64,000 nucleotides of DNA, from positions 1,860,001 through 1,924,000 of the forward strand of contig NZ_CP063353.1 in NCBI RefSeq assembly GCF_014931565.1, in the 5' to 3' direction. Positions 1-64,000 of this stretch are shown here, piece after piece. The translations under genes and the position numbers were made by a program. The DNA comes from Clostridium sp. 'deep sea'. Lineage in GTDB: Bacteria; Bacillota; UBA994; PWPR01. The first letter of the stretch is position 1. The number at the start of each line of letters is the position of its first letter. The notes beneath the pieces were generated by a model, which was given only the letters and a program-made list of their open reading frames with translations, was not told the origin of the DNA and did no database searches.

Positions 1-822
1 AGTTCCTTTTTGTATTTGTTTATCAAACACAAAATTTCCAAGACTATAAAAGATATACTTATCTTTGTACTGCTCTATGCCTTGAAGTACGTGAGGGTGG
101 TGTCCAAGTATTAAATCAGCTCCACTATCTATAATTTCATGAGCTAATTTTTTTTGTTTTTCACTAGGAAAAAAATCAAACTCATTTCCCCAATGAACTG
201 TTACTACTAAAAAATCACACTGCGCCTTCGCTTTTTTTATCTCAATAGCAATATTATCTTTTACCCTACATATATCTGCTTTATCTTTGTTGTAAATATA
301 GCCCCTAGGTGAAAACATGCTATAACCAAGAAACCCAATTTTATACCCCTCTTTTTCTATAACTAATGGTTTTCTTGCTTCGTTATTTTTTACGCCTGCA
401 CCAATATAACTAATGCCATTATTATGTAGGGCTTGCATGGTATTAGCTAAACCAGCTTCTTTATAATCCATTGTATGATTGTTTGCAAGATTAAGGATTG
501 TAAATCCAGCTTCTTTTAGTTTTGTAGCATTTGCGTTCTTTGCCTTAAAAATTAAATTAGAGTTTTTACAAACTGGATTATTGCCTTCATAAATTGGATT
601 TTCCAGATTGCCAAGTACAATGTCTTTTTTAATAAAGCACTTTTCAACTTGTTTGTAGGGATAATTTAGTCCTTCTTTGATCATTTTTTTCTCAACATCC
701 CGTGATAATAAGATATCTCCAACTGCCACCAGATGTATTTCATTTTCAGTTGTTTTTAACGCACAAAAAACTGTCATAGACATTACAATAGTAAAAATTA
801 TAAATATTAATAGCTTTTTCAT
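1..822 (-). CDS. CapA-family metallophosphatase-like protein, 3' end cut by window
   Basis: Reading leftwards from ATG at 822, the frame is open through position 1 (274 codons), so the C-terminus lies outside the window. The N-terminus has one hydrophobic segment (about residues 3-17), fitting a signal anchor. Next come the family motifs in order: AVGDILLSRD, GNLENP, LANNH, a VHWGNEF block and GHHPH. These are the metal-ligand motifs of the CapA/PgsA calcineurin-like fold, whose members act outside the membrane in capsule or poly-glutamate synthesis or in unknown envelope roles. The start is supported by a GGGAGT ribosome site 6 bases upstream. No other capsule gene is nearby, so the substrate cannot be stated. 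Confidence 0.9.
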   Translation of the reverse strand, partial: MKKLLIFIIFTIVMSMTVFCALKTTENEIHLVAVGDILLSRDVEKKMIKEGLNYPYKQVEKCFIKKDIVLGNLENPIYEGNNPVCKNSNLIFKAKNANATKLKEAGFTILNLANNHTMDYKEAGLANTMQALHNNGISYIGAGVKNNEARKPLVIEKEGYKIGFLGYSMFSPRGYIYNKDKADICRVKDNIAIEIKKAKAQCDFLVVTVHWGNEFDFFPSEKQKKLAHEIIDSGADLILGHHPHVLQGIEQYKDKYIFYSLGNFVFDKQIQKGT

Positions 823-909
823 AAGATACTCCCAATGAGTGTCTGTATCATTATTTATAGTTTATGCAGTATTGAGAATAAGGCTCTACTGATTAAGTAT
901 TTGCTGATA

Positions 910-3114
910 TTAGTAATCTATATGCTGCTTCATCCACTCAAGCTGAGCTGGTTGATTGTCTTCTTTTAGTGTTTTCTGCCATTCTTCATCTGTAAGTCTT
1001 ACTTTTGATAAAAATTCATAATAGCTAAATACCGCACCCCTAGTGAGGTATAAACTACCATCTATCGGTACAACCACAAATATCTCATGAGCGGGACCAA
1101 CCCCAACTTCTAAATAACCCCCATCTGAGAACTCATTAGGAGCAATGGTGTGAATATCGGCAATTACAGCCATATTTTTATCGGTCTCAGAAGTTATTTC
1201 AAACCATCTTATACCATCTCCGGCAAAGGAACTAGTTAAGTACTCTAAAGTACCACCATAAGTCATTATTTTATCATATTCTTGCTCCGTAAGTTGTTCA
1301 TTTTTAAGCTGTTTAATTGAGCAAGTAATTAAAAATTGTAGTAAATCTTCAAATCTCTGCAGCTTACTTTCAAGACCCCCTGAAAGAATACCTCTTTGTT
1401 TTAGATTTTCTCTTGAATACTTTGTTAACCATAATAACTTATCATATACCTCAATACTGGGTTCAACATATCCTTTAGTAATTGGGGTATATCCTCCACC
1501 ACATTCTGCACCACAAAATTTTCCATATAATATTGTATCATGCTTTAGCTCAGACCAACTTGCTAAAGCTGTGGTTAAAGATTTATCTTGCCAGGCTTGA
1601 TTAGTCATAAATGAGGGGTAGCCAGACTCATGTTTTTTTAATAATCCCTTTAGTGTCCACATCCATCCATAATACATATTTGACTGCCATTCATCTTGAT
1701 TTAATTTACTAAATTTATCTTTCAGCTCTTCTAAAATGATTGGATACTTTGACCATTTTTTATCTTCTTCGTTAACTTCTATTTGAATATCATGTGCTCT
1801 ACTTGAACCCAAAGCTGCCATTACATCGAGACCAGAAGGAACTGGTCTTTGAATTGGCTTTACTAACTGTTGAATTATTTCGGAATCTGGAACATATCTT
1901 TGACCCATAAATCTCATTTGTTTTGATACCGGAGTAGACACCCTTGTGTATTTAGCTCTAATTTTGGGTTCAGGTAATTTTTTTGCTTCTAAATACAGTT
2001 TGTTAAGTTTATTTTCATCTGTAAGTGTATTAATATCTGGACTATCTCCATAAACATTTGTTAATAAATCTTTGTAATGATAGATAGTTAAATCGTCACA
2101 GGCTCCCACATAAAAATTAGTTGGCTCAAAAATACCCTCCCATAAATCTATATCATTTGAGTTTTTATTCTCTAAAAACACAGTGTATGTTATAAGTAAC
2201 GCTTGAAGAGTTTGCTTTACATTTCGCTCTTTTTCGCCATTACTTTTAATATTATATAAAGGATAAGGCACTTGACCGTACCACATCATAGTTCTAAAAT
2301 ATCTCTTAAAATCATTATCTCTGGTATAATGCCCTCTTGGTTTATATTGGCTATAATCCAACTCAAATGGAAATATTTTTGACTTTAAAAATCCACCTTC
2401 GCCAAGTATTAGTTCATACTCTGCAGTAGCAAGATTAGCGGCTTCTTTAGGTATATAATCAGGCAGTTCTTTCTCTAATGTAAGCCATGCTGTTGCAAAA
2501 AAAGATATATTTTTAAGTAGGGCTTGCTTAACCTCTTTATTAATTACTTTGATATATAACGATACAGATTTCTGCATCATGCTCTCTGTAAGCTGTTCTG
2601 TGTAACCTATTAGCGTATCCTTTTCTAAAGTTCTTAGTGAGTAATTATAAAAAACATGGTACACCTGAAGTACAGAATCTGTGGTAATAAATGACGGTAT
2701 CTCACGGTACTCATTATTCTCATATATGTAAAATAGCTGTTCTTCTTTGCTAGGCATAACCACAAACCCGTTTTGGCAAATAAGCTTTTTTTGGTTATCA
2801 GTTAAGCCTTCAAACTGGTCAAGGTTTTCGATATTTGATAAATCTTCTTTTACCTTATAGGGTTTAACTAAAGTCTCAAAACTTGAAGCAGTATACGGAA
2901 CGTTAATGTTTTTTTCTTTTCTTTTACTGGCAAATTGAACTTTTTCTTGCGGTTTTAAGTCTTGCTCTTTTACATTATCAATTTTATGTACTGGATTATT
3001 ATTGTCTTTGCTTGAAATGTTATTAAATCTATTAGTACAACCCGTTGGCAGTACCAGAACAGATGTTAAAATAGTAAAACATAAAATGTAACTAACTACT
3101 TTTTTTAAAAACAC
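910..3114 (-). CDS. DUF3160-type lipoprotein
   Basis: 734 aa. The N-terminus is a lipoprotein signal with a lipobox-like PTGC (Cys26), so it is probably attached to the outer face of the membrane. The body is a single long all-globular region; features such as GFVVMPS early on, FITTDSVLQVYHVFY near residue 145, and GDGIRWFEIT and VGVGPAHEIFVVVPIDG near the C-terminus match what I know of the DUF3160 family. The family has no known function. It ends 88 bases from the CapA-like start and shares its strand, so co-transcription is possible. No catalytic motif was seen. Confidence 0.8.
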   Translation of the reverse strand: MFLKKVVSYILCFTILTSVLVLPTGCTNRFNNISSKDNNNPVHKIDNVKEQDLKPQEKVQFASKRKEKNINVPYTASSFETLVKPYKVKEDLSNIENLDQFEGLTDNQKKLICQNGFVVMPSKEEQLFYIYENNEYREIPSFITTDSVLQVYHVFYNYSLRTLEKDTLIGYTEQLTESMMQKSVSLYIKVINKEVKQALLKNISFFATAWLTLEKELPDYIPKEAANLATAEYELILGEGGFLKSKIFPFELDYSQYKPRGHYTRDNDFKRYFRTMMWYGQVPYPLYNIKSNGEKERNVKQTLQALLITYTVFLENKNSNDIDLWEGIFEPTNFYVGACDDLTIYHYKDLLTNVYGDSPDINTLTDENKLNKLYLEAKKLPEPKIRAKYTRVSTPVSKQMRFMGQRYVPDSEIIQQLVKPIQRPVPSGLDVMAALGSSRAHDIQIEVNEEDKKWSKYPIILEELKDKFSKLNQDEWQSNMYYGWMWTLKGLLKKHESGYPSFMTNQAWQDKSLTTALASWSELKHDTILYGKFCGAECGGGYTPITKGYVEPSIEVYDKLLWLTKYSRENLKQRGILSGGLESKLQRFEDLLQFLITCSIKQLKNEQLTEQEYDKIMTYGGTLEYLTSSFAGDGIRWFEITSETDKNMAVIADIHTIAPNEFSDGGYLEVGVGPAHEIFVVVPIDGSLYLTRGAVFSYYEFLSKVRLTDEEWQKTLKEDNQPAQLEWMKQHIDY

Positions 3115-3154
3115 TTTTAATCACCTCTATTATTTTTAACTACTAAGCTTTATT

Positions 3155-4024
3155 CTATTGCTTTATTATTGCTTGTTCTAAAAAATCTCCACTATCATAT
3201 TTAATTGCTATCCATTTGCTTTTAGAACTAGCTTTTATATGTACATTTATGATATCGCTCTTGTGTTCAGACTTTTTAATAATGAATATATCTTCATACT
3301 CTTTACTCTCCACTAAGCCTTCAAAGCCAAAGCCTATCCACTTATAAGAGTTAATTACCTTATTGCCATTTTGTAATAGCTCAATAGCTAATAATTCATC
3401 AGAGCCATCTTTATCTATATCTAAAAAAATGTAATCATCAAAAGGTTTTGAAAGTCTTGAACCTCTCCACTTGGGAAAAAGGCTATTATCTATCCAGTCA
3501 TATATATACGGTCTTTTTTCTAAAACTGGATAGAATTTAGTTTTTTTATACATAGCAATTGATATCTCTAAATTGCCATCTCCATCTACATCACAGGTTT
3601 GTACCTTCCAAGGATTCATCTCTTTAAAAGACTTAGAGTAGGTTTTTTGTAACTCACTATTGAATGAATAAATAACAAAATTCCTGCCAAATTCACTACC
3701 TTTAGCCCCTATAATCATTAGTATTTCATCAGTACAATCTTTATTAATATCTGCTATACAATAACTTATAATTTTCTCATTATCTGCTACTACGCTCACC
3801 GAATCTAATATAGTTTGTTTTCCATCTAAAGAAGTAATTATTAAACTTTCTGCCGAACACGTTAAGGCATAGTCATTATCTTTAATATGTATTGTTTTAG
3901 ACTTGCCTAGTATATTGTTTGCTTTTATTATATTTTTTAGGTTAAGGCTTAAAACTAAAGCAAGTGATAAAGCTACTATAAAAATGATTAATACTTTTTT
4001 GAGAATTAAGCTATTATGTCTCAA
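3155..4024 (-). CDS. Membrane-anchored protein with FG-GAP/VCBS-like repeats
   Basis: 289 aa, with one N-terminal membrane segment (about residues 9-27) and an extracytoplasmic domain. Short acidic segments (IADINKDCTDEILMI, CDVDGDGNLEISI, DIDKDGSDELL) follow the pattern of calcium-binding FG-GAP/VCBS beta-propeller blades. It lies 40 bases upstream of the DUF3160 lipoprotein gene on the same strand, so the two are probably co-expressed at the cell surface. Its function is unknown. The family call rests on these repeats only. Confidence 0.6.
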   Translation of the reverse strand: MRHNSLILKKVLIIFIVALSLALVLSLNLKNIIKANNILGKSKTIHIKDNDYALTCSAESLIITSLDGKQTILDSVSVVADNEKIISYCIADINKDCTDEILMIIGAKGSEFGRNFVIYSFNSELQKTYSKSFKEMNPWKVQTCDVDGDGNLEISIAMYKKTKFYPVLEKRPYIYDWIDNSLFPKWRGSRLSKPFDDYIFLDIDKDGSDELLAIELLQNGNKVINSYKWIGFGFEGLVESKEYEDIFIIKKSEHKSDIINVHIKASSKSKWIAIKYDSGDFLEQAIIKQ

Positions 4025-4201
4025 TACACTGTCTCCTTATCATATACCACATATTACTAAATTATATCAATTTATAGTTCTGCATTTTATCTAATACTCC
4101 TTTAATACAAGCTCAAATAATACTTGTTTACTTACCTGTTGTTATTAAAAACTTTGTCGCTAAACATAAACTATTGTACAATGACACAGGGGGTGAGTAA
4201 A

Positions 4202-5090
4202 ATGATAGACTTACATATTCATACAACTTCATCAGATGGTTCAGATGAACCGAAAAACATTCTTATTAAGGCACAGTCATTAGGACTTAAGTATATTTCT
4301 ATTACAGATCATAACTCTATTGGGGCCTATAAAAAGTTAAAAGACATTAACTTGAAGAGTTATTATAATGGTCAAATTATTCCTGGTTGTGAGTTTGCTG
4401 CTATCCATAATGGAAGACCAATTGAAATATTGGGATATGGTATAGATATTGAAGCAATAGATTCAATGGGAATTATTTCTGATGAGAATTTTTTTGAGCG
4501 AGAAAACAAGAATCTAAAAAAAATGTTAAAGGTATGTCAAAATCTTAATCTTACATATAGTAAAACTTTATCAATAAAAGGTAGTAAATATTTTGCAACA
4601 CAAGTATTACACTCTGACTTAAAGAAATATCCTGAAAATGAAAAATACTTCGCTAAGAAAATATGGGATAATGTCAATGCCTTTTATAGACTATGTGTTT
4701 GTAACGAAAATAATCCTTTTTACATAAATAAAACTGAAAATTATCCAACTGTAAATGAAGTTACAAGCTTAATAAAAAATGCTGGTGGTAAAGCATTTCT
4801 TGCTCATCTCTATGGTTATTTAGTAAACGATTATAGTGAATTATTAAATTCAGTCACCTCATTAAATGTACTTGATGGCTTAGAGTGTTATCATTCTCTT
4901 CATTCAGTAGATAAAAACAAAATATCTACTTAATTACTGCAACGAAAAACACCTATACTCATCAGGTGGCAGTGATTATCATGGTAAGTTAAAACCAACT
5001 GTTAAACTAGGTGAAAGTATACCTGGAGTTTATATTCCAGTTAAAATACTAAAAAGCTGGATATCTGAATTAAAATGTCAATCTTTTTAG
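4202..5090 (+). pseudogene. PHP-domain phosphoesterase, frameshifted
   Basis: The start at 4202 is chosen because a GGGGGTGAG ribosome site lies 7 bases upstream and because the PHP motif DLHIHTTSSDG starts at residue 3. Further PHP metal motifs are SITDHNS, GCEFAA and FLAHLYGY. The frame stops at 4931-4933, but the missing C-terminal part (NYCNEKHLY, SGGSDYHGK) continues in another frame to a TAG at 5088-5090. The shift lies in an A-rich stretch near 4911-4925, consistent with one extra base. Intact relatives are cytoplasmic metal-dependent phosphoesterases of about 290 aa, of the YciV/RnmA type. It is either a recent pseudogene or a sequencing error in a homopolymer. Confidence 0.8.
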
Positions 5091-5654
5091 TGTTAGCTTG
5101 GGGCTATAGCCACTAACTCTACAAAGAAAAGATCTATTTAAACTAATATAAACATATAAAAAACCACAGATGAAGGTGCTGGGGTGTAAGGATTATGATA
5201 AACCTGCCCCATTCTGTTTATTGATATTTTTAGGTAATGCCTATACTTCATTTTATTACGTATAACATATTTCTTTTCCCTTTGTATACTTGGTGGTTTT
5301 AAAAAATACTACGTTAATTTTGTAAACTAGAATTATTTTTTAAACATAACTCTTTTAATAAACATAATGTACATTTTGGCTTTGCATTACAGATATCTAA
5401 ATAGCCTTTAGCACAATACATCCATAAATAAGCATCAATTTCTGAAACAGAGTACCCCGTTTTACTTGAAATTACACTTATTGCATTCACTGCTTCTTTT
5501 TCAGTTGGATTTTTAGAGCAACAAATGCCTAATCTATGTGAACTTAAGATTCGTTTTATATGAACATCTGATGCTAGAATTTAAAACAGACAGGTTAAAT
5601 ACGAAAATCCTTAAATGAGATATAATAAGATAATCAGATAAGGAGAACTAGAAG

Positions 5655-5945
5655 ATGGGGAAAAAGAGATATTTCACACCAGAGTTCAAGCAAGATGCAG
5701 TTGACTATTATCAATCATCAGGAAAAACAAAGACAGAGGTAGCAAGAGAACTTAAAGTAGGATTAACAACATTACATGAATGGATAGCAAAAGCAGAGAA
5801 AAATAATGGAGCTGTAGTGCATAGAGGGTCGGGGAACTATAGCACAGATGCTGAAAAAGAGATAGCAAGACTAAAAAAAGAATTAAGAGACCATAAGGAT
5901 GCCTTAGAAATACTAAAAAAGGCTATAGGCATACTGAACAAGTAA
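5655..5945 (+). CDS. IS3-family transposase OrfA (HTH protein)
   Basis: 96 aa. The N-terminal helix-turn-helix (FTPEFKQDAVDYYQSSG ... VARELKVGLTTLHEWI) is the usual transposon-end-binding domain, followed by a leucine-rich coiled coil (DAEKEIARLKKELRDHKDALEILKKA). The AAGGAGAA ribosome site lies upstream of ATG 5655. It ends at 5945, but a slippery heptamer at 5916-5922 allows fusion to the orfB frame to make the active transposase. Confidence 0.92.
   Translation: MGKKRYFTPEFKQDAVDYYQSSGKTKTEVARELKVGLTTLHEWIAKAEKNNGAVVHRGSGNYSTDAEKEIARLKKELRDHKDALEILKKAIGILNK
5916..5922 (+). promoter_or_regulatory. Programmed -1 frameshift heptamer A AAA AAG
   Basis: The heptamer is correctly phased to the orfA frame (CTA AAA AAG). 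After a -1 slip the orfB frame is open without a stop from here through the orfB catalytic region. This is the standard way IS3 elements make the OrfAB transposase. No stem-loop was analysed. Confidence 0.8.
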
Positions 5946-6007
5946 CTGAAGTAATATACACTCAAACATTTGAGACATCAAAGAAACGCAAGATTTCAGT
6001 TAGCGGT

Positions 6008-6817
6008 GTGCTTAGATTACTAAGCGTTTCAACCTCTGGTTATTATAGTTGGAAAAACAGAACTCCTTCAAAACAAGCAGAGAGAAAAAAGAAGATCACT
6101 GAAGAAATTGTACAAATATACAATGAGAGCAAACAGATATATGGAGCTCCAAAGATAACTACTATACTTAATGCTAGAGGTTATAAGATAGCTGAAAAGA
6201 CGGTAGGTAATTATATTAGAGAAGCAGGGATAAAAGCTATATGGGTAAGTTCATATATAAAAACGACAATTGACCCTGACTTTGATTCTAAACTAAAGAA
6301 TATTTTAGCTAGGCAATTTAACCCTAGTAGGCCTAATTCAGTTTGGGTTACAGATATAACATATGTATATACAATTGAAGGATTTGCTTATTTAATATCT
6401 ATAATGGACTTATTTTCACGTAAAATAATTGGATGGCATATATCTAATAGCTTATGTACATCTGGTGTTATTAAAGCAATTCAAAAAGCCAAAATTAGCC
6501 GTAAGATTGATGAACCAGTAATTATTCATAGTGACCGTGGATGCCAATATATTTCTGATGCTTACATTGCTGAAACTCCATCAAGTAGCTTTATACGCAG
6601 CTATTCTGCAAAAGCCACCCCTTGGGATAATGCATGTATAGAATCTTTTCATGCCCTTATTAAAAGAGAGTGGCTTAATAGATTTGTTATTAAGCATATT
6701 AACCATGCTCACAAATTAGTTTTCGAGTATATAGAGTGCTTTTATAATACTACTAGAATTCACAGCCATTGCAATATGATGTCACCACATGACTTTGAAA
6801 ATAATATAGCTATCTAA
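6008..6817 (+). CDS. IS3-family transposase OrfB (DDE integrase core)
   Basis: 269 aa from GTG/ATG-like start context at 6008; the biologically relevant product is probably the OrfA-OrfB fusion made by slippage at 5916-5922. The rve integrase core shows the DDE residues: WVTDITYV, IIHSDRGCQY and DNACIESFHALIKREW. The upstream HTH_21-like part (KQIYGAPKITTIL) is also present. It is full length with no stop, and its C-terminus reaches within about 50 bases of the right IS end. Confidence 0.92.
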   Translation: MLRLLSVSTSGYYSWKNRTPSKQAERKKKITEEIVQIYNESKQIYGAPKITTILNARGYKIAEKTVGNYIREAGIKAIWVSSYIKTTIDPDFDSKLKNILARQFNPSRPNSVWVTDITYVYTIEGFAYLISIMDLFSRKIIGWHISNSLCTSGVIKAIQKAKISRKIDEPVIIHSDRGCQYISDAYIAETPSSSFIRSYSAKATPWDNACIESFHALIKREWLNRFVIKHINHAHKLVFEYIECFYNTTRIHSHCNMMSPHDFENNIAI

Positions 6818-7623
6818 TATTAAGGATTTTTTCGCTTTTAAGTTGTCCTTTTTCTTGACCTAGGACCACATCTGGTTTTATGGCATCTATACCAACATTA
6901 CGTAAATACTCCAGCGCTAAAGCTATTCCAAAGAATTTAATTTTATATGTTTTTTCACTCGCTAATTTTTTAGCAATATTATATGGTGTATCACTTGTTA
7001 CAAATTCATCTAAATTCCCATGCATTTCTTTAATTTCTAAAAGTCTATTAATATTACTTTCAAGAGATGCCATTTGTTTATGGATAGCTAAATTGCCACA
7101 TTTAAGAGAACGTATTCCATCAACATAGTAATGTGAATCCTTTTTTAATATTTTATTATAATCATAATAAAAAAACAGATCATCAATTTTACTTAATTGG
7201 GGCACAATTTTATACCAAGGTCGCTGATTAGTAAGAAAAGAATAAATCATACCGCGTACATGTTCACTAAAATTAAACTTATATCCATTTTTACGCTTTT
7301 TAATATAATCCATATGACCAATTTCTTGATTAAGTTTTAAGTTTGCATTATTGGCTTCACTAACTATTACTTGCATCAGTAAATTATAATCCATAAACCT
7401 TTACTCCCTTTTTAACATTTAATCTATTGCAAAATCTTTAGTATTAAAATTATTATATTCCAATTAATAGTATATTAATAGTTAAAAATAATAAATGTAA
7501 TATATTAAATATAGTTTTCGTTAATATATTTCAATAAGAACTATTTTCCTTATAAATTTTTACCCAAAATATATGGCTCATAGATTTATAGTACAAAATA
7601 AAGAGTATTTTAATCTGCCAAGT

Positions 7624-7653
7624 AAAAAAACCTGCCGTATAAGCAGGTTTTTA
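7624..7653 (-). terminator. Rho-independent terminator downstream of the S10 peptidase gene
   Basis: AAAAACCTGC and GCAGGTTTTT form a perfect stem around a short loop, with A and T tracts on both sides. It lies 15 bases beyond the stop of the carboxypeptidase gene and could work in both directions. Confidence 0.85.
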
Positions 7654-7667
7654 TCATTAAATATTAT

Positions 7668-9104
7668 TTATTTAGTGGGGTCTTCACCCTGAATAAAGGC
7701 ATACATATCATCTGTTACAGCTTGAATGTTTTCTTCCCCCAAATATGCCATATGACCGGCTTCATATCCTTTAACAAAAACCCTATCCATAGGCAAATCA
7801 CTATGATCTAAAGTATAATAAAGAATACCAATTTGAGTGCAGATATCATACCAGCCATTAATAAAGAAGGTACGCATGGTTGGTGTTCGGCGCATGGCAG
7901 AACTCAAACTCTCGGATGTGTTTTGTCCTTTAATATCGTTATTCCAACTGGTCCATAGGGTGTGAGAATTAACAAAGTTACGATCCCAGTGAATACCTAG
8001 TAACGGAAATACTTCACCACAAAGCACTGCTTGGAAGAAGGGATTATACTTACCTTCAGCTCCATCATCACCAGGACCCCATTTTTCTTCGCTTAAACTT
8101 GGTGTGTGTAATGGTCGAGTAATACGTCCGTCTAAACGTGATACTGCACTATTTTTATTGCGTGCAACTTCACTACGATACTCAACAGCATCCAAAAATA
8201 GGGCTCTTTTTTCTAAATACTCTCGAGAAACTCCAGTATAGTAGATTACTCGGTTAATAATATGTTCACGAGCTTCTCCTACTAAATTTTTTCCTTTATA
8301 TAAAGCAAGTAAATACTCGGTATCAGCAAACTGTTTGGCCTCTGCCACAAATTCATCTATAGTTTGATTACAAGGCTTATTATGATACCAATTTACAGCA
8401 GCCAAAGTTGGAAAAGCCAAAACAGCTGGATAAATAGGGGGTTTATCTCCAAAAGATTTACCTAAAGTAACAGTATTGCCAATCATAATTAGGCCATCAA
8501 AAGTTACGCTGTATGCACGATCTGAACCAGAGAGAGAACCCATGCCAGCAACTGTACTTGCACGTGTGCATCCATAACTTTCACCCATTAAGTATTTAGG
8601 ACTTTGCCAGCGATTATAACGAGCTAGCCAAGCCTGAATAAAGGTAAGAATTGCTTCGGCATCCTGCTCAATTCCAAAAAACATATCTTTTTTAGATTCA
8701 TCTAATAAACGACCAAAACCTGTTCCTACAGGGTCAATAAGCACTAAATCGGCTATGTCTAGTAGGCATTGGTCATTATCGCAAGATTCATAAGGTGGTA
8801 GTGGTAAAGCACCATCATCGGCTTCGCCGTACTTAACCCTTTTGGTACCCAAAAAACCAACATGCACCATCATAGAAGATGTACCTGGTCCACCATTAAA
8901 ACCAAATAAAACCGGACGTGACTTTGTGTCTTCTACATCAGAACGAAAATATGAATAAGAAAAAATCGAGGCTAATGCTTTACCTTCATCATCATAAAAA
9001 ACATTATCCTCACTCACAGTATGGTAGGGTATTTCCTGACCACGTAAAATAATGCTTCCTTCTCCCGTAAATCGAGAAGGGGTAAAAATATCAGTTTTTA
9101 ACAT
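7668..9104 (-). CDS. Peptidase S10 family serine carboxypeptidase
   Basis: 478 aa. The S10 signatures are clear: the oxyanion-hole region FGFNGGPGTSSM near residue 70, the nucleophile motif GESYGCTR (Ser near 175), the catalytic Asp in NGWYDICTQ (near 420) and the catalytic His in GYEAGHMAY (near 450). No signal peptide was seen, so the enzyme is probably cytoplasmic, as for other bacterial S10 members. It releases C-terminal residues from peptides. It is monocistronic, with its own terminator. RBS GGGAGG lies upstream of ATG 9104. Confidence 0.93.
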   Translation of the reverse strand: MLKTDIFTPSRFTGEGSIILRGQEIPYHTVSEDNVFYDDEGKALASIFSYSYFRSDVEDTKSRPVLFGFNGGPGTSSMMVHVGFLGTKRVKYGEADDGALPLPPYESCDNDQCLLDIADLVLIDPVGTGFGRLLDESKKDMFFGIEQDAEAILTFIQAWLARYNRWQSPKYLMGESYGCTRASTVAGMGSLSGSDRAYSVTFDGLIMIGNTVTLGKSFGDKPPIYPAVLAFPTLAAVNWYHNKPCNQTIDEFVAEAKQFADTEYLLALYKGKNLVGEAREHIINRVIYYTGVSREYLEKRALFLDAVEYRSEVARNKNSAVSRLDGRITRPLHTPSLSEEKWGPGDDGAEGKYNPFFQAVLCGEVFPLLGIHWDRNFVNSHTLWTSWNNDIKGQNTSESLSSAMRRTPTMRTFFINGWYDICTQIGILYYTLDHSDLPMDRVFVKGYEAGHMAYLGEENIQAVTDDMYAFIQGEDPTK

Positions 9105-9473
9105 AAGTGTTCCCTCCCTAATAATACTTTTTATTTAATTACTATTTTTATTATATCATAGCTCTGGAGCAAAACTGGCTACTACAGGGTTAGTTTATTG
9201 TTTACTTATTCTTAATTTTCACATTTCTTTTAGTAGTATTCATATAAGTTATCTATAAATTTATAAATATTAGCTTAATTTAGAATAAATAGGAATATCT
9301 GAGATTGAGGTTGGTTATATATGCTTTGTTGTGAGAGTAGGTTATTTATGTAATTAGTTATTATTAATATTACTAGTATAATTTTTGTAAGAGAATTTTT
9401 TTTATTTTACACCTTTCTTTAAAATCGCTTTTATTACTAATCCTAAAACACTATTTAAGTGTAACTTGAAGAA
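9105..9473. other. AT-rich intergenic region, no gene seen
   Basis: About 370 bases between the S10 peptidase start and the next gene's stop. It should hold the peptidase promoter; no open frame, hairpin or repeat stood out. Confidence 0.5.
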
Positions 9474-10397
9474 TCACTCTATAATTAAAACTTCTTTCTG
9501 CATACTTCCCTTTATATCAAGAACAGTTGGTCCATTAATTGTTTGTGATTCAACATCCATACCCTCATTATCAATTACACTAAATACAACATATGGTTTA
9601 TTCAGTGTTTGAGAATAAGAAATTGAATCAGATGTTGAAGTAAGAAAATGAATTCCAAGTCCAAATTCCACACATTCATATGTTAAATTACGCATTAAGA
9701 CATCAAAGGCATAAATTTTAGCATTACAATACTGTGGATTAAAATCACCTCCACTTATAATATAGTACTGTGTATCTAATTTAGAGTTCTCTGAAAGAAT
9801 TTCATATACCCCTCTATCTAAATCATGTTCAATCATGTAGTTCCATATTTCCTCAGGTATCTCTGCCTCTTGCTGAATAATTTGCACATCTACCCGACTA
9901 TCACTAGTATTAGCAAGCTCAGTAGAACGCCAGCCTTTAAATTTTAAACTGTCACAACTGACTTCACTAATTAATTCTGTTCTATTATCAATAGCTAAAA
10001 AAACAACAGGTAGTGAGTACTCCTGTGTATCTATTGTTCTTAATTTATCAACTTTGCTTAGCTCTATATATAACCTATATTTGTTCTCATTAAGTTTAAC
10101 ATACTCTACGTTATCTATTTCTATATCAAAGGGTTGGTCTTTTTCACCACATAGTAATAAAATGGCTTTGCCTGCATAACTAGCCTCAAAAAAGTAATAA
10201 CCAGTCTCTAAAGGCATGTTTTTTACTTCCTCAAGTATTTTTTGGGGTACCTCTGCAACTTTAAGTACTTTGGTTACTTTAGCTTGTGTACATAAACATA
10301 CCAAGTTAATCAATACCATAAATAGCAAGAATAATATCCAAACTTTAGTTATTCGCAATTTATTATCATTACTTTTCTGCTTAACTACGTTTATCAT
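9474..10397 (-). CDS. Membrane-anchored two-repeat protein, unknown family (paralogue of the 21.2 kb gene)
   Basis: 307 aa, with one N-terminal membrane helix (about residues 19-39) and an outside domain. The domain is made of two repeats. Repeat 1 begins with VPQKILEEVKN, then GYYFFEASYAG, a hydrophobic strand ILLLCGEKDQPFDIEIDNVEY; repeat 2 begins with IPEEIWNYMIEHDLDRGVYE, then YYIISGGDFNPQYCNAKIYAFD. The strand plus glycine pattern (LCGEK.., ISGGD..) recalls PrcB-type small beta domains, but the resemblance is weak. The gene at 21222 has the same plan. It stands alone, and I do not recognise a function. Confidence 0.6.
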   Translation of the reverse strand: MINVVKQKSNDNKLRITKVWILFLLFMVLINLVCLCTQAKVTKVLKVAEVPQKILEEVKNMPLETGYYFFEASYAGKAILLLCGEKDQPFDIEIDNVEYVKLNENKYRLYIELSKVDKLRTIDTQEYSLPVVFLAIDNRTELISEVSCDSLKFKGWRSTELANTSDSRVDVQIIQQEAEIPEEIWNYMIEHDLDRGVYEILSENSKLDTQYYIISGGDFNPQYCNAKIYAFDVLMRNLTYECVEFGLGIHFLTSTSDSISYSQTLNKPYVVFSVIDNEGMDVESQTINGPTVLDIKGSMQKEVLIIE

Positions 10398-10450
10398 ATG
10401 TATTGTATTGTCTCCATGTTATTATTAGCTGTTTTTTTGATAATCCCTAA

Positions 10451-10906
10451 TTATAAACCTATATTTTTTTTATCTCCCATATATGATCCTTTTAATGGAA
10501 AGTCACGTTCTAAGATGTCAATAAACTTATTAGTAAAACCTATTCTAGCTAAATCTTTGAACTTAAAAAATTTCACATCGTTTATTGGATTTTCATCAAA
10601 CGCATTAGAAGGAAGAGTAATCTCGCCAGACATTTTCTTAACTAAAAATGTTATATGTATTAATGCTGGTTCTTGATCAATTTTTTCACAAATGTAAAGT
10701 AATTTATCACACTTTATTTGCAATCCTGTTTCCTCAAACATTTCTCTAACTAATGCTTGTTGAATACTTTCTCTCTTTTCTACTCTTCCCCCGGGTAAAG
10801 ACCATTTTCTATTATCATCAACATACTGTTGTACTAATAATATTTTCCCTTTATCAATTAATACACCAGTTACCCTTATATTAAATAAGCAATAGGTATC
10901 ACTCAT
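10451..10906 (-). CDS. Nudix hydrolase
   Basis: 151 aa. The full Nudix box is present near residues 38-60: GGRVEKRESIQQALVREMFE followed by ETG, matching GX5EX7REUXEEXGU. Such enzymes hydrolyse nucleoside diphosphates linked to another moiety; the substrate cannot be read from sequence. The start region (DTYCLFNIRVTGVLIDKGKILLVQQ) is typical of a family N-terminus. A second Nudix gene lies 370 bases upstream on the same strand. Confidence 0.93.
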   Translation of the reverse strand: MSDTYCLFNIRVTGVLIDKGKILLVQQYVDDNRKWSLPGGRVEKRESIQQALVREMFEETGLQIKCDKLLYICEKIDQEPALIHITFLVKKMSGEITLPSNAFDENPINDVKFFKFKDLARIGFTNKFIDILERDFPLKGSYMGDKKNIGL

Positions 10907-11048
10907 AATTTTTTACATACCCTTTTAAACGCTTTGTTATATTATTCATCTAAATTCTCCTAACCAAATAAATTTTACCATTTAATAAACAACAAGTATT
11001 AACAATATCTATCATGAAGAATTAGAACACTAATTAACCTACTCTATT

Positions 11049-11208
11049 TTACCTACATAAATGCTTTTTAAGTTTAACTACCATACCACTAAGAATTATT
11101 GCAGTTCGGTTACTTGAAAACTAAGTGTAATCTAAATCAACTCCAATTACAGCATGTCCTCCTAAAGAAGATGACAAGATGTTTAAGAGTATTTGCAGCA
11201 GTTCGCTT
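11049..11208 (-). pseudogene. Remnant of a YbjQ/DUF74-like heavy-metal-binding-domain gene
   Basis: Read leftwards, the translation SSSLGGHAVIGVDLDYT is followed by a TAG (11121-11123) and then, in the same frame, FSSNRTAIILSGMVVKLKK up to a stop at 11049. This matches the C-terminal half of YbjQ/DUF74 proteins (AVIGVDLDYE ... SGTAV). No N-terminal half was found, and the frame is broken, so it is a relic. The rest of the 10907-11277 gap holds no gene that I can support. Confidence 0.6.
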
Positions 11209-11277
11209 AAAAAACAGGGTTGCAGGCAACTCCCTGCCACACAACCTTGCTTGCAAGGTCTAGTATGTTATGAATGC

Positions 11278-11709
11278 CTATACTGTTCGCTGTTTCTTTT
11301 CTAAGGCTATCGGAAAAAAATCGCGTGACATTGGAAATTTTAATTCGTTAGGAAACGAATCAAAAAAATTTATTAATTCCATTTCGCTGTTGGACGGTAA
11401 TTCACCCAAAATATGAACGATTGCAAAATAAACCTGCACATTTCCTTTGAAATATCTGCCGTCTACTTCTCCGTTAATATAATAATCACAAAGCGGTTCA
11501 ATATCAAAATTAATTGCTCCCGTTTCTTCATATAGTTCTCTTTTTGCAGCTTCGAGTGATGTTTCGCCTGCTTCAATATGTCCGCCTGGATTTTCCCACG
11601 TATTCCTTTTTTTGTGCTTGCAAAATATCCACTTACCCTTATACAATGCCATAATATCCACACAAAAATAATCCTTAAATGTATTAAAAGGATGCACTTT
11701 AAACTCCAT
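11278..11709 (-). CDS. Nudix hydrolase
   Basis: 143 aa. The Nudix box is complete: GGHIEAGETSLEAAKRELYE then ETG. The N-terminal strand pair (DYFCVDIMALYKGKWIFCKHK) leads into RNTWENPGGH, as in many 8-oxo-dGTPase-like enzymes, though substrate assignment is not possible. GGAGGTGAAAC precedes ATG 11709. Codon use is less AT-biased than its neighbours, which hints at separate acquisition. Confidence 0.93.
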   Translation of the reverse strand: MEFKVHPFNTFKDYFCVDIMALYKGKWIFCKHKKRNTWENPGGHIEAGETSLEAAKRELYEETGAINFDIEPLCDYYINGEVDGRYFKGNVQVYFAIVHILGELPSNSEMELINFFDSFPNELKFPMSRDFFPIALEKKQRTV

Positions 11710-12066
11710 GTTTCACCTCCGAAAATATAAATTTCTACATTACACATATAAAAAACTATAGTTCACTTTAGATATAGTATGTATATTTAACGTTTACAAT
11801 TTCGGTAACACTTTGTTATTACCTTCATATTACTAAAATTTTATACAATTTATCTTTATTCAATATTAATTTAGTAATATCGATATAATAATGTTTAAGC
11901 ATAACCATTATTATATAAATTACCAAAAATACATTTAACTTATATGACTCATTCAATTCATTCTCTTAAGGCATACTTCACTTGCCACAGGCAAACTTAA
12001 TTCATCAAATAACAAAAAAGCCTACTATGTTTAGCAGACTTTTTTGTTTAAGGGAAGGAGTTTTTT
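11710..12066. other. Intergenic region with a short hairpin repeat and a terminator
   Basis: AT-rich. At 11971-12003 there is a partial ACTTCAT-type hairpin unit (TTGCC-ACA-GGCAA stem next to ACTTCA and ACTTAAT), like those beside ssrA at 60.4-60.7 kb. At about 12008-12048 an A-rich/T-rich stem with two mismatches forms a terminator for the stalk-domain gene at 12067. Nothing else is recognisable. Confidence 0.6.
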
Positions 12067-13719
12067 CTACTTTATTATAGTTATTTCTCTTGTTTTAGCA
12101 TTATAGCTGACCTCAGCTCCTAGTGATTCACTTACAAATCTTAATGGTACAAAGGTTCTGGTGTTTACTATTTCTGCTGGGCTATCTATCTTTATTATTT
12201 CTTCTGCTACTTGTACTTCAGTTGAGTCAATTGTTAGTAATATTTCTTTACTATTTATTATCTTTACCTGCCTTGTTTTAGGCAACCATTCAACCTTAGA
12301 GCCTAGTGCCTCTGATACAAAACGTACTGGTACTAAAGTTCGGTTAGTTGTATCTTTTATAAATGCAGTAGCATCTAGGTTTATTTCTGTATTGTTAACA
12401 GTAACTAGGGCTTTATCTATTGTTAGCTTAATTATTGTTTTTGCTTTTGGTGCTGGTTTGTAAATAATAAATGTACTAAAGCTATTTATTGTAAACTCTA
12501 AATAGGTATTATCTTGTTCATTAGTAACTATTATAGGTATTATTTCTTCTATAGTTCCATTACTGTGAATTACCTTAATTTTTAGTTTTGCTGAGTCAAC
12601 ATCTTGAGGTGCCTTAAACCTTAGTTTTGTTTCACCACTAAAGTTTGTATTTATCTCTTTGGCTTCATAAACACTATCTTTTTCACTAAAGTACTCATTT
12701 ACCTCTTTAACAGGTACTGTACTTAGTTGGAGGTTTAAGTCTTGACTGGCCTTAGCCATTGTTTCAAGGAGTTGCTTAGAAAGCTCTATCTGAGTGCCCT
12801 GCGGACCTGTTATTTTTAAACCAACCTCTTTTACCTGACTCACCTGATGAGTTGTAAAACCTAAGTTTGTTACTTGCTTTACGCTTTCTGCATTAACCTC
12901 TTGAGGCTCTATACTAGGTAGAATTATATAAACTGGTTGTTGCTTTTTTTTAGCTGCTCTAATTGAGCCCCCTAATACTGCCTGTTTTATTGTTATATCT
13001 ACAGTTATTTTTTTAATCTGGTCGGTTTCTTTAATAGCTATTTTTTGAAGCTGTTCTTCGCTAACAATTGTATTATCTGACTCTTCTTCGTGTCCATCAT
13101 CATCTACTACTGGCTTACTCTCTCTTATTATTTGAATAATTTCTGTGTTAGTGTTATTACATATATCTGTAGCTATAATATTAATTAAATTAGTTCCCAT
13201 TGTTAAATTAACTGTGTATGAGCCATCACTATTTGCAGTGATAGTGTTGTTTGCTAGTTTAACTGTAACTCTTGGGTTAGTATCTATATTGTCTGTAACA
13301 CTTATAGTAAAGGTTTTACTACTACTATATGTAAAACCATTTACTAAACTTGTAGTTATTGTTGGTGGTGTTGTATCTGGTGGTAGCGTAATATTTAGCT
13401 CTTCACTTGCTACATTACTACCATAACCTACAACGACCTTTGCTGTACCTACTGACATATATGGAACTATAAAACTATGATTATAGTCTCCACTACTACT
13501 GGTTTTAATAGTACTGAAATACACTACAGCATCATTACAGTCTGTTACTTTTACAATAATATTAGCATTAGAATTAGCCACACCAGTTAACTCTACACGC
13601 TCTCCTACTACTGCATTGTTGGTATTTATAATCAAAGAAATAGAGGATGCTGAGACATACACACTTCCTGTGATAAAAAGTAGTAAGATTGAAATTATAA
13701 TATAAATTCTTTTATTCAT
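12067..13719 (-). CDS. Secreted stalk-domain (copper amine oxidase N-terminal domain type) protein
   Basis: 550 aa. It has a signal peptide (about 1-24), two Ig-like beta-sandwich stretches (about 25-115 and 118-195, the second with TPPTITTSLVNG and DNIDTNPRVTVK), an acidic linker (DDDGHEEESDN), a middle domain (about 220-420), and at the C-terminus two tandem stalk repeats with the hallmark TLVPVRFVSEALG and TFVPLRFVSESLG. Such domains in Firmicutes are surface-binding modules, not oxidases. The gene follows the 1296 aa surface protein by 11 bases, so the two form an operon and the products may act together at the cell surface. Confidence 0.85.
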   Translation of the reverse strand: MNKRIYIIISILLLFITGSVYVSASSISLIINTNNAVVGERVELTGVANSNANIIVKVTDCNDAVVYFSTIKTSSSGDYNHSFIVPYMSVGTAKVVVGYGSNVASEELNITLPPDTTPPTITTSLVNGFTYSSSKTFTISVTDNIDTNPRVTVKLANNTITANSDGSYTVNLTMGTNLINIIATDICNNTNTEIIQIIRESKPVVDDDGHEEESDNTIVSEEQLQKIAIKETDQIKKITVDITIKQAVLGGSIRAAKKKQQPVYIILPSIEPQEVNAESVKQVTNLGFTTHQVSQVKEVGLKITGPQGTQIELSKQLLETMAKASQDLNLQLSTVPVKEVNEYFSEKDSVYEAKEINTNFSGETKLRFKAPQDVDSAKLKIKVIHSNGTIEEIIPIIVTNEQDNTYLEFTINSFSTFIIYKPAPKAKTIIKLTIDKALVTVNNTEINLDATAFIKDTTNRTLVPVRFVSEALGSKVEWLPKTRQVKIINSKEILLTIDSTEVQVAEEIIKIDSPAEIVNTRTFVPLRFVSESLGAEVSYNAKTREITIIK

Positions 13720-13730
13720 TTCAACACCCC

Positions 13731-16700
13731 CTACAATAAGTTAGGGTTACTACTGCTACCGTTATTTAAACTATCTACTATATATACCTTTATAACATCA
13801 CCTGGCAGTACATTAAAAGCTGCTTTAGCAATATTTATTGTTTCAAAATCTGCTTGAGTAGCAGAGAGTCCTATTTGTACTCCATCTCTCATATGTACAA
13901 ATATTGCTACCTCTGTTCCACTATGCCCAGTTACAGCATAGATATTTGCGGTAAAATATTGTAACCCCGTACTTTGCCCTACTGTTATAATTGGTATGTC
14001 ATTTGTATTAGTGTAATTGCTTTCAGGAATTACTATATAGCCTCCATTACCACATGGCTCATCTATTATTATTTTAAAACTTTTAGTTAAAGTGTTTTCT
14101 CCATCTGTAAGCGTAACATCTACGTTATAGCTACCCTTAGTAGTTGCAGTACCAGTGATGTTGCCTGTACTACTAATATTGAGTCCATTTGGCAAGTTAT
14201 TGGCCTGCCAATTATACTGACCTGTGCCTCCACTAGCTTGTAATGCCACACTATAATTATGATTAATTATTCCTGCAAAAAGGTGTTCTGTTAATATTTC
14301 TAGTGGTTGTGTTGTAGATGGCTTTGAAGTAAGACAATTGCTAGTGTCTACATTACCATGTATTTTACTACTTATATACTGCTGGTTAGTAGTTCCCCAC
14401 CAGTTATTTTTGGCATCAATGGCTGTACTACAGCCATTAAAAATTGCATCTCCAGCACCATTACCACCGTTTGCACCGTTAGGTCCAATATTATCATACG
14501 TACGATTTCCGCCGAAACCACCAATTCCGCCTTTACCAGCAGAACCTGTTATTGTGCTGTTTCTTATCGTAATTGCTCCCGCCTGATTATATATGGCTCC
14601 ACCATGGCTACCTTGTCCACCGTTTCCGCCTCTTCCACCATCTTTAAAATGAAAACCTCCAAGACCACCAGCACCACCATTTCCAGCACGATTACCTGCT
14701 ATAGTACTATTTTCTATATTTAGTGTACCAACGTTATAAATGCCCCCACCAAAACCTCCATTGCCTCCACTGCCGCCCAAGTTAGGAGTTCTAGATCCCT
14801 CCGAGAATCCACCTTGTCCACCTGTGCCACCATTACCAGCTACATTATCTATAATGGTGCAATCAATAATTGTTAATTTATTATAATTAATTATTGCTCC
14901 ACCAGAACCAGCAGAGGTTCCACTAGTGCCATTTTTAAACATAACTCCTGTTTGGCCTGGAGTACCATCACCAGTTCTATTACCTATTATAGAGCATGAG
15001 GTTAGTCTTAATTCTCCTCTATTTAAGATACCACCACCTGACTGACGAACACTGGTTTTTCCATTAGTGATTGTTACTGAATCGATGTTAACTTTATTTC
15101 CAGCACCTATATTTATAACTCTATCTTGTTTATTTCCGTCAAGTATTGTACTGCTCTCTGCTGCACCTTTTAAGGTAATATTTTTTGATATAGTAAGGTT
15201 TTCTTTGTAAATACCTTGTTCTATATACACCGTACCATTAGAAGCAGCTATTTCAATTGCTTTAGTAATTGTTTTTAATGGATTGTCCTGTTTTCCATTA
15301 TTTGAATCTTTACCACTTGTTGAAACATATACCTCTAATGGTGGTTGGGTTACTGTAACTAAGTGGATATTAGATAAATTTCCTAAACTGTCTTGTGCTT
15401 GTACTTGGTAGTTACCTGCCGCCAAGTTAAAAAATTGGTTATTATCTGTAAAGTCTGCTATACCCTCTAATTTATACTGGTATGGAGCTGTTCCACCTGA
15501 TGCTGTAGCTGTTATAGATCCATCTAGCCCATTATAGTCTGTAACGCTATTTACTTGAGAATTTAAGCCTAAAGCTGTTTTAAAGCTCCAAGTTTCTTTA
15601 TCTGTGATTCCTGCAAAGTAATTCTCTGCTAAATCTTTTATTGCTGTAGAATCTATTTGTACATAATACTCAGTTGCTTCAACCAGATTGTTTGGGTTTA
15701 TTTCAATAGTAGTTGTTCCGGCACCAGTTAAGTTATTAACATCTATGGTTTCTATTAATGAATCATCGCTTTTTAGTTTAATATTAATACTACCGCTATC
15801 TGTTACCACTTTTTCATTAAAGTTTATTAGTAAATTGTCAGCTACTTCTACTAACGCAGTATTACTAGTGTTTTCAAACGAAACAACTTGAGGAACTACT
15901 TGGTCTATAGTAATTTCAAAGCTACCACTATTAGACCAAACTGCTTCTAAATTGCTCTCCTGTACATATAAAGTATAAGAGCCATTTGACAATGCTTCTG
16001 CAGGTGTGAAACTTGTAGATGTTGTTATTACATAATCATTGTTATTTAATTTATATCGATATTGTCCACTGCCTACATTACTGCCTGATAGCCAAGACCA
16101 TGTTGGAGTTGTATCATTCGTTAAAGATATTCCAGAAACTACTGGTTCATTATGAGCAATGGGTTCGAATATTGCTGTATAAGTGGTATCTTCAAAAACT
16201 TTTTGTTGCTGAGGGTTTACTTTATTGCCTAACTTATCATGCCACTCTTTAAAAACATATCCGGTATTAGGTGTTAGAGTAGGTATATTAGCTGACATTA
16301 ATCCATAATATACGATTTCGTTTTCAATTAATTTTCCAGAGAAGCTTCCATTCTCAGCTACTTTATAGGTTACAGTTAAAGGCATTTTATATGATAATGT
16401 TTGATAATTATTCCATGGGTTTGTCCACATGGTATTCCCTTCGGGGTAATATATTTTAATATTTGATGGAAATATATTATCACCATAAGAGGTTGGTGGA
16501 TTGCCTTTAAAATAGACACTAGTAAGGTTAGTACAGCCAGTAAAAGCATCTTTGCCAATATGTATTATACTTTTAGGTAATGTAACTTTAGTTAATGCAG
16601 TGTTATTCTTAAAAGCAAGCTCTCCTATGCTTGTTACTGTACTACTACCTAAAGTAGCTGGAATCTCTACCTCACTATCTGTTGTATAGCACTCTTCTAT

Positions 16701-17621
16701 CATGCCGGATTCTTTATATATGTAAATATTATTTTTAACTAGATTTGCATTATTATTATATATATTATTTTCTAATCCAACAGCACCTGCTGTACCATTA
16801 GGTTTTATTTTACCTTTGCCACCTGCTCCTCCATTACCCACTTTGTTCTTCATGAATAGACAATTACTTATACTCATTGTTCCATTTTCAATATAGACTG
16901 CACCTCCACTTCCACCAGTACCGCCATTTCCGGCATTAAATTCCACAAAAGTAATAGTACTAATCTCATCACCGCCATTGCTACCATTACCTGCTTTATT
17001 ATTTTTTATAATGCAGTTATTAACATTTATTGTACTGCTACCGCTATAGTATATAGCCCCTCCATTACCACCATTACCACCTTTATTAGATTTGTTATAA
17101 AAAACACTAATCACGCCATTTCCAGCGCAATTTTCTGTAATACTACAATCACTAATATTTACAACTCCATTACCAGTAATAAAAATACCTCCACCATGTT
17201 CACCAAAAGGGCTATTAAGTACACCATCCTCAGCTTTACCTTTTGTAATTGTAAATTTTAAAATATCTACATTACCGTCTGTTATTGATATTACTCTATT
17301 TATATTTCCACCATCTATAATAGTAGTATTTTGATCTGTGCCCTCTAGAGTTACACTTTTATTTATACTTAAGTTTTCTTGATAGGTTCCTGCTTTAACA
17401 TAAACAGTACCACCTTCAGCAACCAGTTCAATAGCCTTTGTTATTGTTGCAACTGGATTGCCTGCTGAACCATCATTATTATCATCACCTGCTGTAGATA
17501 CATACACCTCAAGTGGTGCGTTAGGTTCAGCTAACACAACATTAAAAAGCTGAGCTAACAATATTACAACTGTAGCTAAAGCTAAAATCCTTTTATAACA
17601 CTTTGTCTTATTGATTTTCAT
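13731..17621 (-). CDS. Large secreted surface protein: beta-helix, BspA-LRR, InlB-like and Ig-like modules
   Basis: 1296 aa. A signal peptide ends near residue 31. Modules in order: a DUF1565-type right-handed beta-helix (LEVYVSTAGDDNNDG at about 37, glycine-rich coils to about 305); a BspA-type leucine-rich repeat (SIGELAFKNNTALTKVTLP, IHIGKDAFTGCTNL); an InlB/Listeria-Bacteroides-type repeat (GYVFKEWHDKLGNKV ... TAIFEP); Ig-like domains, one SbsA-like (DNLLINFNEKV); a second beta-helix copy (LEVYVSTSGKDSNNG, glycine-rich coils); and a putative-Ig domain (LPNGLNISSTGNITGTA). No LPXTG or SLH anchor was seen. The two beta-helices look like an internal duplication. The role is likely adhesion or polysaccharide contact. 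First gene of an operon with 12067-13719. Confidence 0.88.
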   Translation of the reverse strand: MKINKTKCYKRILALATVVILLAQLFNVVLAEPNAPLEVYVSTAGDDNNDGSAGNPVATITKAIELVAEGGTVYVKAGTYQENLSINKSVTLEGTDQNTTIIDGGNINRVISITDGNVDILKFTITKGKAEDGVLNSPFGEHGGGIFITGNGVVNISDCSITENCAGNGVISVFYNKSNKGGNGGNGGAIYYSGSSTINVNNCIIKNNKAGNGSNGGDEISTITFVEFNAGNGGTGGSGGAVYIENGTMSISNCLFMKNKVGNGGAGGKGKIKPNGTAGAVGLENNIYNNNANLVKNNIYIYKESGMIEECYTTDSEVEIPATLGSSTVTSIGELAFKNNTALTKVTLPKSIIHIGKDAFTGCTNLTSVYFKGNPPTSYGDNIFPSNIKIYYPEGNTMWTNPWNNYQTLSYKMPLTVTYKVAENGSFSGKLIENEIVYYGLMSANIPTLTPNTGYVFKEWHDKLGNKVNPQQQKVFEDTTYTAIFEPIAHNEPVVSGISLTNDTTPTWSWLSGSNVGSGQYRYKLNNNDYVITTSTSFTPAEALSNGSYTLYVQESNLEAVWSNSGSFEITIDQVVPQVVSFENTSNTALVEVADNLLINFNEKVVTDSGSINIKLKSDDSLIETIDVNNLTGAGTTTIEINPNNLVEATEYYVQIDSTAIKDLAENYFAGITDKETWSFKTALGLNSQVNSVTDYNGLDGSITATASGGTAPYQYKLEGIADFTDNNQFFNLAAGNYQVQAQDSLGNLSNIHLVTVTQPPLEVYVSTSGKDSNNGKQDNPLKTITKAIEIAASNGTVYIEQGIYKENLTISKNITLKGAAESSTILDGNKQDRVINIGAGNKVNIDSVTITNGKTSVRQSGGGILNRGELRLTSCSIIGNRTGDGTPGQTGVMFKNGTSGTSAGSGGAIINYNKLTIIDCTIIDNVAGNGGTGGQGGFSEGSRTPNLGGSGGNGGFGGGIYNVGTLNIENSTIAGNRAGNGGAGGLGGFHFKDGGRGGNGGQGSHGGAIYNQAGAITIRNSTITGSAGKGGIGGFGGNRTYDNIGPNGANGGNGAGDAIFNGCSTAIDAKNNWWGTTNQQYISSKIHGNVDTSNCLTSKPSTTQPLEILTEHLFAGIINHNYSVALQASGGTGQYNWQANNLPNGLNISSTGNITGTATTKGSYNVDVTLTDGENTLTKSFKIIIDEPCGNGGYIVIPESNYTNTNDIPIITVGQSTGLQYFTANIYAVTGHSGTEVAIFVHMRDGVQIGLSATQADFETINIAKAAFNVLPGDVIKVYIVDSLNNGSSSNPNLL

Positions 17622-17965
17622 TTTTTATCCCTCTCTCACTTTTTTTAATACTTACATATGCCTAGCCTTCTAGTTATTGAGTATAGAGAGAAATTTTTAG
17701 GTTTACATGTGCCAAACGGATGGTTTTTTAAAATTATTATGTAAATAATAGTTGATTTTTTTGCTTTGGGTTTTGTTAAATGGGAGGTTTTAAAATGATA
17801 TTTCATATTATTTAGTCTTTTTTTTTAAGAACTTTTAGAGAAGTAGGTAATATTGTAACATAGCTATATAGTAGAGAATTATGTGAGAAAAGTAGTAATA
17901 AAAGCAATATAGGTAAGACCTTATAAAAACAACTATTGCTAACTTTTGATTTGTTTATTTAATAT
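17622..17965. other. Upstream region of the surface-protein operon, no gene seen
   Basis: About 340 AT-rich bases between the surface-protein start and the kinase-like stop. It must hold the operon's promoter. I looked for a cyclic-di-GMP riboswitch in the leader and did not find the conserved core. No other structure was recognised. Confidence 0.4.
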
Positions 17966-18922
17966 CTATAATGGATTTGCTACTATATCTTCTAACTCCA
18001 TTTTTAGGTATTGAAAGGTTTGGGAACGGCTCTCTTTATCTTGAGAATCAAATAATAATTGTTCAACAAATTCCCAGATATCCTCCAGTTTACGTCTCGC
18101 TATATAAAACTGTAATGCATCGGGGTTTACTCTAAAATCCCGATGTCTCTTCTGGTAGATTTTTAAAAAACGATGATAGTAAGGTTTATCCTTCAAAAAC
18201 ATAATATCCGCTTCGGGCGGTGCGATCTTCAATCCTTCCCAATCAATTAATATCAGGGTATTTTTGGTTCGCATTAAATTCCAATTATGAAGATCTGTAT
18301 GGCATAAGACCATTCTGGGTGTATTCTTAATAAGGGATAAAGCCAGCTTTTCTGTGCTGTGTATTAGTCTATCAACAATATTTAAATGATTAATAAGCAA
18401 TGCTTTTAAATCTTCTGGAAGATTGTCACAATATTGAATTAGATTTTCCTTTAATGGCTGTAAAAATGGTAAGTTAAAAGTCTCCTTTATTTTCTTAACA
18501 TCAAAAAACATGTTCACTTCATTAAAACAATGAAGCTCTGCAATCATGTTGCAAAACTGTTCCACTTCTTTTTCTGTTAAAGTACCATTACCTATAGTTT
18601 CACCTTCAATATACTCATACAACAGGTAAATTGCATGTTTGTCTTTATATTTAAAATCACCGTTTTTTGTTAATACTAACATTGGAAGTTTGCCAGACAG
18701 ATTTGGGTTTTGATTTAACCACATAGTTACTGGAACATATATATCAATCATAGAGGTTAATTTGGAAGTAGAGGATCTGCTAACTTCATATGCTTTAAGA
18801 AAGTAGTTTTTTGCCCCATCGAATACTTTATACGCCAAAGCTGACCATCCTCCTTGTTGTAAAACAATGGATCGACAGTTTATTCCGTATGCTGTTTTTA
18901 ACATATAATTTATATCTTTCAT
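17966..18922 (-). CDS. CotS/APH-like kinase (phosphotransferase fold)
   Basis: 318 aa. The kinase core shows the Brenner-type loop LCHTDLHNWNLM (H-x-D-x4-N) and the metal-binding LIDWEGL, as in aminoglycoside/choline kinases and the CotS spore-coat family. The glycine-rich region is weak (QQGGWSALAYKV) and is followed by the presumed ATP-binding lysine (YFLKAY). The C-terminal helices (RRKLEDIWEFVEQLL) resemble CotS. It lies 27 bases behind an ABC transporter gene, so the pair is probably an operon. The substrate is unknown: it could be an antibiotic kinase or a spore coat component. Confidence 0.75.
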   Translation of the reverse strand: MKDINYMLKTAYGINCRSIVLQQGGWSALAYKVFDGAKNYFLKAYEVSRSSTSKLTSMIDIYVPVTMWLNQNPNLSGKLPMLVLTKNGDFKYKDKHAIYLLYEYIEGETIGNGTLTEKEVEQFCNMIAELHCFNEVNMFFDVKKIKETFNLPFLQPLKENLIQYCDNLPEDLKALLINHLNIVDRLIHSTEKLALSLIKNTPRMVLCHTDLHNWNLMRTKNTLILIDWEGLKIAPPEADIMFLKDKPYYHRFLKIYQKRHRDFRVNPDALQFYIARRKLEDIWEFVEQLLFDSQDKESRSQTFQYLKMELEDIVANPL

Positions 18923-18949
18923 GCATTTCTCCTATTTTAAATATGATTC

Positions 18950-20662
18950 TTACTTAACCCGTTCTGTTACACACTTAATATTTAAATCGTAAAAATGCTT
19001 ACCTGGCGTATTAAGTTCATTATATGAACCGACCTCTATAATCTTGCCTTTCGACAACACTATTATTTTATCAACATTACTTAACAACTCTAACCTATGT
19101 GTAATTAAGATACAACTCTTTCCCTTAGCATAATTCTGTATGGTCTGTAAGGTTGCAATTTCTGTTTTTTTATCTAATGCAGAGGTTGCTTCATCTAAAA
19201 GAATAATTGAAGTCTCTCTCAGTAATTCACGTGCCAAACATAGTCTTTGTTGCTCCCCACCTGAGAAGTTGCTGCCATCAACTTCTATGGTTGTATCTAG
19301 CCCATAAGGCAACCTTTTAAGTACTTCTCCTAAACGTAGTTTTAATAATAGTTTAATTATATCTTCATCGCTTATGTTAGGGTTTCCATAACTAAGGTTA
19401 TATCTTAAAGTTTTATTAAACAAAACTGGTTTTTGTGATAAATAACTTATATTTTTTCGCCAATCTTTTAGGTTAAGAGTACTACTGCTGATATTATGAA
19501 TGTGTATATCCCCTTCACTTGGTCTATAAAACCCAATTAATAATTTCATTATAGTAGATTTACCGCTACCACTCTCGCCAACCAATGCTACACTTTCTCC
19601 TAATTTAACTTTTAAATTTATGTTATCTAATATTTTATTTTCGTTGTCATAAAAATAAATATTTTTAAGTTCAACAGCTTGTTCATTTAACTCAACAACT
19701 CTTTGCCCATTCTTTTCCTCTGGCAAATCAAGAACTGCAAATATTCTTTTAAAGCTAACATTAGCTAAAGTAATTAAAGGAACAGCATTTATTAAGGGTG
19801 TAATATTTGAGAATAAACGAGACTGATATAGTGTAAAAGCAATAAGCTGTCCAATATTAATTTGATTTTGAGAGATTAGCACTAAACCACATAATAATGT
19901 AATTGGATACGACATAGCAGCAATTGCTTTACTAACATTACTTCTCATTATGTTCGCTTTATCTCTCAATCTTCTAGCACTAAGATATGTATCAATTATG
20001 CTTTCATATTCCTTCTCATGATATTTATATCTGTGATTGGCTTTTATAAGGTTTATCTTGTCAATTTGACCCTGAATAAAAGAGCTTACGATAGCTCTTG
20101 CTTCATTATGTTCTTGATATAGTTTTTTTAAGGGGAAAACAAACTGCACATAAAAAGTAGAGATTAATAGAATTGCTGTAACAAATGTTAAGCGCCAATC
20201 AATGTTAAAAATAAAAACAAATATCAGAATACTTTCGATTAAAGATGCTGCAACAGTTATAAGAAAATCTGGTAGTAATCCTTCAATTCCCTCACTATCG
20301 TTAACTTGACGAGAAAGTATATAACCTGGTGGCGTGGTATCAAAATACGTTACTTCTAAACGCAGAAGCTTATTAAACAATCTCTGTCTTACATATTTCC
20401 AGACTCGTAGCTTTATTTTTAATGCTATAGATTGACGAAAAATATCTAAGCCTAAACGAATAACTAGTAAACAAACAAATAAGATACTTAAACGCTTAAT
20501 TAAATACATATCTACGTTATTAGTTACTATATTAGTTAATTTACTAGCGATTTTTGGTTCAAAAAGAGCTATTGGAATATACACTATATTTATTAATATT
20601 AATAGCCAAATATAAAAATAAGATTTTGTATAAAAAGATGTTACTCGTTTTAGAAATTTCAT
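18950..20662 (-). CDS. ABC transporter, fused permease and ATPase
   Basis: 570 aa half-transporter: six predicted membrane helices in about the first 310 residues (ABC exporter type), then the nucleotide-binding domain with Walker A GESGSGKST, Q-loop near SYLSQKPVLF, signature FSGGEQQRLCLAR, Walker B IILLDEATSALD and H-loop LITHRLE. It should act as a homodimeric exporter of a lipid, peptide or drug. It is followed by the CotS/APH-like kinase gene, which may modify or recognise the same compound, but that is only a suggestion from position. Confidence 0.9.
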   Translation of the reverse strand: MKFLKRVTSFYTKSYFYIWLLILINIVYIPIALFEPKIASKLTNIVTNNVDMYLIKRLSILFVCLLVIRLGLDIFRQSIALKIKLRVWKYVRQRLFNKLLRLEVTYFDTTPPGYILSRQVNDSEGIEGLLPDFLITVAASLIESILIFVFIFNIDWRLTFVTAILLISTFYVQFVFPLKKLYQEHNEARAIVSSFIQGQIDKINLIKANHRYKYHEKEYESIIDTYLSARRLRDKANIMRSNVSKAIAAMSYPITLLCGLVLISQNQINIGQLIAFTLYQSRLFSNITPLINAVPLITLANVSFKRIFAVLDLPEEKNGQRVVELNEQAVELKNIYFYDNENKILDNINLKVKLGESVALVGESGSGKSTIMKLLIGFYRPSEGDIHIHNISSSTLNLKDWRKNISYLSQKPVLFNKTLRYNLSYGNPNISDEDIIKLLLKLRLGEVLKRLPYGLDTTIEVDGSNFSGGEQQRLCLARELLRETSIILLDEATSALDKKTEIATLQTIQNYAKGKSCILITHRLELLSNVDKIIVLSKGKIIEVGSYNELNTPGKHFYDLNIKCVTERVK

Positions 20663-21221
20663 ATAACTTTCTCCCTATAGATAACAAACTGGTTATAGTA
20701 GATATAATTCTTATTGTAATGTAAGCTGTTAAAAGTATCTAAAATAAACATCATAACAATAGTCATAATTAGTAGAATATTTATAAGCATATGTAATACC
20801 TAAAAAAGTCGTAAAAGTGTTATTATATTAATTTTCTTAAGTTCAGAAGTAATCATAATAATTATATTTTACTTATTTTGTTTATTAATCTTTTGAGCTA
20901 ACCTCAATTACCATTTACTACACTATCATTAATTTTTATTATAATATACCTACATTAACATTTACTGTCTTTATTTAACCTATAAATATAGTAAAGTGTA
21001 TATATGCATTTTGCAACTTTATTATAGTATTTTTCTTTAGGGCTGCAAAGTATCTTGATTACATCTAGGGTAAAAGGTTTATAACTGTATAATAATATAT
21101 TCTAATTGTTTTGTAAAAATATTACTGTGAGATTTTAATATATTTAATATTATATTATCTAAAATATACCAAACTCAACATAACACATTTTATATGGTAT
21201 CATTATAAATAGGGGGTTAAA
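20663..21221. other. Divergent intergenic region, no gene seen
   Basis: About 560 very AT-rich bases between two divergent genes, so promoters for both are expected. No reading frame over 40 codons, repeat or strong hairpin stood out. Confidence 0.5.
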
Positions 21222-22139
21222 ATGAAAAAAAATAACTATTTAAATAAAATTATAATAATAGCTTTTTTTATAATTATTTTTTTAGGATTACGAGATGCAG
21301 TTATTGATTTTGAATATGAAAAAATTACACAAGCCTCAAAATTACCAACTACAATACAAAATGCTTTAGCTGAATATGATTTGCAAAGAGGTGTCTACTT
21401 TTTTTCAAATACTTTTACCAAAGGAGATACATATGTAGTAATTTGTGCAGGAGAGGAATACATAACTGGATATGATGTTAATATTAATAGTCATAAGTAT
21501 TATTCTGTGGTTGAGGATTCAGAGAAAAAACCAATATATGGCTATTATGAGCTAGATATTACTGAAAAAGACTCTTCTACCACATATGAATATTGTGATG
21601 ATTCTCAATATCCCTTTGTTGTATTTAAACTTTCTGGTAAGGCAAAGAGATACTGGATTAAAATAAATAGTAAAAAAACGTTGAATGTAAATCGCTGGTG
21701 GGGTGATGATAAAAGGTTATTTCAAAGTAAGAAATGGTCCTGTGAAGTTATATATTCTAAAGATCAATTACCTCAATTTATTGATGATGATTTCAGTATG
21801 AAATGGGGAGATGTAAAAGGTTTCTGTAAACCATCTGGCTTAAATAATAAAAAAACTAGTTATATTATAATTGCTGGTAAAAAAGGAGAACCTCCTTTTA
21901 ATGTGACTATTGATGCAATAGATTGGAGAAAAGAGATAGTAACACCAGCTACTTCAATAAGTCAAAAAACTTTTGATATAATTGTTCGGAAAGAGTATAA
22001 CAAAGAGTTTGTGTTTGAACATAAATCTGTTCCCTATAATTTAATACAAGTGAAACATGATGAAAGTCTTGATGCACTTTGGCTCAAAAATATTATCTTT
22101 TTAGATGATAGCTTAAATTGGGAGAAATCAAAGAATTGA
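21222..22139 (+). CDS. Membrane-anchored two-repeat protein, unknown family (paralogue of the 9.5 kb gene)
   Basis: 305 aa: one N-terminal membrane helix (about 9-26), then two copies of a domain of about 130 residues. Repeat 1: LPTTIQNALAEYDLQRGVYFF ... TYVVICAGEEYITGYDVNI. Repeat 2: LPQFIDDDFSMKW ... SYIIIAGKKGEPPFNVTIDAI. The match with the protein at 9474-10397 covers order, spacing and key words (DLQRGVYFF versus DLDRGVYEI; ICAGE versus LLCGE), so they are paralogues. The family is not recognised. A GGGGG ribosome site precedes ATG 21222. Confidence 0.65.
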   Translation: MKKNNYLNKIIIIAFFIIIFLGLRDAVIDFEYEKITQASKLPTTIQNALAEYDLQRGVYFFSNTFTKGDTYVVICAGEEYITGYDVNINSHKYYSVVEDSEKKPIYGYYELDITEKDSSTTYEYCDDSQYPFVVFKLSGKAKRYWIKINSKKTLNVNRWWGDDKRLFQSKKWSCEVIYSKDQLPQFIDDDFSMKWGDVKGFCKPSGLNNKKTSYIIIAGKKGEPPFNVTIDAIDWRKEIVTPATSISQKTFDIIVRKEYNKEFVFEHKSVPYNLIQVKHDESLDALWLKNIIFLDDSLNWEKSKN

Positions 22140-22154
22140 AGATAATCTATACGG

Positions 22155-22181
22155 TACCCCTTCCACCTACCTGCCTTGAAA
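22155..22181 (-). pseudogene. Short fragment resembling the four-helix-bundle gene
   Basis: About 23 bases (CTTCCACCTACCTGCCTTG and neighbours) match the four-helix-bundle gene region at about 60136-60160 with about three mismatches, and in translation give SRQVG followed by RGT, as in that protein's SRQVGRSGTS. It sits directly beside hairpin array A, just as the intact gene sits beside arrays. It is very short, so chance cannot be excluded. Confidence 0.45.
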
Positions 22182-22182
22182 C

Positions 22183-22260
22183 ACACACGTAAGCGTATTT
22201 CACGCACAAAGTACATATCACTCCACTATGGAGTAATATCAAGAACTGGTACATTTAATA
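22183..22260. repeat. Hairpin array A (ATATCAC-type spacers)
   Basis: Short inverted repeats (ACG-TAA-GCGT, GCACAAAGTAC, TCCACTATGGA, GAACTGGTAC) are separated by ATTTCAC, ATATCAC and AATATCA. The layout is homologous to arrays at 37866, 45500 and 59764. The group II intron's 3' end abuts it at 22261. Confidence 0.75.
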
Positions 22261-24130
22261 ATCGAGTAGGAGGCTAATCATTAGTTGATTAGCCGACCTC
22301 TCACACCACCGGACGTACGGATCCGTATCACGGCGGTTCAATAACCAAGCCTACTAATGTAGTAAGAATGCAGTGATAAGAGACCAGCTTTTGCTAGTCT
22401 CTTATTTGTTATCGTTTTATGGAGTATGGGACTTTTAGCTGTCCGCCATGCTCCCTTTCTAGTATTTCCATACTCGTATGCTTTCTGAGGAGGACACCCT
22501 AGTTTTGTTAAGTTCCGAATTTTAGTCCTTATCCTTTTCCATCTCCGCCAATATATCATTCTTATTCTTCGCCTTATCCATTGGTCTAGCTCCATTAAGA
22601 ATTGCTTCATATTTGCAAGTATGAAATAATTAATCCAACCTTGGCACATTCTTTTCAGTCTGATATACAAAGTTTTGATGTTTTGTACTTTTCGACTTGT
22701 TAACAGTGCCTTGATTTTCTCTTTGAGTTTCTTCTTGCTTTTCTGGTGCACTCTAAATTGCACACCATTAGCAGATATGTAAAAGGAGTACCCTAGAAAT
22801 TTGGTCTTTCAGGGTCGACTAATTTTGCTTTTATCTCGATTGACGACAAGCTTTAATTCCTTTTCAAGAAATTTGGTTACATTCGTTAAGGTACGCTCTG
22901 CTGCTTTTCTACTTTTTACATAGATTGAACAGTCATCAGCGTATCTAACGAACTTATGCCCTCTTCTCTCTAGTTCCTTATCTAACTTGTCAAGCATTAT
23001 ATTGCTAAGCAATGGCGATAATGGACCTCCTTGTGGAACCCCTTGTCGAGTCTTTTCATATTTACCATCTATTACAACTCCTGATAGAAGATATTTCCTG
23101 ATGAGTCTTAAAACTCTGCTATCTTCTATCTCTAGGTACATTTGATGCATAAGTTTGTTATGGTTGACTGTGTCAAAGTATGATGCTAAGTCTATATCTA
23201 CTATCCACGTGTAACCTGCTTCTATATACCGTTTGCATTGTTGAAGTGCATCATGGGCACTACGCTCTGGTCTAAATCCATAGCTGTATTCTGAAAATTT
23301 CTCCTCAAATATTGGCGATAGCACTTGATTAATGGCTTGTTGAATTACTCGGTCTATGACCGTTGGTATTCCTAGTTTTCTAGTCTTACCATTGTCTTTT
23401 GGTATTTCCACTCTTCTTACTGGACTAGGCTTGTACGTCACTTCTAGCAGCTCTTGGGTGAGGTTTTCTAAGTACCTGAGATACCATTCTGAGAACTCAG
23501 AAACTTTCATACCGTCTACCCCATGGCTTCCATTATTACTTTTAACATGACCATAAGCTTTCATCATATTCGGATACGATACCACTTCTTCCATCAGTTG
23601 ATTTGTGTTTTGCTTTTGCTCTTGTTGAATCCCTTGAGCACTAACTGCTCTCTCATTACTTTTAAGTTCCACTTTATCCTCCTGAGATAAGCCCTCTTTC
23701 GAGGTTGTCTAGTTTTTTTTTCGTACTCTTAGGTCTCATAGTTTACAAAACTGTTATTGTTCAGCCCTTCCTGAAAAAAAAATAATTTCAGTACTATGAC
23801 TTCTGCTGACTTCTCTCATCCCCTCTGCTCATCACTGAGTAGCGTTTGGTTTAGGATGCGAGACCTCCCTGGGTAAGTCCACACTCTTTCTTTCCATATA
23901 TCTGCCACATTTACTAACACACCCTTCGGTTAGTACGGATTTTGTTTTGATTAGCAAACTCATCCAGTTTGCATTAGCCTCATGTGATTCGTGTTCCTCA
24001 GACCAGAAATTTGCCTCCAACTTCCTTCAGATTCCTCCTCGCGAAGGACACCCTTGTTTTCAGCTAACGGCTATACTAACTTCACCGCTCGGGACTTTCA
24101 CCCTATAGATTGTGAATATGCCAGGCGCAC
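22261..24130 (-). mobile_element. Group II intron copy 1 (class C-like), 1870 bp
   Basis: On the minus strand it begins GTGCGCCTGG at 24130 (the usual GUGYG start) and ends CTCGAT at 22261. Domain V lies at about 22304-22339 (AACCGCCGTG ... CCGGTGGTG), and domain VI follows with a TCGGCTAATC/GATTAGCC stem. It sits directly 3' of a rho-independent terminator hairpin, the target preference of bacterial class C introns. Empty sites at 37950 and 59841 read CATATAACTAAAAA, exactly the two flanks joined, which fixes both ends. It encodes a reverse transcriptase with one in-frame TGA. It is nearly identical to the copy at 45553-47426. Confidence 0.92.
22338..23672 (-). pseudogene. ltrA: Group II intron reverse transcriptase/maturase with in-frame TGA
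   Basis: The first part (23672 to 22812) has the RT fingers and palm: KTRKLGIPTVIDRVIQQAIN, FSEYSYGFRPERSAHDAL, WIVDIDLASYFDTVNH, RQGVPQGGPLSPLLSNIML and catalytic FVRYADD. The frame then meets TGA at 22809-22811 and continues in the same frame with KTKFLGYSFYISANGVQF, the RT thumb and the maturase X region (GWINYFILANMKQF) to a stop at 22338. Related proteins carry Trp (TGG) at the TGA position (RPWKxKFLG), so a single G-to-A change explains the stop. Copy 2 has the same TGA. No HNH endonuclease domain was seen, as in class C. Confidence 0.88.
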
Positions 24131-24170
24131 TAACTAAAAACCTCAACGTCTCTGTTGAGGTTTTTTATGG
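24131..24170 (-). terminator. Terminator of the AraC-type gene; insertion target of intron copy 1
   Basis: CCTCAAC and GTTGAGG form a perfect 7-bp stem around AGAGAC, flanked by A and T tracts, directly after the regulator's stop codon. The intron's first base follows 4 bases beyond the T-tract. Confidence 0.9.
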
Positions 24171-25004
24171 TTATAAATTCTTTATCTGATATTGTTTTGG
24201 CGTAATATGGTAGATTTTTTTGAACTGGCTTATAAACGACGAGACATTTTCAAATCCCAGTTCATAAGCCACCTCTGTTACCGAATTCTCTTTTAGCAAC
24301 TGTTCAGCTAATTTCATTTTCACTTCATGAATATAGTTCATAGGTGTCATTTTAAAGTTGCGTTTAAACGTGTTGGTAAAATTTGAGCTGTGCATGCCTA
24401 CCAAATCGGCTAAATCACTGATTTTGATATTACGATTTACATTCCTAGCTATATACTGCTTTACCTGCTCCATTGGATGTTTGGCTTTAATAGAAAATAA
24501 ATAGCTTGAATACTCGGTTTTCAGCAGATTGTAAATCAGCCTACGTATGTTAAGCTCCACTAAATACGGATTCTCAGAATTCTCGACATATTCACTGTGG
24601 ATACTTTGCACGCTCTTGTAGAGTATGCTGTCATACTTAATGGGAACATATGGCCTAGGATCGTATATGGCATTATTAAACGGCTGCTTATTCTCAATAT
24701 TGCTGAAAACCGACTTAGTCAATTCATCGCATACTTCAATAACCATCATTTTGGTGGGCTTCTGCGCACGCACTGTTAAATCAGAATAGAAAGGCAGCAA
24801 CATCATCTCCGTATTCTTCTGGCATATGCTTTCACTGCCAAACAAATATTCAATCTTCCCCCACAGAACAGCAATCAGTTGTATTCGATCTTTGGTTTTG
24901 TAGCCGCATCTGTAATTCTGCATCAACTCGTAATATGTTATTGAGGAATTGCCCATCTTGTAAGAGTGCCTATTCTTAAGACTGTCATGAACAATATTAG
25001 TCAT
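24171..25004 (-). CDS. AraC-family transcriptional regulator
   Basis: 277 aa. The C-terminal ~100 residues hold the two AraC helix-turn-helix motifs (NIKISDLADLVGMHSSNFTNTF and VTEVAYELGFENVSSFISQF KKIYHITPKQY split over the domain). The N-terminal part looks like a cupin-type sensor (IQLIAVLWGKIEYLFG). RBS AGGTGG precedes ATG 25004. It is divergent from the hydrogenase operon starting at 25161, so it probably regulates that operon and itself; the 156-base gap would hold its operator. The ligand is unknown. Confidence 0.88.
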   Translation of the reverse strand: MTNIVHDSLKNRHSYKMGNSSITYYELMQNYRCGYKTKDRIQLIAVLWGKIEYLFGSESICQKNTEMMLLPFYSDLTVRAQKPTKMMVIEVCDELTKSVFSNIENKQPFNNAIYDPRPYVPIKYDSILYKSVQSIHSEYVENSENPYLVELNIRRLIYNLLKTEYSSYLFSIKAKHPMEQVKQYIARNVNRNIKISDLADLVGMHSSNFTNTFKRNFKMTPMNYIHEVKMKLAEQLLKENSVTEVAYELGFENVSSFISQFKKIYHITPKQYQIKNL

Positions 25005-25160
25005 AATATTCCACCACCTTTCTGTATAAAAAACAAAGCATTATGTAAAATTCTGAGTAGATTAAGTATTTTTTTATCGATATAATTTTACCTATTACAT
25101 GTGGATTATATGTCACAATTATCAATCAGTCAACCATTGGGCCAAAGGCCTTAAAAAGGA

Positions 25161-25412
25161 GTGTTTGAAATGACTATCGAGATTTGTATCGGGAGCTCAT
25201 GTCATATTAAAGGAGCCTACGATGTTGTGGAAACCCTAAAGCGATTAATAAAAGAACACAGCCTTGAATCTAAGATTGAATTAAAGGCTTGTTTCTGCAT
25301 GGGTCACTGTGGCGACGGAGTCAGTTTGCGAATTGACAATAAAGATTTAGTATGGATTAAACCCGATAACTGCGAACAGTTTTTCCAATCTCTCTTGGAA
25401 AAATTAAGCTAA
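25161..25412 (+). CDS. Thioredoxin-like [2Fe-2S] ferredoxin (NuoE C-terminal type)
   Basis: 83 aa. Four cysteines fit the thioredoxin-like 2Fe-2S pattern: CIGSSC near the N-terminus and CFCMGHCGDG in the middle. This is the size of a free-standing NuoE C-terminal domain. It should pass electrons to or from the hydrogenase-like proteins encoded downstream. AAAGGAGTG precedes the ATG. First gene of a four-gene operon (25161-29723) whose order resembles hfsABCD of Thermoanaerobacterium, where the cluster is needed for hydrogen production. Confidence 0.85.
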   Translation: MFEMTIEICIGSSCHIKGAYDVVETLKRLIKEHSLESKIELKACFCMGHCGDGVSLRIDNKDLVWIKPDNCEQFFQSLLEKLS

Positions 25413-25435
25413 CCGCAATACGGAGATAACTTACT

Positions 25436-27118
25436 ATGAACTTAATAAGAATTAACAAAAACCTGTGTGATAACTGCTTTAAGTGCTTAAGAGTCTGTCC
25501 TACAAAGGCAATTAAATTTCATAATAACGAGCGAATCATTGACGATGATATGTGTATTAAATGTGGATTATGCCACTCACAATGTTCACAGAATGCCTTG
25601 GAGGTAGTCGATCAGTACAGCGTAGTAAAATCTGCTATAGCATCAGCTAAAAAAACGGTAGTGTCTCTTGCACCTTCATATGTTTCAGCTTTTGATATTG
25701 ACAAACCGTATAAAATTGTAGCTGCATTAAAAGAAATTGGCTTTGATTATGTTGAGGAAACTTCTATTGGAGCTGAAATTGTCTATAAAAAGTACAGTGA
25801 AGAAATCAAGAAATCCACAACTCCTAATGTTATTACCACCTGTTGCCCATCAGCAACATATTTGGTGGAGAGCCATTACCCCAATTTAATCGATTCTATG
25901 CTAAAAGTTGTTTCACCTATGACAGCGCATGGTAAAGATATAAAACGGCGCTATGGTGATGACTGCTTCGTTGTGTTCATAGGCCCTTGCCTTGCCAAAA
26001 TTGTAGAAGCACACGAGAGTGCAGGAGATGTAGATGCTGTGTTAACCTTTGCCCAACTGGATGATTGGCTGAAAGCAAAAAACATCGATCTGCAGAGCCA
26101 GACTCCGGTACCATGTGATAGATACGGTTCCCTTACTGGAAAGGCTTTTCCCCTAGGTTGCGTAGTTGAAAACGAAAAATATCAATACCTTCATGTAGAT
26201 GGCATAGAAAACTGCAAAAAAATTTTGGATGACATTATCATGCAACGGGTTTCTGGATTAAGCATAGAACTGAATATCTGTGAAGGTAGCTGCATCAACG
26301 GACCTGAGATGCCAGTGTCCGAGGAGAGTCATTATGTAAAAAAATTGAGAATGCAAAAACACTTAAAAACATTGAGTCAGCGCGAAATCAATACGGACAT
26401 CATGATTAATGATTTGGATTTAACTAGAGTGTTTCACCGTAGGGATATCCGTACAAACATGCCCACTGAAGAAGAGCTTAACGCAATTCTTAGAAAAATG
26501 AGAAAGTATTCAGAAAAAGACCAACTCAACTGCGGTGCATGTGGCTATGACACCTGCGTCAATAAAGCTATATCCGTGTTTAATGAAGCTTCAAACTGTA
26601 CAGACTGTATGCCGTATCTAAGGGAGATTGCTGAGGAAGAACACTCGCTTCTAATCGAAAACAGCCCTAATGGCATCTGTGTACTAGACGCTGAGAACAT
26701 TGTAAAACTAACTAACCCAAAATTTGATTTGCTGTTTAACCGAATCAACGGCATTAGCTCTGTTGGATTGCCCATTGATTTCATGGTAAGCAGTGATGAA
26801 ATCGACACCTTGTTTAGTAAAGGCAAAAATATTTCATCAAAGAAAATTTACGAAAAAGCATTAGACAAGTACTTTTTGGTAAACACAATTCATGATTCTA
26901 CTAAGAATCAAACCATTGTATTCTTTACGGATATATCCTCCCATGAAAAGAATAAGATGGAACTGGAACGTATGAAACAAGACACACTGGAAAAAACCAG
27001 TGAAGTAATCTATAAACAAATGCGTGTTGTACAAAAAATTGCTGGCTTGCTTGGTGAGACCACCGCTGAAACCAAAATGAGCCTCAACGAGCTTCGCGAT
27101 TTAATAATTAGGGAGTAA
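25436..27118 (+). CDS. PAS-containing sensory [FeFe]-hydrogenase (group C type)
   Basis: 560 aa. Order of parts: two 4Fe-4S clusters at the N-terminus (CDNCFKCLRVCPTKAI, CIKCGLCHSQC); an H-cluster domain with L1 TTCCPSA near 135, L2 IGPCLAK near 183 and a modified L3 NICEGSCINGP near 283 (catalytic hydrogenases have ExMxCxxGC); a 4Fe-4S Fe-S domain (CGACGYDTC near 365); a PAS domain (about 405-500, LIENSPNGICVLDAENIV); and a C-terminal helix. The L3 change and PAS domain fit a sensor of hydrogen or redox state rather than a main catalyst. It begins 24 bases after the ferredoxin gene and precedes a SpoIIE phosphatase, its likely output partner. Confidence 0.88.
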   Translation: MNLIRINKNLCDNCFKCLRVCPTKAIKFHNNERIIDDDMCIKCGLCHSQCSQNALEVVDQYSVVKSAIASAKKTVVSLAPSYVSAFDIDKPYKIVAALKEIGFDYVEETSIGAEIVYKKYSEEIKKSTTPNVITTCCPSATYLVESHYPNLIDSMLKVVSPMTAHGKDIKRRYGDDCFVVFIGPCLAKIVEAHESAGDVDAVLTFAQLDDWLKAKNIDLQSQTPVPCDRYGSLTGKAFPLGCVVENEKYQYLHVDGIENCKKILDDIIMQRVSGLSIELNICEGSCINGPEMPVSEESHYVKKLRMQKHLKTLSQREINTDIMINDLDLTRVFHRRDIRTNMPTEEELNAILRKMRKYSEKDQLNCGACGYDTCVNKAISVFNEASNCTDCMPYLREIAEEEHSLLIENSPNGICVLDAENIVKLTNPKFDLLFNRINGISSVGLPIDFMVSSDEIDTLFSKGKNISSKKIYEKALDKYFLVNTIHDSTKNQTIVFFTDISSHEKNKMELERMKQDTLEKTSEVIYKQMRVVQKIAGLLGETTAETKMSLNELRDLIIRE

Positions 27119-27121
27119 TGT

Positions 27122-28309
27122 ATGATGTCATCAATGAACTATATAGATGTCTCCTATAATTATCTGAATAAAAAGAATGAGAACCTATGTGGCGACAAAG
27201 TACAGCTATACAAAGGCGAAGATCGCACTATAATCGTTCTCGCAGACGGACTAGGAAGTGGTGTTAAAGCTAATATTTTAGCTACCTTAACATCCCAGAT
27301 TGCTTTGACTATGCTGAAACGTAATGCCAGCATCCACGAAGTTGTTGATACAATCATCCACACCTTGCCGGTTTGCAGCGTGCGGAAAATCGCCTATTCT
27401 ACATTTAGTATTGTGGAAATCGACAAAGATCTTAACTGCCAAATTTATGAATATGATAATCCAGCTTTCTTTTTCATCCGTAACTACAAAATAATGAAGC
27501 CCGAAAAAGAATCTATTATAATTCATAACAAAGAAGTTTTTGTAAGTAGGTTTAAGCTTGAAATCAGCGATGTTCTGTATTTGTGCAGCGACGGTGTTGT
27601 ACATGCCGGAGTCGGCAGATATCTGCCTTTTGGCTGGCAATGGGAAGATGTCGGCAAGTACCTTATTGGTCAGCAGGCTTTGGCATCTTTTCATCTTTGC
27701 AATAAATTGCTAAATGCTTGTAACGAGCTGTATGAAGACATGCCCGATGACGATACCACGGTTGTGGCGGTGAAAATCCGTCATCCACAGAATCTCCATA
27801 TCTTTACGGGTCCGCCTGTTGTAAAAGATTTGGACAAACCGTTTGTGGAGTATTTTAACAATCTAAACGGTAAAAAAATGATATGTGGCGGTACTGCAGC
27901 CCAAATATACGCCAGAGAAACCAATAAAAAGCTTATTACAGAATTAGAATATATTAATCCCGAGATCCCCGTTACCGCAAGAATTAAGGGAGTAAATCTG
28001 GTTACTGAAGGAATTGTTACCATGTCAAAATGTGTGGAGCTGATCGAAAAGTTTAAAGAAGATTATAGACAGGTCAACTTCGAGCTTCAGGACGGCGCAA
28101 CAAGAATGCTGCGAATGTTTCTGGAGGAGAGCACTAATATTAAAATCTGGTTCGGAAAATCGGTAAATGGTGCCCATCAGCACTTTGGCTTTCCTCAAAC
28201 TCTTAGTTTGAAAATTAATGTTGTAAATCAATTGATTTCAGCACTGAAAAGTCTAGGTAAAGAAATCACCATCGAGTATATTTCGGAGGTAAATTATGAG
28301 AGTATTTGA
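27122..28309 (+). CDS. SpoIIE-family PP2C protein phosphatase
   Basis: 395 aa. PP2C/SpoIIE metal motifs are present: VLADGLGSGVKAN near residue 40, YLCSDGVVHAG near 155 and MPDDDTTVVAVKI near 212. The C-terminal part (about 225-395) holds GGTAAQIYARETNKKL and is conserved in hydrogenase-linked phosphatases as far as I recall, with no named domain. The gene follows the sensory hydrogenase by 3 bases and overlaps the next gene by 14 bases, so the operon is tightly coupled. It probably dephosphorylates a Ser/Thr-phosphorylated partner in response to the sensor; the partner is not in the window. Confidence 0.88.
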   Translation: MMSSMNYIDVSYNYLNKKNENLCGDKVQLYKGEDRTIIVLADGLGSGVKANILATLTSQIALTMLKRNASIHEVVDTIIHTLPVCSVRKIAYSTFSIVEIDKDLNCQIYEYDNPAFFFIRNYKIMKPEKESIIIHNKEVFVSRFKLEISDVLYLCSDGVVHAGVGRYLPFGWQWEDVGKYLIGQQALASFHLCNKLLNACNELYEDMPDDDTTVVAVKIRHPQNLHIFTGPPVVKDLDKPFVEYFNNLNGKKMICGGTAAQIYARETNKKLITELEYINPEIPVTARIKGVNLVTEGIVTMSKCVELIEKFKEDYRQVNFELQDGATRMLRMFLEESTNIKIWFGKSVNGAHQHFGFPQTLSLKINVVNQLISALKSLGKEITIEYISEVNYESI

Positions 28310-29723
28310 AAATCACGTTCAAAAGGTTAAGAACGAAGTATATACAGAAGTTGCGAAACTGGCATTTTCAGATGAATTGGAGGATAAGAAGGCAGATATA
28401 TCAAAAGTAATTGATCCAGGCCCCAACCCCAGGTTTAGATGCTGTATTTATCATGAAAGAGCGGTTACCAATGAACGGGTTAAATCGAGCATCTCAGGCA
28501 TAAATGAAAGCAGCAACATAATTGATATTCTGGACAGTGCCTGTGATGGATGTCAGGTGAACCGATATGCCGTTTCAGATTTATGCAGGGGATGCATATC
28601 CCACAGATGTCAGCAAAGCTGCCCAGTTGGTGCAATAAGCATTGTCAACAATAAAGCTCTGATTGACAGTGAAAAATGCATTGAATGCGGGAGGTGCAAG
28701 GCTGCCTGTCCGTATGACGCAATTGCGGATATTTTGCGTCCGTGTATGAGGGTGTGCCCTACTGGCGCTATCACCGTCACTGCAAACAACCAGGCTCAAA
28801 TAGATGAAAAAAAATGTATTCAGTGCGGAGCATGTGTCTACATTTGTCCCTTCGGTGCAGCTCAGGATAAATCTCAAATTGTTCAAGTTATTGAACAGTT
28901 AAAAAAGCCTGATACGCCCGTTATTGCGATGGTTGCACCTGCTCTTGCCGACTCCTTTGGATATACAGAGGTGGGCAAAGTTGTAAGTGCCATAAAGAGC
29001 ATCGGCTTCAAGGATGTTGTTGAGGTGGCACTGGGTGCAGATATGATTATTCAGCATGAAACACGTGAATTTCTAGAGGTGCTAAAAGAAGACGGCGTCA
29101 TGACCAGCTCGTGTTGCCCAGCTTTTGTAAGCTACATTAATAAAAAATACCCTGAGCTGAGTAAGTATATCTCAAAATCAGTCTCTCCCATGATAGCGTC
29201 TGCCTTGCTGATTAAATCAGTTGAGCCAAACAGTAAAGTTGTGTTTTTTGGGCCCTGTGTAGCTAAAAAGGAAGAGATGAAAGGCAGCTGCGTTGATTAT
29301 GTATTAACATTTGAAGAACTCAGCGGAATGATCGACCTAGATAAAATTGATGACTTCGAGCCCTCCCCACTCGATAATGCATCGTATTTCGGCAGAAGAT
29401 TTGCAGCCACCGGTGGTGTTGCGGGAGCAATCCAAAACGAACTAAAAGACCGTGACGATATAAGTCCTTTTCAAGTTATTGTTTGTGATGGCTTTGCAGA
29501 AATTGATAAGACTCTAAGACTGCTAAAAGCAGGAAAGATTAAACGGGCTTTCATTGAGGGCATGGCTTGTAAAGGCGGCTGTGTTAAAGGTCCCGTTAGC
29601 ATTCACTACGGAAAGACCAACAAAAAAGCATTGGAGAAGTATTGCAGCCAAGCTACGGAAGAAAGTCCAGATACCGCAGTGAGAATTATTTCTACCGCTG
29701 AGATTCCGCTAGACAGGCAATAA
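28296..29723 (+). CDS. [FeFe] hydrogenase, group B type
   Basis: 475 aa. N-terminal cysteine-rich part: CDGCQVNRYAVSDLCRGC, CQQSCPVGAI, CIECGRCKAACPYDAI, CMRVCPTGAI, CIQCGACVYICPFGA (several 4Fe-4S clusters). The catalytic domain has all three H-cluster motifs: L1 TSSCCPAF near 270, L2 FFGPCVAKK near 320, L3 EGMACKGGCVKGP near 422. It lacks the NuoG-like 2Fe-2S domain of group A enzymes. It should interconvert protons and hydrogen using ferredoxin. Maturases HydEFG are not in this window. The start overlaps the phosphatase gene. Confidence 0.9.
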   Translation: MRVFENHVQKVKNEVYTEVAKLAFSDELEDKKADISKVIDPGPNPRFRCCIYHERAVTNERVKSSISGINESSNIIDILDSACDGCQVNRYAVSDLCRGCISHRCQQSCPVGAISIVNNKALIDSEKCIECGRCKAACPYDAIADILRPCMRVCPTGAITVTANNQAQIDEKKCIQCGACVYICPFGAAQDKSQIVQVIEQLKKPDTPVIAMVAPALADSFGYTEVGKVVSAIKSIGFKDVVEVALGADMIIQHETREFLEVLKEDGVMTSSCCPAFVSYINKKYPELSKYISKSVSPMIASALLIKSVEPNSKVVFFGPCVAKKEEMKGSCVDYVLTFEELSGMIDLDKIDDFEPSPLDNASYFGRRFAATGGVAGAIQNELKDRDDISPFQVIVCDGFAEIDKTLRLLKAGKIKRAFIEGMACKGGCVKGPVSIHYGKTNKKALEKYCSQATEESPDTAVRIISTAEIPLDRQ

Positions 29724-29779
29724 AAAGTGTCGTTTTGCAGTTTTCACAAACTGAAAGAAAGAGTTTTACTACCTGTATA

Positions 29780-29826
29780 AAAAAGGGCTGGTTGTTTCGT
29801 ACCTAAACGAGACAACCAGCCCTTAT
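29780..29826 (+). terminator. Terminator of the hydrogenase operon
   Basis: AAGGGCTGGTTGT and ACAACCAGCCCTT form a long stem that extends inward (TTCG/CGAG). It lies about 55 bases after the last hydrogenase stop codon. The T-tract is short, but the A-tract before it suits the opposite strand too. Confidence 0.85.
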
Positions 29827-30102
29827 TGAGAGCCTTCCAGACTTATTATCAATCATTATACTTTCACAGTAAACATTACATTATCTTCTTAATCAGTTTC
29901 ATTGATATGTGCACAGCCTCTATAATATAAAGAGAGATGTTTTCTTATAATGTAAACAAGATACTAAAAAATATTCTATTAGATAAGTGAAATACAAAAT
30001 AATAAAATAAGTAATATCTTAAAACCTACCTTAAAAGCATGTTATAATATTCCATATAATGTACATAGTTAAATATAATTACTTTATACAAGGGGATATC
30101 AT

Positions 30103-31302
30103 ATGAAAAAAATAATTTTCTTATTATTAATAGTTGTCTTTATTGGGTGTTTTTCTGCCTGTGATAAAAACACCCAGTTACCAGCTTTTCTTGAAAGAAT
30201 TAATGAAATGAGCAATGAGGATTTATTAACAGAATTTCATATAGCTCATGCCGAACATGTTTGTAATATTTTTGCTGACTTTCTCTTTAAAACACCTTTA
30301 GACTTAACAACAGAAACTCTATATGGATTTTTTATTGAGAGAATGGATGCAATAGATCCTGAATGTAATTTATGCCAAACATGGTATAATTATAATGATA
30401 ATAATCTTCATATCCCAATTAGTGATATAGAGAAAATACTTAGCACTTATCTAATAGAGTATAATTTCAGTCCAGAAGAAATTAAGAACTATGACAAAAA
30501 TTCAAACTCTATAATAACCCCTACCATAACTGGTTGGGGTGGTTATTTTACAGGTAATATCTTAAGTAAGCAACTTATAGATAATATTTTAACTTTGGAA
30601 GTAGAGTTTTATTGTGATATGTCCTATCCCTATAGGGGTATAAAGACATACACAATTTTAATCGAAGAAAATGGGTATAAGTTCTTATCTGTAACCGAAA
30701 AAGAAAAGCAAGGAGATAGCTTAAATGACCAAATTACTTATATAAATTCTCTTACAGAAAAAGAATTGTTAAAATATTTGGGTCTAGAACTACTAGAAAT
30801 ACATACTAATGGTAAGTTATTATTTAATAATCCTTTAGAGCTCTCCAATGATATGTTATATAGGATATTTTCTGAAAGGGAAAGTACTGATATCAAGATA
30901 TTCCATGATATAAAATATTGGTACACTGATCATAATAGATACTATAATGTACCTTTTCATGAAGTAAAACGTGTTCTTGATAGATATTTTTGTGAATATA
31001 ACTTTGACACTGCTACTTATGCTGATTATGATCCAAAAAAAGATTTAATAATTAAGAGATCTAATACCGCTCATTTTATGTTACCTGACGACTCTGGTAT
31101 AAGAGGTAAAATTATTAATCGAAATATTAAAGATAATATTCTAACACTTGAAATTGAGTTTTATGATACAAAAGAATATACACTATTTAAAAGCGTTAAG
31201 CTTTATGATGCCTTTGACAAATTTGAGTTCCTTTACACTAAAGTTTATGAAATACTTTTAGAAGAAGATGGTTATAAGTTTTTATCAGTTGTTGAAAATT
31301 AA
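30103..31302 (+). CDS. Lipoprotein with two internal repeats, unknown family
   Basis: 399 aa. Signal peptide with lipobox FSAC (Cys20). The mature part is two copies of a ~180-residue unit. Copy 1: INEMSNEDLLTEF ... IPISDIEKILSTYLIEYNF ... LIDNILTLEVEFY ... YTILIEENGYKFLSVTEK. Copy 2: INSLTEKELLKYL ... VPFHEVKRVLDRYFCEYNF ... IKDNILTLEIEFY ... YEILLEEDGYKFLSVVEN. The repeats keep order and spacing, so this is a true tandem duplication. I do not recognise the fold or function. RBS AGGGG precedes ATG 30103; it has its own terminator. Confidence 0.7.
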   Translation: MKKIIFLLLIVVFIGCFSACDKNTQLPAFLERINEMSNEDLLTEFHIAHAEHVCNIFADFLFKTPLDLTTETLYGFFIERMDAIDPECNLCQTWYNYNDNNLHIPISDIEKILSTYLIEYNFSPEEIKNYDKNSNSIITPTITGWGGYFTGNILSKQLIDNILTLEVEFYCDMSYPYRGIKTYTILIEENGYKFLSVTEKEKQGDSLNDQITYINSLTEKELLKYLGLELLEIHTNGKLLFNNPLELSNDMLYRIFSERESTDIKIFHDIKYWYTDHNRYYNVPFHEVKRVLDRYFCEYNFDTATYADYDPKKDLIIKRSNTAHFMLPDDSGIRGKIINRNIKDNILTLEIEFYDTKEYTLFKSVKLYDAFDKFEFLYTKVYEILLEEDGYKFLSVVEN

Positions 31303-31312
31303 TTATTCAGTA

Positions 31313-31352
31313 AAAAAGCGGTTTTGGAACTATGTTTAAAACCGCTTTTTTA
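31313..31352 (+). terminator. Terminator of the two-repeat lipoprotein gene
   Basis: AAAAAAGCGGTTTT and AAAACCGCTTTTTT form a perfect stem with a T-tract, 11 bases after the stop codon. Confidence 0.92.
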
Positions 31353-31364
31353 GTACTTAGTTCT

Positions 31365-31424
31365 AAAAAAATACATTGATAAGTCTGGTGTTTTACGTAT
31401 AGTACGCTTCTTAGTGATATTATG
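31365..31424. repeat. Left copy of an island-flanking repeat
   Basis: Contains TGATAAGTCTGGTGTTT preceded by a run of A and ATA, and later TTAGTGATATTATGT. The same two blocks occur in the same order at 59681-59757 (TGATAAGTCCGGTGTTT; TTAATGATATTATAT). Between these two copies lies the island-like region 31.4-59.7 kb. Confidence 0.5.
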
Positions 31425-31497
31425 TTAAGAAATATTGATATATAAGTATAGTATGTTAGTTGTACTCTTAAAATAAAAATAATAAAGATTTCATGAT

Positions 31498-32580
31498 TTA
31501 ATTATAATTATAGAATTCATCTAAAGTATGTAGTTTAAGCTGTATATGCATCTTAGGAGGTTCAAGGTATTTTTTTATATCATTAAACACTATTTCAATT
31601 TCTTTTAAATCTGAATCTGTATATATAAAAGAGTAAACTCCATATTTTCTATAGTAGTCCTTATGTTTTCTCATTTCTTTTTCAAAATTTTTCTTTGCCT
31701 CTTCATTAACTTGCTTTTGAGTTTTTCCCTTAATTCCACCCAAGTATCCATGTGATGACCAAGGAGATAGCTCAAATCCATATTTATCTAATGTATAAGG
31801 GTTAATCACAGTAAAATCAAGTCTATATCTGTGTCTTCTCTCAATACCTCCATATCTAAACTCTGGAATTAACAACGGTACATCTTTTGGATTTTCACTA
31901 TTTTCCACAAGTTCACAGTATAATTTTGCAATATTCTTTTCATATTTTGACCCTGAACTTCTTACTAGAACATTTTTGAAAAAATTCATATAATACTCTA
32001 CATTATCAAAAGTAATTTTATCATCTTCCTGAGGTATTACTAACCCTGTTTCAAGTATATGGCCAATAGTAAAATAGTTTGCTTTGAATTTTCTTATTTC
32101 ACTACCATCATTTTCCCATGCTCCATCTCTAAATCTAGGAGACACTAATAATCCATAATTTGCATTTTCCTGTCCTATCCATATAGTAGCCTCTTCTGGC
32201 CTAGGTCTAACTTTCGATAACTGTTCATACTTCCGTAAAAAGGTCCGTTCTAAAAATAATGTTACATAATTCATAACAACTTTATTATTTTGCATATACT
32301 TTAATAGCTTATAGTTATTACTCTGTTCTTTAGAACAACAGTTATCTAGGTAGTGCATAAGCCCATCAAGCCATAATGAAATATATTGCTCTGGAGTTTT
32401 AATAACTTCATGTCTAACATCGTAAAAATCTGCATGCTTACCACCTATCTTTGCGTTTAACGATAGCTTGTTATTATATCCTGTGATTTCAAGTACCTGA
32501 TCAACAATTTCATTTAACTCATCTGTAATTTCTTTGATTCTTTTGTTTCTAATAGTTTTTCTTCTATCTTTTTTAGCCAT
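31498..32580 (-). CDS. Conserved-looking protein of the restriction-like cluster, possible nuclease
   Basis: 360 aa; the start at 32580 (MAKKDRRKTIRN) is preferred over an upstream ATG because GGAAGG lies 7 bases before it. Blocks that look strongly constrained: WIGQENANYGLLVSPRFRDG, YFTIGHILETGLVIP, LLIPEFRYGG and HRYRLDFTVINPYT followed by GFELSPWSSHG. The HRYRLDF...YGFEL pairing recalls a PD-(D/E)XK core (Asp on one strand, Glu on the next), but the expected lysine is missing, so this is tentative. It is downstream of the methylase/HsdS-like gene on the same strand (250-base gap). Confidence 0.55.
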   Translation of the reverse strand: MAKKDRRKTIRNKRIKEITDELNEIVDQVLEITGYNNKLSLNAKIGGKHADFYDVRHEVIKTPEQYISLWLDGLMHYLDNCCSKEQSNNYKLLKYMQNNKVVMNYVTLFLERTFLRKYEQLSKVRPRPEEATIWIGQENANYGLLVSPRFRDGAWENDGSEIRKFKANYFTIGHILETGLVIPQEDDKITFDNVEYYMNFFKNVLVRSSGSKYEKNIAKLYCELVENSENPKDVPLLIPEFRYGGIERRHRYRLDFTVINPYTLDKYGFELSPWSSHGYLGGIKGKTQKQVNEEAKKNFEKEMRKHKDYYRKYGVYSFIYTDSDLKEIEIVFNDIKKYLEPPKMHIQLKLHTLDEFYNYN

Positions 32581-32828
32581 TTCCTTTCCTTCCATATAAT
32601 TTCATCTATTATAATAAAAACTGTTATACACATATATGATTAATAACTATTTTTGCTCTCACTATACCATGACAGTGTAATTTTCAACATTTTTCTTTTG
32701 TGCTATAGAGTCTTATATATGAATCAATATACTTATTAGTTAACATATATCTTGTTCTTAAAATAATATGCCCTTCACTAGAAAAAGTATTGTATTGAGG
32801 TTGATATTAACAATGTAAAATGTATACC

Positions 32829-34622
32829 TTAAAGCCTATGAAGATTCAAAGCTTTTATAATTTTAGTATTATTTCCATGATACTCTTGATTAGCTTTTTT
32901 TATCATCTGCTTAAGCTCCATTTCGTTCCTCTTTATTCTCTCGCCTAAAGATTGTAATGTTACAGTATCATAATTAGGAACTAATATATTAGCAAGCTTT
33001 TTGGCGTTTATAACTTTAATTGTAGTTCCTGATGTGATGTTCTCTAGAACAAGCTTACCAATGTCACTTTCAAGATATTTTACTAGTACATACGGATTAT
33101 ACTTATCTGGATTTATCCTTATAATAGTTAAGTTAACTGAAATAAATGATTTTTTATAATCTTCCGGAACTACAATCATTCTTAATAATGTACCACGTGT
33201 TGTAATGATAATATCTCCTGCTTTAATATCATATTTACCACACCAATTTATTTTTTTTTCTCTTATTTTTTCAGTATCGTCATATAAAATGTCATTATCT
33301 TGAATATTCTTAACATTTAAATAATAATGAGTTGGATCTTGCTTTAATGTCTTCATATCTTTACTGCTTATTTGAACACCAGGTAACACTTTAGCTACTT
33401 CTTTTAATGTCAATCCATTTTTAAGTCTTTTGTCAATTATCTTTGAATTAATATAATAGTTAGGTATTAGATTACAATTATTCTCTAAAACTTTATAAGT
33501 ATCAATTATTGTACTAAAACCTTCAATTTCATTGCCTAGTTTAATACAGCTTATTATTTTTGTTAAAACATCTTTAGGTATGGTATTTTGCCTTCTGTTT
33601 TTTCGTAGAAACTCTTTTGAAGCATTAATAAAAATTATTGTATTTTTTCTATTACTTCTTTTATTGTTATTAAAAAGTATTATTGCTGTTTCAATAGCAG
33701 TGTTTGAGTATAAGCTATTTGGTAATTGAATTACAGCCTCAATTTTGTCGTCATTTACAATTCCTTTACGAATGATTTCATCTCTAGTTCTGAATAGCGC
33801 ACCTGTTGTTGTAGTAACAACGGCTTTACCCATATCTTTTAATGTATACAATGCTAATTGATAATTTGCCCAATCAATTGCCTGTTTTTTTGGCACTCCA
33901 TAAGAAAGTACTTCGTTTCGATATAATTGCTTGTTAAACGAGAAAGGGGCATCCATAAAGACAAAATCAAATTGATGTTTCTTAACATTGCTAAAATCAT
34001 ATACATCTTTATTGTGAAAGCAGTATCCTTGAATTTCATTAACAGTCATTAATAATTGAGATATTAAATATGTTTCACGATTAATTTCCTCTCCATATAA
34101 GCATATATCATAGTTGCTAAATATTTGCTTTAATCTCAAAGAAATACTACCAATACCTGTGAAATAATCTGCCACTTTTAGTCCTTCTTCAGGTTCTACT
34201 AATTGAATCATTATTTCCTTAATTGAATCAGGAGTAACAAATAGATCATCATCTAAATCAATTTCAGTAAGAAGATGATTTATCATGTATTTAACATCTT
34301 GTGCAGATAGACTATAATAATGATTTAGTGTATTAAATATTTCTCGAATCACATTATAATTATCTTTTTTATAACCAATTTTTTCTATTAACAATGTTGT
34401 TAATACTCCATTTAAATGAGTATAGGTTTGCTCAATATCCTTAACTACGTAAAGTAAACTATTTTTAAAGTTATTCCCTACGTCAAGAATAATTGCGTCA
34501 TAAAACATGAACCATTTTATTAATAGGATACTTGAAATAACATTCCTACTATCATGACTACTAACTATTCCTCTTAGTTTATCTTCCATCTCATACAATA
34601 ACCTCTCGTACATGTTATACAT
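32829..34622 (-). CDS. N6-adenine DNA methylase fused to an HsdS-like half (altered motif IV)
   Basis: 597 aa from ATG 34622, chosen because AAGGA lies 7 bases upstream. The N-terminal ~340 residues follow the HsdM plan: LFVTPDSIKEIMIQLVEP before motif I (VADYFTGIGSISLRL, near 152) and a motif IV position that reads FMDAPFSF (near 224) instead of NPPF/Y. The C-terminal ~220 residues look like one HsdS half: VAKVLPGVQISSKDM, IKAGDIIITTRGTLLR, SGTTIKVINAKKLANILVPN and a coiled coil. So it resembles an M-S fusion. The DAPF sequence suggests reduced or absent methylation, or a role in DNA recognition only. Its helicase partner could be at 35504-37372. Confidence 0.8.
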   Translation of the reverse strand: MYNMYERLLYEMEDKLRGIVSSHDSRNVISSILLIKWFMFYDAIILDVGNNFKNSLLYVVKDIEQTYTHLNGVLTTLLIEKIGYKKDNYNVIREIFNTLNHYYSLSAQDVKYMINHLLTEIDLDDDLFVTPDSIKEIMIQLVEPEEGLKVADYFTGIGSISLRLKQIFSNYDICLYGEEINRETYLISQLLMTVNEIQGYCFHNKDVYDFSNVKKHQFDFVFMDAPFSFNKQLYRNEVLSYGVPKKQAIDWANYQLALYTLKDMGKAVVTTTTGALFRTRDEIIRKGIVNDDKIEAVIQLPNSLYSNTAIETAIILFNNNKRSNRKNTIIFINASKEFLRKNRRQNTIPKDVLTKIISCIKLGNEIEGFSTIIDTYKVLENNCNLIPNYYINSKIIDKRLKNGLTLKEVAKVLPGVQISSKDMKTLKQDPTHYYLNVKNIQDNDILYDDTEKIREKKINWCGKYDIKAGDIIITTRGTLLRMIVVPEDYKKSFISVNLTIIRINPDKYNPYVLVKYLESDIGKLVLENITSGTTIKVINAKKLANILVPNYDTVTLQSLGERIKRNEMELKQMIKKANQEYHGNNTKIIKALNLHRL

Positions 34623-34709
34623 ATAACCATCCTTTCTATGTATGCACATAATTAAATATTATTTTTATTAAAAATAAGCAGATTAACTGCTCTTGATATA
34701 AGACTATCA

Positions 34710-34749
34710 AACTTTATTATGTATGTCAATACATAATAAAGTTTTTTTT
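34710..34749 (+). terminator. Strong plus-strand hairpin with T8 tract upstream of the methylase gene
   Basis: AAACTTTATTATGTAT and ATACATAATAAAGTTT form a perfect 16-bp stem around GTCA, followed by eight T on the plus strand. No plus-strand gene lies upstream, so it faces antisense traffic toward the 35 kb genes or is a relic. Confidence 0.75.
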
Positions 34750-34886
34750 GAGATTGTATATTATGAGTTCTAGTATATTTTCGTAGATATAATAATAACT
34801 AGTAGAGGTCACTCAATTCTTGTATAAGTATTATTAATTAAGTTATCATTTTACTCAGCTAACATACTCCCCTCATTTACGATCTC

Positions 34887-34952
34887 TTAATTGTTTATGT
34901 TTTACGGGTGCATAACTCCCGACACTAATGACAAGTGTACTCCGTTTGCGTC
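34887..34952 (-). pseudogene. tmRNA remnant d
   Basis: Aligns with ssrA from the region 5' of the tag toward the 5' end: TTAATTGTTTATGTTTTACG, then CATAACTCCCGACAC versus CATAATTCCCGACAC, then CTCCG and GCGTC versus CTCCA and CCGTC in ssrA. Same strand as ssrA. It lies between the helicase/110 aa pair and the methylase gene. It lacks the 3' half and acceptor stem. Confidence 0.75.
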
Positions 34953-35028
34953 TTAAAATTATCCAATACCTTTAAAATCTTTATGCAGTTAGCTCTATAA
35001 TCTATAACCTTCAACCATATCAAACAAC

Positions 35029-35057
35029 AAAAGACCCTACTAAGAGAAGGATCTTTC
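35029..35057 (-). terminator. Terminator of the helicase operon
   Basis: AAAGACCCT and AGGATCTTT form a 9-bp stem with one mismatch, followed on the minus strand by a short T run, about 80 bases after the stop of the 110 aa gene. Confidence 0.6.
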
Positions 35058-35136
35058 AATTTAATACTAGTTATCCGTATCAGTATAAATAACACAATAT
35101 ATTATTTTAACTTATAATATACTTGATTTACCCAGT

Positions 35137-35469
35137 TTACATTGCTCTCTTACATACTTTGTTACTATCCATCATATCCATAATATAGTTGCCAGTTTCA
35201 ATATTAATTTCATAATCCCTATCAAACAATAATTTAGTTTCTTTATCGTCTATTGAGTATAAAGAAAGAAGGCAATCGTTTGAATCAAAAACATAATGGA
35301 ACTCTATATCTTTATAACTTTCTTCATATACAATGATGCACTTAATTCCATCATTATGCTTATAAAAACTTACAGACTTATAATTTTCAACTTTAATATT
35401 ATCAACTAACCAATATGGATGTACTTGTGTAGATGTCATAAGTTCAATTAATTTATTTAATGAATTCAT
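35137..35469 (-). CDS. Small protein following the helicase gene, unknown
   Basis: 110 aa. GAGGTG precedes the ATG with good spacing, and it follows the helicase gene by 34 bases on the same strand, so it is a real operon member. It is acidic and mostly beta-strand-like (SVSFYKHNDGIKCIIVYEES, FHYVFDSNDCLLSLYSIDD), with no membrane segment. It could be an immunity or accessory subunit of the restriction-like cluster, but no family was recognised. Confidence 0.65.
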   Translation of the reverse strand: MNSLNKLIELMTSTQVHPYWLVDNIKVENYKSVSFYKHNDGIKCIIVYEESYKDIEFHYVFDSNDCLLSLYSIDDKETKLLFDRDYEINIETGNYIMDMMDSNKVCKRAM

Positions 35470-35503
35470 ATTTTCACCTCAAGTATATTATAGTACACAT
35501 CTA

Positions 35504-37372
35504 TTATTTTTTATAGTGTTTCAATGTTAATAAAATAAATTCTTTTAAATCATCTAAATAATTCCACGCACGTTCGAAATCACTAATTACCCATTTATCT
35601 CTTGACCGATTAATATATTGTTTTAGATGTTGATTAAAGTATATAGCTAACATAGCAGAATTGTCAAATTTTGGATCTCTACCTATCCATGAAAAATTCT
35701 TGATAAATAATTTACATCCTTGGATATCTCTACCCTTAAGATTTAGATTAAGGCTTGATATAATACTTGGAACATAATTATACCTTATTGTATCATCTAA
35801 AGTACTATGATTGAATTTCCTAAGTAAATCTGGTCTAAGTATTTTTTTATCTTTTTTATTAAGGATGTTATAAATCTTGATAGCAGTTTCTTGATCTGTT
35901 TTATTTTCTTCCATAATCCTTTTGATTTCTTCTTCGTATAACTGATTCCTTTGCTTTACATTCTCTTGGATATCGTCATTAAAATAATCCCTAATTGTTA
36001 ATGTACCATAACCAGTTTCTTTTGCTTCACCAAAGTCAATCACATTTCCTTGATTTATAGAATTTCCTTCGTTATCTATATTAGTAATTAAATCATCAAT
36101 TTCTTTAAGGTGTTTAATAATTTCTGCTTCTTGTACTTCTTTTTGATATAATTCCCATAGCTTATGTAAGTAAAGATTATTGTGAGATATAATGCATGCT
36201 ACATTATCATCTTTATCACTAATTTCATCATCTGGGATAACTCTAAGTAGACGTCCAACAAACTGGGAATATGGTAACAAGCTTCTAAATGGTCTAAAGA
36301 TAGCACCTATGGATAAATACTTATGATCAAAGCCCTCAGACAGCATATGTACATTTACAATTACATCAATTCTATGATTCTCTAAATCACTTAAAATCTC
36401 ATTTTTTACATTCTTATTTAAGTCACTATGGATTACTTTTGCTCTTAAATTATATTCTCTATATATTTCACATACTTCTTCAGCATGTTTCATACTACAT
36501 GCAACAGCAATAATCTTATGAGGAACATCTGATTTATCTCTCTTCTCTTGAAGCATGCTAATACTAGCTTCTACAACACTTCTTGAGCAATCATTACTAT
36601 ATGCCACAGATCTAGATATCCATTCTGAATCTTTCAAATCTAACCGATAGATTTCATCAACTGTATATTGTCGACCTTCCTCTTCAATAGTCAAATATAA
36701 TTTATCTGGTACGTATGTTATGTCTTTTAACTGTTTAACATATCCTTCTTCCATAGCTTGTCCTAGAGTATATCTATATATTAGTTCTCCAGCTATTTCA
36801 GAATCATCAGACCTAAAAGGTGTAGCAGTTACTTTTAACACCTTTGCATCTAAAAAATAATTACACGTTTCAACCCATGTTTTAGCTGGAGAATGGTGAG
36901 CTTCATCAATTATTATCATATCGAAAAAATCTCTTGGTAATCTATTAATTAAAGAATTATCAAGGCGTTGTTGCAGTTTTTGAATGTTTATGATTACAAT
37001 ATCCGCTATACACAGTTCTTCAAAAGTAGTTTTACTGTCATATACTATTAAAGAAGGTAAATCATTTGGATTTTCAATTACTTTATACTTTAAATAAAAA
37101 TTATGAGGGTTACTTGGATCTAGCGATTTTTCTAAACCATCCCTAATAGTTGTCTGGGGAGCAATTATGAGTACTTTCTTTTCAGAAATATTGTATGGAG
37201 CTATAGCCATTAAACCAGTTTTACCAACACCAGTTGGAAGTACAATTAACGCATGCTTATCTTTTTTTTCTGATACAAAATGATTATTAAGTCTTATATA
37301 ACCATATTTTTGAGGCTTTCGTAAATAAGGGTTATCATTAATTTTTACTTCAGTAGAAATAAAATAGCTCAT
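35504..37372 (-). CDS. SF2 DEAD/DEAH-box helicase, restriction-subunit type
   Basis: 622 aa. Helicase motifs in order: Walker A LPTGVGKTG (46-53), motif Ia LIIAPQTTIRD, motif II IIIDEAHHS (near 155), motif III KVTATPFR, a helicase-C domain with VNVHMLSEGFD and motif VI YSQFVGRLLR (near 375). The C-terminal ~200 residues have no recognised domain (LIKHLKEIDDLITN ... KDKKILRPDLLRKFNH) and no nuclease motif. This is the architecture of the motor subunit of type III/type I-like restriction systems. RBS AGGAGGG precedes ATG 37372. With the 110 aa gene it forms an operon; the methylase fusion downstream may complete the system. Confidence 0.88.
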   Translation of the reverse strand: MSYFISTEVKINDNPYLRKPQKYGYIRLNNHFVSEKKDKHALIVLPTGVGKTGLMAIAPYNISEKKVLIIAPQTTIRDGLEKSLDPSNPHNFYLKYKVIENPNDLPSLIVYDSKTTFEELCIADIVIINIQKLQQRLDNSLINRLPRDFFDMIIIDEAHHSPAKTWVETCNYFLDAKVLKVTATPFRSDDSEIAGELIYRYTLGQAMEEGYVKQLKDITYVPDKLYLTIEEEGRQYTVDEIYRLDLKDSEWISRSVAYSNDCSRSVVEASISMLQEKRDKSDVPHKIIAVACSMKHAEEVCEIYREYNLRAKVIHSDLNKNVKNEILSDLENHRIDVIVNVHMLSEGFDHKYLSIGAIFRPFRSLLPYSQFVGRLLRVIPDDEISDKDDNVACIISHNNLYLHKLWELYQKEVQEAEIIKHLKEIDDLITNIDNEGNSINQGNVIDFGEAKETGYGTLTIRDYFNDDIQENVKQRNQLYEEEIKRIMEENKTDQETAIKIYNILNKKDKKILRPDLLRKFNHSTLDDTIRYNYVPSIISSLNLNLKGRDIQGCKLFIKNFSWIGRDPKFDNSAMLAIYFNQHLKQYINRSRDKWVISDFERAWNYLDDLKEFILLTLKHYKK

Positions 37373-37865
37373 TGTACCCTCCTAAAATGTATAATTATTT
37401 TATACTAAAATTAATTTTTCTAGATAAACTAGACGAAAACAGTTTCCTGTATTTACAATTTTATCATTATATAATTATAAATACTATACTTTGAAATAAT
37501 AATTTTATAAAAGTGACATAAATAATTAGATCATTCTCAAAACCCTCTGCAATATTGAAAAAATGGTCTCTCCCCCTCTTGCGTTAATTAATTAACGTAA
37601 AAAATCAACGAACATATTCTGAGCATTGTCTTACTAGTTAATAATCATAACCAACCGTTAAAAGATAGACTGTATTACCATATAGAAAGTTGCAGTCACA
37701 CCTTGGGTTTGACTACTTCCATATAAACTAAAAAAAACCGACCATTTCTGGCTGAGTCTGTTATTTACTTAATAGTGTTTTAATTATACAGCTTTCGCTC
37801 TGTGCTATTATTGCCAAAGCCATAGTGATATTTAACTACATGTAGTTAAATGATATTATATGAAC
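37373..37865. other. Intergenic region with a 16-bp perfect palindrome
   Basis: No gene seen. A perfect palindrome CGTTAATTAATTAACG lies at 37581-37596, about 210 bases upstream of the helicase start, and could be an operator or a protein-binding site. Near the right end the sequence AATGATATTATATGAACAC matches the sequence before array D at 59742. Confidence 0.5.
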
Positions 37866-37950
37866 ACAACACGCGTAAGCGTATATCACGCACAAAGTGC
37901 ATATCACTCGACTATGGAGAAATATCATAAACTGGTACAATTCATATAAC
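37866..37950. repeat. Hairpin array B (ATATCAC-type), intron-free site
   Basis: Units ACGCGTAAGCGT, GCACAAAGTGC, TCGACTATGGAGA and AACTGGTACAATT are separated by ATATCAC or close variants. At its right end CATATAACTAAAAACC runs into the terminator without an intron, giving an empty intron site. Confidence 0.85.
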
Positions 37951-38013
37951 TAAAAACCTCAACATTTCTGTTTATTATGACCCCCATACCACCTCCACAG
38001 AAAAAAACGGGCG
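37951..38013 (-). pseudogene. Terminator half joined to tmRNA remnant c
   Basis: AACTAAAAACCTCAACATTT is the left half of the repeated terminator. It runs straight into CTGTTTATTATGAC and ACGGGCG, matching the central pseudoknot part of ssrA near 60923-60972 at roughly 80% identity. So an internal deletion has joined the two. It is not functional as tmRNA. Confidence 0.7.
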
Positions 38014-38043
38014 AGAAAACAAGCTTTCACTATCGATTTTCCT

Positions 38044-39867
38044 CTACCTGTTATACCATTTTGCTTGTTCCCTATATAATCGTGAATACTCTCCCCCTTG
38101 AGCTATTAAATCTTCATGAGTTCCATCTTGAATAATTCTGCCATCAGCAAAAACAACGATCCGATCAGCTAATGAGGCTACACTTATCCTATGCGTTACA
38201 AAAATAACCGTTTTATCTTTTGCCAATGAAATATACTTTTGAAAAACATCCGTTTCGGCTAATGGGTCGAGATTGCTGGTCGGTTCATCCAAAATAATAA
38301 AATCCTTATTACGATATGCTGCCCGTGCAATCGACAGTTTTTGCCACTGTCCACCGGATAGTTCCGTTCCGCCAATATCCTTACCAAGCAGGTTGTTCCT
38401 TTCAACACCATTTAATCCTGAAAAAGACAAAGCTTTGTCGATATCAACTTCATTCCGAGGCTTCACTGTATCTCCGAGAAAAACATTATCGGCTATGCTA
38501 AAGGTGATATATCGCGCAGGGTCTTGCACGACAGCACTAATGTTGTTATACCAAACGATTGGATTGATTTGCTCTATTAAGGCATCGTTTATTAACAGTT
38601 CACCGTCTGATGGTGTGAGCGTTCCGGTAATCAATTTTACAAAAGTAGTCTTGCCCATTCCATTCTCACCAACGAAAGCTACTTTTTCACCTTTGCGGAT
38701 ACGCAAGTTGATGTCATCAAGAACATATCTTTTGGTCAGCGGATAACGGTACTTCAGTCGCTTTGCTTCTATCACATTAAATTTGCCCAAGTCCTCACCC
38801 TCGTTTTTTTGCTCCGGTAATTCCATGAGATCAAAGAACTGCGCGGCTTCATTTTTTTTCATATATACCGTAACAAACCCAACTAGTAATTCTTTTGTAT
38901 CGTTTACCAAAGTAGATACAAGTGAAAGCACCGCTCCTAAAGCGCCCAATGTTAATCTGCCCATAGCCATCAAGACAATTGCAAAAATACAGCCACCCAC
39001 ATTTGCAAGACTCAATAAAAAGTAATTGATTATCTGTAAAATAGCTTGGGTTCGGATTAACTTCTTTTCTTTAAGGGTGTATTCATCAGCTATATCTTTC
39101 CATTTTTTGTAGAAAAAATCGTGCAGGCCAAGAACCTTGAGTTCTTTCCCTGCAGATGAGAGCATTACACCTTGAAAATATTCTGCTCTTCGTTTCAGCT
39201 TAACATTATCTTTAACGAACTTAAATCGTATCTTTTGCCCTATTGTGAGTGACCATAGTGTTGGCAGCGGAGCGACAAGTACAATTAAACAGAGCAATGG
39301 ATTGAATATATATAGCGATGCTGCAATAGTTACTATAGAAATGGCTTTTGCTATTACGATATAACCCTGCATCATAACTGTTGTATTTATTCCTCTCCAT
39401 TGGCTACTAACAAAATTAAAGACTTGCGTCATATTGTCATTTATTTTTGGAATTTCATAATACTCAGGCGAAATTGATGCAAACTTTTCATACATTTTTG
39501 ACCTTAACAACTCAGCTTGGTGATTTGCTTGTACAATATTGAGCATTTCAATTCTTTCATATACTCCAACGTAACGATCAATTAAACCTATAATAAAATT
39601 TATAATAAAATATGACAGCAGCAATAAAATGGCAGGAAAAATATTGTCTACATGAGTAAGTCCTTTAGCTGTTTGAATATACCTACCCCACATAAAAGCT
39701 AATACCGGACGCAGTAATGATAAGACAATATATAAGCCAAGATAAATAAGACTAATTGCTTTTGTAGTAGAAAATACGTACAAGAACAACTTAAAAAGGT
39801 GTTTGGCTTTGGGTTTTTGCTCGGATTGTACATCGTGTTCAATACCTCTTGTTTTATCATTAAGCAT
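38044..39867 (-). CDS. ABC exporter subunit B (permease-ATPase fusion)
   Basis: 607 aa from ATG 39867, preferred because AGGAGAAGG lies 6 bases upstream; this start overlaps the previous gene's end by 8 bases. Six predicted membrane helices fill about residues 25-330. The ATPase domain has Walker A GENGMGKTT, signature ELSGGQWQKLSIAR, Walker B FIILDEPTSNLD and H-loop FVTHRI. With the product of 39860-41677 it should form a heterodimeric exporter. The signature GGQWQ in both subunits is typical of peptide/lantibiotic-type transporters. The substrate is unknown; no peptide precursor gene was found nearby. Confidence 0.88.
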   Translation of the reverse strand: MLNDKTRGIEHDVQSEQKPKAKHLFKLFLYVFSTTKAISLIYLGLYIVLSLLRPVLAFMWGRYIQTAKGLTHVDNIFPAILLLLSYFIINFIIGLIDRYVGVYERIEMLNIVQANHQAELLRSKMYEKFASISPEYYEIPKINDNMTQVFNFVSSQWRGINTTVMMQGYIVIAKAISIVTIAASLYIFNPLLCLIVLVAPLPTLWSLTIGQKIRFKFVKDNVKLKRRAEYFQGVMLSSAGKELKVLGLHDFFYKKWKDIADEYTLKEKKLIRTQAILQIINYFLLSLANVGGCIFAIVLMAMGRLTLGALGAVLSLVSTLVNDTKELLVGFVTVYMKKNEAAQFFDLMELPEQKNEGEDLGKFNVIEAKRLKYRYPLTKRYVLDDINLRIRKGEKVAFVGENGMGKTTFVKLITGTLTPSDGELLINDALIEQINPIVWYNNISAVVQDPARYITFSIADNVFLGDTVKPRNEVDIDKALSFSGLNGVERNNLLGKDIGGTELSGGQWQKLSIARAAYRNKDFIILDEPTSNLDPLAETDVFQKYISLAKDKTVIFVTHRISVASLADRIVVFADGRIIQDGTHEDLIAQGGEYSRLYREQAKWYNR

Positions 39868-41677
39868 GTTCGACCTTCTCCTCACTTTTTATATACCATT
39901 GTTTTTGTGAATTGAACATATCGGCATATAATCCGCCTTGTTTCATAAGTTCATCATGTGAGCCGCTTAAAGCTACCCGCCCGTTCGCAATAACAAAGAT
40001 ATGATCGGTTATCACAGTCGAGGCAAGCCGATGTGTAATAAAAATCGCTGTTCTATCCTTCGACATTTCAGCAAATTCAGAATAAATTCGGCTCTCTGCC
40101 ATTGGGTCAAGCTGGCTTGTGGGTTCATCAAGTATCAGAATAGGCTTATTACCCATAAATGCCCGTGCTATGGCGATGCGCTGCCATTGACCGCCTGACA
40201 GGTCAACGCCCCCCTCAAAATCACGTCCGAGCAGAGTGTCAGTTCCATCTGCAAGAGCTTTTGCAAAAGTATCAACCTTGGCTTTACGCATAGCGGTAAT
40301 TATCGCCTCGTTATCATCAATATTTGCTATATCGCCCATCCCAACATTTTCACCAATTGTCATACTGTATTTTATAAAATCTTGAAATATCGGACCAAAC
40401 AACCGCCTTCGTACATTTTGAGAGTAGTTGTTAAGCGGTTTGCCGCCAATACGTATTTTTCCACTATCTGGCTGGAATAAACCGAGTAATAATTTTATCA
40501 TTGTGGTCTTGCCTTCGCCATTTTCCCCAACGATGGAAACCTTTTCACCATGATTGATTTTAAAACTAAGCCCGTTTAAAACTTTTTTCTCAGTACCCGG
40601 ATATGTAAAATGTACGTCATCAAACTCAATGGTCATTTTGGCCGGAAAATCATTATCGTCACCATATTCATCTTCAGACAATGCAAAATATTTTTCATAG
40701 AATTCAAAAGTAATTATATGCAATCCACTTGATTGGAAAAAATCAGTGACTCCTTTTAAAGCGTTGAATAAGCCAGAAAATATTACAAGAGTAAGAGAAA
40801 TCATAATGCCGATACTCAAGCTGCCGTTTAAATACAGCCTTAGTAAAATCGCAGCATTTACAATCTGGGCAATACTTATGATAATTTTTCCTAAGAGTTT
40901 TTGGCGCATATGTTTGATAAAATAATGTTCATATTCTCGGTTCCGTAAGGCAAATCTTTTTCGGTAGGTATCAATTAAAAACCTGGAAGCTCCGAGCAGA
41001 ATGTTTTCCCTAATAAATCCCCGTGACATGAGCATCTTCCCGAGAATTCCGTATTGACGGTCTTTTTTCCAGAATTTTTTCATCTCAGAGTAAATGTTTT
41101 GAGAGAATTTTAAAGAGATATAGGTATCCAATGCAAAGGGTAAAAGTATGGTTAAAAGCAACCACCATTTTATAGAAGCAATGATATACAATATACCGAT
41201 TGATGCTATTGTTGATGAAATAAGATTTCTTAGATAAATTCGGGACATATTACTGGCAGCTTCTTCAGCACCATTATCTTTTCTGTAGACATTGTCGATT
41301 ATTTTCATTGAAGCTTCGTTTTCTAAATGCTCGTAGCGCAGTTTTTTTAACTTTTGTAGCATTTTGCCTTTATATGCTGTTCGTATGATAAGCTCGCAAC
41401 GTGGTCTTATATACGATGAATTAAATAAATCACCGACTACGACCGGCAACAGGGCTAAAACAACAAATAATATTAAATATGGAACATAACTAACAAATTC
41501 CAAATTACCTGATGCCACAGCTAAACCAAGATTTAAAATTTGACTGTTCACCCAAACAGAAATTGGTGTGACAACACCAGTTATAATTGCTGACCCAAAA
41601 ATTGATATAACTACAAAAGGGCTTTCAGAATACAGGATGCGTAGCAATTCACTATATGCTTTAAAAATACGTTTCAT
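39860..41677 (-). CDS. ABC exporter subunit A (permease-ATPase fusion)
   Basis: 605 aa. Membrane domain over about residues 20-320, then the ATPase domain: Walker A GENGEGKTT, Q-loop PIFQDFIKY, signature DLSGGQWQRIAIAR, Walker B ILILDEPTSQLD, H-loop FITHRL. GGAG lies just before ATG 41677. It is the first gene of the pair, and its last codons overlap the start of the next gene, so translation is coupled. GC content is higher than in the flanking spacers. The spacers on both sides hold tmRNA remnants, so the pair looks like a cassette. Confidence 0.88.
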   Translation of the reverse strand: MKRIFKAYSELLRILYSESPFVVISIFGSAIITGVVTPISVWVNSQILNLGLAVASGNLEFVSYVPYLILFVVLALLPVVVGDLFNSSYIRPRCELIIRTAYKGKMLQKLKKLRYEHLENEASMKIIDNVYRKDNGAEEAASNMSRIYLRNLISSTIASIGILYIIASIKWWLLLTILLPFALDTYISLKFSQNIYSEMKKFWKKDRQYGILGKMLMSRGFIRENILLGASRFLIDTYRKRFALRNREYEHYFIKHMRQKLLGKIIISIAQIVNAAILLRLYLNGSLSIGIMISLTLVIFSGLFNALKGVTDFFQSSGLHIITFEFYEKYFALSEDEYGDDNDFPAKMTIEFDDVHFTYPGTEKKVLNGLSFKINHGEKVSIVGENGEGKTTMIKLLLGLFQPDSGKIRIGGKPLNNYSQNVRRRLFGPIFQDFIKYSMTIGENVGMGDIANIDDNEAIITAMRKAKVDTFAKALADGTDTLLGRDFEGGVDLSGGQWQRIAIARAFMGNKPILILDEPTSQLDPMAESRIYSEFAEMSKDRTAIFITHRLASTVITDHIFVIANGRVALSGSHDELMKQGGLYADMFNSQKQWYIKSEEKVEHA

Positions 41678-41876
41678 AAAACAACTCCTTTACACAATTA
41701 TCAACAATGATGAAAATTTTTTCTATTATAAATAAACGTTCAATAGTAAAATGAAGTTGATCTAACATAAAGTCCATAGCGAAGTCTTCTGTGATAAGAT
41801 GTAATTTAAGAAAGCACTTATAGAAAGAAGAACCGATATGGGCACTGCTAACTATAACACAGGGACGCAGAAGTAT

Positions 41877-42218
41877 TGTCCTAGGTTAAGAAAAAGTACA
41901 ACTCAGCCAAAAATCCTTAAAATTAGGTAACAATATTGTTCTTCATGTGGTGCCTTCATATTGCAATGACTATGAATTTTAGTAGTATTATAGATGCATT
42001 CTATATATTCAAAAACTAATTAGTGAGCATGGTTAATATGCTTAATAACAAACTATGCCACTCTCTTTTAATAAGCATGAAAGGATTCTATGCATGCATT
42101 ATCCTAAAGAGTGGCTTACTACGAATAAAACTTTACCCATCTTCTCTTTCTCCTTATCTGATTTTCTAATTATATCTACTTTAAGGATTTTCGTGTTTAG
42201 ATTTAAATTCTAGCATCA
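41877..42218 (-). mobile_element. Internally deleted relative of the 5.6 kb IS3 element
   Basis: Read leftwards from 42218: TGATGCTAGAATTTAAA and the leader up to GATAAGGAGAAAGAGAAGAT match the IS left end and the orfA ribosome site. About 35 bases later the sequence jumps to GATAATGCATGCATAGAATC, matching the end of orfB, and runs to CTTAACCTAGGACAA at the right end (41877). About 960 bases are missing. It has decayed and cannot code for a transposase, but keeps both ends, so it could be moved in trans. Confidence 0.85.
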
Positions 42219-42274
42219 TAGCGATAGCGCCTTCATGTGGGTAGTACACTTCACTTGTCGCAGGCAAACTTCAT
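42219..42274. repeat. Short hairpin array (ACTTCAT-type)
   Basis: Stems GCGATAGCGC, GTGGGTAGTAC and TGTCGCAGGCA are separated by CTTCAT, ACTTCACT and AACTTCAT. It is the same kind as arrays at 60321-60712, and again lies between a terminator and other DNA on the 3' side of a tmRNA (remnant e). Confidence 0.7.
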
Positions 42275-42275
42275 T

Positions 42276-42317
42276 AAAAAACCTCAACCAATTAATTGAC
42301 TGATTAAGGTTTTTTAT
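42276..42317 (-). terminator. Terminator-like hairpin next to tmRNA remnant e
   Basis: AAAAAACCT and AGGTTTTTT flank a further AATTAATT-centred pairing. It has the place of the tmRNA terminator in the repeated tmRNA-terminator-array module. Confidence 0.65.
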
Positions 42318-42323
42318 ATAGAC

Positions 42324-42405
42324 AGCGTATGCTAATCTATTATTTTTAGCGTTTAATTTAGATTTATGTTTTACGTATTGCATATTTCCTGGCACAAAAA
42401 ACAAG
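42324..42405 (-). pseudogene. tmRNA remnant e (tag region)
   Basis: Matches ssrA through the tag: on the minus strand the tag codons read AKNNRLAYA, against AKNNKLAFA in ssrA, followed upstream by CATAAATC..., AAACGCT and GGAAATATGC corresponding to GGGAATTATG. The 5' and 3' acceptor parts are missing. Clearly older than remnant b. Confidence 0.75.
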
Positions 42406-42843
42406 TTTTCTCTGATAGAGTGGTGGTTAAGCTTAGTACGAAGCTCAATCTTGCTACATGGCTTTCGGTAGTACTAGTTTGATACCCGCGGTATGGATTT
42501 ACTCATATGTAGATTGCTCCTCAAAAGAATCTGTATTTAATACATATACAGTCAATATTTCAGTAGTAGAGTTTTTAATTATGACTCTATTTTCCTTATT
42601 ATCATTGCGATTTTCTAAGAACATTACTTCAACGGTTTATAGTAACTCTCCCAAATGTTTCTTAAATTCTCTCTCAATATTACGTGAGTAGATTAAGACT
42701 AAGCACACCTCACAGAACCAACGCAACCTACTAAGGCACCAGTATTAGTTACTCCCTTCTCCTCATCTTAAAACTGCACTTGAAATTTTTACATTTATGC
42801 AGCACAATATTATGTTCTTTATATTATCTTTTGGATGGCTCAT
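42406..42843. other. Intergenic region, no gene supported
   Basis: A minus-strand frame of about 45 codons near 42500-42640 (VMFLENRNDNKENRVIIK) has no ribosome site and is flanked by stops; it may be a gene relic. A palindromic TACCCGCGGTA lies near 42483. Nothing else is recognised. Confidence 0.4.
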
Positions 42844-44625
42844 TTACTTGGTTAGTTCCATAAACTCATCTATGCCACTCAAAACAATATCAATAGCATC
42901 TTTCCAAAACTTCTCTTCTTCTAAGTCTACACCCAAATACTTCATAGCTAAGTCTTCAACTCTCATTCTGCCCGTATCACGTAAAAGATTAATATAATTT
43001 TGCTCAAACTCATCTCCTTGCGCCTTAGATTGAGCATATATACCAGCGCTAAATAAAAACCCAAAAGTATAAGGGAAGTGATAAAACGGTACTCTTGTTA
43101 AATAAAAATGTAGTAATGATGCCCAGAAGTATGGATGGTACTCATCTAGTGAATCATTAAATGCCTCTTTTTGAGCCTTTAACATTAGTTCATTGAGCTC
43201 ATTAGTACTTACAAAGCCAGATTTTCTTTTTTCATAAAAACTTGTTTCAAATAGATAACGTGCATGGGTATTCATTAGTTTACGTACTGCACGTTGAAGA
43301 TCAAAGTTTAATATATCAATTTTTTCCTCTTTTGTAGGTGCGGCTTTAAATAAAGCATCTGTAACAACGAATTCAAAAAAGGTTGAAGCAGTTTCACTGA
43401 CACTCTGGGAATAACGCTGAGCTAATGGGGGCAAATCATATATAACGGATTGATGGTAAGCATGCCCTAATTCATGGGCTAGCGTAATAATATTCCATTT
43501 ACTTGTGTAAGTCAGAAAAACTCTTGTTTGTTTTGCTAATGGAGATCGTGCACAAAATGCTCCAGCACGTTTATTATCTCTGTTCTCAGTTTCAACCCAA
43601 CGTTCTTCAAAAGCTCTAGTAACTAATTTGCCCATAGTAGGGCTGAAGTTAGAGATATGTTTAACAAGAAAGTTAGCCCTATTTTCTAAGTTGTAAGTAT
43701 TTTGACTAGTGCCTAAAGGAGCGGGATAGTCATGCCAGCTGAGCTTGTTAACCCCTAAAATCTCTTTTTTACGCTTAAGGTATTTAACTAAACGACCTCT
43801 ATTTATGCTTATTACTGACCACATTGTTTCAAGTATTTTGCGATTTATCCTATTAAGTTCTAGTGTTTCACTCATAAAATCTGCACAACCACGTTGTTTA
43901 CAGACATTTAATCTAAAGCCTGCAATACTATTAATTGCTAAAGCGCAGCTATCAGCTACCCCACTCCATGATTTACTCCAACTCTCAAAGACCTTTTCCC
44001 TTACTATTCTGTTAGGGCTTCTCATCATAGCTGAGGCTTGTCCAACTGACAGCTTTTTAACTTCTCCATCAACCTCTACAGGAATTTTTAACTTGCCAGT
44101 AACATTACTATAGAGTGTTCCCCAAGCATGTAAACCGTCAACAGATAAGTCATTTATAATATTCTCTTTATCAGCAGTTAGTTTTTTACTTGCTCTCTCT
44201 CTAATTTCGTTTAAGTTAAATTTCAGTGGTGCAAAATACTTATTTTGTAGTAAATTATTAAATTTTTTATCAGTTAGCTCAAGTAAACGCTTCTGCATGT
44301 TATTCTCTAAAGATGAATTAACACCAATTAATGAGTTTATTATACCTCTTAATTGCATTGCTTTTTTATCTTGCACATTCTGAGCTACTAAACAACTAAC
44401 AAATGATTTTGCATGTTGAATCTTTTTATCAATTTCCTGAATCTCAGTCAAAATAAACTTCCATGAATCGGGGCAACCACTTGCTGTTTCAATTGTTTTC
44501 ATTTTTTCTTGAAAATCTTTCATTTGCTTCTCTAGCTTCTTTATGTAATTGGTAAATTCGGTTGATTCACTACCACCAGCGAAATAAACATCAAGATCCC
44601 AAGTAGGACTCAAGTTTTTTAGCAT
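42844..44625 (-). CDS. pepF: M3-family oligoendopeptidase (PepF type)
   Basis: 593 aa from ATG 44625 (MLKNLSPTWDLDVYFAGGSES), chosen because AGGAGAG lies 7 bases upstream and the family begins with this W-D-L motif; an earlier in-frame ATG at 44739 has no ribosome site. The zinc site is ITLAHELGHAYHQ (HExxH), with the downstream glutamate in SVSETASTFFEF. The N-terminal oligo-endopeptidase helical domain and the C-terminal YHFPYTFGFLFSAGIY complete the M3B plan. It is cytoplasmic, cutting short peptides. It may be a chromosomal gene trapped between islands. Confidence 0.93.
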   Translation of the reverse strand: MLKNLSPTWDLDVYFAGGSESTEFTNYIKKLEKQMKDFQEKMKTIETASGCPDSWKFILTEIQEIDKKIQHAKSFVSCLVAQNVQDKKAMQLRGIINSLIGVNSSLENNMQKRLLELTDKKFNNLLQNKYFAPLKFNLNEIRERASKKLTADKENIINDLSVDGLHAWGTLYSNVTGKLKIPVEVDGEVKKLSVGQASAMMRSPNRIVREKVFESWSKSWSGVADSCALAINSIAGFRLNVCKQRGCADFMSETLELNRINRKILETMWSVISINRGRLVKYLKRKKEILGVNKLSWHDYPAPLGTSQNTYNLENRANFLVKHISNFSPTMGKLVTRAFEERWVETENRDNKRAGAFCARSPLAKQTRVFLTYTSKWNIITLAHELGHAYHQSVIYDLPPLAQRYSQSVSETASTFFEFVVTDALFKAAPTKEEKIDILNFDLQRAVRKLMNTHARYLFETSFYEKRKSGFVSTNELNELMLKAQKEAFNDSLDEYHPYFWASLLHFYLTRVPFYHFPYTFGFLFSAGIYAQSKAQGDEFEQNYINLLRDTGRMRVEDLAMKYLGVDLEEEKFWKDAIDIVLSGIDEFMELTK

Positions 44626-44829
44626 TTTAATCTCTCCTTTGTTCATTATAAGTGTAGAATAATATCTTGATAAGGATGAAAATAGAATACCACTTAAAGT
44701 ACCTGTTTGATAATAGTCAATACATAGTGAGAACTCCATAATTCAACACTTTCCCATATAATTCTATTTAATTATGATGAATCCTCCTCTAAAACGATTT
44801 CGCTTTAGTTCTGGAAAGGTACATCTTAG

Positions 44830-45273
44830 GATTCTTGTATAGATATTTTATGAGAACTGCATATTTTTACCCAGCGAGTTCTTATTCTTGTTAGAGATTT
44901 AATCTCGTTTATATGGTATGATATTGGGGTGTAGGGCTTGTGGTCTTCAGTGTTTTGGCAATCATTTTTGCGTCTATCTTATCTGTTTTTGTTTTGCGAA
45001 GGGTCTGAGCTTTTCGATATAGGTTAGTGCTGAGTGGATTTAGTACTACTAAGTTAAAGATACAGGTAGTTACGTATTATTGCTATAGTGCCCTGTAGAC
45101 TCAAGTCCAATTTTTATCTTGCTCTTATTTACCTTTGGTATCTTGGATAATAGTTTTTCAAACCTTGCTTTATTATTGGCTATTGTAAATACTTCTTTTA
45201 TTGCTTCACCCTCAGAGTTAACAATAAAACAGTCATGTTTTGTACTCGCTACATCAATTCCTACATAGATCAT
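44830..45273 (-). pseudogene. IS110-family transposase remnant
   Basis: The N-terminus is readable (MIYVGIDVASTKHDCFIVN and IKIGLESTGHYS), typical of the IS110 RuvC-like DEDD domain. It breaks at 45070 and the related sequence LVVLNPLSTNLYRKAQTLRK then TKTDKIDAKMIAKTL follows in another frame, then EIKSLTRIR. Several frameshifts; the Tnp_20 C-terminal domain is absent. Non-functional. Confidence 0.85.
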
Positions 45274-45499
45274 TCATTGACCTTGTCCTTTCATTAATGC
45301 TGTTATTCCATCAGCCTTATGTTCTATATCCTTGCTAGAGATAGAGCGTCTATGCGTTATCTAACTAATTAATAGTTGTAAAATAAAGCTGTAGTTATGG
45401 TCTTCGCGAAATAGTCTAAGCTATAGCACACAATAATCCACAGCATCTGTTACTTTGATTATACGCTATATTTCTAATAGCTTAACCACTCTTTTATTA
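45274..45499 (-). other. 5' flank of the IS110 remnant
   Basis: About 225 bases upstream of the transposase start without a gene. In IS110 elements the bridge RNA is encoded in this place, so part of this stretch may be a bridge-RNA relic. I cannot identify its loops by eye, and the element is dead. Confidence 0.35.
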
Positions 45500-45552
45500 T
45501 ACAAGTGCATATCACCCCCTTAGAGGATATCACGAACCGGTTACGGTTCATA
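45500..45552. repeat. Hairpin array C (ATATCAC-type), shortened
   Basis: Contains CAAGTGCATATCAC, then CCCCTTAGAGG, ATATCAC, then GAACCGGTTACGGTTC, and ends CATA at the intron 3' boundary. Homologous to arrays B and D but lacking their first units. Confidence 0.75.
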
Positions 45553-47426
45553 ATCGAGTAGGAGGCTAATCATTAGTTGATTAGCCGACCTCTCACACCA
45601 CCGGACGTACGGATCCGTATCACGGCGGTTCAATAACCAAGCCTACTAATGTAGTAAGAATGCAGTGATAAGAGACCAGCTTTTGCTAGTCTCTTATTTG
45701 TTATCGTTTTATGGAGTATGGGACTTTTAGCTGTCCGCCATGCTCCCTTTCTAGTATTTCCATACTCGTATGCTTTCTGAGGAGGACACCCTAGTTTTGT
45801 TAAGTTCCGAATTTTAGTCCTTATCCTTTTCCATCTCCGCCAATATATCATTCTTATTCTTCGCCTTATCCATTGGTCTAGCTCCATTAAGAATTGCTTC
45901 ATATTTGCAAGTATGAAATAATTAATCCAACCTTGGCACATTCTTTTCAGTCTGATATACAAAGTTTTGATGTTTTGTACTTTTCGACTTGTTAACAGTG
46001 CCTTGATTTTCTCTTTGAGTTTCTTCTTGCTTTTCTGGTGCACTCTAAATTGCACACCATTAGCAGATATGTAAAAGGAGTACCCTAGAAATTTGGTCTT
46101 TCAGGGTCGACTAATTTTGCTTTTATCTCGATTGACGACAAGCTTTAATTCCTTTTCAAGAAATTTGGCTACATTCGTTAAGGTACGCTCTGACTGCTTT
46201 TCTACTTTTTACATAGATTGAACAGTCATCAGCGTATCTAACGAACTTATGCCCTCTTTTCTCTAGTTCCTTATCTAACTTGTCTAGCATTATATTGCTA
46301 AGCAATGGCGATAATGGACCTCCTTGTGGAACCCCTTGTCGAGTCTTTTCATATTTACCATCTATTACAACTCCTGATAGAAGATATTTCCTGATGAGTC
46401 TTAAAACTCTGCTATCTTCTATCTCTAGGTACATTTGATGCATAAGTTTGTTATGATTGACTGTGTCAAAGTATGATGCTAAGTCTATATCTACTATCCA
46501 CGTGTAACCTGCTTCTATATACCGTTTGCATTGTTGAAGTGCATCATGGGCACTACGCTCTGGTCTAAATCCATAGCTGTATTCTGAGAATTTCTCCTCA
46601 AATATTGGCGATAGCACTTGATTAATGGCTTGTTGAATTACTCGGTCTATGACCGTTGGTATTCCTAGTTTTCTAGTCTTACCATTGTCTTTTGGTATTT
46701 CCACTCTTCTTACTGGACTAGGCTTGTACGTCACTTCTAGCAGCTCTTGGGTGAGGTTTTCTAAGTTCCTGAGATACCATTCTGAGAACTCAGAAACTTT
46801 CATACCGTCTACCCCATGGCTTCCATTATTACTTTTAACATGACCATAAGCTTTCATCATATTCGGATACGATACCACTTCTTCCATCAGTTGATTTGTG
46901 TTTTGCTTTTGCTCTTGTTGAATCCCTTGAGCACTAACTGCTCTCTCATTACTTTTAAGTTCCACTTTATCCTCCTGAGATAAGCCCTCTTTCGAGGTTG
47001 TCTAGTTTTTTTTTTTTCGTACTCTTAGGTCTCATAGTTTACAAAACTGTTATTGTTCAGCCCTTCCTGAAAAAAAAATAATTTCAGTACTATGACTTCT
47101 GCTGACTTCTCTCATCCCCTCTGCTCATCACTGAGTAGCGTTTGGTTTAGGATGCGAGACCTCCCTGGGTAAGTCCACACTCTTTCTTTCCATATATCTG
47201 CCACATTTACTAACACACCCTTCGGTTAGTACGGATTTTGTTTTGATTAGCAAACTCATCCAGTTTGCATTAGCCTCATGTGATTCGTGTTCCTCAGACC
47301 AGAAATTTGCCTCCAACTTCCTTCAGATTCCTCCTCGCGAAGGACACCCTTGTTTTCAGCTAACGGCTATACTAACTTCACCGCTCGGGACTTTCACCCT
47401 ATAGATTGTGAACATGCCAGGCGCAC
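45553..47426 (-). mobile_element. Group II intron copy 2 (class C-like), 1874 bp
   Basis: Same ends as copy 1: GTGCGCCTGG at 47426 and CTCGAT at 45553. Flanks are CATA (left) and TAACTAAAAACC (right); joined they equal the empty sites at 37950 and 59841. Differences from copy 1 are few: scattered single substitutions, a longer T run near 47010 and a one-base insertion in the reverse transcriptase gene. Sits directly 3' of a terminator hairpin (CCTCAACAG...TGAGG). A recent transposition or duplication is likely. Confidence 0.92.
45630..46965 (-). pseudogene. ltrA: Group II intron reverse transcriptase/maturase, TGA plus frameshift
   Basis: As in copy 1, the RT palm with FVRYADD is intact, and the same TGA (46101-46103) interrupts before KTKFLGYSFY. 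In addition, an extra A near 46193 (CTCTGACTGC against CTCTGCTGC) shifts the frame just after YVKSRKA, so the first frame stops at 46156. The thumb/X part is readable from 46055 to 45630. It could not make full-length protein even if the TGA were read through. Confidence 0.88.
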
Positions 47427-47463
47427 TAACTAAAAACCTCACCATTTCTGTTGAGGTTTTTAT
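47427..47463 (-). terminator. Repeated terminator, target of intron copy 2
   Basis: CCTCA and TGAGG with A and T tracts; two inner pairs are mismatched compared with the copy at 24131. It joins TATGGTGG, the tmRNA 3' terminal sequence, to tmRNA remnant b. Confidence 0.8.
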
Positions 47464-47603
47464 GGTGGCCGCCTAAACTTTTGTTAGGCTGAGAATGCTA
47501 ATTTATTGTTTTTAGCGTTTGTGTTTAATTGTTTATGTTTTACGGGTTGCATAATTCCCGACACGAAGGGCAAGTATGCTCCGCTGGCGTCGTGGGGAGT
47601 GTA
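47464..47603 (-). pseudogene. tmRNA remnant b (near-identical tag region)
   Basis: From CCGCCTAAACTTTTGTTAGG through the tag codons (AKNNKLAF, then TC in place of GC) and up to AATTCCCGACACG it differs from ssrA by only a few bases, then diverges toward the 5' end. The 3' half is deleted: TATGGTGG, the 3' end, is joined straight to CCGCC. It cannot fold an acceptor arm. The high identity in one part suggests recent duplication or gene conversion. Confidence 0.85.
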
Positions 47604-47635
47604 GAGTAGTCTTTATTAGCAACAAATCATTTAAT

Positions 47636-48331
47636 TTACTGAATATAGCCAGTTTTTTCAATTATATCTTCAATATCTCTTAGCCACTCTTTTTGCTTAT
47701 TGTAATCTTGAGGCAATGGATGGTAATATAAATTATCTATTTTCAGTTTCCCAAAAGTCCTCATATGCTTAACTTTATCATATGCCTGGTTTGCTAAAGC
47801 TTTTAACTTACTATCAACTCCCCAAGCCAATAAATATAATGATTTATCACTCATCAATCCTTGAAGTTCTTCAGCTCTTGAGTCAGAAAAAATTGAGTGG
47901 CATAAAATATTATTATACTTTGTTTTAGAGACTTTTTTTTTAAATACACTACTTTTTGGTTCTCTTACATCAGATATATTAAGAATTCTAGCATGCCGAA
48001 AATTAAACTTTGACATGAACCTCATAATTTGATATTGAGTATTATCTGGTATTGTCTCTGTTAGGTCATTCAATCCTATGTCTTTAATATTGCTATTGTA
48101 ACTACTTTCCTGATAGCTCTTATATTTCGGACTTGAAGATCCCGGATTCATCATAATTGCAATAATATCAGGCTCATAATTTGCATAGTTCATATAATCA
48201 TACTCATTATAATCATTCTTTACTATTTCAAGCACATTACGACAAGGAATATAAACATCTTTCATAATGAATAATTTAAAGAATGAGCCATAAACACCAT
48301 ATTGTTTATCTAAATATTTTTTGCTAATCAT
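47636..48331 (-). CDS. DUF1643-like protein at the end of the defence-like operon
   Basis: 231 aa. The segment DIIAIMMNPGSSSPK followed by PDNTQYQIMRFMSKFNFRHARILNISDVREP has the order of DUF1643 proteins (MLNPSTAD ... DPTI ... NL), a family of unknown function often found with mobile and defence genes. YLLAWGVDSKLKALANQA fits its later conserved part. The start overlaps the nuclease gene by 8 bases, so translation is coupled. The family assignment is moderate, and no catalytic residue can be named. Confidence 0.6.
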   Translation of the reverse strand: MISKKYLDKQYGVYGSFFKLFIMKDVYIPCRNVLEIVKNDYNEYDYMNYANYEPDIIAIMMNPGSSSPKYKSYQESSYNSNIKDIGLNDLTETIPDNTQYQIMRFMSKFNFRHARILNISDVREPKSSVFKKKVSKTKYNNILCHSIFSDSRAEELQGLMSDKSLYLLAWGVDSKLKALANQAYDKVKHMRTFGKLKIDNLYYHPLPQDYNKQKEWLRDIEDIIEKTGYIQ

Positions 48332-49304
48332 TCAATTCACCTGTCAAGTAACATTTACTAATCTTATTCAAGTAGCTATATTTCTCATCATCAGGCAAAT
48401 GTACCTTTATCTTGATGAATCTACGTATCTTTTCGTTTTTAAACTCTTTTATATATGGAATATCTATAGTGAAAATTTCATTTCCTTTTTCAGCTAAATC
48501 TATACGGTTGATAACTCTGTTTGCTATAGCGTTTGGTAGAGTAAATACTATATATTTCGCTTTTACATGAAGATGAAATGCTGTTTCAGTTTCATACTCA
48601 ACCCTATGGGATTTTATTGCTTCTACTATTTCACTATAATTATTATCAAGAGCATCTAGATCATTTAACCAGTTATCTTCACCTACTAAAGCAACTGGAT
48701 AATTATCATCTAGAATTCCCATAGCAACACTAGGATAATCTTTTAATAGACTCTTGTTTGACTCTCGTTCTTCTTCTGTGAACTGCCAAAAATCATCAAC
48801 TACAGATTGTTTTGTTGCATTTTCAAGATAGGATTTCCTGCTAACTGCATATTCTGCAAATTGTGAAATCCTCTCAAGTATCGGCTCTAGAAAAGGATTC
48901 CTATAGAAACTAACTAAAAATATGTTTTGAGCCCATGCATATTCTTGAGCATCAATAGTGTACTCAGAAGCACTAAAGAAGCACCCTGCATCATTATATC
49001 TATCTAAGCTATTTGCATTATGGTGAGCTATAGTAAAGTAGTTTTCTGATATGTCCTTTACCACCCCTACAAAATTTCTGATATTATGCAATTGAATTTT
49101 TCTTTTATAATATTTGCATTCACAGATTAGTCTTATTCGATAAATAAATGCCGTTGGAAAACTAAGAAGTCCATATGCATCTATTTGATGCTCAGCGCCC
49201 CTCCCTCTAATATTTCCAGATGCTACCTCTATATATCCAAATTTACTTAGGATTTTCCAAACAACTGATTCTAGAATGTACCCTCTCGCTTGATAGTCTC
49301 TCAT
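48324..49304 (-). CDS. Mrr-like PD-(D/E)XK restriction nuclease
   Basis: 326 aa. N-terminal ~110 residues: GYILESVVWKILSKFGYIEV, then RGRGAEHQIDAYG (Asp) and IRLICECKYYKRKI (E-C-K), which is the Mrr_cat arrangement of a PD-(D/E)XK nuclease; LHNIRNFVGVVKDI completes the core. The C-terminal ~200 residues are unrecognised (probably target or partner binding). AAGGAGAT precedes ATG 49304. It overlaps both neighbours, so it is a fixed member of the operon and the likely DNA-cutting subunit. Confidence 0.82.
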   Translation of the reverse strand: MRDYQARGYILESVVWKILSKFGYIEVASGNIRGRGAEHQIDAYGLLSFPTAFIYRIRLICECKYYKRKIQLHNIRNFVGVVKDISENYFTIAHHNANSLDRYNDAGCFFSASEYTIDAQEYAWAQNIFLVSFYRNPFLEPILERISQFAEYAVSRKSYLENATKQSVVDDFWQFTEEERESNKSLLKDYPSVAMGILDDNYPVALVGEDNWLNDLDALDNNYSEIVEAIKSHRVEYETETAFHLHVKAKYIVFTLPNAIANRVINRIDLAEKGNEIFTIDIPYIKEFKNEKIRRFIKIKVHLPDDEKYSYLNKISKCYLTGELND

Positions 49305-49611
49305 TTATATCTCCTTCTTTACCCAAGCTCTCTTTTTCCAAGATTGCTCTTGCCTTATTTATAGTTGCATTACTTAATCTATTTGAGTCAATAATTAATA
49401 AAAGTGCTTCAATCTGCAGATTATTTCTAAATATCCTTTGTGCACAACTAATTCGGGTGAGCTGCCCACTTATTCTTGTAGCATTTGGGTTCTCTTCTAA
49501 TAATCTTTGTGCAAAAGTATTCTTATCTAAGTTTATCTGTTTAAAATTATAATAATAATCTACAAAGATTTTCTTTCCCACTGAATTCAACCATCTATTT
49601 ATATCAGACAT
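49243..49611 (-). CDS. Small protein overlapping the nuclease gene, unknown
   Basis: 122 aa from ATG 49611, since AGGTGG lies 8 bases upstream (an earlier GTG overlaps that site). Mostly helical (INRWLNSVGKKIFVDYYYNF, LTRISCAQRIFRNNLQIEALLLII). Its last 62 bases overlap the nuclease gene in another frame, an unusually long overlap. It may act as an adaptor or control protein of the nuclease. No family recognised. Confidence 0.65.
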   Translation of the reverse strand: MSDINRWLNSVGKKIFVDYYYNFKQINLDKNTFAQRLLEENPNATRISGQLTRISCAQRIFRNNLQIEALLLIIDSNRLSNATINKARAILEKESLGKEGDINERLSSERVHSRISCLENPK

Positions 49612-49740
49612 GAGCAATTCCACCTTTCATGTTTAAAATATTTAATTACAGCTTATGAGCATTAAATGTAACTTGCAAGGATGAATTCATCTGCGTCACT
49701 CAGTATATCCAAAATATGCTTATAGTGATTGCTGTTAAGA

Positions 49741-50070
49741 TTATTTAGTACTTTTATAAGTGTCAAGCTTTCTAAGAACAAATATATTATCTTCAAATAT
49801 TTCTAAGTGCAATTCGTGAGGGTGCCCTTTTCCCCAAGTACCCACATTATTCTTAATTAAGAATTGACCAATTACTTTACTTCTTAGTTCAGAACACGTT
49901 GTCCAAAATGTAGCTCTTAATTTAATATCAATACTTTTATCTGCAATTTTTAGTGTGACATACTCCCATGTTTTATTAAAGTGCTTCTCTCTGCTTTCTT
50001 TTGGAATTCTGATACCATAACCGGCCCCACTAGTATTAAATCTACCATTGTTCCATGTTTTCACGATCAT
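49741..50070 (-). CDS. Small beta-rich protein, unknown
   Basis: 109 aa. GGAGG precedes the ATG by 10 bases. Contains GAGYGIRIPKESREKHF, IKLRATFWTTCSELRSKVIG and NNVGTWGKGHPHELHLEIF; the tail looks like a compact beta domain, possibly nucleic-acid binding, but no known family was recognised. It lies 77 bases after the 693 aa gene on the same strand. Confidence 0.6.
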   Translation of the reverse strand: MIVKTWNNGRFNTSGAGYGIRIPKESREKHFNKTWEYVTLKIADKSIDIKLRATFWTTCSELRSKVIGQFLIKNNVGTWGKGHPHELHLEIFEDNIFVLRKLDTYKSTK

Positions 50071-50147
50071 TATTAATTAACCTCCTCATTACATTTGATT
50101 TTAAATATTTTCCTAATGCAAATAGTAATGTTTATACCTAACTTTAA

Positions 50148-52229
50148 TCATTTTTGCACACCAATAAATTCTCGCAAATATTTAAATGGAAATGGCAATA
50201 CTGTACTCTGACCTGTCCTCACAAAATCTACATTCATTGTCTGCAGAATTTGCGAGAAAATAAGCTTAGAATTGCTAACAGCTATAACTTTTCTTATTCT
50301 AGTAGCTCTATCAATCTTTTTATTTATCATTTCTTTACTGCAGCCAACAAAATAATATGCTTCAGACTCAGACTGAGTATAAAAATTTATGTCTAGTGAC
50401 GACTTAAATAGAGCTTGTAAACTTTTATTATCTTTAGGGAAGTTTAACCTTACATAATAGTTTTCTAGTAAATGTTGTCTTAGTTTTCTTGCATCATTGC
50501 TATTTAATGAAAGATGATCTTTAATGAGTTTTCTTAATTTATACTTATCTAAACTTTTATTATCTAGAGTATTGATATTATTTAAAAGATTACTGACCCT
50601 ATAGCTATAATCATCTATATTAGTTCCAAAACACTCTTTAATTATCTCTACTAAATCAGAGTAGTGACAAATATTTTCAGGGAGATCTTTTTCTACTTCT
50701 ATTAATAGTTTTTTTATTTCTTCTATAGCAGGTAATGAAATTTCATTAGTATTAAATATTAAGTTTATATCGCCATCTTCAGATACTACTATGCCTTCAA
50801 ACTTCGCATATGATTCAATATTATCTTTAGTCTGCTTTATTATATCCAAATAGCTTTGATACTCCGACACCTCAAAAAAATTGTTCCCATCTACACAATC
50901 AATATCGAATTCTCCATTAGGTTTTATTGTCATAAAATGAGAGAGTCGCTTAGCTTCATCTATGGTGCCGAACACCCATCTTTTCTTAGAATCTAGTAAA
51001 TCCCAATTAAATAAAGTTACTTTTTTGCTAATAATATCTTCTTTAATCAGTAGCTCTTTTAGTATGGTCTTAACTATGGGATTAATATCTTTAGGTGTTA
51101 TATCATAATAATTTTCAATAACTAAATGTTGGCTAATATACTTTGCATCTGAAGCCTTATATTTATCAGATAGATTATTTTTCTTATAATACTCTATATC
51201 ATGAATAATTACTATATTAAACGCATCACTTTTCTCTCTCTTACCTTCTGTTATTAAGGCATTATCTGATATGTAATGTTCCTTTAATGTTTCTTTAATT
51301 GCCATTATAAATCTTTTAGATTCTACACTATCAACCTTATCAACAATTCTAATATTTTTTCCTATTAGTTTTTCTTTAAAATGTTTTGGTTTCTTAATTA
51401 TTGTATTAGTTAATTTATATGTGTCTAAAGTCTTTAAATGATTAAACTCAACTGTTAAATACTTTGATAAGTGTTGGATAACTAGATTTTTAAACTCTTG
51501 GAACATATATATACGACTTTTTTCAAATCTTCTTAATGAAGAAAAATCAATAAAAGTCTTAGTAGCTTTAGTGCCCTCTATTTCAGCTTTAACATATGCT
51601 TTTTTCAAATCTAAGTTTTTATTATTACCTAAATATCTGCTAAATGAGCTAGTGCCATTATGTATGTAGTATTTTGGTTTTTTTGCATATTTATATTTAT
51701 CTGCAATTGATATCAACTTTCGATAACGTTCTACTCTAATATTAAGAATATCACCTTTATCAAGACTAAACCTTATAGCATCAATTGTATCCCCTCTTAC
51801 AACTGGTGTCTTAATTAATGCACCGGTAAGGTTTGAATAATGAAATTGCCTATATTTTGACTTAGACGATCCAAGTGAGTTAATTAGTATTTGAGCAAGC
51901 CATAGTCCACATATACAGTCCTTAGTTTCATTTACATATGATACTCTAGGAACAACTTTCTGAACAATATCATTCTCAAAATCACCTTTAGTTCTAATAT
52001 GCTTTAAGATTTCATATATATCTAATGACTTTTTAAACATAGCATATGCATATTTTCCATACTTATATAAAACTGCTTCTGCTTGATACTCATCACCTAG
52101 CAATTTGTCTAGCTGATATGCTCTATACCATTTTCCATTATGACATCTTTCAAATCTTAAAAAGTGAAAGTCATTTTCAATTTGCTCTATATTAAAGTTA
52201 TAAATAATCTTACTTGTTCTTATTGTCAT
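50148..52229 (-). CDS. 693 aa protein coupled to the large helicase, unrecognised
   Basis: The start ATG overlaps the helicase stop (ATGA at 52226-52229), so the two are translated together. N-terminal: FHFLRFERCHNGKWYRAYQL. The middle (about 330-420) has strand-turn-strand blocks FNIVIIHDIEYYKK, AKYISQHLVIENYYDI, then INPIVKTILKELLIKEDI, and further on EGIVVSEDGDINLIF. The ISQHLVIEN plus LKELLIK pattern recalls, loosely, the MID-to-PIWI transition of Argonaute-like proteins, but I see no DEDX tetrad. It has no membrane segment and is lysine-rich. Function unknown; likely a core subunit of the defence-like complex. Confidence 0.6.
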   Translation of the reverse strand: MTIRTSKIIYNFNIEQIENDFHFLRFERCHNGKWYRAYQLDKLLGDEYQAEAVLYKYGKYAYAMFKKSLDIYEILKHIRTKGDFENDIVQKVVPRVSYVNETKDCICGLWLAQILINSLGSSKSKYRQFHYSNLTGALIKTPVVRGDTIDAIRFSLDKGDILNIRVERYRKLISIADKYKYAKKPKYYIHNGTSSFSRYLGNNKNLDLKKAYVKAEIEGTKATKTFIDFSSLRRFEKSRIYMFQEFKNLVIQHLSKYLTVEFNHLKTLDTYKLTNTIIKKPKHFKEKLIGKNIRIVDKVDSVESKRFIMAIKETLKEHYISDNALITEGKREKSDAFNIVIIHDIEYYKKNNLSDKYKASDAKYISQHLVIENYYDITPKDINPIVKTILKELLIKEDIISKKVTLFNWDLLDSKKRWVFGTIDEAKRLSHFMTIKPNGEFDIDCVDGNNFFEVSEYQSYLDIIKQTKDNIESYAKFEGIVVSEDGDINLIFNTNEISLPAIEEIKKLLIEVEKDLPENICHYSDLVEIIKECFGTNIDDYSYRVSNLLNNINTLDNKSLDKYKLRKLIKDHLSLNSNDARKLRQHLLENYYVRLNFPKDNKSLQALFKSSLDINFYTQSESEAYYFVGCSKEMINKKIDRATRIRKVIAVSNSKLIFSQILQTMNVDFVRTGQSTVLPFPFKYLREFIGVQK

Positions 52230-55200
52230 TGTTGTAGCTCCTTAAAAATAAAATCAATAGCTAAGTGATTAACCTCTTTATTCTGGATTAAAAATGGAAC
52301 TTCAATAATTGATCTTTTTTCTGAATACATTGGTCTAAAAGTAGCATTTGGTGATCCTAACATGTTAATAATAAGCACTTTTCTTGCATTACATGTATCT
52401 TTCTTTTTAATGATATTAGGAATAAATTTATCAGGTTTAGTTCTATAATTGTCTTTCCATAACTTAAAATCAATATAAATATCATCGTTTACTTTATAAT
52501 CAAACATCTCAAATTGATCTAGTGACAATTCTTTTAGCATTATTTGAGTATACTTTTCTATTATGTATTTACCACACACCTCACCAAGTGCCCCTTTATA
52601 GATATTATTAAACATAGGTGGCGTTAAGAGAAATTTTGAAGGGGAAAAACAAGTAGCAAAACTATTTTCTACAAAGTGTTCTTTTAACTCTTCTACCTCC
52701 ATAAGCTCAGTAAGCCTTGAAGATCTCTGGCTAACTTCCTGATATCCAGTCCGATATCCAAAGTAAATTTTAGAATTTCTATAATCATAGGTTTGTGAAT
52801 ACCAATAAGTAGAAGTAGAACTAGGTAACTCAACGTACAACTGTTTCCACTTACCTTCATTCTCATTTTCTCTTTCTATAAACGGTTGTTTTAATACCTG
52901 TAGCCTCATATCAATCCATTGCTGTCTACTATCATTGTTCCAAGTCTTGCTTAATTGATTATGAATATATACTGCACATCTATTACTCCGACGAGCTCCC
53001 TCGTATTGGAGTTCATCAATATTCTGTTCTTTCTTGTTATCATCAATCAATATTGATTTTAATGCCTCATATTCCATAACTGATATCATGCTTTTAGGGA
53101 GGTTAATCTTGTTAATGTATTCCTGTATTGTATTATCAGCAATAATATGAATTTTAGGAGATTTCATATTTGTTCTACATATTCTCCCTAAAGCTTGTAT
53201 AATTACTTTGTTAATAAATAAAATGAAAGCTCTTGACTTGTATAAGTTTGTCTTATCATTGTTATTATATTTGTAGTCAGTTCTTCCGATATAACTGTGA
53301 AAAGCTTGATTTAGCTTTTCATTAAATATACTTGGTGACATGGCTCCATTTTCTAATAGGAATTCAAGTTGAAATAAATACTTTATAAAATCTTTTTCTT
53401 TATTCTCTAGATTCTTAATATTTACTAATAGATTTGTAGGTTTATCTAAGTATATTGCATTGAAATCCATCTCTCCCCTAGAGCTAAAGTTATTTATCTT
53501 TATTGGGGTTACTCCTTCAGGTATTTTAAACTGTAAATTTTGACCTGCTCCTAATGTTTGGTATGTAGATATTACAAGTTTTTTATTTCCTTCACTCAAA
53601 TGCTTAAGAATATTTTTCTTTGCCTCTTCAAAATCAGACCCACTTAGTGTACATATAATATCATCAACTTCTAACTCTTTATAACCCTTATTTTCTGCAA
53701 TGTAGCTAGCATATTCAAGTATAATATTCAAATCAAATTTTGAGTCTCTATTTTTTGGATGTTTATTAAATAAGCATAAGAAAGCATGAATATCTTGGTT
53801 ATCTAAAAAATAATCCCAAACAGTTAAAATACGAACATATCTATAAAAAATATAATCTGAGTATTCATCAACATTTTCACCTACTACTATGTTTTTTAAT
53901 GCTTGGGCAGCTTCTTTATCACCAACTAAGCTCTCAAGATGTTCTAATGCAGTAGAATTATCAAAGCCAATAAAGCTTGTCTTTATATCTACATTGTTAT
54001 ACCCTAAAGTACTTTTCTTATATTGCATTCTTAGATTCTGTATTTCATTTTCTTCTAGTGTTATATATTTATCCCCTAACAAATAATGCAGAAAATCTAA
54101 ATCATAATTTCCTATGTTAGTAGGGAGTGTTGCTGTAGCTGACATACCAATTACTTTTGCATTTTTACATAGATTTGCTAAAAACATTTCTGGAGTGAGT
54201 ATAAAGTTATACATGTATACTCTAGATAAAGAGTCATGATCTTCGCTATCAACAATATCATGATATCTAAAACCCTCTTCATAAAACCCTCTTTGAAGTA
54301 TTGTCTGCTCCTTAACTCTAGTTTGGAATGGAAGATTCTGCTCCATAATATTCTTAGCTAGAAAATCAACATATGTTTTATCTAATCCTATTTGATTTAA
54401 AACAGTTCTTATTGATGACTCAATTGAATATGGTATAGAATCACTAATTTCTTCTTGCTTTAACTGATAATGATTTTTAGATATATATACAATTCCATAC
54501 TGAAAATATGTTAAGAAGCCACCTATATCAGATAATAGTGTCCAAATATTAATATGATGATCTCTATTACTTATTTCGTCTTTTATAATCCAATTAACTT
54601 TTTCTACTAAATCTTGTTTTAGTTTTATGCTTTTATTATATGAATCTAAGACATTATGATATTGATAGTCATGGAAAAGAAACGTTCTTTGATTATCAAA
54701 ATTATCCCTTTTGGATTTACATGAATACTGAAGATTATATTTTGTAAAAATATTTCTAGCTTTCTCCAAAATACTATTAATTATGTCATGGGGGGACTTC
54801 CATTGGCCTTCACTGATTTTTATTGACGTAACATCAGATACTCTTAATAACCATTCAGGGCATTGTATGTTTGTCAAATTATTATGTATTTTAAGAAAGA
54901 GGTCAACCATGTCTATTCTATGGCTCATTCCTGATTCAATAATATTATTTAAAACTCTTTCTTTTGAGGCATCAAATTCATCAATGAATATTAGTGCATT
55001 TTTAGCTAGTTTCTCTGTAAAATAATATGAGTTCTCTACTAGAGTTGTATTCTTTCTAATGAATTTATCTATACTTAAAAATAAGACAGTTCTATTCTCT
55101 GTATTAACTGCTGGGTATAATTTCTTAATCCAAGAATATTTTTTCCTATTATTTATTGCAATCAAACTTTGCCTCTTTGACTCAAATTCATTTTTGATAT

Positions 55201-55660
55201 ATTTAACTATACTTTGCCTAAATCTCGGTTCAAATGTCTGACGAATTTGATTCTTTATATTCTTCATAAGCATTTTATTTGTACTTTTATCTTGCGCCAA
55301 TTTCACGTACTCATAAAGATCTCTGTAATTCTTGTCTCTTAATTTATTAGGAATTTCATTACATACGCATAAGAGGTTATTAATAACTCCTTCTGAATTT
55401 GAGTCTATAAACAGAACATGCCTCTTAAAATCTTCTATTCTATTATTAACTTCAAACTTCTTTTTCATGTCACTATATGGTAAATTTTTCTTGAGATTAG
55501 TTATAAAAAATATTTTTCTGTTTTGTGATGAAAACTTTTCGTAATTATCATAGATAAAATTAATTACATTATATGTTTTTCCAAAACCTGTTGGCATACT
55601 TAATAAGAGTAAACCGTTTTCAGAATTGTTTAAGCAATATTTTTCTAGAATATTTATCAT
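52226..55660 (-). CDS. Large SF2-type helicase of the defence-like operon
   Basis: 1144 aa. Walker A SMPTGFGKTYN (residues 21-31), motif II ALIFIDEFDAS (near 228; DEFD rather than DEAH), motif III-like VIGMSATATLP, a C-terminal helicase domain with KLVISTYQTLGAGQNLQF, and motif VI QALGRICRT (near 823). Motifs I and II are about 200 residues apart, so there are large insertions. The last ~230 residues (KYIIEKYTQIMLKELSLDQF, NDDIYIDFKLWKDN) contain a D-x-D/FK arrangement that might be a nuclease remnant, but this is weak. RBS AAGGAG precedes ATG 55660. First of the tightly coupled pair with the 693 aa gene. Confidence 0.85.
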   Translation of the reverse strand: MINILEKYCLNNSENGLLLLSMPTGFGKTYNVINFIYDNYEKFSSQNRKIFFITNLKKNLPYSDMKKKFEVNNRIEDFKRHVLFIDSNSEGVINNLLCVCNEIPNKLRDKNYRDLYEYVKLAQDKSTNKMLMKNIKNQIRQTFEPRFRQSIVKYIKNEFESKRQSLIAINNRKKYSWIKKLYPAVNTENRTVLFLSIDKFIRKNTTLVENSYYFTEKLAKNALIFIDEFDASKERVLNNIIESGMSHRIDMVDLFLKIHNNLTNIQCPEWLLRVSDVTSIKISEGQWKSPHDIINSILEKARNIFTKYNLQYSCKSKRDNFDNQRTFLFHDYQYHNVLDSYNKSIKLKQDLVEKVNWIIKDEISNRDHHINIWTLLSDIGGFLTYFQYGIVYISKNHYQLKQEEISDSIPYSIESSIRTVLNQIGLDKTYVDFLAKNIMEQNLPFQTRVKEQTILQRGFYEEGFRYHDIVDSEDHDSLSRVYMYNFILTPEMFLANLCKNAKVIGMSATATLPTNIGNYDLDFLHYLLGDKYITLEENEIQNLRMQYKKSTLGYNNVDIKTSFIGFDNSTALEHLESLVGDKEAAQALKNIVVGENVDEYSDYIFYRYVRILTVWDYFLDNQDIHAFLCLFNKHPKNRDSKFDLNIILEYASYIAENKGYKELEVDDIICTLSGSDFEEAKKNILKHLSEGNKKLVISTYQTLGAGQNLQFKIPEGVTPIKINNFSSRGEMDFNAIYLDKPTNLLVNIKNLENKEKDFIKYLFQLEFLLENGAMSPSIFNEKLNQAFHSYIGRTDYKYNNNDKTNLYKSRAFILFINKVIIQALGRICRTNMKSPKIHIIADNTIQEYINKINLPKSMISVMEYEALKSILIDDNKKEQNIDELQYEGARRSNRCAVYIHNQLSKTWNNDSRQQWIDMRLQVLKQPFIERENENEGKWKQLYVELPSSTSTYWYSQTYDYRNSKIYFGYRTGYQEVSQRSSRLTELMEVEELKEHFVENSFATCFSPSKFLLTPPMFNNIYKGALGEVCGKYIIEKYTQIMLKELSLDQFEMFDYKVNDDIYIDFKLWKDNYRTKPDKFIPNIIKKKDTCNARKVLIINMLGSPNATFRPMYSEKRSIIEVPFLIQNKEVNHLAIDFIFKELQQ

Positions 55661-55945
55661 CTTTTTTCTCCTTCCGAATAATAACTATTATTTAGTCATT
55701 AAGATTCTTGATAAACACGAACTAATTGATAGATACGTAATTATGTTGTTGTTAATAATAAATAAATAACATTAGAAGATATACAAAAAAAAATTGTCAA
55801 GTCCAGTAATATATTTAAATTTGGTCAAGCTACAACGTCTAGTTTATGCATTGGATATATTGATGTTTGTATTATATATACTTACTACTTTAGGCATGAC
55901 TAAATATAGCTGTCTTTATTTATATTAATGCGTATTCAGGAATGT

Positions 55946-57868
55946 TTAGCTAGAATAAGAAATACGACGCTTTTTGACATCATCTTTAATACACAAATCA
56001 TCATTAATTTTAATGACAATAATAACAATAATCTTCAATATTAAGTAATAATCAATCATATACTTATTTTCATCATTAGAATTTGTTCCATGTAAATATT
56101 TATTTCTTATATCATATCCATTAGTAAATTTTGATCTATTAAGATGAAAATCAATATAATCTTGTTCATTTCTCGTAAACAGGCTACTCTCAAATATTAC
56201 AAACTGATAGTCTACAAGTTTATCAATTACTTTTCTTACATCCCTAGAATAGTGCCAGTAATTTAAGGCTCCATTATAATATAGTTCTTTAAGAATATAA
56301 ATTTCTGTTTTGTTTCTAAAATCTAAAAATTTCTCTTCAGATATATAAATTATATTATTATCAAACAACCATTGCATGTCTCTCAATTGAAATTCATCAA
56401 AATCATCTCTAGTCAACTTCTCATAAAAAACTAATTCAAAGAAGTTGTTATATTGCTTATTCCTTGATGGTAAGTAAAATATGTGACTTTGATCAGAAAA
56501 CAAGAGAAATGAGGCTGTTTTGTACCAATCACTAGAAGAATAGACGTATTTGTTCTCATTGAATGACTTAACATCTTTAATCTTAACACTAGATGAAGAT
56601 ATCTGAACTAATTCTTGGTCAATTATGCCATCCTCAACTAATACATTATATTGTTTAAATATCCTATCTATCTCAGGTAAAATTGTTCTACATTTTTCGA
56701 AGTAAGAAGCATCTCTTGAAGGCATCTTAACAATAAAATCTTCTATATGGAATTCTTTTTTAATATATACATGAAAAAACCATTCAATCATGTCTTCTAA
56801 TCTTATATTGTAGATATTTAAAACATTATAGTAACTATATAATTCAGCATTTGACAACATCTCTTTAAAACTAAATGAATGCGTTTTATTATAGATATGT
56901 GTACCTTTAGGTTGTATGATCCTTTCATAAATACCCATTTCACTTGTTTTGGGAGCCAACTCCAGCATCATCTTCTCATTGAAAAAATTAAATACGTATA
57001 TAAAGTTATTCCACAGTGTCTGAAAATCTAAATTATCTGAGATCCACTTTCTACTTACCTTTATATCAGCCATCATTCCATTCATAGAAAGTATAATAAC
57101 TTCTTTCTGATTATCTGGATATGATATTTTTACACTAGTTTCTATCCCACTTCCATTTTTAAAAATTTTTGTTTCCTCGTCTTCAGTTTTTCTTTTAGCA
57201 TGTAATTTAATTTTATCAGTTATAGTTAAACCTTTATCGTTTGGAAATGTAATGATTTTTCTTAATATATTGATATTTACTTGAGGTGACGAAATATAAT
57301 CATTTATTAAACTTAAACTTTCTATATTGCTTAAAGATATCGGCAAATATAACTTATTTTCTCCTAGATATTTTGATAAAATTAATCTTGCATTATCTGA
57401 ATCAGAAATCAACTCACTTTTTACTTCCTCATCGTAATAATCTGTTAACCTTTTTAACTTAAGAATTGAGAGGATTTGTACATTATCTTTGGCTAAAAAT
57501 TGTCTAAACTCCCTTGAATCAATCTTCTTAAATATTTTTAAGTTATTAAAAATCTCAAAAAAATCATCTGTATGATTGTAGTTAATTTCATCATAAAATT
57601 TTAAGTATTCATCATTGTTTTCTGCTATAAACATCCCTATTTTCTTGTGTATTTTTTTCTCATACTGATTAATATCAATACCAGTCTCTTGAGCCAGACA
57701 ATCTTTAAATCTAGTAATACTAATGTATTTCAGTACATTATGAAAATCGAGTAACTCTGTAATTTTCCATTCCTTATCAATTTCATTAGCATTGATTTTT
57801 TCGATTATTTTTTTTAATTCAATACCAACTATCATGTCATGTTCAGAGTAAAACTTTATATTTGACAT
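55946..57868 (-). CDS. 640 aa protein with C-terminal HEPN-like motif
   Basis: GGGGTG precedes ATG 57868. Most of the protein is unrecognised and helical. The C-terminus reads NGYDIRNKYLHGTNSN near residue 585, followed by a helix YYLILKIIVIIVIKIND. The R-N-K-Y-L-H sequence is the R-x4-H motif of HEPN ribonucleases, and the NxxDIRN...HG setting is like DUF4209/abortive-infection type C-termini. So this may be the RNA-cutting effector of the system. It lies 285 bases upstream of the helicase gene on the same strand. Confidence 0.65.
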   Translation of the reverse strand: MSNIKFYSEHDMIVGIELKKIIEKINANEIDKEWKITELLDFHNVLKYISITRFKDCLAQETGIDINQYEKKIHKKIGMFIAENNDEYLKFYDEINYNHTDDFFEIFNNLKIFKKIDSREFRQFLAKDNVQILSILKLKRLTDYYDEEVKSELISDSDNARLILSKYLGENKLYLPISLSNIESLSLINDYISSPQVNINILRKIITFPNDKGLTITDKIKLHAKRKTEDEETKIFKNGSGIETSVKISYPDNQKEVIILSMNGMMADIKVSRKWISDNLDFQTLWNNFIYVFNFFNEKMMLELAPKTSEMGIYERIIQPKGTHIYNKTHSFSFKEMLSNAELYSYYNVLNIYNIRLEDMIEWFFHVYIKKEFHIEDFIVKMPSRDASYFEKCRTILPEIDRIFKQYNVLVEDGIIDQELVQISSSSVKIKDVKSFNENKYVYSSSDWYKTASFLLFSDQSHIFYLPSRNKQYNNFFELVFYEKLTRDDFDEFQLRDMQWLFDNNIIYISEEKFLDFRNKTEIYILKELYYNGALNYWHYSRDVRKVIDKLVDYQFVIFESSLFTRNEQDYIDFHLNRSKFTNGYDIRNKYLHGTNSNDENKYMIDYYLILKIIVIIVIKINDDLCIKDDVKKRRISYSS

Positions 57869-58067
57869 CTTTACACCCCATCATTGTTATAATTAAGCAA
57901 ATAATTAAAAAGTTATTATAGTAATTAATTTTTACCTATTATCTCTAAACAAAGTATTACTTTATTTTTCTATTAATTTATGAAGTACTTAGCAAAAATA
58001 CATACCATTCTGATGTGCAAAACTCTTTGATAAAAAGACTTGTTGTATTTAATTTAGATTAACTTGA

Positions 58068-58259
58068 TTAATGAAACAATGATGATTCATTTTTGAAAAC
58101 ATTTTCAATAGACTTACCCGTACCTAAAATTTTTCTCTCATTAATAAACTTATCTATTACTTCTGTTCTCTTAAGATACAACTTCTCTAGTTTTTGCTGT
58201 TTAAGATTCTGCGCTTCTAATAATTCAAAATAATAAGAATATTTTTTGTCTAATAACAT
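58068..58259 (-). CDS. Small coiled-coil-like protein, tentative
   Basis: 63 aa, with heptad-like leucines (FELLEAQNLKQQKLEKLYLK). AGAGGG lies only 1-2 bases before the ATG, a poor spacing, so the start is uncertain. It is inside the operon, between the 640 aa gene and the split gene. It may be real, but there is no family evidence. Confidence 0.4.
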   Translation of the reverse strand: MLLDKKYSYYFELLEAQNLKQQKLEKLYLKRTEVIDKFINERKILGTGKSIENVFKNESSLFH

Positions 58260-58291
58260 ACCCTCTAGTTACAACTAATACTTTTATGTAC

Positions 58292-59377
58292 TTAATACAA
58301 TGTGATTAATCTCAATTCTTCTTCATTTGCACAATATTCTAAAGCAATTAATACCTTATACATTTTAGTTTCTGTTCCATTTTTTACATCAAACTCAACT
58401 AAGACATTAAATTTTGATACATTATAATCTTCTAGAAATTCTAAATTGAAAATATAGTTATTTCTTATTTTAGTCTTAATTATCATTTCTAATTCTTTTG
58501 AATCTATATTAAGGAGTTCAATTCTTTTTAGAATATCTGTTTTATTTACTTTTAAATAATTTAGTTTTCTATCATCGATATTGATACTTAAGTTATTAAA
58601 ATTTTTAACATCATCATTGATAGCATTAATTGAAAAACAGATATCCTTTAGGTCTTCATCAAATAATCTCTCAATTTTATAAGTTAATAATACCCCATAT
58701 AATGATAGGGGAATACTTCTCACATGAAATCCATTTTCTTCAAAAGGATATGAGTAAATATTTACATTTTCATCAATTGATCTATCATCTTCATGTCCCA
58801 TAATTATTTTATTACCACATTTGATAAAAGAGCCACACAATATATGTGAACAGTACTCCTTTAATAGAGATGTATAAGTAAAAACTACAAGACCAGCAAA
58901 ACCGAGAAAGTTCTTTAATCCTTCAGCTAAACTTTGTATCATATTGTCTGTAACATTATTAATATACACCATAAAAAATTGGCTACTATGTTGATAATCT
59001 ACATGTAATGCTTTATGATCAAGTAAAATCTCCCTAAGTAACTATTGGTTATTAATAATGTCAATATAATCTCCACAAAGAAAACTATTTACTGATTGAT
59101 TATCAAGAACCTTAATAATTTCACTAAAAATAGGGTATGAATACCATGCATTCTCTATTTTACTTGAGTCAAAAACCAACATTACTTCTTTTTTCTTCTT
59201 GTTAGGAATAAGTGCATATTTCAGCTTCTGATACTCAATTTTTTTGGACCTTAATATACTACAAAGAGTTTTATGCATACAATTATTATTTATTAGCATT
59301 TGCTTACTATTAAGCGAAAAATGTTTTTGCATCACTTCCAACATCACATTTCCACGTGCATTTAATGTAAAAATCAT
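58292..59377 (-). pseudogene. One 361-codon gene split by a single in-frame TAG
   Basis: From ATG 59377 (GGAGAG 9 bases upstream) the frame runs to TAG at 59042-59044 (ending DIINNQ). In the same frame, 23 codons later without any stop (LLREILLDHKALHVDYQ), comes MVYINNVTDN and on to a stop at 58292. The internal ATG at 58972 has no ribosome site. So this is best read as one gene with a nonsense mutation, or one that needs readthrough. It would be the first gene of the operon. A central hydrophobic stretch (NFLGFAGLVVFTYTSLL) may be buried or membrane-near. Family unknown. Confidence 0.65.
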
Positions 59378-59395
59378 ACTATCCACTCTCTCCAT

Positions 59396-59757
59396 TTGAA
59401 TTATAATTCATGTAAAGCATAATCATTTATCTAATCACCATATTTTTCTTTTAATGGCTGTTTATAATATATTAACATTAAATTAATAAGTTTTCTATGC
59501 AATTAATCTAATCTATTACATCAATTATAGATATAAAAAAGGTGACAATCCCATAGAGCCACCCCCAATCCCCTCATTCTCAACCATTAGTTACGTAGAT
59601 TTAACTAAAAAACAATACAAAAAGCGGGTTTAGAACACGTCCAATACTATTTTTATTACTTTATTGATTTATATTAATTATAAAAAAATAGAATGATAAG
59701 TCCGGTGTTTAATGGCTAAAACATGTAAAACTCACACAACTTAATGATATTATATGA
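59396..59757. other. Intergenic region with the right copy of the island-flanking repeat
   Basis: No gene seen. At 59612-59632 AAAAAGCGGGTTT resembles the lipoprotein terminator stem at 31318. At 59681-59757 the blocks TGATAAGTCCGGTGTTT and TTAATGATATTATAT match 31365-31424. The defence-like operon's promoter should also be here, upstream of 59377. Confidence 0.5.
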
Positions 59758-59763
59758 ACAAAA

Positions 59764-59840
59764 CACGCGTAAGCGTATATCACGCACAAAGTGCATATCA
59801 CTCGACTATGGAGAAAGATCACGAACTGGTACGGTTCATA
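59764..59840. repeat. Hairpin array D (ATATCAC-type), intron-free site
   Basis: ACGCGTAAGCGT, GCACAAAGTGC, TCGACTATGGAGA and GAACTGGTACGGTTC are separated by ATATCAC, ATATCAC and AGATCAC. It continues CATATAACTAAAAAAC into the terminator, a second empty intron site. About 90% identical to array B. Confidence 0.85.
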
Positions 59841-59875
59841 TAACTAAAAAACTCAACATTTCTGTTGAGGTTTTT
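59841..59875 (-). terminator. Repeated terminator (former tmRNA terminator)
   Basis: CTCAAC and GTTGAG stem with A and T tracts, followed by the tmRNA 3' terminal sequence TATGGTGGAGGC. This is the arrangement expected directly behind a tmRNA gene. Confidence 0.85.
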
Positions 59876-59887
59876 TATGGTGGAGGC
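59876..59887. repeat. 12-bp direct repeat of the tmRNA 3' end (left copy)
   Basis: TATGGTGGAGGC is identical to 60751-60762, which is the 3' end of ssrA plus two bases. The two copies bound an 863-bp segment with the four-helix-bundle gene and two hairpin arrays, as an attachment-site duplication would. Confidence 0.7.
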
Positions 59888-59892
59888 TGCTT

Positions 59893-60255
59893 TCATTTCT
59901 TACTTTCCATATTTCTTTTTGTTGTATTAATTGAAGTTATTAATAGTACTCTTATGGTTGAGCAAAGTTTATCTATTTTGTTGTAATACTCTTTACTTAT
60001 GTAATTAGTCTTAAGTAGCAACTCAAGCCAATATCCTGTCTCGTTTGCCTCCTTTAATGCTATCTGTAACTTCGCTATAAAGTCTGCTTTACTATGTGCG
60101 TATTGGGATTCTCGAATATTTGCTCCAATTGATGTACCACTTCGACCTACTTGCCTTGAAATAATAGATTCTTTTTTGCTTTTAAGTTGCTTTACTAATT
60201 CTATAATTTCTACTGCTAAGTCCATTGATAAGTCTGCTAGTTTGTTATTTTTCAT
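59893..60255 (-). CDS. Four-helix-bundle protein (23S rRNA intervening-sequence/Avd-like family)
   Basis: 120 aa. The family signature is clear: LADLSMDLAVEIIELVKQLK, then SIISRQVGRSGTSIGANIRE, then FIAKLQIALKEANETGYWLELL. GGTGATAAA precedes ATG 60255. The family (TIGR02436 type) is found inside 23S rRNA intervening sequences and as Avd-like accessory proteins of diversity-generating retroelements; members form basic pentamers that bind nucleic acid. No reverse transcriptase is adjacent here. The gene lies in a small segment bounded by copies of the tmRNA 3' end and rich in hairpin arrays, which may be its substrate. Confidence 0.88.
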   Translation of the reverse strand: MKNNKLADLSMDLAVEIIELVKQLKSKKESIISRQVGRSGTSIGANIRESQYAHSKADFIAKLQIALKEANETGYWLELLLKTNYISKEYYNKIDKLCSTIRVLLITSINTTKRNMESKK

Positions 60256-60320
60256 TTTATCACCAGTTTTTATTAAAACATAATAAATTGTTTATTTAAA
60301 GGGTTAATTTATATACAATT

Positions 60321-60485
60321 AATGAAGCGTTACTGCGTAACATTAAGTATTTCTTCGCAATATGAGATGCCTAATGGCAATGAAGTGAAGTTCTCCAGTC
60401 ATGTACGACAATACACTTCATTAGTGTAGCGACTTCACGTGCGTAGCACACTTCACTTGCCGCAGGCAAACTTCATTCACCATAT
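60321..60485. repeat. Hairpin array E (ACTTCAT-type)
   Basis: Short stems such as GTTACTGCGTAAC, TTGCGAAGAA-like, GCCTAATGGC, GTGCGTAGCAC and TTGCCGCAGGCAA are separated by ATGAAGT/ACTTCAT-like heptamers. The loop-stem sequences vary, whereas the spacers are constant. Ends with CTTCATTCACCATATA, shared with array F, so E and F are tandem copies of one module. Confidence 0.8.
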
Positions 60486-60539
60486 AAATAAACTCTTTAA
60501 TCTTATGTATTTTATAAATGTGAAGAACTTTATGATTTT

Positions 60540-60712
60540 ACTAAAATGAAGTGTCACTGCGTGACATGAAGTATTGCGTTGCAATATGAGGTGCCTATCG
60601 GCAATGAAGTAAAGTTTGCACATATGTGCGATAGCACACTTCATGTACGAAGTACACTTCATATCCCTTTAGGGATACTTCACTTGCCACAGGCAAACTT
60701 CATTCACCATAT
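60540..60712. repeat. Hairpin array F (ACTTCAT-type)
   Basis: Clearest array: GTCACTGCGTGAC, ATTGCGTTGCAAT, GCCTATCGGC, GTACGAAGTAC, ATCCCTTTAGGGAT and TGCCACAGGCA, each a perfect or near-perfect stem, separated by ATGAAGT, ATGAGGT, ACTTCAT, ACTTCAT and ACTTCACT. It ends directly before the ssrA terminator. Confidence 0.88.
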
Positions 60713-60716
60713 ATAA

Positions 60717-60750
60717 TAAAACATCCTGCTAAGCAGGATGTTTTATTATA
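60717..60750 (-). terminator. ssrA terminator
   Basis: AAAACATCCTGCT and AGCAGGATGTTTT form a perfect stem flanked by ATAATA/TATTAT, starting right after the tmRNA 3' end. Confidence 0.93.
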
Positions 60751-60762
60751 TATGGTGGAGGC
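60751..60762. repeat. 12-bp direct repeat of the tmRNA 3' end (right copy, in ssrA)
   Basis: TATGGTGGAGGC, partner of 59876-59887. It overlaps the last ten bases of ssrA. Confidence 0.7.
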
Positions 60763-61116
60763 GGGGGGAATCGAACCCACCGTCCGCAAGCAAGTGTTCA
60801 GGAGCTTCTACGTGTGTATTTTCCGATTTTTATTTAACCTTTGGGATCTTCCGGAAACTAAATAACCCGCGGGCGATCCAGTGAATTTCCCTTTATGCAT
60901 ACTGGCGTTTGCTAAAAGGTATCCTGTTTATTATGACACCCGGTACCATCTCTACAGGAAAGAGACGGGCGGATGGCCGCCTAAACTTTTGTTAGGCTGC
61001 GAATGCTAATTTATTGTTTTTAGCGTTTGTGTTTAATTGTTTATGTTTTACGGGTTACATAATTCCCGACACGCTACTCAAGACTACTCCACTCCCGTCG
61101 AAACCAGTGCGCCCCC
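60753..61116 (-). ncRNA. ssrA: tmRNA (transfer-messenger RNA)
   Basis: 364 nt. The 5' end GGGGGCG pairs with CGCCTCC before an encoded ACCA 3' end; the T arm reads GGTTCGATTCC with a GGTGG/CCACC-type stem, and the 5' region has the CTGGTTTCGACGG block of tmRNAs. The tag frame ends AKNNKLAFAA followed by TAA. The pseudoknot region follows (GTCTCTTTCCTGTAGAG). It rescues stalled ribosomes together with SmpB, which is encoded directly upstream. This is the only complete copy in the window; four decayed pieces exist elsewhere. Confidence 0.96.
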
Positions 61117-61135
61117 TTGTTAGAGTGTGTATCTT

Positions 61136-61163
61136 ATCTTAACATATTCTACATTAGAGTCAA
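61136..61163 (-). promoter_or_regulatory. Probable SigA promoter of ssrA
   Basis: On the minus strand: -35 TTGACT (61163-61158), a 16-base spacer, then -10 TAAGAT (61141-61136). Transcription would begin about 10-15 bases before the mature tmRNA 5' end, leaving a short leader for RNase P to remove. Confidence 0.65.
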
Positions 61164-61225
61164 ATGTAACTGTTGGTAGAAATGTTAGTTGAAATTCATT
61201 AACAAAAACTTCATAAGTAAGCTTA

Positions 61226-61690
61226 CTACCTTCTTCGGCCTTCGGCTTGCCTTGCTCTACGCTCGGCATCTCGCTTGGCTATATCGTGGCGTTTATCGTG
61301 TAACTGTTTACCTTGAGCTACTGCTAGCTCTACCTTAACCCAGCCATCTTTAAGATATATTTTTAAGGGGATAAGGGTATGGCCTTTTAGTTTTGTTTCA
61401 TTTTCTAAACGTTTTATTTCACGTTTATTTAAGAGCAATCTTCTTGCCCTTATTGGATCGTGATTAAATTGATTACCCTGCTCGTAAGGGCTTATATGCA
61501 TATTATTAAGAATACACTCGCCATTTCTTACTCGAGCATATGAGTCTTGAAGATTAGCCTTACCATTACGGATTGACTTAACCTCTGTGCCCTGCAAAGC
61601 AATTCCTGCCTCATAGGTATCTAAAATTGTATAATCGTGTCTAGCACGTCTGTTTTGTACTAACACTTTTATTCCTTTTGCACGCGCCAT
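61226..61690 (-). CDS. smpB: SsrA-binding protein SmpB
   Basis: 154 aa from ATG 61690 ([20 protein letters not shown]); upstream GTGAGTG is the ribosome site, making an earlier GTG start less likely. Conserved SmpB blocks: [49 protein letters not shown], and the basic C-terminal tail [17 protein letters not shown]. It binds the tRNA-like part of tmRNA and delivers it to stalled ribosomes. smpB and ssrA are on the same strand, 110 bases apart, with a separate promoter for ssrA. Confidence 0.97.
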
Positions 61691-61835
61691 TTTAATCACT
61701 CACACTTCGTATTTTAAATCTTTAAACAAAACTAAGATGTACAGGTATTATATCATTTTGTAGGTTTTTTGCAAGAAGTAGTGTTATGATGTGGGTAAAT
61801 TTAACAGTACTGTAATGTGGGTTTGCTGTTTAAAA

Positions 61836-61870
61836 TAATAAAGGTAACATGAACACATGTCACCTTTATT
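61836..61870 (-). terminator. Terminator of the general stress protein gene
   Basis: AATAAAGGT.ACATG and ACATGT.ACCTTTATT form a stem with one internal mismatch, about 55 bases past the stop codon, usable in both directions between this gene and smpB. Confidence 0.8.
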
Positions 61871-61923
61871 CGAAGATATGATTTTGTTACTTTACTTAGC
61901 TAGAAGCTAAACTTTATGTTTGT

Positions 61924-62400
61924 TTATTGTTTTTTTGCTCTATGACTAACTACACTTTCAGCGCCACTTTTCATCATCATTCTATTGGCTTCGTCTTGAC
62001 GCCCTTCGTCGGTATGTACAAAAGCTAAGGTTTTGCCTTCTTTTAAGGCTGCCTCATATTTGCGACCTTGATTGCTGGTAACACCCCAGCTACCTAAGCC
62101 ACCTATTAATCCACCAGCAGATGCACCTGTAAGCAATGCTGTTATAGGTCCAGCTGCTAACAAGGGTCCTATACCAGGTACAGCAATGGCACTTGCTCCT
62201 AACGCCAAACCTGCTAAACCGCCAACTATTCCCCCAGTAGCCGCACCAGATGCCATTGATGATCCTTGCTCTAGTCGAGCGCTATGTCCTTCGGGGTTAG
62301 ATATGATGGATATTTCTTGATCATATCCTGCTTCTCTTAAACGGTTAACTGCCATTTCTGCTTCTTCTCTACTATTAAAAGTTCCTACTACGGTTCTCAT
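61924..62400 (-). CDS. General stress protein 17M-like (YflT domain) with glycine-zipper
   Basis: 158 aa. The N-terminus TVVGTFNSREEAEMAVNRLREAGY is the YflT/17M domain. A long glycine/alanine segment (about 55-110, GGIVGGLAGLALGASAIAVPG and GASAGGLIGGLG) forms glycine zippers, and the C-terminus YEAALKEGKTLAFVHTDEG completes the family pattern. It is probably a stress-induced, membrane-associated protein of unknown action. AAAGGAGG precedes ATG 62400. Single gene. Confidence 0.88.
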   Translation of the reverse strand: MRTVVGTFNSREEAEMAVNRLREAGYDQEISIISNPEGHSARLEQGSSMASGAATGGIVGGLAGLALGASAIAVPGIGPLLAAGPITALLTGASAGGLIGGLGSWGVTSNQGRKYEAALKEGKTLAFVHTDEGRQDEANRMMMKSGAESVVSHRAKKQ

Positions 62401-62495
62401 ATTTTAACCTCCTTTTTTGGCTCGTTTTAGTGTACCCCAAAGGTATTGTTAAAATACTAATTGTTATTTTATCTACTACCCCTACCCTCTACTTT

Positions 62496-63428
62496 TTATT
62501 CTTTTACTATTTTATCTTTATCAATTTTATAATATGTTGGGTTTACAAGTTTTTGATACTTGTTACCATGTGAATCTAGTGCTTTAACAAGAAAGTAAAT
62601 TTCAACATCTTTATAGTGTTTTTTCTTTATTTCACTTTGGTAATAATCATATTGTTTGAAGCTTATTTTGTACTCACCAGAAAACTCTTTATTGTAAATA
62701 GCATTACTTGAATAAGAATAACCCATACTATTGATTTTTTTTGATATGTAACCAATATTATTATGTAAATCAATATCACCTATTTTTTGCAATCCCATGT
62801 AAACCTCGGCTGTTATTTCTAAGATATTATTTTTATAATCCTCTTTTTTTGCTGTACCAATTAAAAGTTTAGGAGGTAATAAATTTACTGATATATAAAA
62901 CTCTACAAAAGCATCTTCAGCTGTTTTATGAATACCGTATCTATCTCCTTCTATTAATATATTAGTATTCTTATTGGTATTTATATAACCAAGTTTTTCT
63001 TTTCGCTGTTTATCTCCACTTTTACTAATAATATAAGCCTCATAACTACTACAATTAACTTTAGTATTTATGTAGTAATTAAAAGAACTTAATTTTTGTA
63101 ATTTATACTCTTGTTCTTCACTTTGGCTATTAACTAAAACTAAATATAGTTGTTCATTTTTAGTTATCTCTTTAACAGCTATTTTAAAGTTAAGATTAGC
63201 TGATTTATCATTAATAGTTACTGAGTAAGTAGCTTTATTTATCCACTTGCTAATATCATTTATATTATTATTGTTTTCTTCATTTTCACTATATGTCACT
63301 ATTTGAACATGCTGTTTTAAAGATTGCTCTAAAGTATCTATTCGAATATGTAAAATAAGGTTATTATATAGATTTGTTAACGTGGTGAATAATAAAATAA
63401 CAAGCAGTACATTTGTAAATTTTTTCAT
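62496..63428 (-). CDS. Membrane-anchored protein, unknown
   Basis: 310 aa, with one N-terminal membrane segment (about 5-24) followed by a short coiled coil (RIDTLEQSLKQHV), then a mainly beta-strand outer domain. No catalytic motif or family was recognised. Asn-, Lys- and Tyr-rich composition is like other low-GC surface proteins. AGAGAGGAC lies just before ATG 63428. The gene is divergent from the MATE-like gene at 63639. Confidence 0.55.
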   Translation of the reverse strand: MKKFTNVLLVILLFTTLTNLYNNLILHIRIDTLEQSLKQHVQIVTYSENEENNNNINDISKWINKATYSVTINDKSANLNFKIAVKEITKNEQLYLVLVNSQSEEQEYKLQKLSSFNYYINTKVNCSSYEAYIISKSGDKQRKEKLGYINTNKNTNILIEGDRYGIHKTAEDAFVEFYISVNLLPPKLLIGTAKKEDYKNNILEITAEVYMGLQKIGDIDLHNNIGYISKKINSMGYSYSSNAIYNKEFSGEYKISFKQYDYYQSEIKKKHYKDVEIYFLVKALDSHGNKYQKLVNPTYYKIDKDKIVKE

Positions 63429-63573
63429 ATGTGTCCTCTCTATAATAAGTTATCTAGTACTCCTTTATAATAACATTTTCCATGTATTATATGACAGTTT
63501 TTCTTAATAATTTCTTAGTTGTAAATGCAATTAAGAAATACAATGTTAAATTATTAAGATTAACATAAACATA

Positions 63574-63602
63574 TTGACTATTGTTTTAGCATATGGTCTA
63601 AT
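63574..63602 (+). promoter_or_regulatory. Probable SigA promoter of the MATE-like gene
   Basis: TTGACT, a 17-base spacer, then TCTAAT, about 36 bases upstream of the start codon. Confidence 0.6.
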
Positions 63603-63638
63603 TACCGTGATATTTTGAAAGGTGAAGGGTATAATCTT

Positions 63639-64000
63639 ATGAAAGATTTTGCTAACTCTCAACAAGCTGATAAATCCCTTACTTTTGCTGAGATTTTAAG
63701 GTTTTATTTACCATTGGCTACTGCCGCTGTTATTATGATTGGCAGTGTTAATGTAGTTAACTCAGCACTTAGTAAAACCCCTAACCCCCAGGCTGCATTG
63801 GCTGCTTTTGCTATTGCTTTTAGCTACGCCGAAATGGTTTCTGCTCCTTGTTTTTCTGGAATGAATATGATGATTACCTTGGGCAGAGATCGTAAGTATT
63901 TTATAAATACCTTTAAGTTTATGATAAAGGTAACTGCTGTAGCAATGTGTTTTATTGGAGTTTTGGCGTTTACCCCTGTAGGTAAATTTGTTGCTCTTAA
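63639..64000 (+). CDS. MATE/ANKH-like multidrug transporter, 3' end cut by window
   Basis: 120 codons visible. After a short hydrophilic start (MKDFANSQQADKSLTFAE) come ILRFYLPLATAAVIMIGSVN and PNPQAALAAFAIAFSYAEM, the first two membrane helices, then FSGMNMMITLGRDRKYF and a third helix. The pattern of a polytopic transporter with PNPxxALAAFAIA fits the MATE-like or ANKH-like flippase group. GGTGAAGGG precedes the ATG, and a good promoter lies upstream. Substrate unknown; the call is provisional because most of the gene is outside the window. Confidence 0.65.
   Translation, partial: MKDFANSQQADKSLTFAEILRFYLPLATAAVIMIGSVNVVNSALSKTPNPQAALAAFAIAFSYAEMVSAPCFSGMNMMITLGRDRKYFINTFKFMIKVTAVAMCFIGVLAFTPVGKFVAL

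What the first reader, a model, noticed from the sequence alone, without database searches (positions are those of the whole stretch)
59876..60762. Possible 0.9 kb mobile unit at the ssrA 3' end: four-helix-bundle gene plus two hairpin arrays between 12-bp direct repeats
TATGGTGGAGGC occurs at the end of ssrA (60751-60762) and again at 59876-59887. Left of the second copy are the terminator and ATATCAC array that elsewhere in the window directly follow tmRNA pieces. So the simplest history is that a unit with its own terminator, ACTTCAT arrays F and E, and the four-helix-bundle gene was inserted into the tmRNA terminus and rebuilt it. The four-helix-bundle family is known from 23S rRNA intervening sequences, whose mobility is unexplained; a unit of this kind at ssrA would be new to my knowledge.
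Basis: partly seen in the sequence, partly recalled or inferred. Interest (0 to 1): 0.85.

Follow-up and report, generated by a model that had tools for sequence, protein, structure and literature searches.

The report
tRNA-end units: hairpin array plus S23 gene
The small segment at the end of this bacterium's tmRNA gene is one copy of a widespread, apparently undescribed kind of mobile unit that settles at the 3' ends of transfer-RNA and tmRNA genes, carrying its own terminator, an array of DNA hairpins and a gene of the puzzling "23S rRNA intervening sequence" protein family.

Summary
The 12-bp repeat is the ssrA 3' end (GCCTCCACCA plus TA). It lies at the true tmRNA end and again beside a terminator that, in older copies in this window, sits directly against ssrA pieces. 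Between the repeats are a new terminator, two hairpin arrays with ATGAAGT/ACTTCAT linkers, and a PF05635 (S23/IVP) gene that same-genus and same-family genomes lack. In 53 of 71 database relatives of this gene, a tRNA (14 isotypes) or tmRNA gene ends on the same strand about 260 bp upstream, followed by terminator, hairpin array and IVP gene; none has a tRNA or tmRNA gene on the opposite strand or downstream. Two units 96% identical over 975 bp sit at different tRNAs (Gln, Lys), with homology starting at the CCA. Related IVP units interrupt 23S rRNA and RNase P RNA; for RNase P RNA an empty site exists in a same-genus genome. IVP genes are generally flanked by inverted 7-bp repeat arrays. Shown: architecture, polarity, target, patchiness, movement between RNA genes. 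Inferred: that IVP acts on the array, and that the strand-exchange enzyme acts in trans.

The parts
60753..61116 (-). ssrA (tmRNA), intact, tag AKNNKLAFAA; the target gene
   Evidence: ARAGORN and Rfam RF00023
60751..60762 (.). 12-bp repeat, copy at the true ssrA 3' end
   Evidence: exact match
60705..60757 (-). terminator T2 of the unit: 53-nt near-perfect palindrome just after the ssrA CCA
   Evidence: inverted self-match 52/53; DNA fold
60545..60706 (-). hairpin array E: short hairpins separated by ATGAAGT, then ACTTCAT, linkers
60321..60486 (-). hairpin array F, a diverged tandem copy of E
   Evidence: 84.7% identity to E over 72 bp and 97% over 37 bp
59893..60255 (-). IVP gene (PF05635, S23 / four-helix bundle, subfamily with TSIGANI motif), 120 aa
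59876..59887 (.). 12-bp repeat, displaced ssrA 3' end
59852..59869 (-). terminator T1, the older ssrA terminator
   Evidence: terminator scan; copies at 47427-47461 and 24131-24171, and a truncated copy near 37940, beside ssrA end pieces
59763..59832 (-). ATATCAC hairpin array beyond T1: IVP-less array with a linker type that accompanies IVP genes at tmRNA elsewhere (L202, L205)
47427..47565 (-). older copy: T1 joined directly to an ssrA remnant (98% over 100 bp) without the unit
42225..42395 (-). older copy: ACTTCAT array, another terminator and a decayed ssrA piece
37849..38013 (-). older copy: ATATCAC array, truncated T1, ssrA piece
34887..34925 (-). decayed ssrA piece
24131..24171 (-). T1 copy with TATGGT, separated from its ATATCAC array (22183-22252) by a group II intron

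Best explanation
The segment is a small mobile unit that occupies the 3' end of tRNA and tmRNA genes. Its left end is the base after the CCA. In order it carries an intrinsic terminator, so the RNA gene still ends properly, then an inverted array of short hairpins joined by a fixed 7-nt linker, then an S23/IVP gene, and in other copies often a cargo gene. The previous RNA 3' end and terminator are pushed downstream, which gives the 12-bp repeat here. Most likely the hairpin/heptamer array is the cis-acting site. The IVP protein, a four-helix bundle whose crystal relatives form five-subunit assemblies like the retroelement factor Avd, would bind it as single-stranded DNA or RNA. The strand-exchange enzyme is not encoded in the unit and would act in trans. 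Arrays without IVP at other tRNA ends are then non-autonomous relatives. Shown: parts, order, polarity, target, patchiness, movement between RNA genes. Inferred: IVP-array binding, trans enzyme, single-event insertion here.
For: Of 71 database loci with at least 450 bp upstream, 53 have a same-strand tRNA/tmRNA ending within 700 bp (median 259), with 0 on the opposite strand and 0 downstream. Fourteen isotypes plus tmRNA (L164, L202, L204, L205) are occupied. In 24 genomes, 30 of 55 subfamily-1-like genes are so placed against 0 of 10 subfamily-2 genes, with up to 9 IVPs per genome at different tRNAs. L185 (tRNA-Gln) and L196 (tRNA-Lys) are 95.9% identical over 975 bp from the CCA on and unrelated before it; L163 (Val) and L164 (tmRNA) share terminator and array. 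Displaced tmRNA ends followed by terminators lie behind the unit in the window (12 bp) and L164 (16 bp); L204 has a displaced end too. G001 (same genus) and G002 (same family) lack PF05635. IVP is 73% identical to L164's where the hosts' SmpB is 52%, implying horizontal transfer. IVP-less arrays follow tRNA terminators in the own genome. The rnpB occupied/empty pair shows a related IVP unit inserting. IVP flanks carry period-7 repeats (18.9 against 3.0 per kb) in inverted pairs (49 of 71 against 7.1 permuted).
Against: No recombinase, transposase or reverse transcriptase lies in the unit. Only a few loci show a clear displaced 3' end; 48 of 57 fail my strict test. The tmRNA 3' end in related Clostridia also receives cassettes without IVP, so in L164 the repeat may come from an older cassette rather than the IVP unit, and the same could hold here. 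The two nearest relatives are few and not closely related (ssrA 91% and 80%), so no clean strain-level empty site exists for this copy. No excision was observed. Most comparison genomes are MAGs.
Confidence: 0.72

Rival explanations
1. Ordinary integrase-made islands at ssrA. The 12 bp is an att core left by tyrosine-recombinase elements, and the IVP gene and hairpin arrays are passengers or debris at the junction.
For: ssrA is a repeated target here: older ssrA pieces, T1 copies and arrays punctuate the preceding 38 kb. tmRNA ends in related Clostridia carry other cassettes bounded by CATCTCCACCA, one in tandem. A trans-acting integrase would explain the repeats.
Against: No integrase was recognised among the ORFs read in the window (inspection; not all ORFs were profile-searched). 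A passenger would not show one strand, one order and about 260 bp spacing at 14 isotypes. Solo arrays of the same design sit at tRNAs without any island.
Confidence: 0.2
2. A host module for tRNA/tmRNA read-through, 3' processing or termination, vertically inherited.
For: Constant position after stable-RNA terminators; strong folding of the array.
Against: Absent from same-genus and same-family genomes; near-identical units at different tRNAs; horizontal-transfer signal; variable occupancy of one tmRNA site within a genus.
Confidence: 0.06
3. Chance 12-bp match, or a simple local duplication of the ssrA end, with an unrelated IVP gene nearby.
For: The repeat is short.
Against: About 0.1 matches expected in the window and 3 of 3000 simulations; the copy abuts the older ssrA terminator; the arrangement recurs at other tmRNA genes.
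Confidence: 0.02

Closest known systems
23S rRNA intervening sequences (IVS) encoding S23p/IVP, e.g. Coxiella burnetii (PMC4990558)
   Same: Same protein family; ORF flanked by repeats able to pair; the Coxiella IVS also has heptameric repeats (GACAGAT) before the ORF, variable in number among strains; sporadic distribution
   Different: Not inside an RNA gene and not expected to be cut out of a precursor; sits after the RNA's CCA with its own terminator; arrays are hairpins with 7-nt linkers; different IVP subfamily
REPtrons (REP/REPIN arrays with a RAYT transposase; PMC3733652, PMC3116915)
   Same: Gene flanked by hairpin arrays plus scattered gene-less arrays that look non-autonomous
   Different: The protein is a four-helix bundle, not an HUH tyrosine transposase; hairpin stems vary and the linker is constant, the reverse of REPs; target is tRNA/tmRNA ends
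Tyrosine-integrase islands at tRNA/tmRNA 3' ends
   Same: Same target; element restores the 3' end; short direct repeats; accretion in tandem
   Different: No integrase in the unit; under 1 kb; all isotypes used by one protein family
Diversity-generating retroelement factor Avd (4dwl, 8ub7; PMC10053308)
   Same: Same fold (Foldseek TM 0.76-0.78); described as homologous to PF05635
   Different: No reverse transcriptase, template or variable repeat beside the unit
Cyanobacterial STRR heptamers and TAACTGA heptamer repeats (PMC4679880)
   Same: 7-bp repeat arrays between genes; a Nostoc plasmid IVP gene is flanked by four AATTCGT and four ATTACGA repeats
   Different: A 'find' in that paper for four-helix and intervening-sequence terms gave no hits, so a link to IVP genes is not made there

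Membership tests
23S rRNA IVS element | Encodes a PF05635 protein | tested here: met
23S rRNA IVS element | Lies inside a 23S rRNA helix | tested here: not met
   lies after ssrA; no rRNA in the window
23S rRNA IVS element | Excised from the precursor RNA by RNase III | not testable with these tools
   needs RNA; not expected, since it follows a terminator
23S rRNA IVS element | Inverted terminal sequences flanking the ORF | tested here: not met
   arrays lie only on the 5' side of the ORF here; 0 shared inverted 9-mers between the flanks
REPtron | RAYT (IS200/605-like) transposase gene | tested here: not met
   only ORF in the unit with a family is PF05635
REPtron | Hairpin arrays beside the gene and dispersed without it | tested here: met
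Integrase-type tRNA-site island | Direct repeat of the tRNA/tmRNA 3' end at both ends | tested here: met
   12 bp here; 16 bp in L164
Integrase-type tRNA-site island | Tyrosine or serine integrase in the element | tested here: not met
   none in the 875-bp unit
Diversity-generating retroelement | Reverse transcriptase with template and variable repeats | tested here: not met
   no such ORF in the unit; the window's group II introns lie more than 12 kb away
IVP element at a tRNA/tmRNA 3' end (as defined here) | RNA 3' end, terminator, 7-nt-linker hairpin array, same-strand IVP gene | tested here: met

The most novel reading that the evidence does not exclude
PF05635 proteins define a class of minimal transposable elements without a recognisable recombinase. 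They act on arrays of 7-bp repeats (plain or alternating with hairpins) and insert these arrays into or beside structured RNA genes: 23S rRNA, RNase P RNA, and tRNA/tmRNA ends. rRNA intervening sequences, heptamer repeats such as cyanobacterial STRRs, and the hairpin arrays at tRNA ends would all be products of one mechanism.
Probability: 0.35. Interest if true: 0.95.

Novelty: new variant of a known kind. Interest (0 to 1): 0.86.

Why it matters
The function and mobility of S23/IVP proteins have been open since rRNA intervening sequences were found, and heptamer repeats have been an unexplained feature of many bacterial genomes. This finding links the two. It adds a new target class (3' ends of tRNA and tmRNA genes), gives an occupied/empty pair for RNase P RNA, and supplies many natural copies whose ends can be compared. 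That makes the mobility question directly testable with a sub-kilobase unit. It also implies that some tRNA and tmRNA genes in gut Clostridia use terminators brought in by mobile units.

Tried and rejected
(1) A perfect-hairpin count (stem of at least 6) around 31 IVP loci showed no general excess; the general signal is period 7, not hairpins. (2) A universal displaced 3' end was tested: found in only a few loci, so not claimed as general. (3) tRNA adjacency as a property of the whole PF05635 family was rejected: in the phylum sample only 3 of 22 subfamily-1-like loci have a tRNA/tmRNA within 700 bp on either side, and 0 of 49 others do; it belongs to the window gene's own lineage. (4) IVP genes near ARAGORN tRNAs among the first 30 loci: none. 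(5) Viral contigs and phage records hold few relatives, so phages are not the obvious vehicle. (7) Searches of open-access papers for a link between IVP genes and tRNA ends or heptamer arrays found only the Coxiella heptamers; subscription literature was not searchable.

Full report
WHAT IS THERE. The window is G000:C1:1860001-1924000 of a single-contig 3.83-Mb genome. ssrA lies at 60753-61116 on the minus strand. Read in its direction, the RNA ends GCCTCCACCA. Next come a strong palindromic terminator (T2) and hairpin arrays E and F, whose hairpins are separated by ATGAAGT and later ACTTCAT. Then come the IVP gene, a second GCCTCCACCATA, a different terminator (T1), and an array of hairpins with ATATCAC linkers. 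T2 plus array E folds as single-stranded DNA with z = -8.2.

T1 IS THE OLDER ssrA TERMINATOR. Copies of T1 lie at 24131-24171 and 47427-47461, with a truncated copy near 37940. Each is followed directly by an ssrA end or ssrA piece: TATGGT at 24.17 kb, TATGGTGG then 100 bp of ssrA at 98% at 47.46 kb, and an internal ssrA piece at 37.97 kb. In these copies no unit separates T1 from the ssrA sequence. So T1 belongs to the ancestral gene, and T2 with the arrays and IVP came between. The chain of remnants shows repeated events at this gene; two of the sites were later split by group II introns.

THE PROTEIN. It is PF05635 at E 8e-28. The best solved relative is 2rld at E 1e-32, with five chains in its entry. 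The model is a confident four-helix bundle. Foldseek gives 2rld at TM 0.89 and the retroelement factor Avd at 0.76-0.78. The 2gsc paper cited in PMC10053308 describes an assembly of five four-helix bundles. Two subfamilies are visible: the window's, with TSIGANI, and the one in the sampled rRNA and rnpB insertions, with SIPxNIAEG.

WHERE IVP GENES SIT. In 299 genomes of the phylum, 57 have IVP genes. Of the 71 loci examined, about 15 lie in 23S rRNA. Two same-genus loci lie inside rnpB (L084, L096), and three lie at tmRNA including the window. For rnpB, a same-genus genome has an uninterrupted gene with exons 98-99% identical; the insertion replaces the tip of a hairpin. IVP flanks are rich in period-7 repeats: 18.9 per kb within about 300 bp against 3.0 per kb further out, while other periods stay near background (14 follows 7). 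In 49 of 71 loci the upstream and downstream flanks share inverted 9-mers, against 7.1 when loci are permuted. A cyanobacterial plasmid gene has perfect AATTCGT/ATTACGA arrays on its two sides.

THE WINDOW GENE'S OWN LINEAGE. A scan of GTDB genomes with the subfamily alignment gave 80 best loci, mostly gut Clostridia MAGs. Of 71 with enough upstream sequence, 53 have a tRNA or tmRNA gene ending within 700 bp upstream on the same strand (median 259 bp), none on the other strand and none downstream. The stretch between is a terminator, then a hairpin array with a repeated linker (ATGAAG, ATGATG, GTGATG, ATGATA, TGAAAT or GCTAAA types). The window's two array types, ACTTCAT and ATATCAC, are both among these; ATATCA arrays precede IVP genes at tmRNA in L202 and L205. 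The unit occurs at 14 tRNA isotypes and at tmRNA.

EVIDENCE OF MOVEMENT. (i) L185 and L196 come from two genomes and sit at tRNA-Gln and tRNA-Lys. They are 95.9% identical over 975 bp starting at the CCA and unrelated before it; the shared part includes terminator, array, IVP and the start of a nucleotidyltransferase-like gene. (ii) L163 at tRNA-Val and L164 at tmRNA share terminator and array. (iii) One genome can hold up to nine IVP genes at different tRNAs. (iv) Same-genus and same-family genomes of the window lack PF05635. (v) The window IVP is 73% identical to L164's, although the hosts' SmpB proteins are 52% identical. (vi) Within the genus of L164's host, the tmRNA 3' end carries IVP units, solo arrays, other small cassettes or nothing.

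DISPLACED ENDS. The old RNA end plus terminator is found behind the unit in the window (12 bp) and in L164 (16 bp, tmRNA), and a displaced tmRNA end lies behind it in L204; L237 (tRNA-Gln) shows two nested generations. Most loci show none by my test (48 of 57), and in L164 the repeat may belong to an older cassette, since its near relative L322 has the same T1 after a different insert. I therefore do not claim that the 12 bp is a fixed target duplication.

SOLO ARRAYS. In the own genome, ACTTCAT arrays without an IVP gene follow the terminators of tRNA-Arg/Ser/Ser, tRNA-Sec, tRNA-Pro and a tRNA-Leu-led cluster. Two more lie about 0.7-1.2 kb from tRNA genes. They look like gene-less derivatives.

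CARGO. Other units often have a gene directly after the IVP: GNAT acetyltransferases, a methyltransferase, an AadA-like nucleotidyltransferase, a GDSL hydrolase, a dehydrogenase, SfsA. The window unit has none, which makes it a minimal form.

MECHANISM. Shown: parts, order, polarity, target, patchy and horizontal distribution, movement to a different RNA gene. Inferred: the array is the cis site; IVP binds it, by analogy with Avd; the cutting enzyme is supplied in trans. A trans-acting integrase at tRNA ends is the main rival for the last step and would fit the other cassettes seen at tmRNA.

NOVELTY. The protein family and rRNA intervening sequences are known, and Coxiella's heptamers are noted in PMC4990558. 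I found no open-access report of IVP units at tRNA/tmRNA ends, in rnpB, or of the general IVP-heptamer link. Subscription papers could not be searched.

Noticed in passing
L084 1229-2003, L096 1807-2581; empty site L319/L275: An IVP intervening sequence inside the RNase P RNA gene of two same-genus genomes, with an uninterrupted rnpB in a third.
   Followed up: yes
L322, L331, L334, L340, L344, L345, L347 (tmRNA 3' flanks): Another small cassette of about 220 bp at tmRNA 3' ends, bounded by CATCTCCACCA, with its own terminator and a conserved hairpin; tandem in L344.
   Followed up: partly
window 22252-24131 and 45552-47427: Two near-identical group II introns, each inserted directly after the T-run of a T1 terminator copy and splitting it from its ATATCAC array.
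   Followed up: partly
window 47636-59395: Likely defence island behind the ATATCAC array: PDC-S56 match (55946-57868), DdmD-like helicase (52226-55660), Mrr-type nuclease (48324-49304).
   Followed up: no
G000:C1:1430877-1431191 (L039 5001-5315): Second IVP gene of the genome, in an array of different hairpins with GGGGAGGACT-like linkers and not near a tRNA.
   Followed up: partly
L236 about 228 bp before and 33 bp after the IVP: A direct repeat of at least 79 bp including the tRNA-Arg terminator on both sides of an IVP gene.
   Followed up: no
L010 1261-1330 (same-genus relative): A second ssrA 3'-end fragment lies downstream of ssrA in the relative without IVP, so the site is a repeated target there too.
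   Followed up: no
window 11954-12027: A short ACTTCAT array followed by a terminator, between NUDIX genes and a large repeat-protein gene, not at an RNA gene.
   Followed up: no
L168-L233, gene after the IVP: Cargo-like single genes with close spacing after the IVP gene, reminiscent of gene cassettes.
   Followed up: partly
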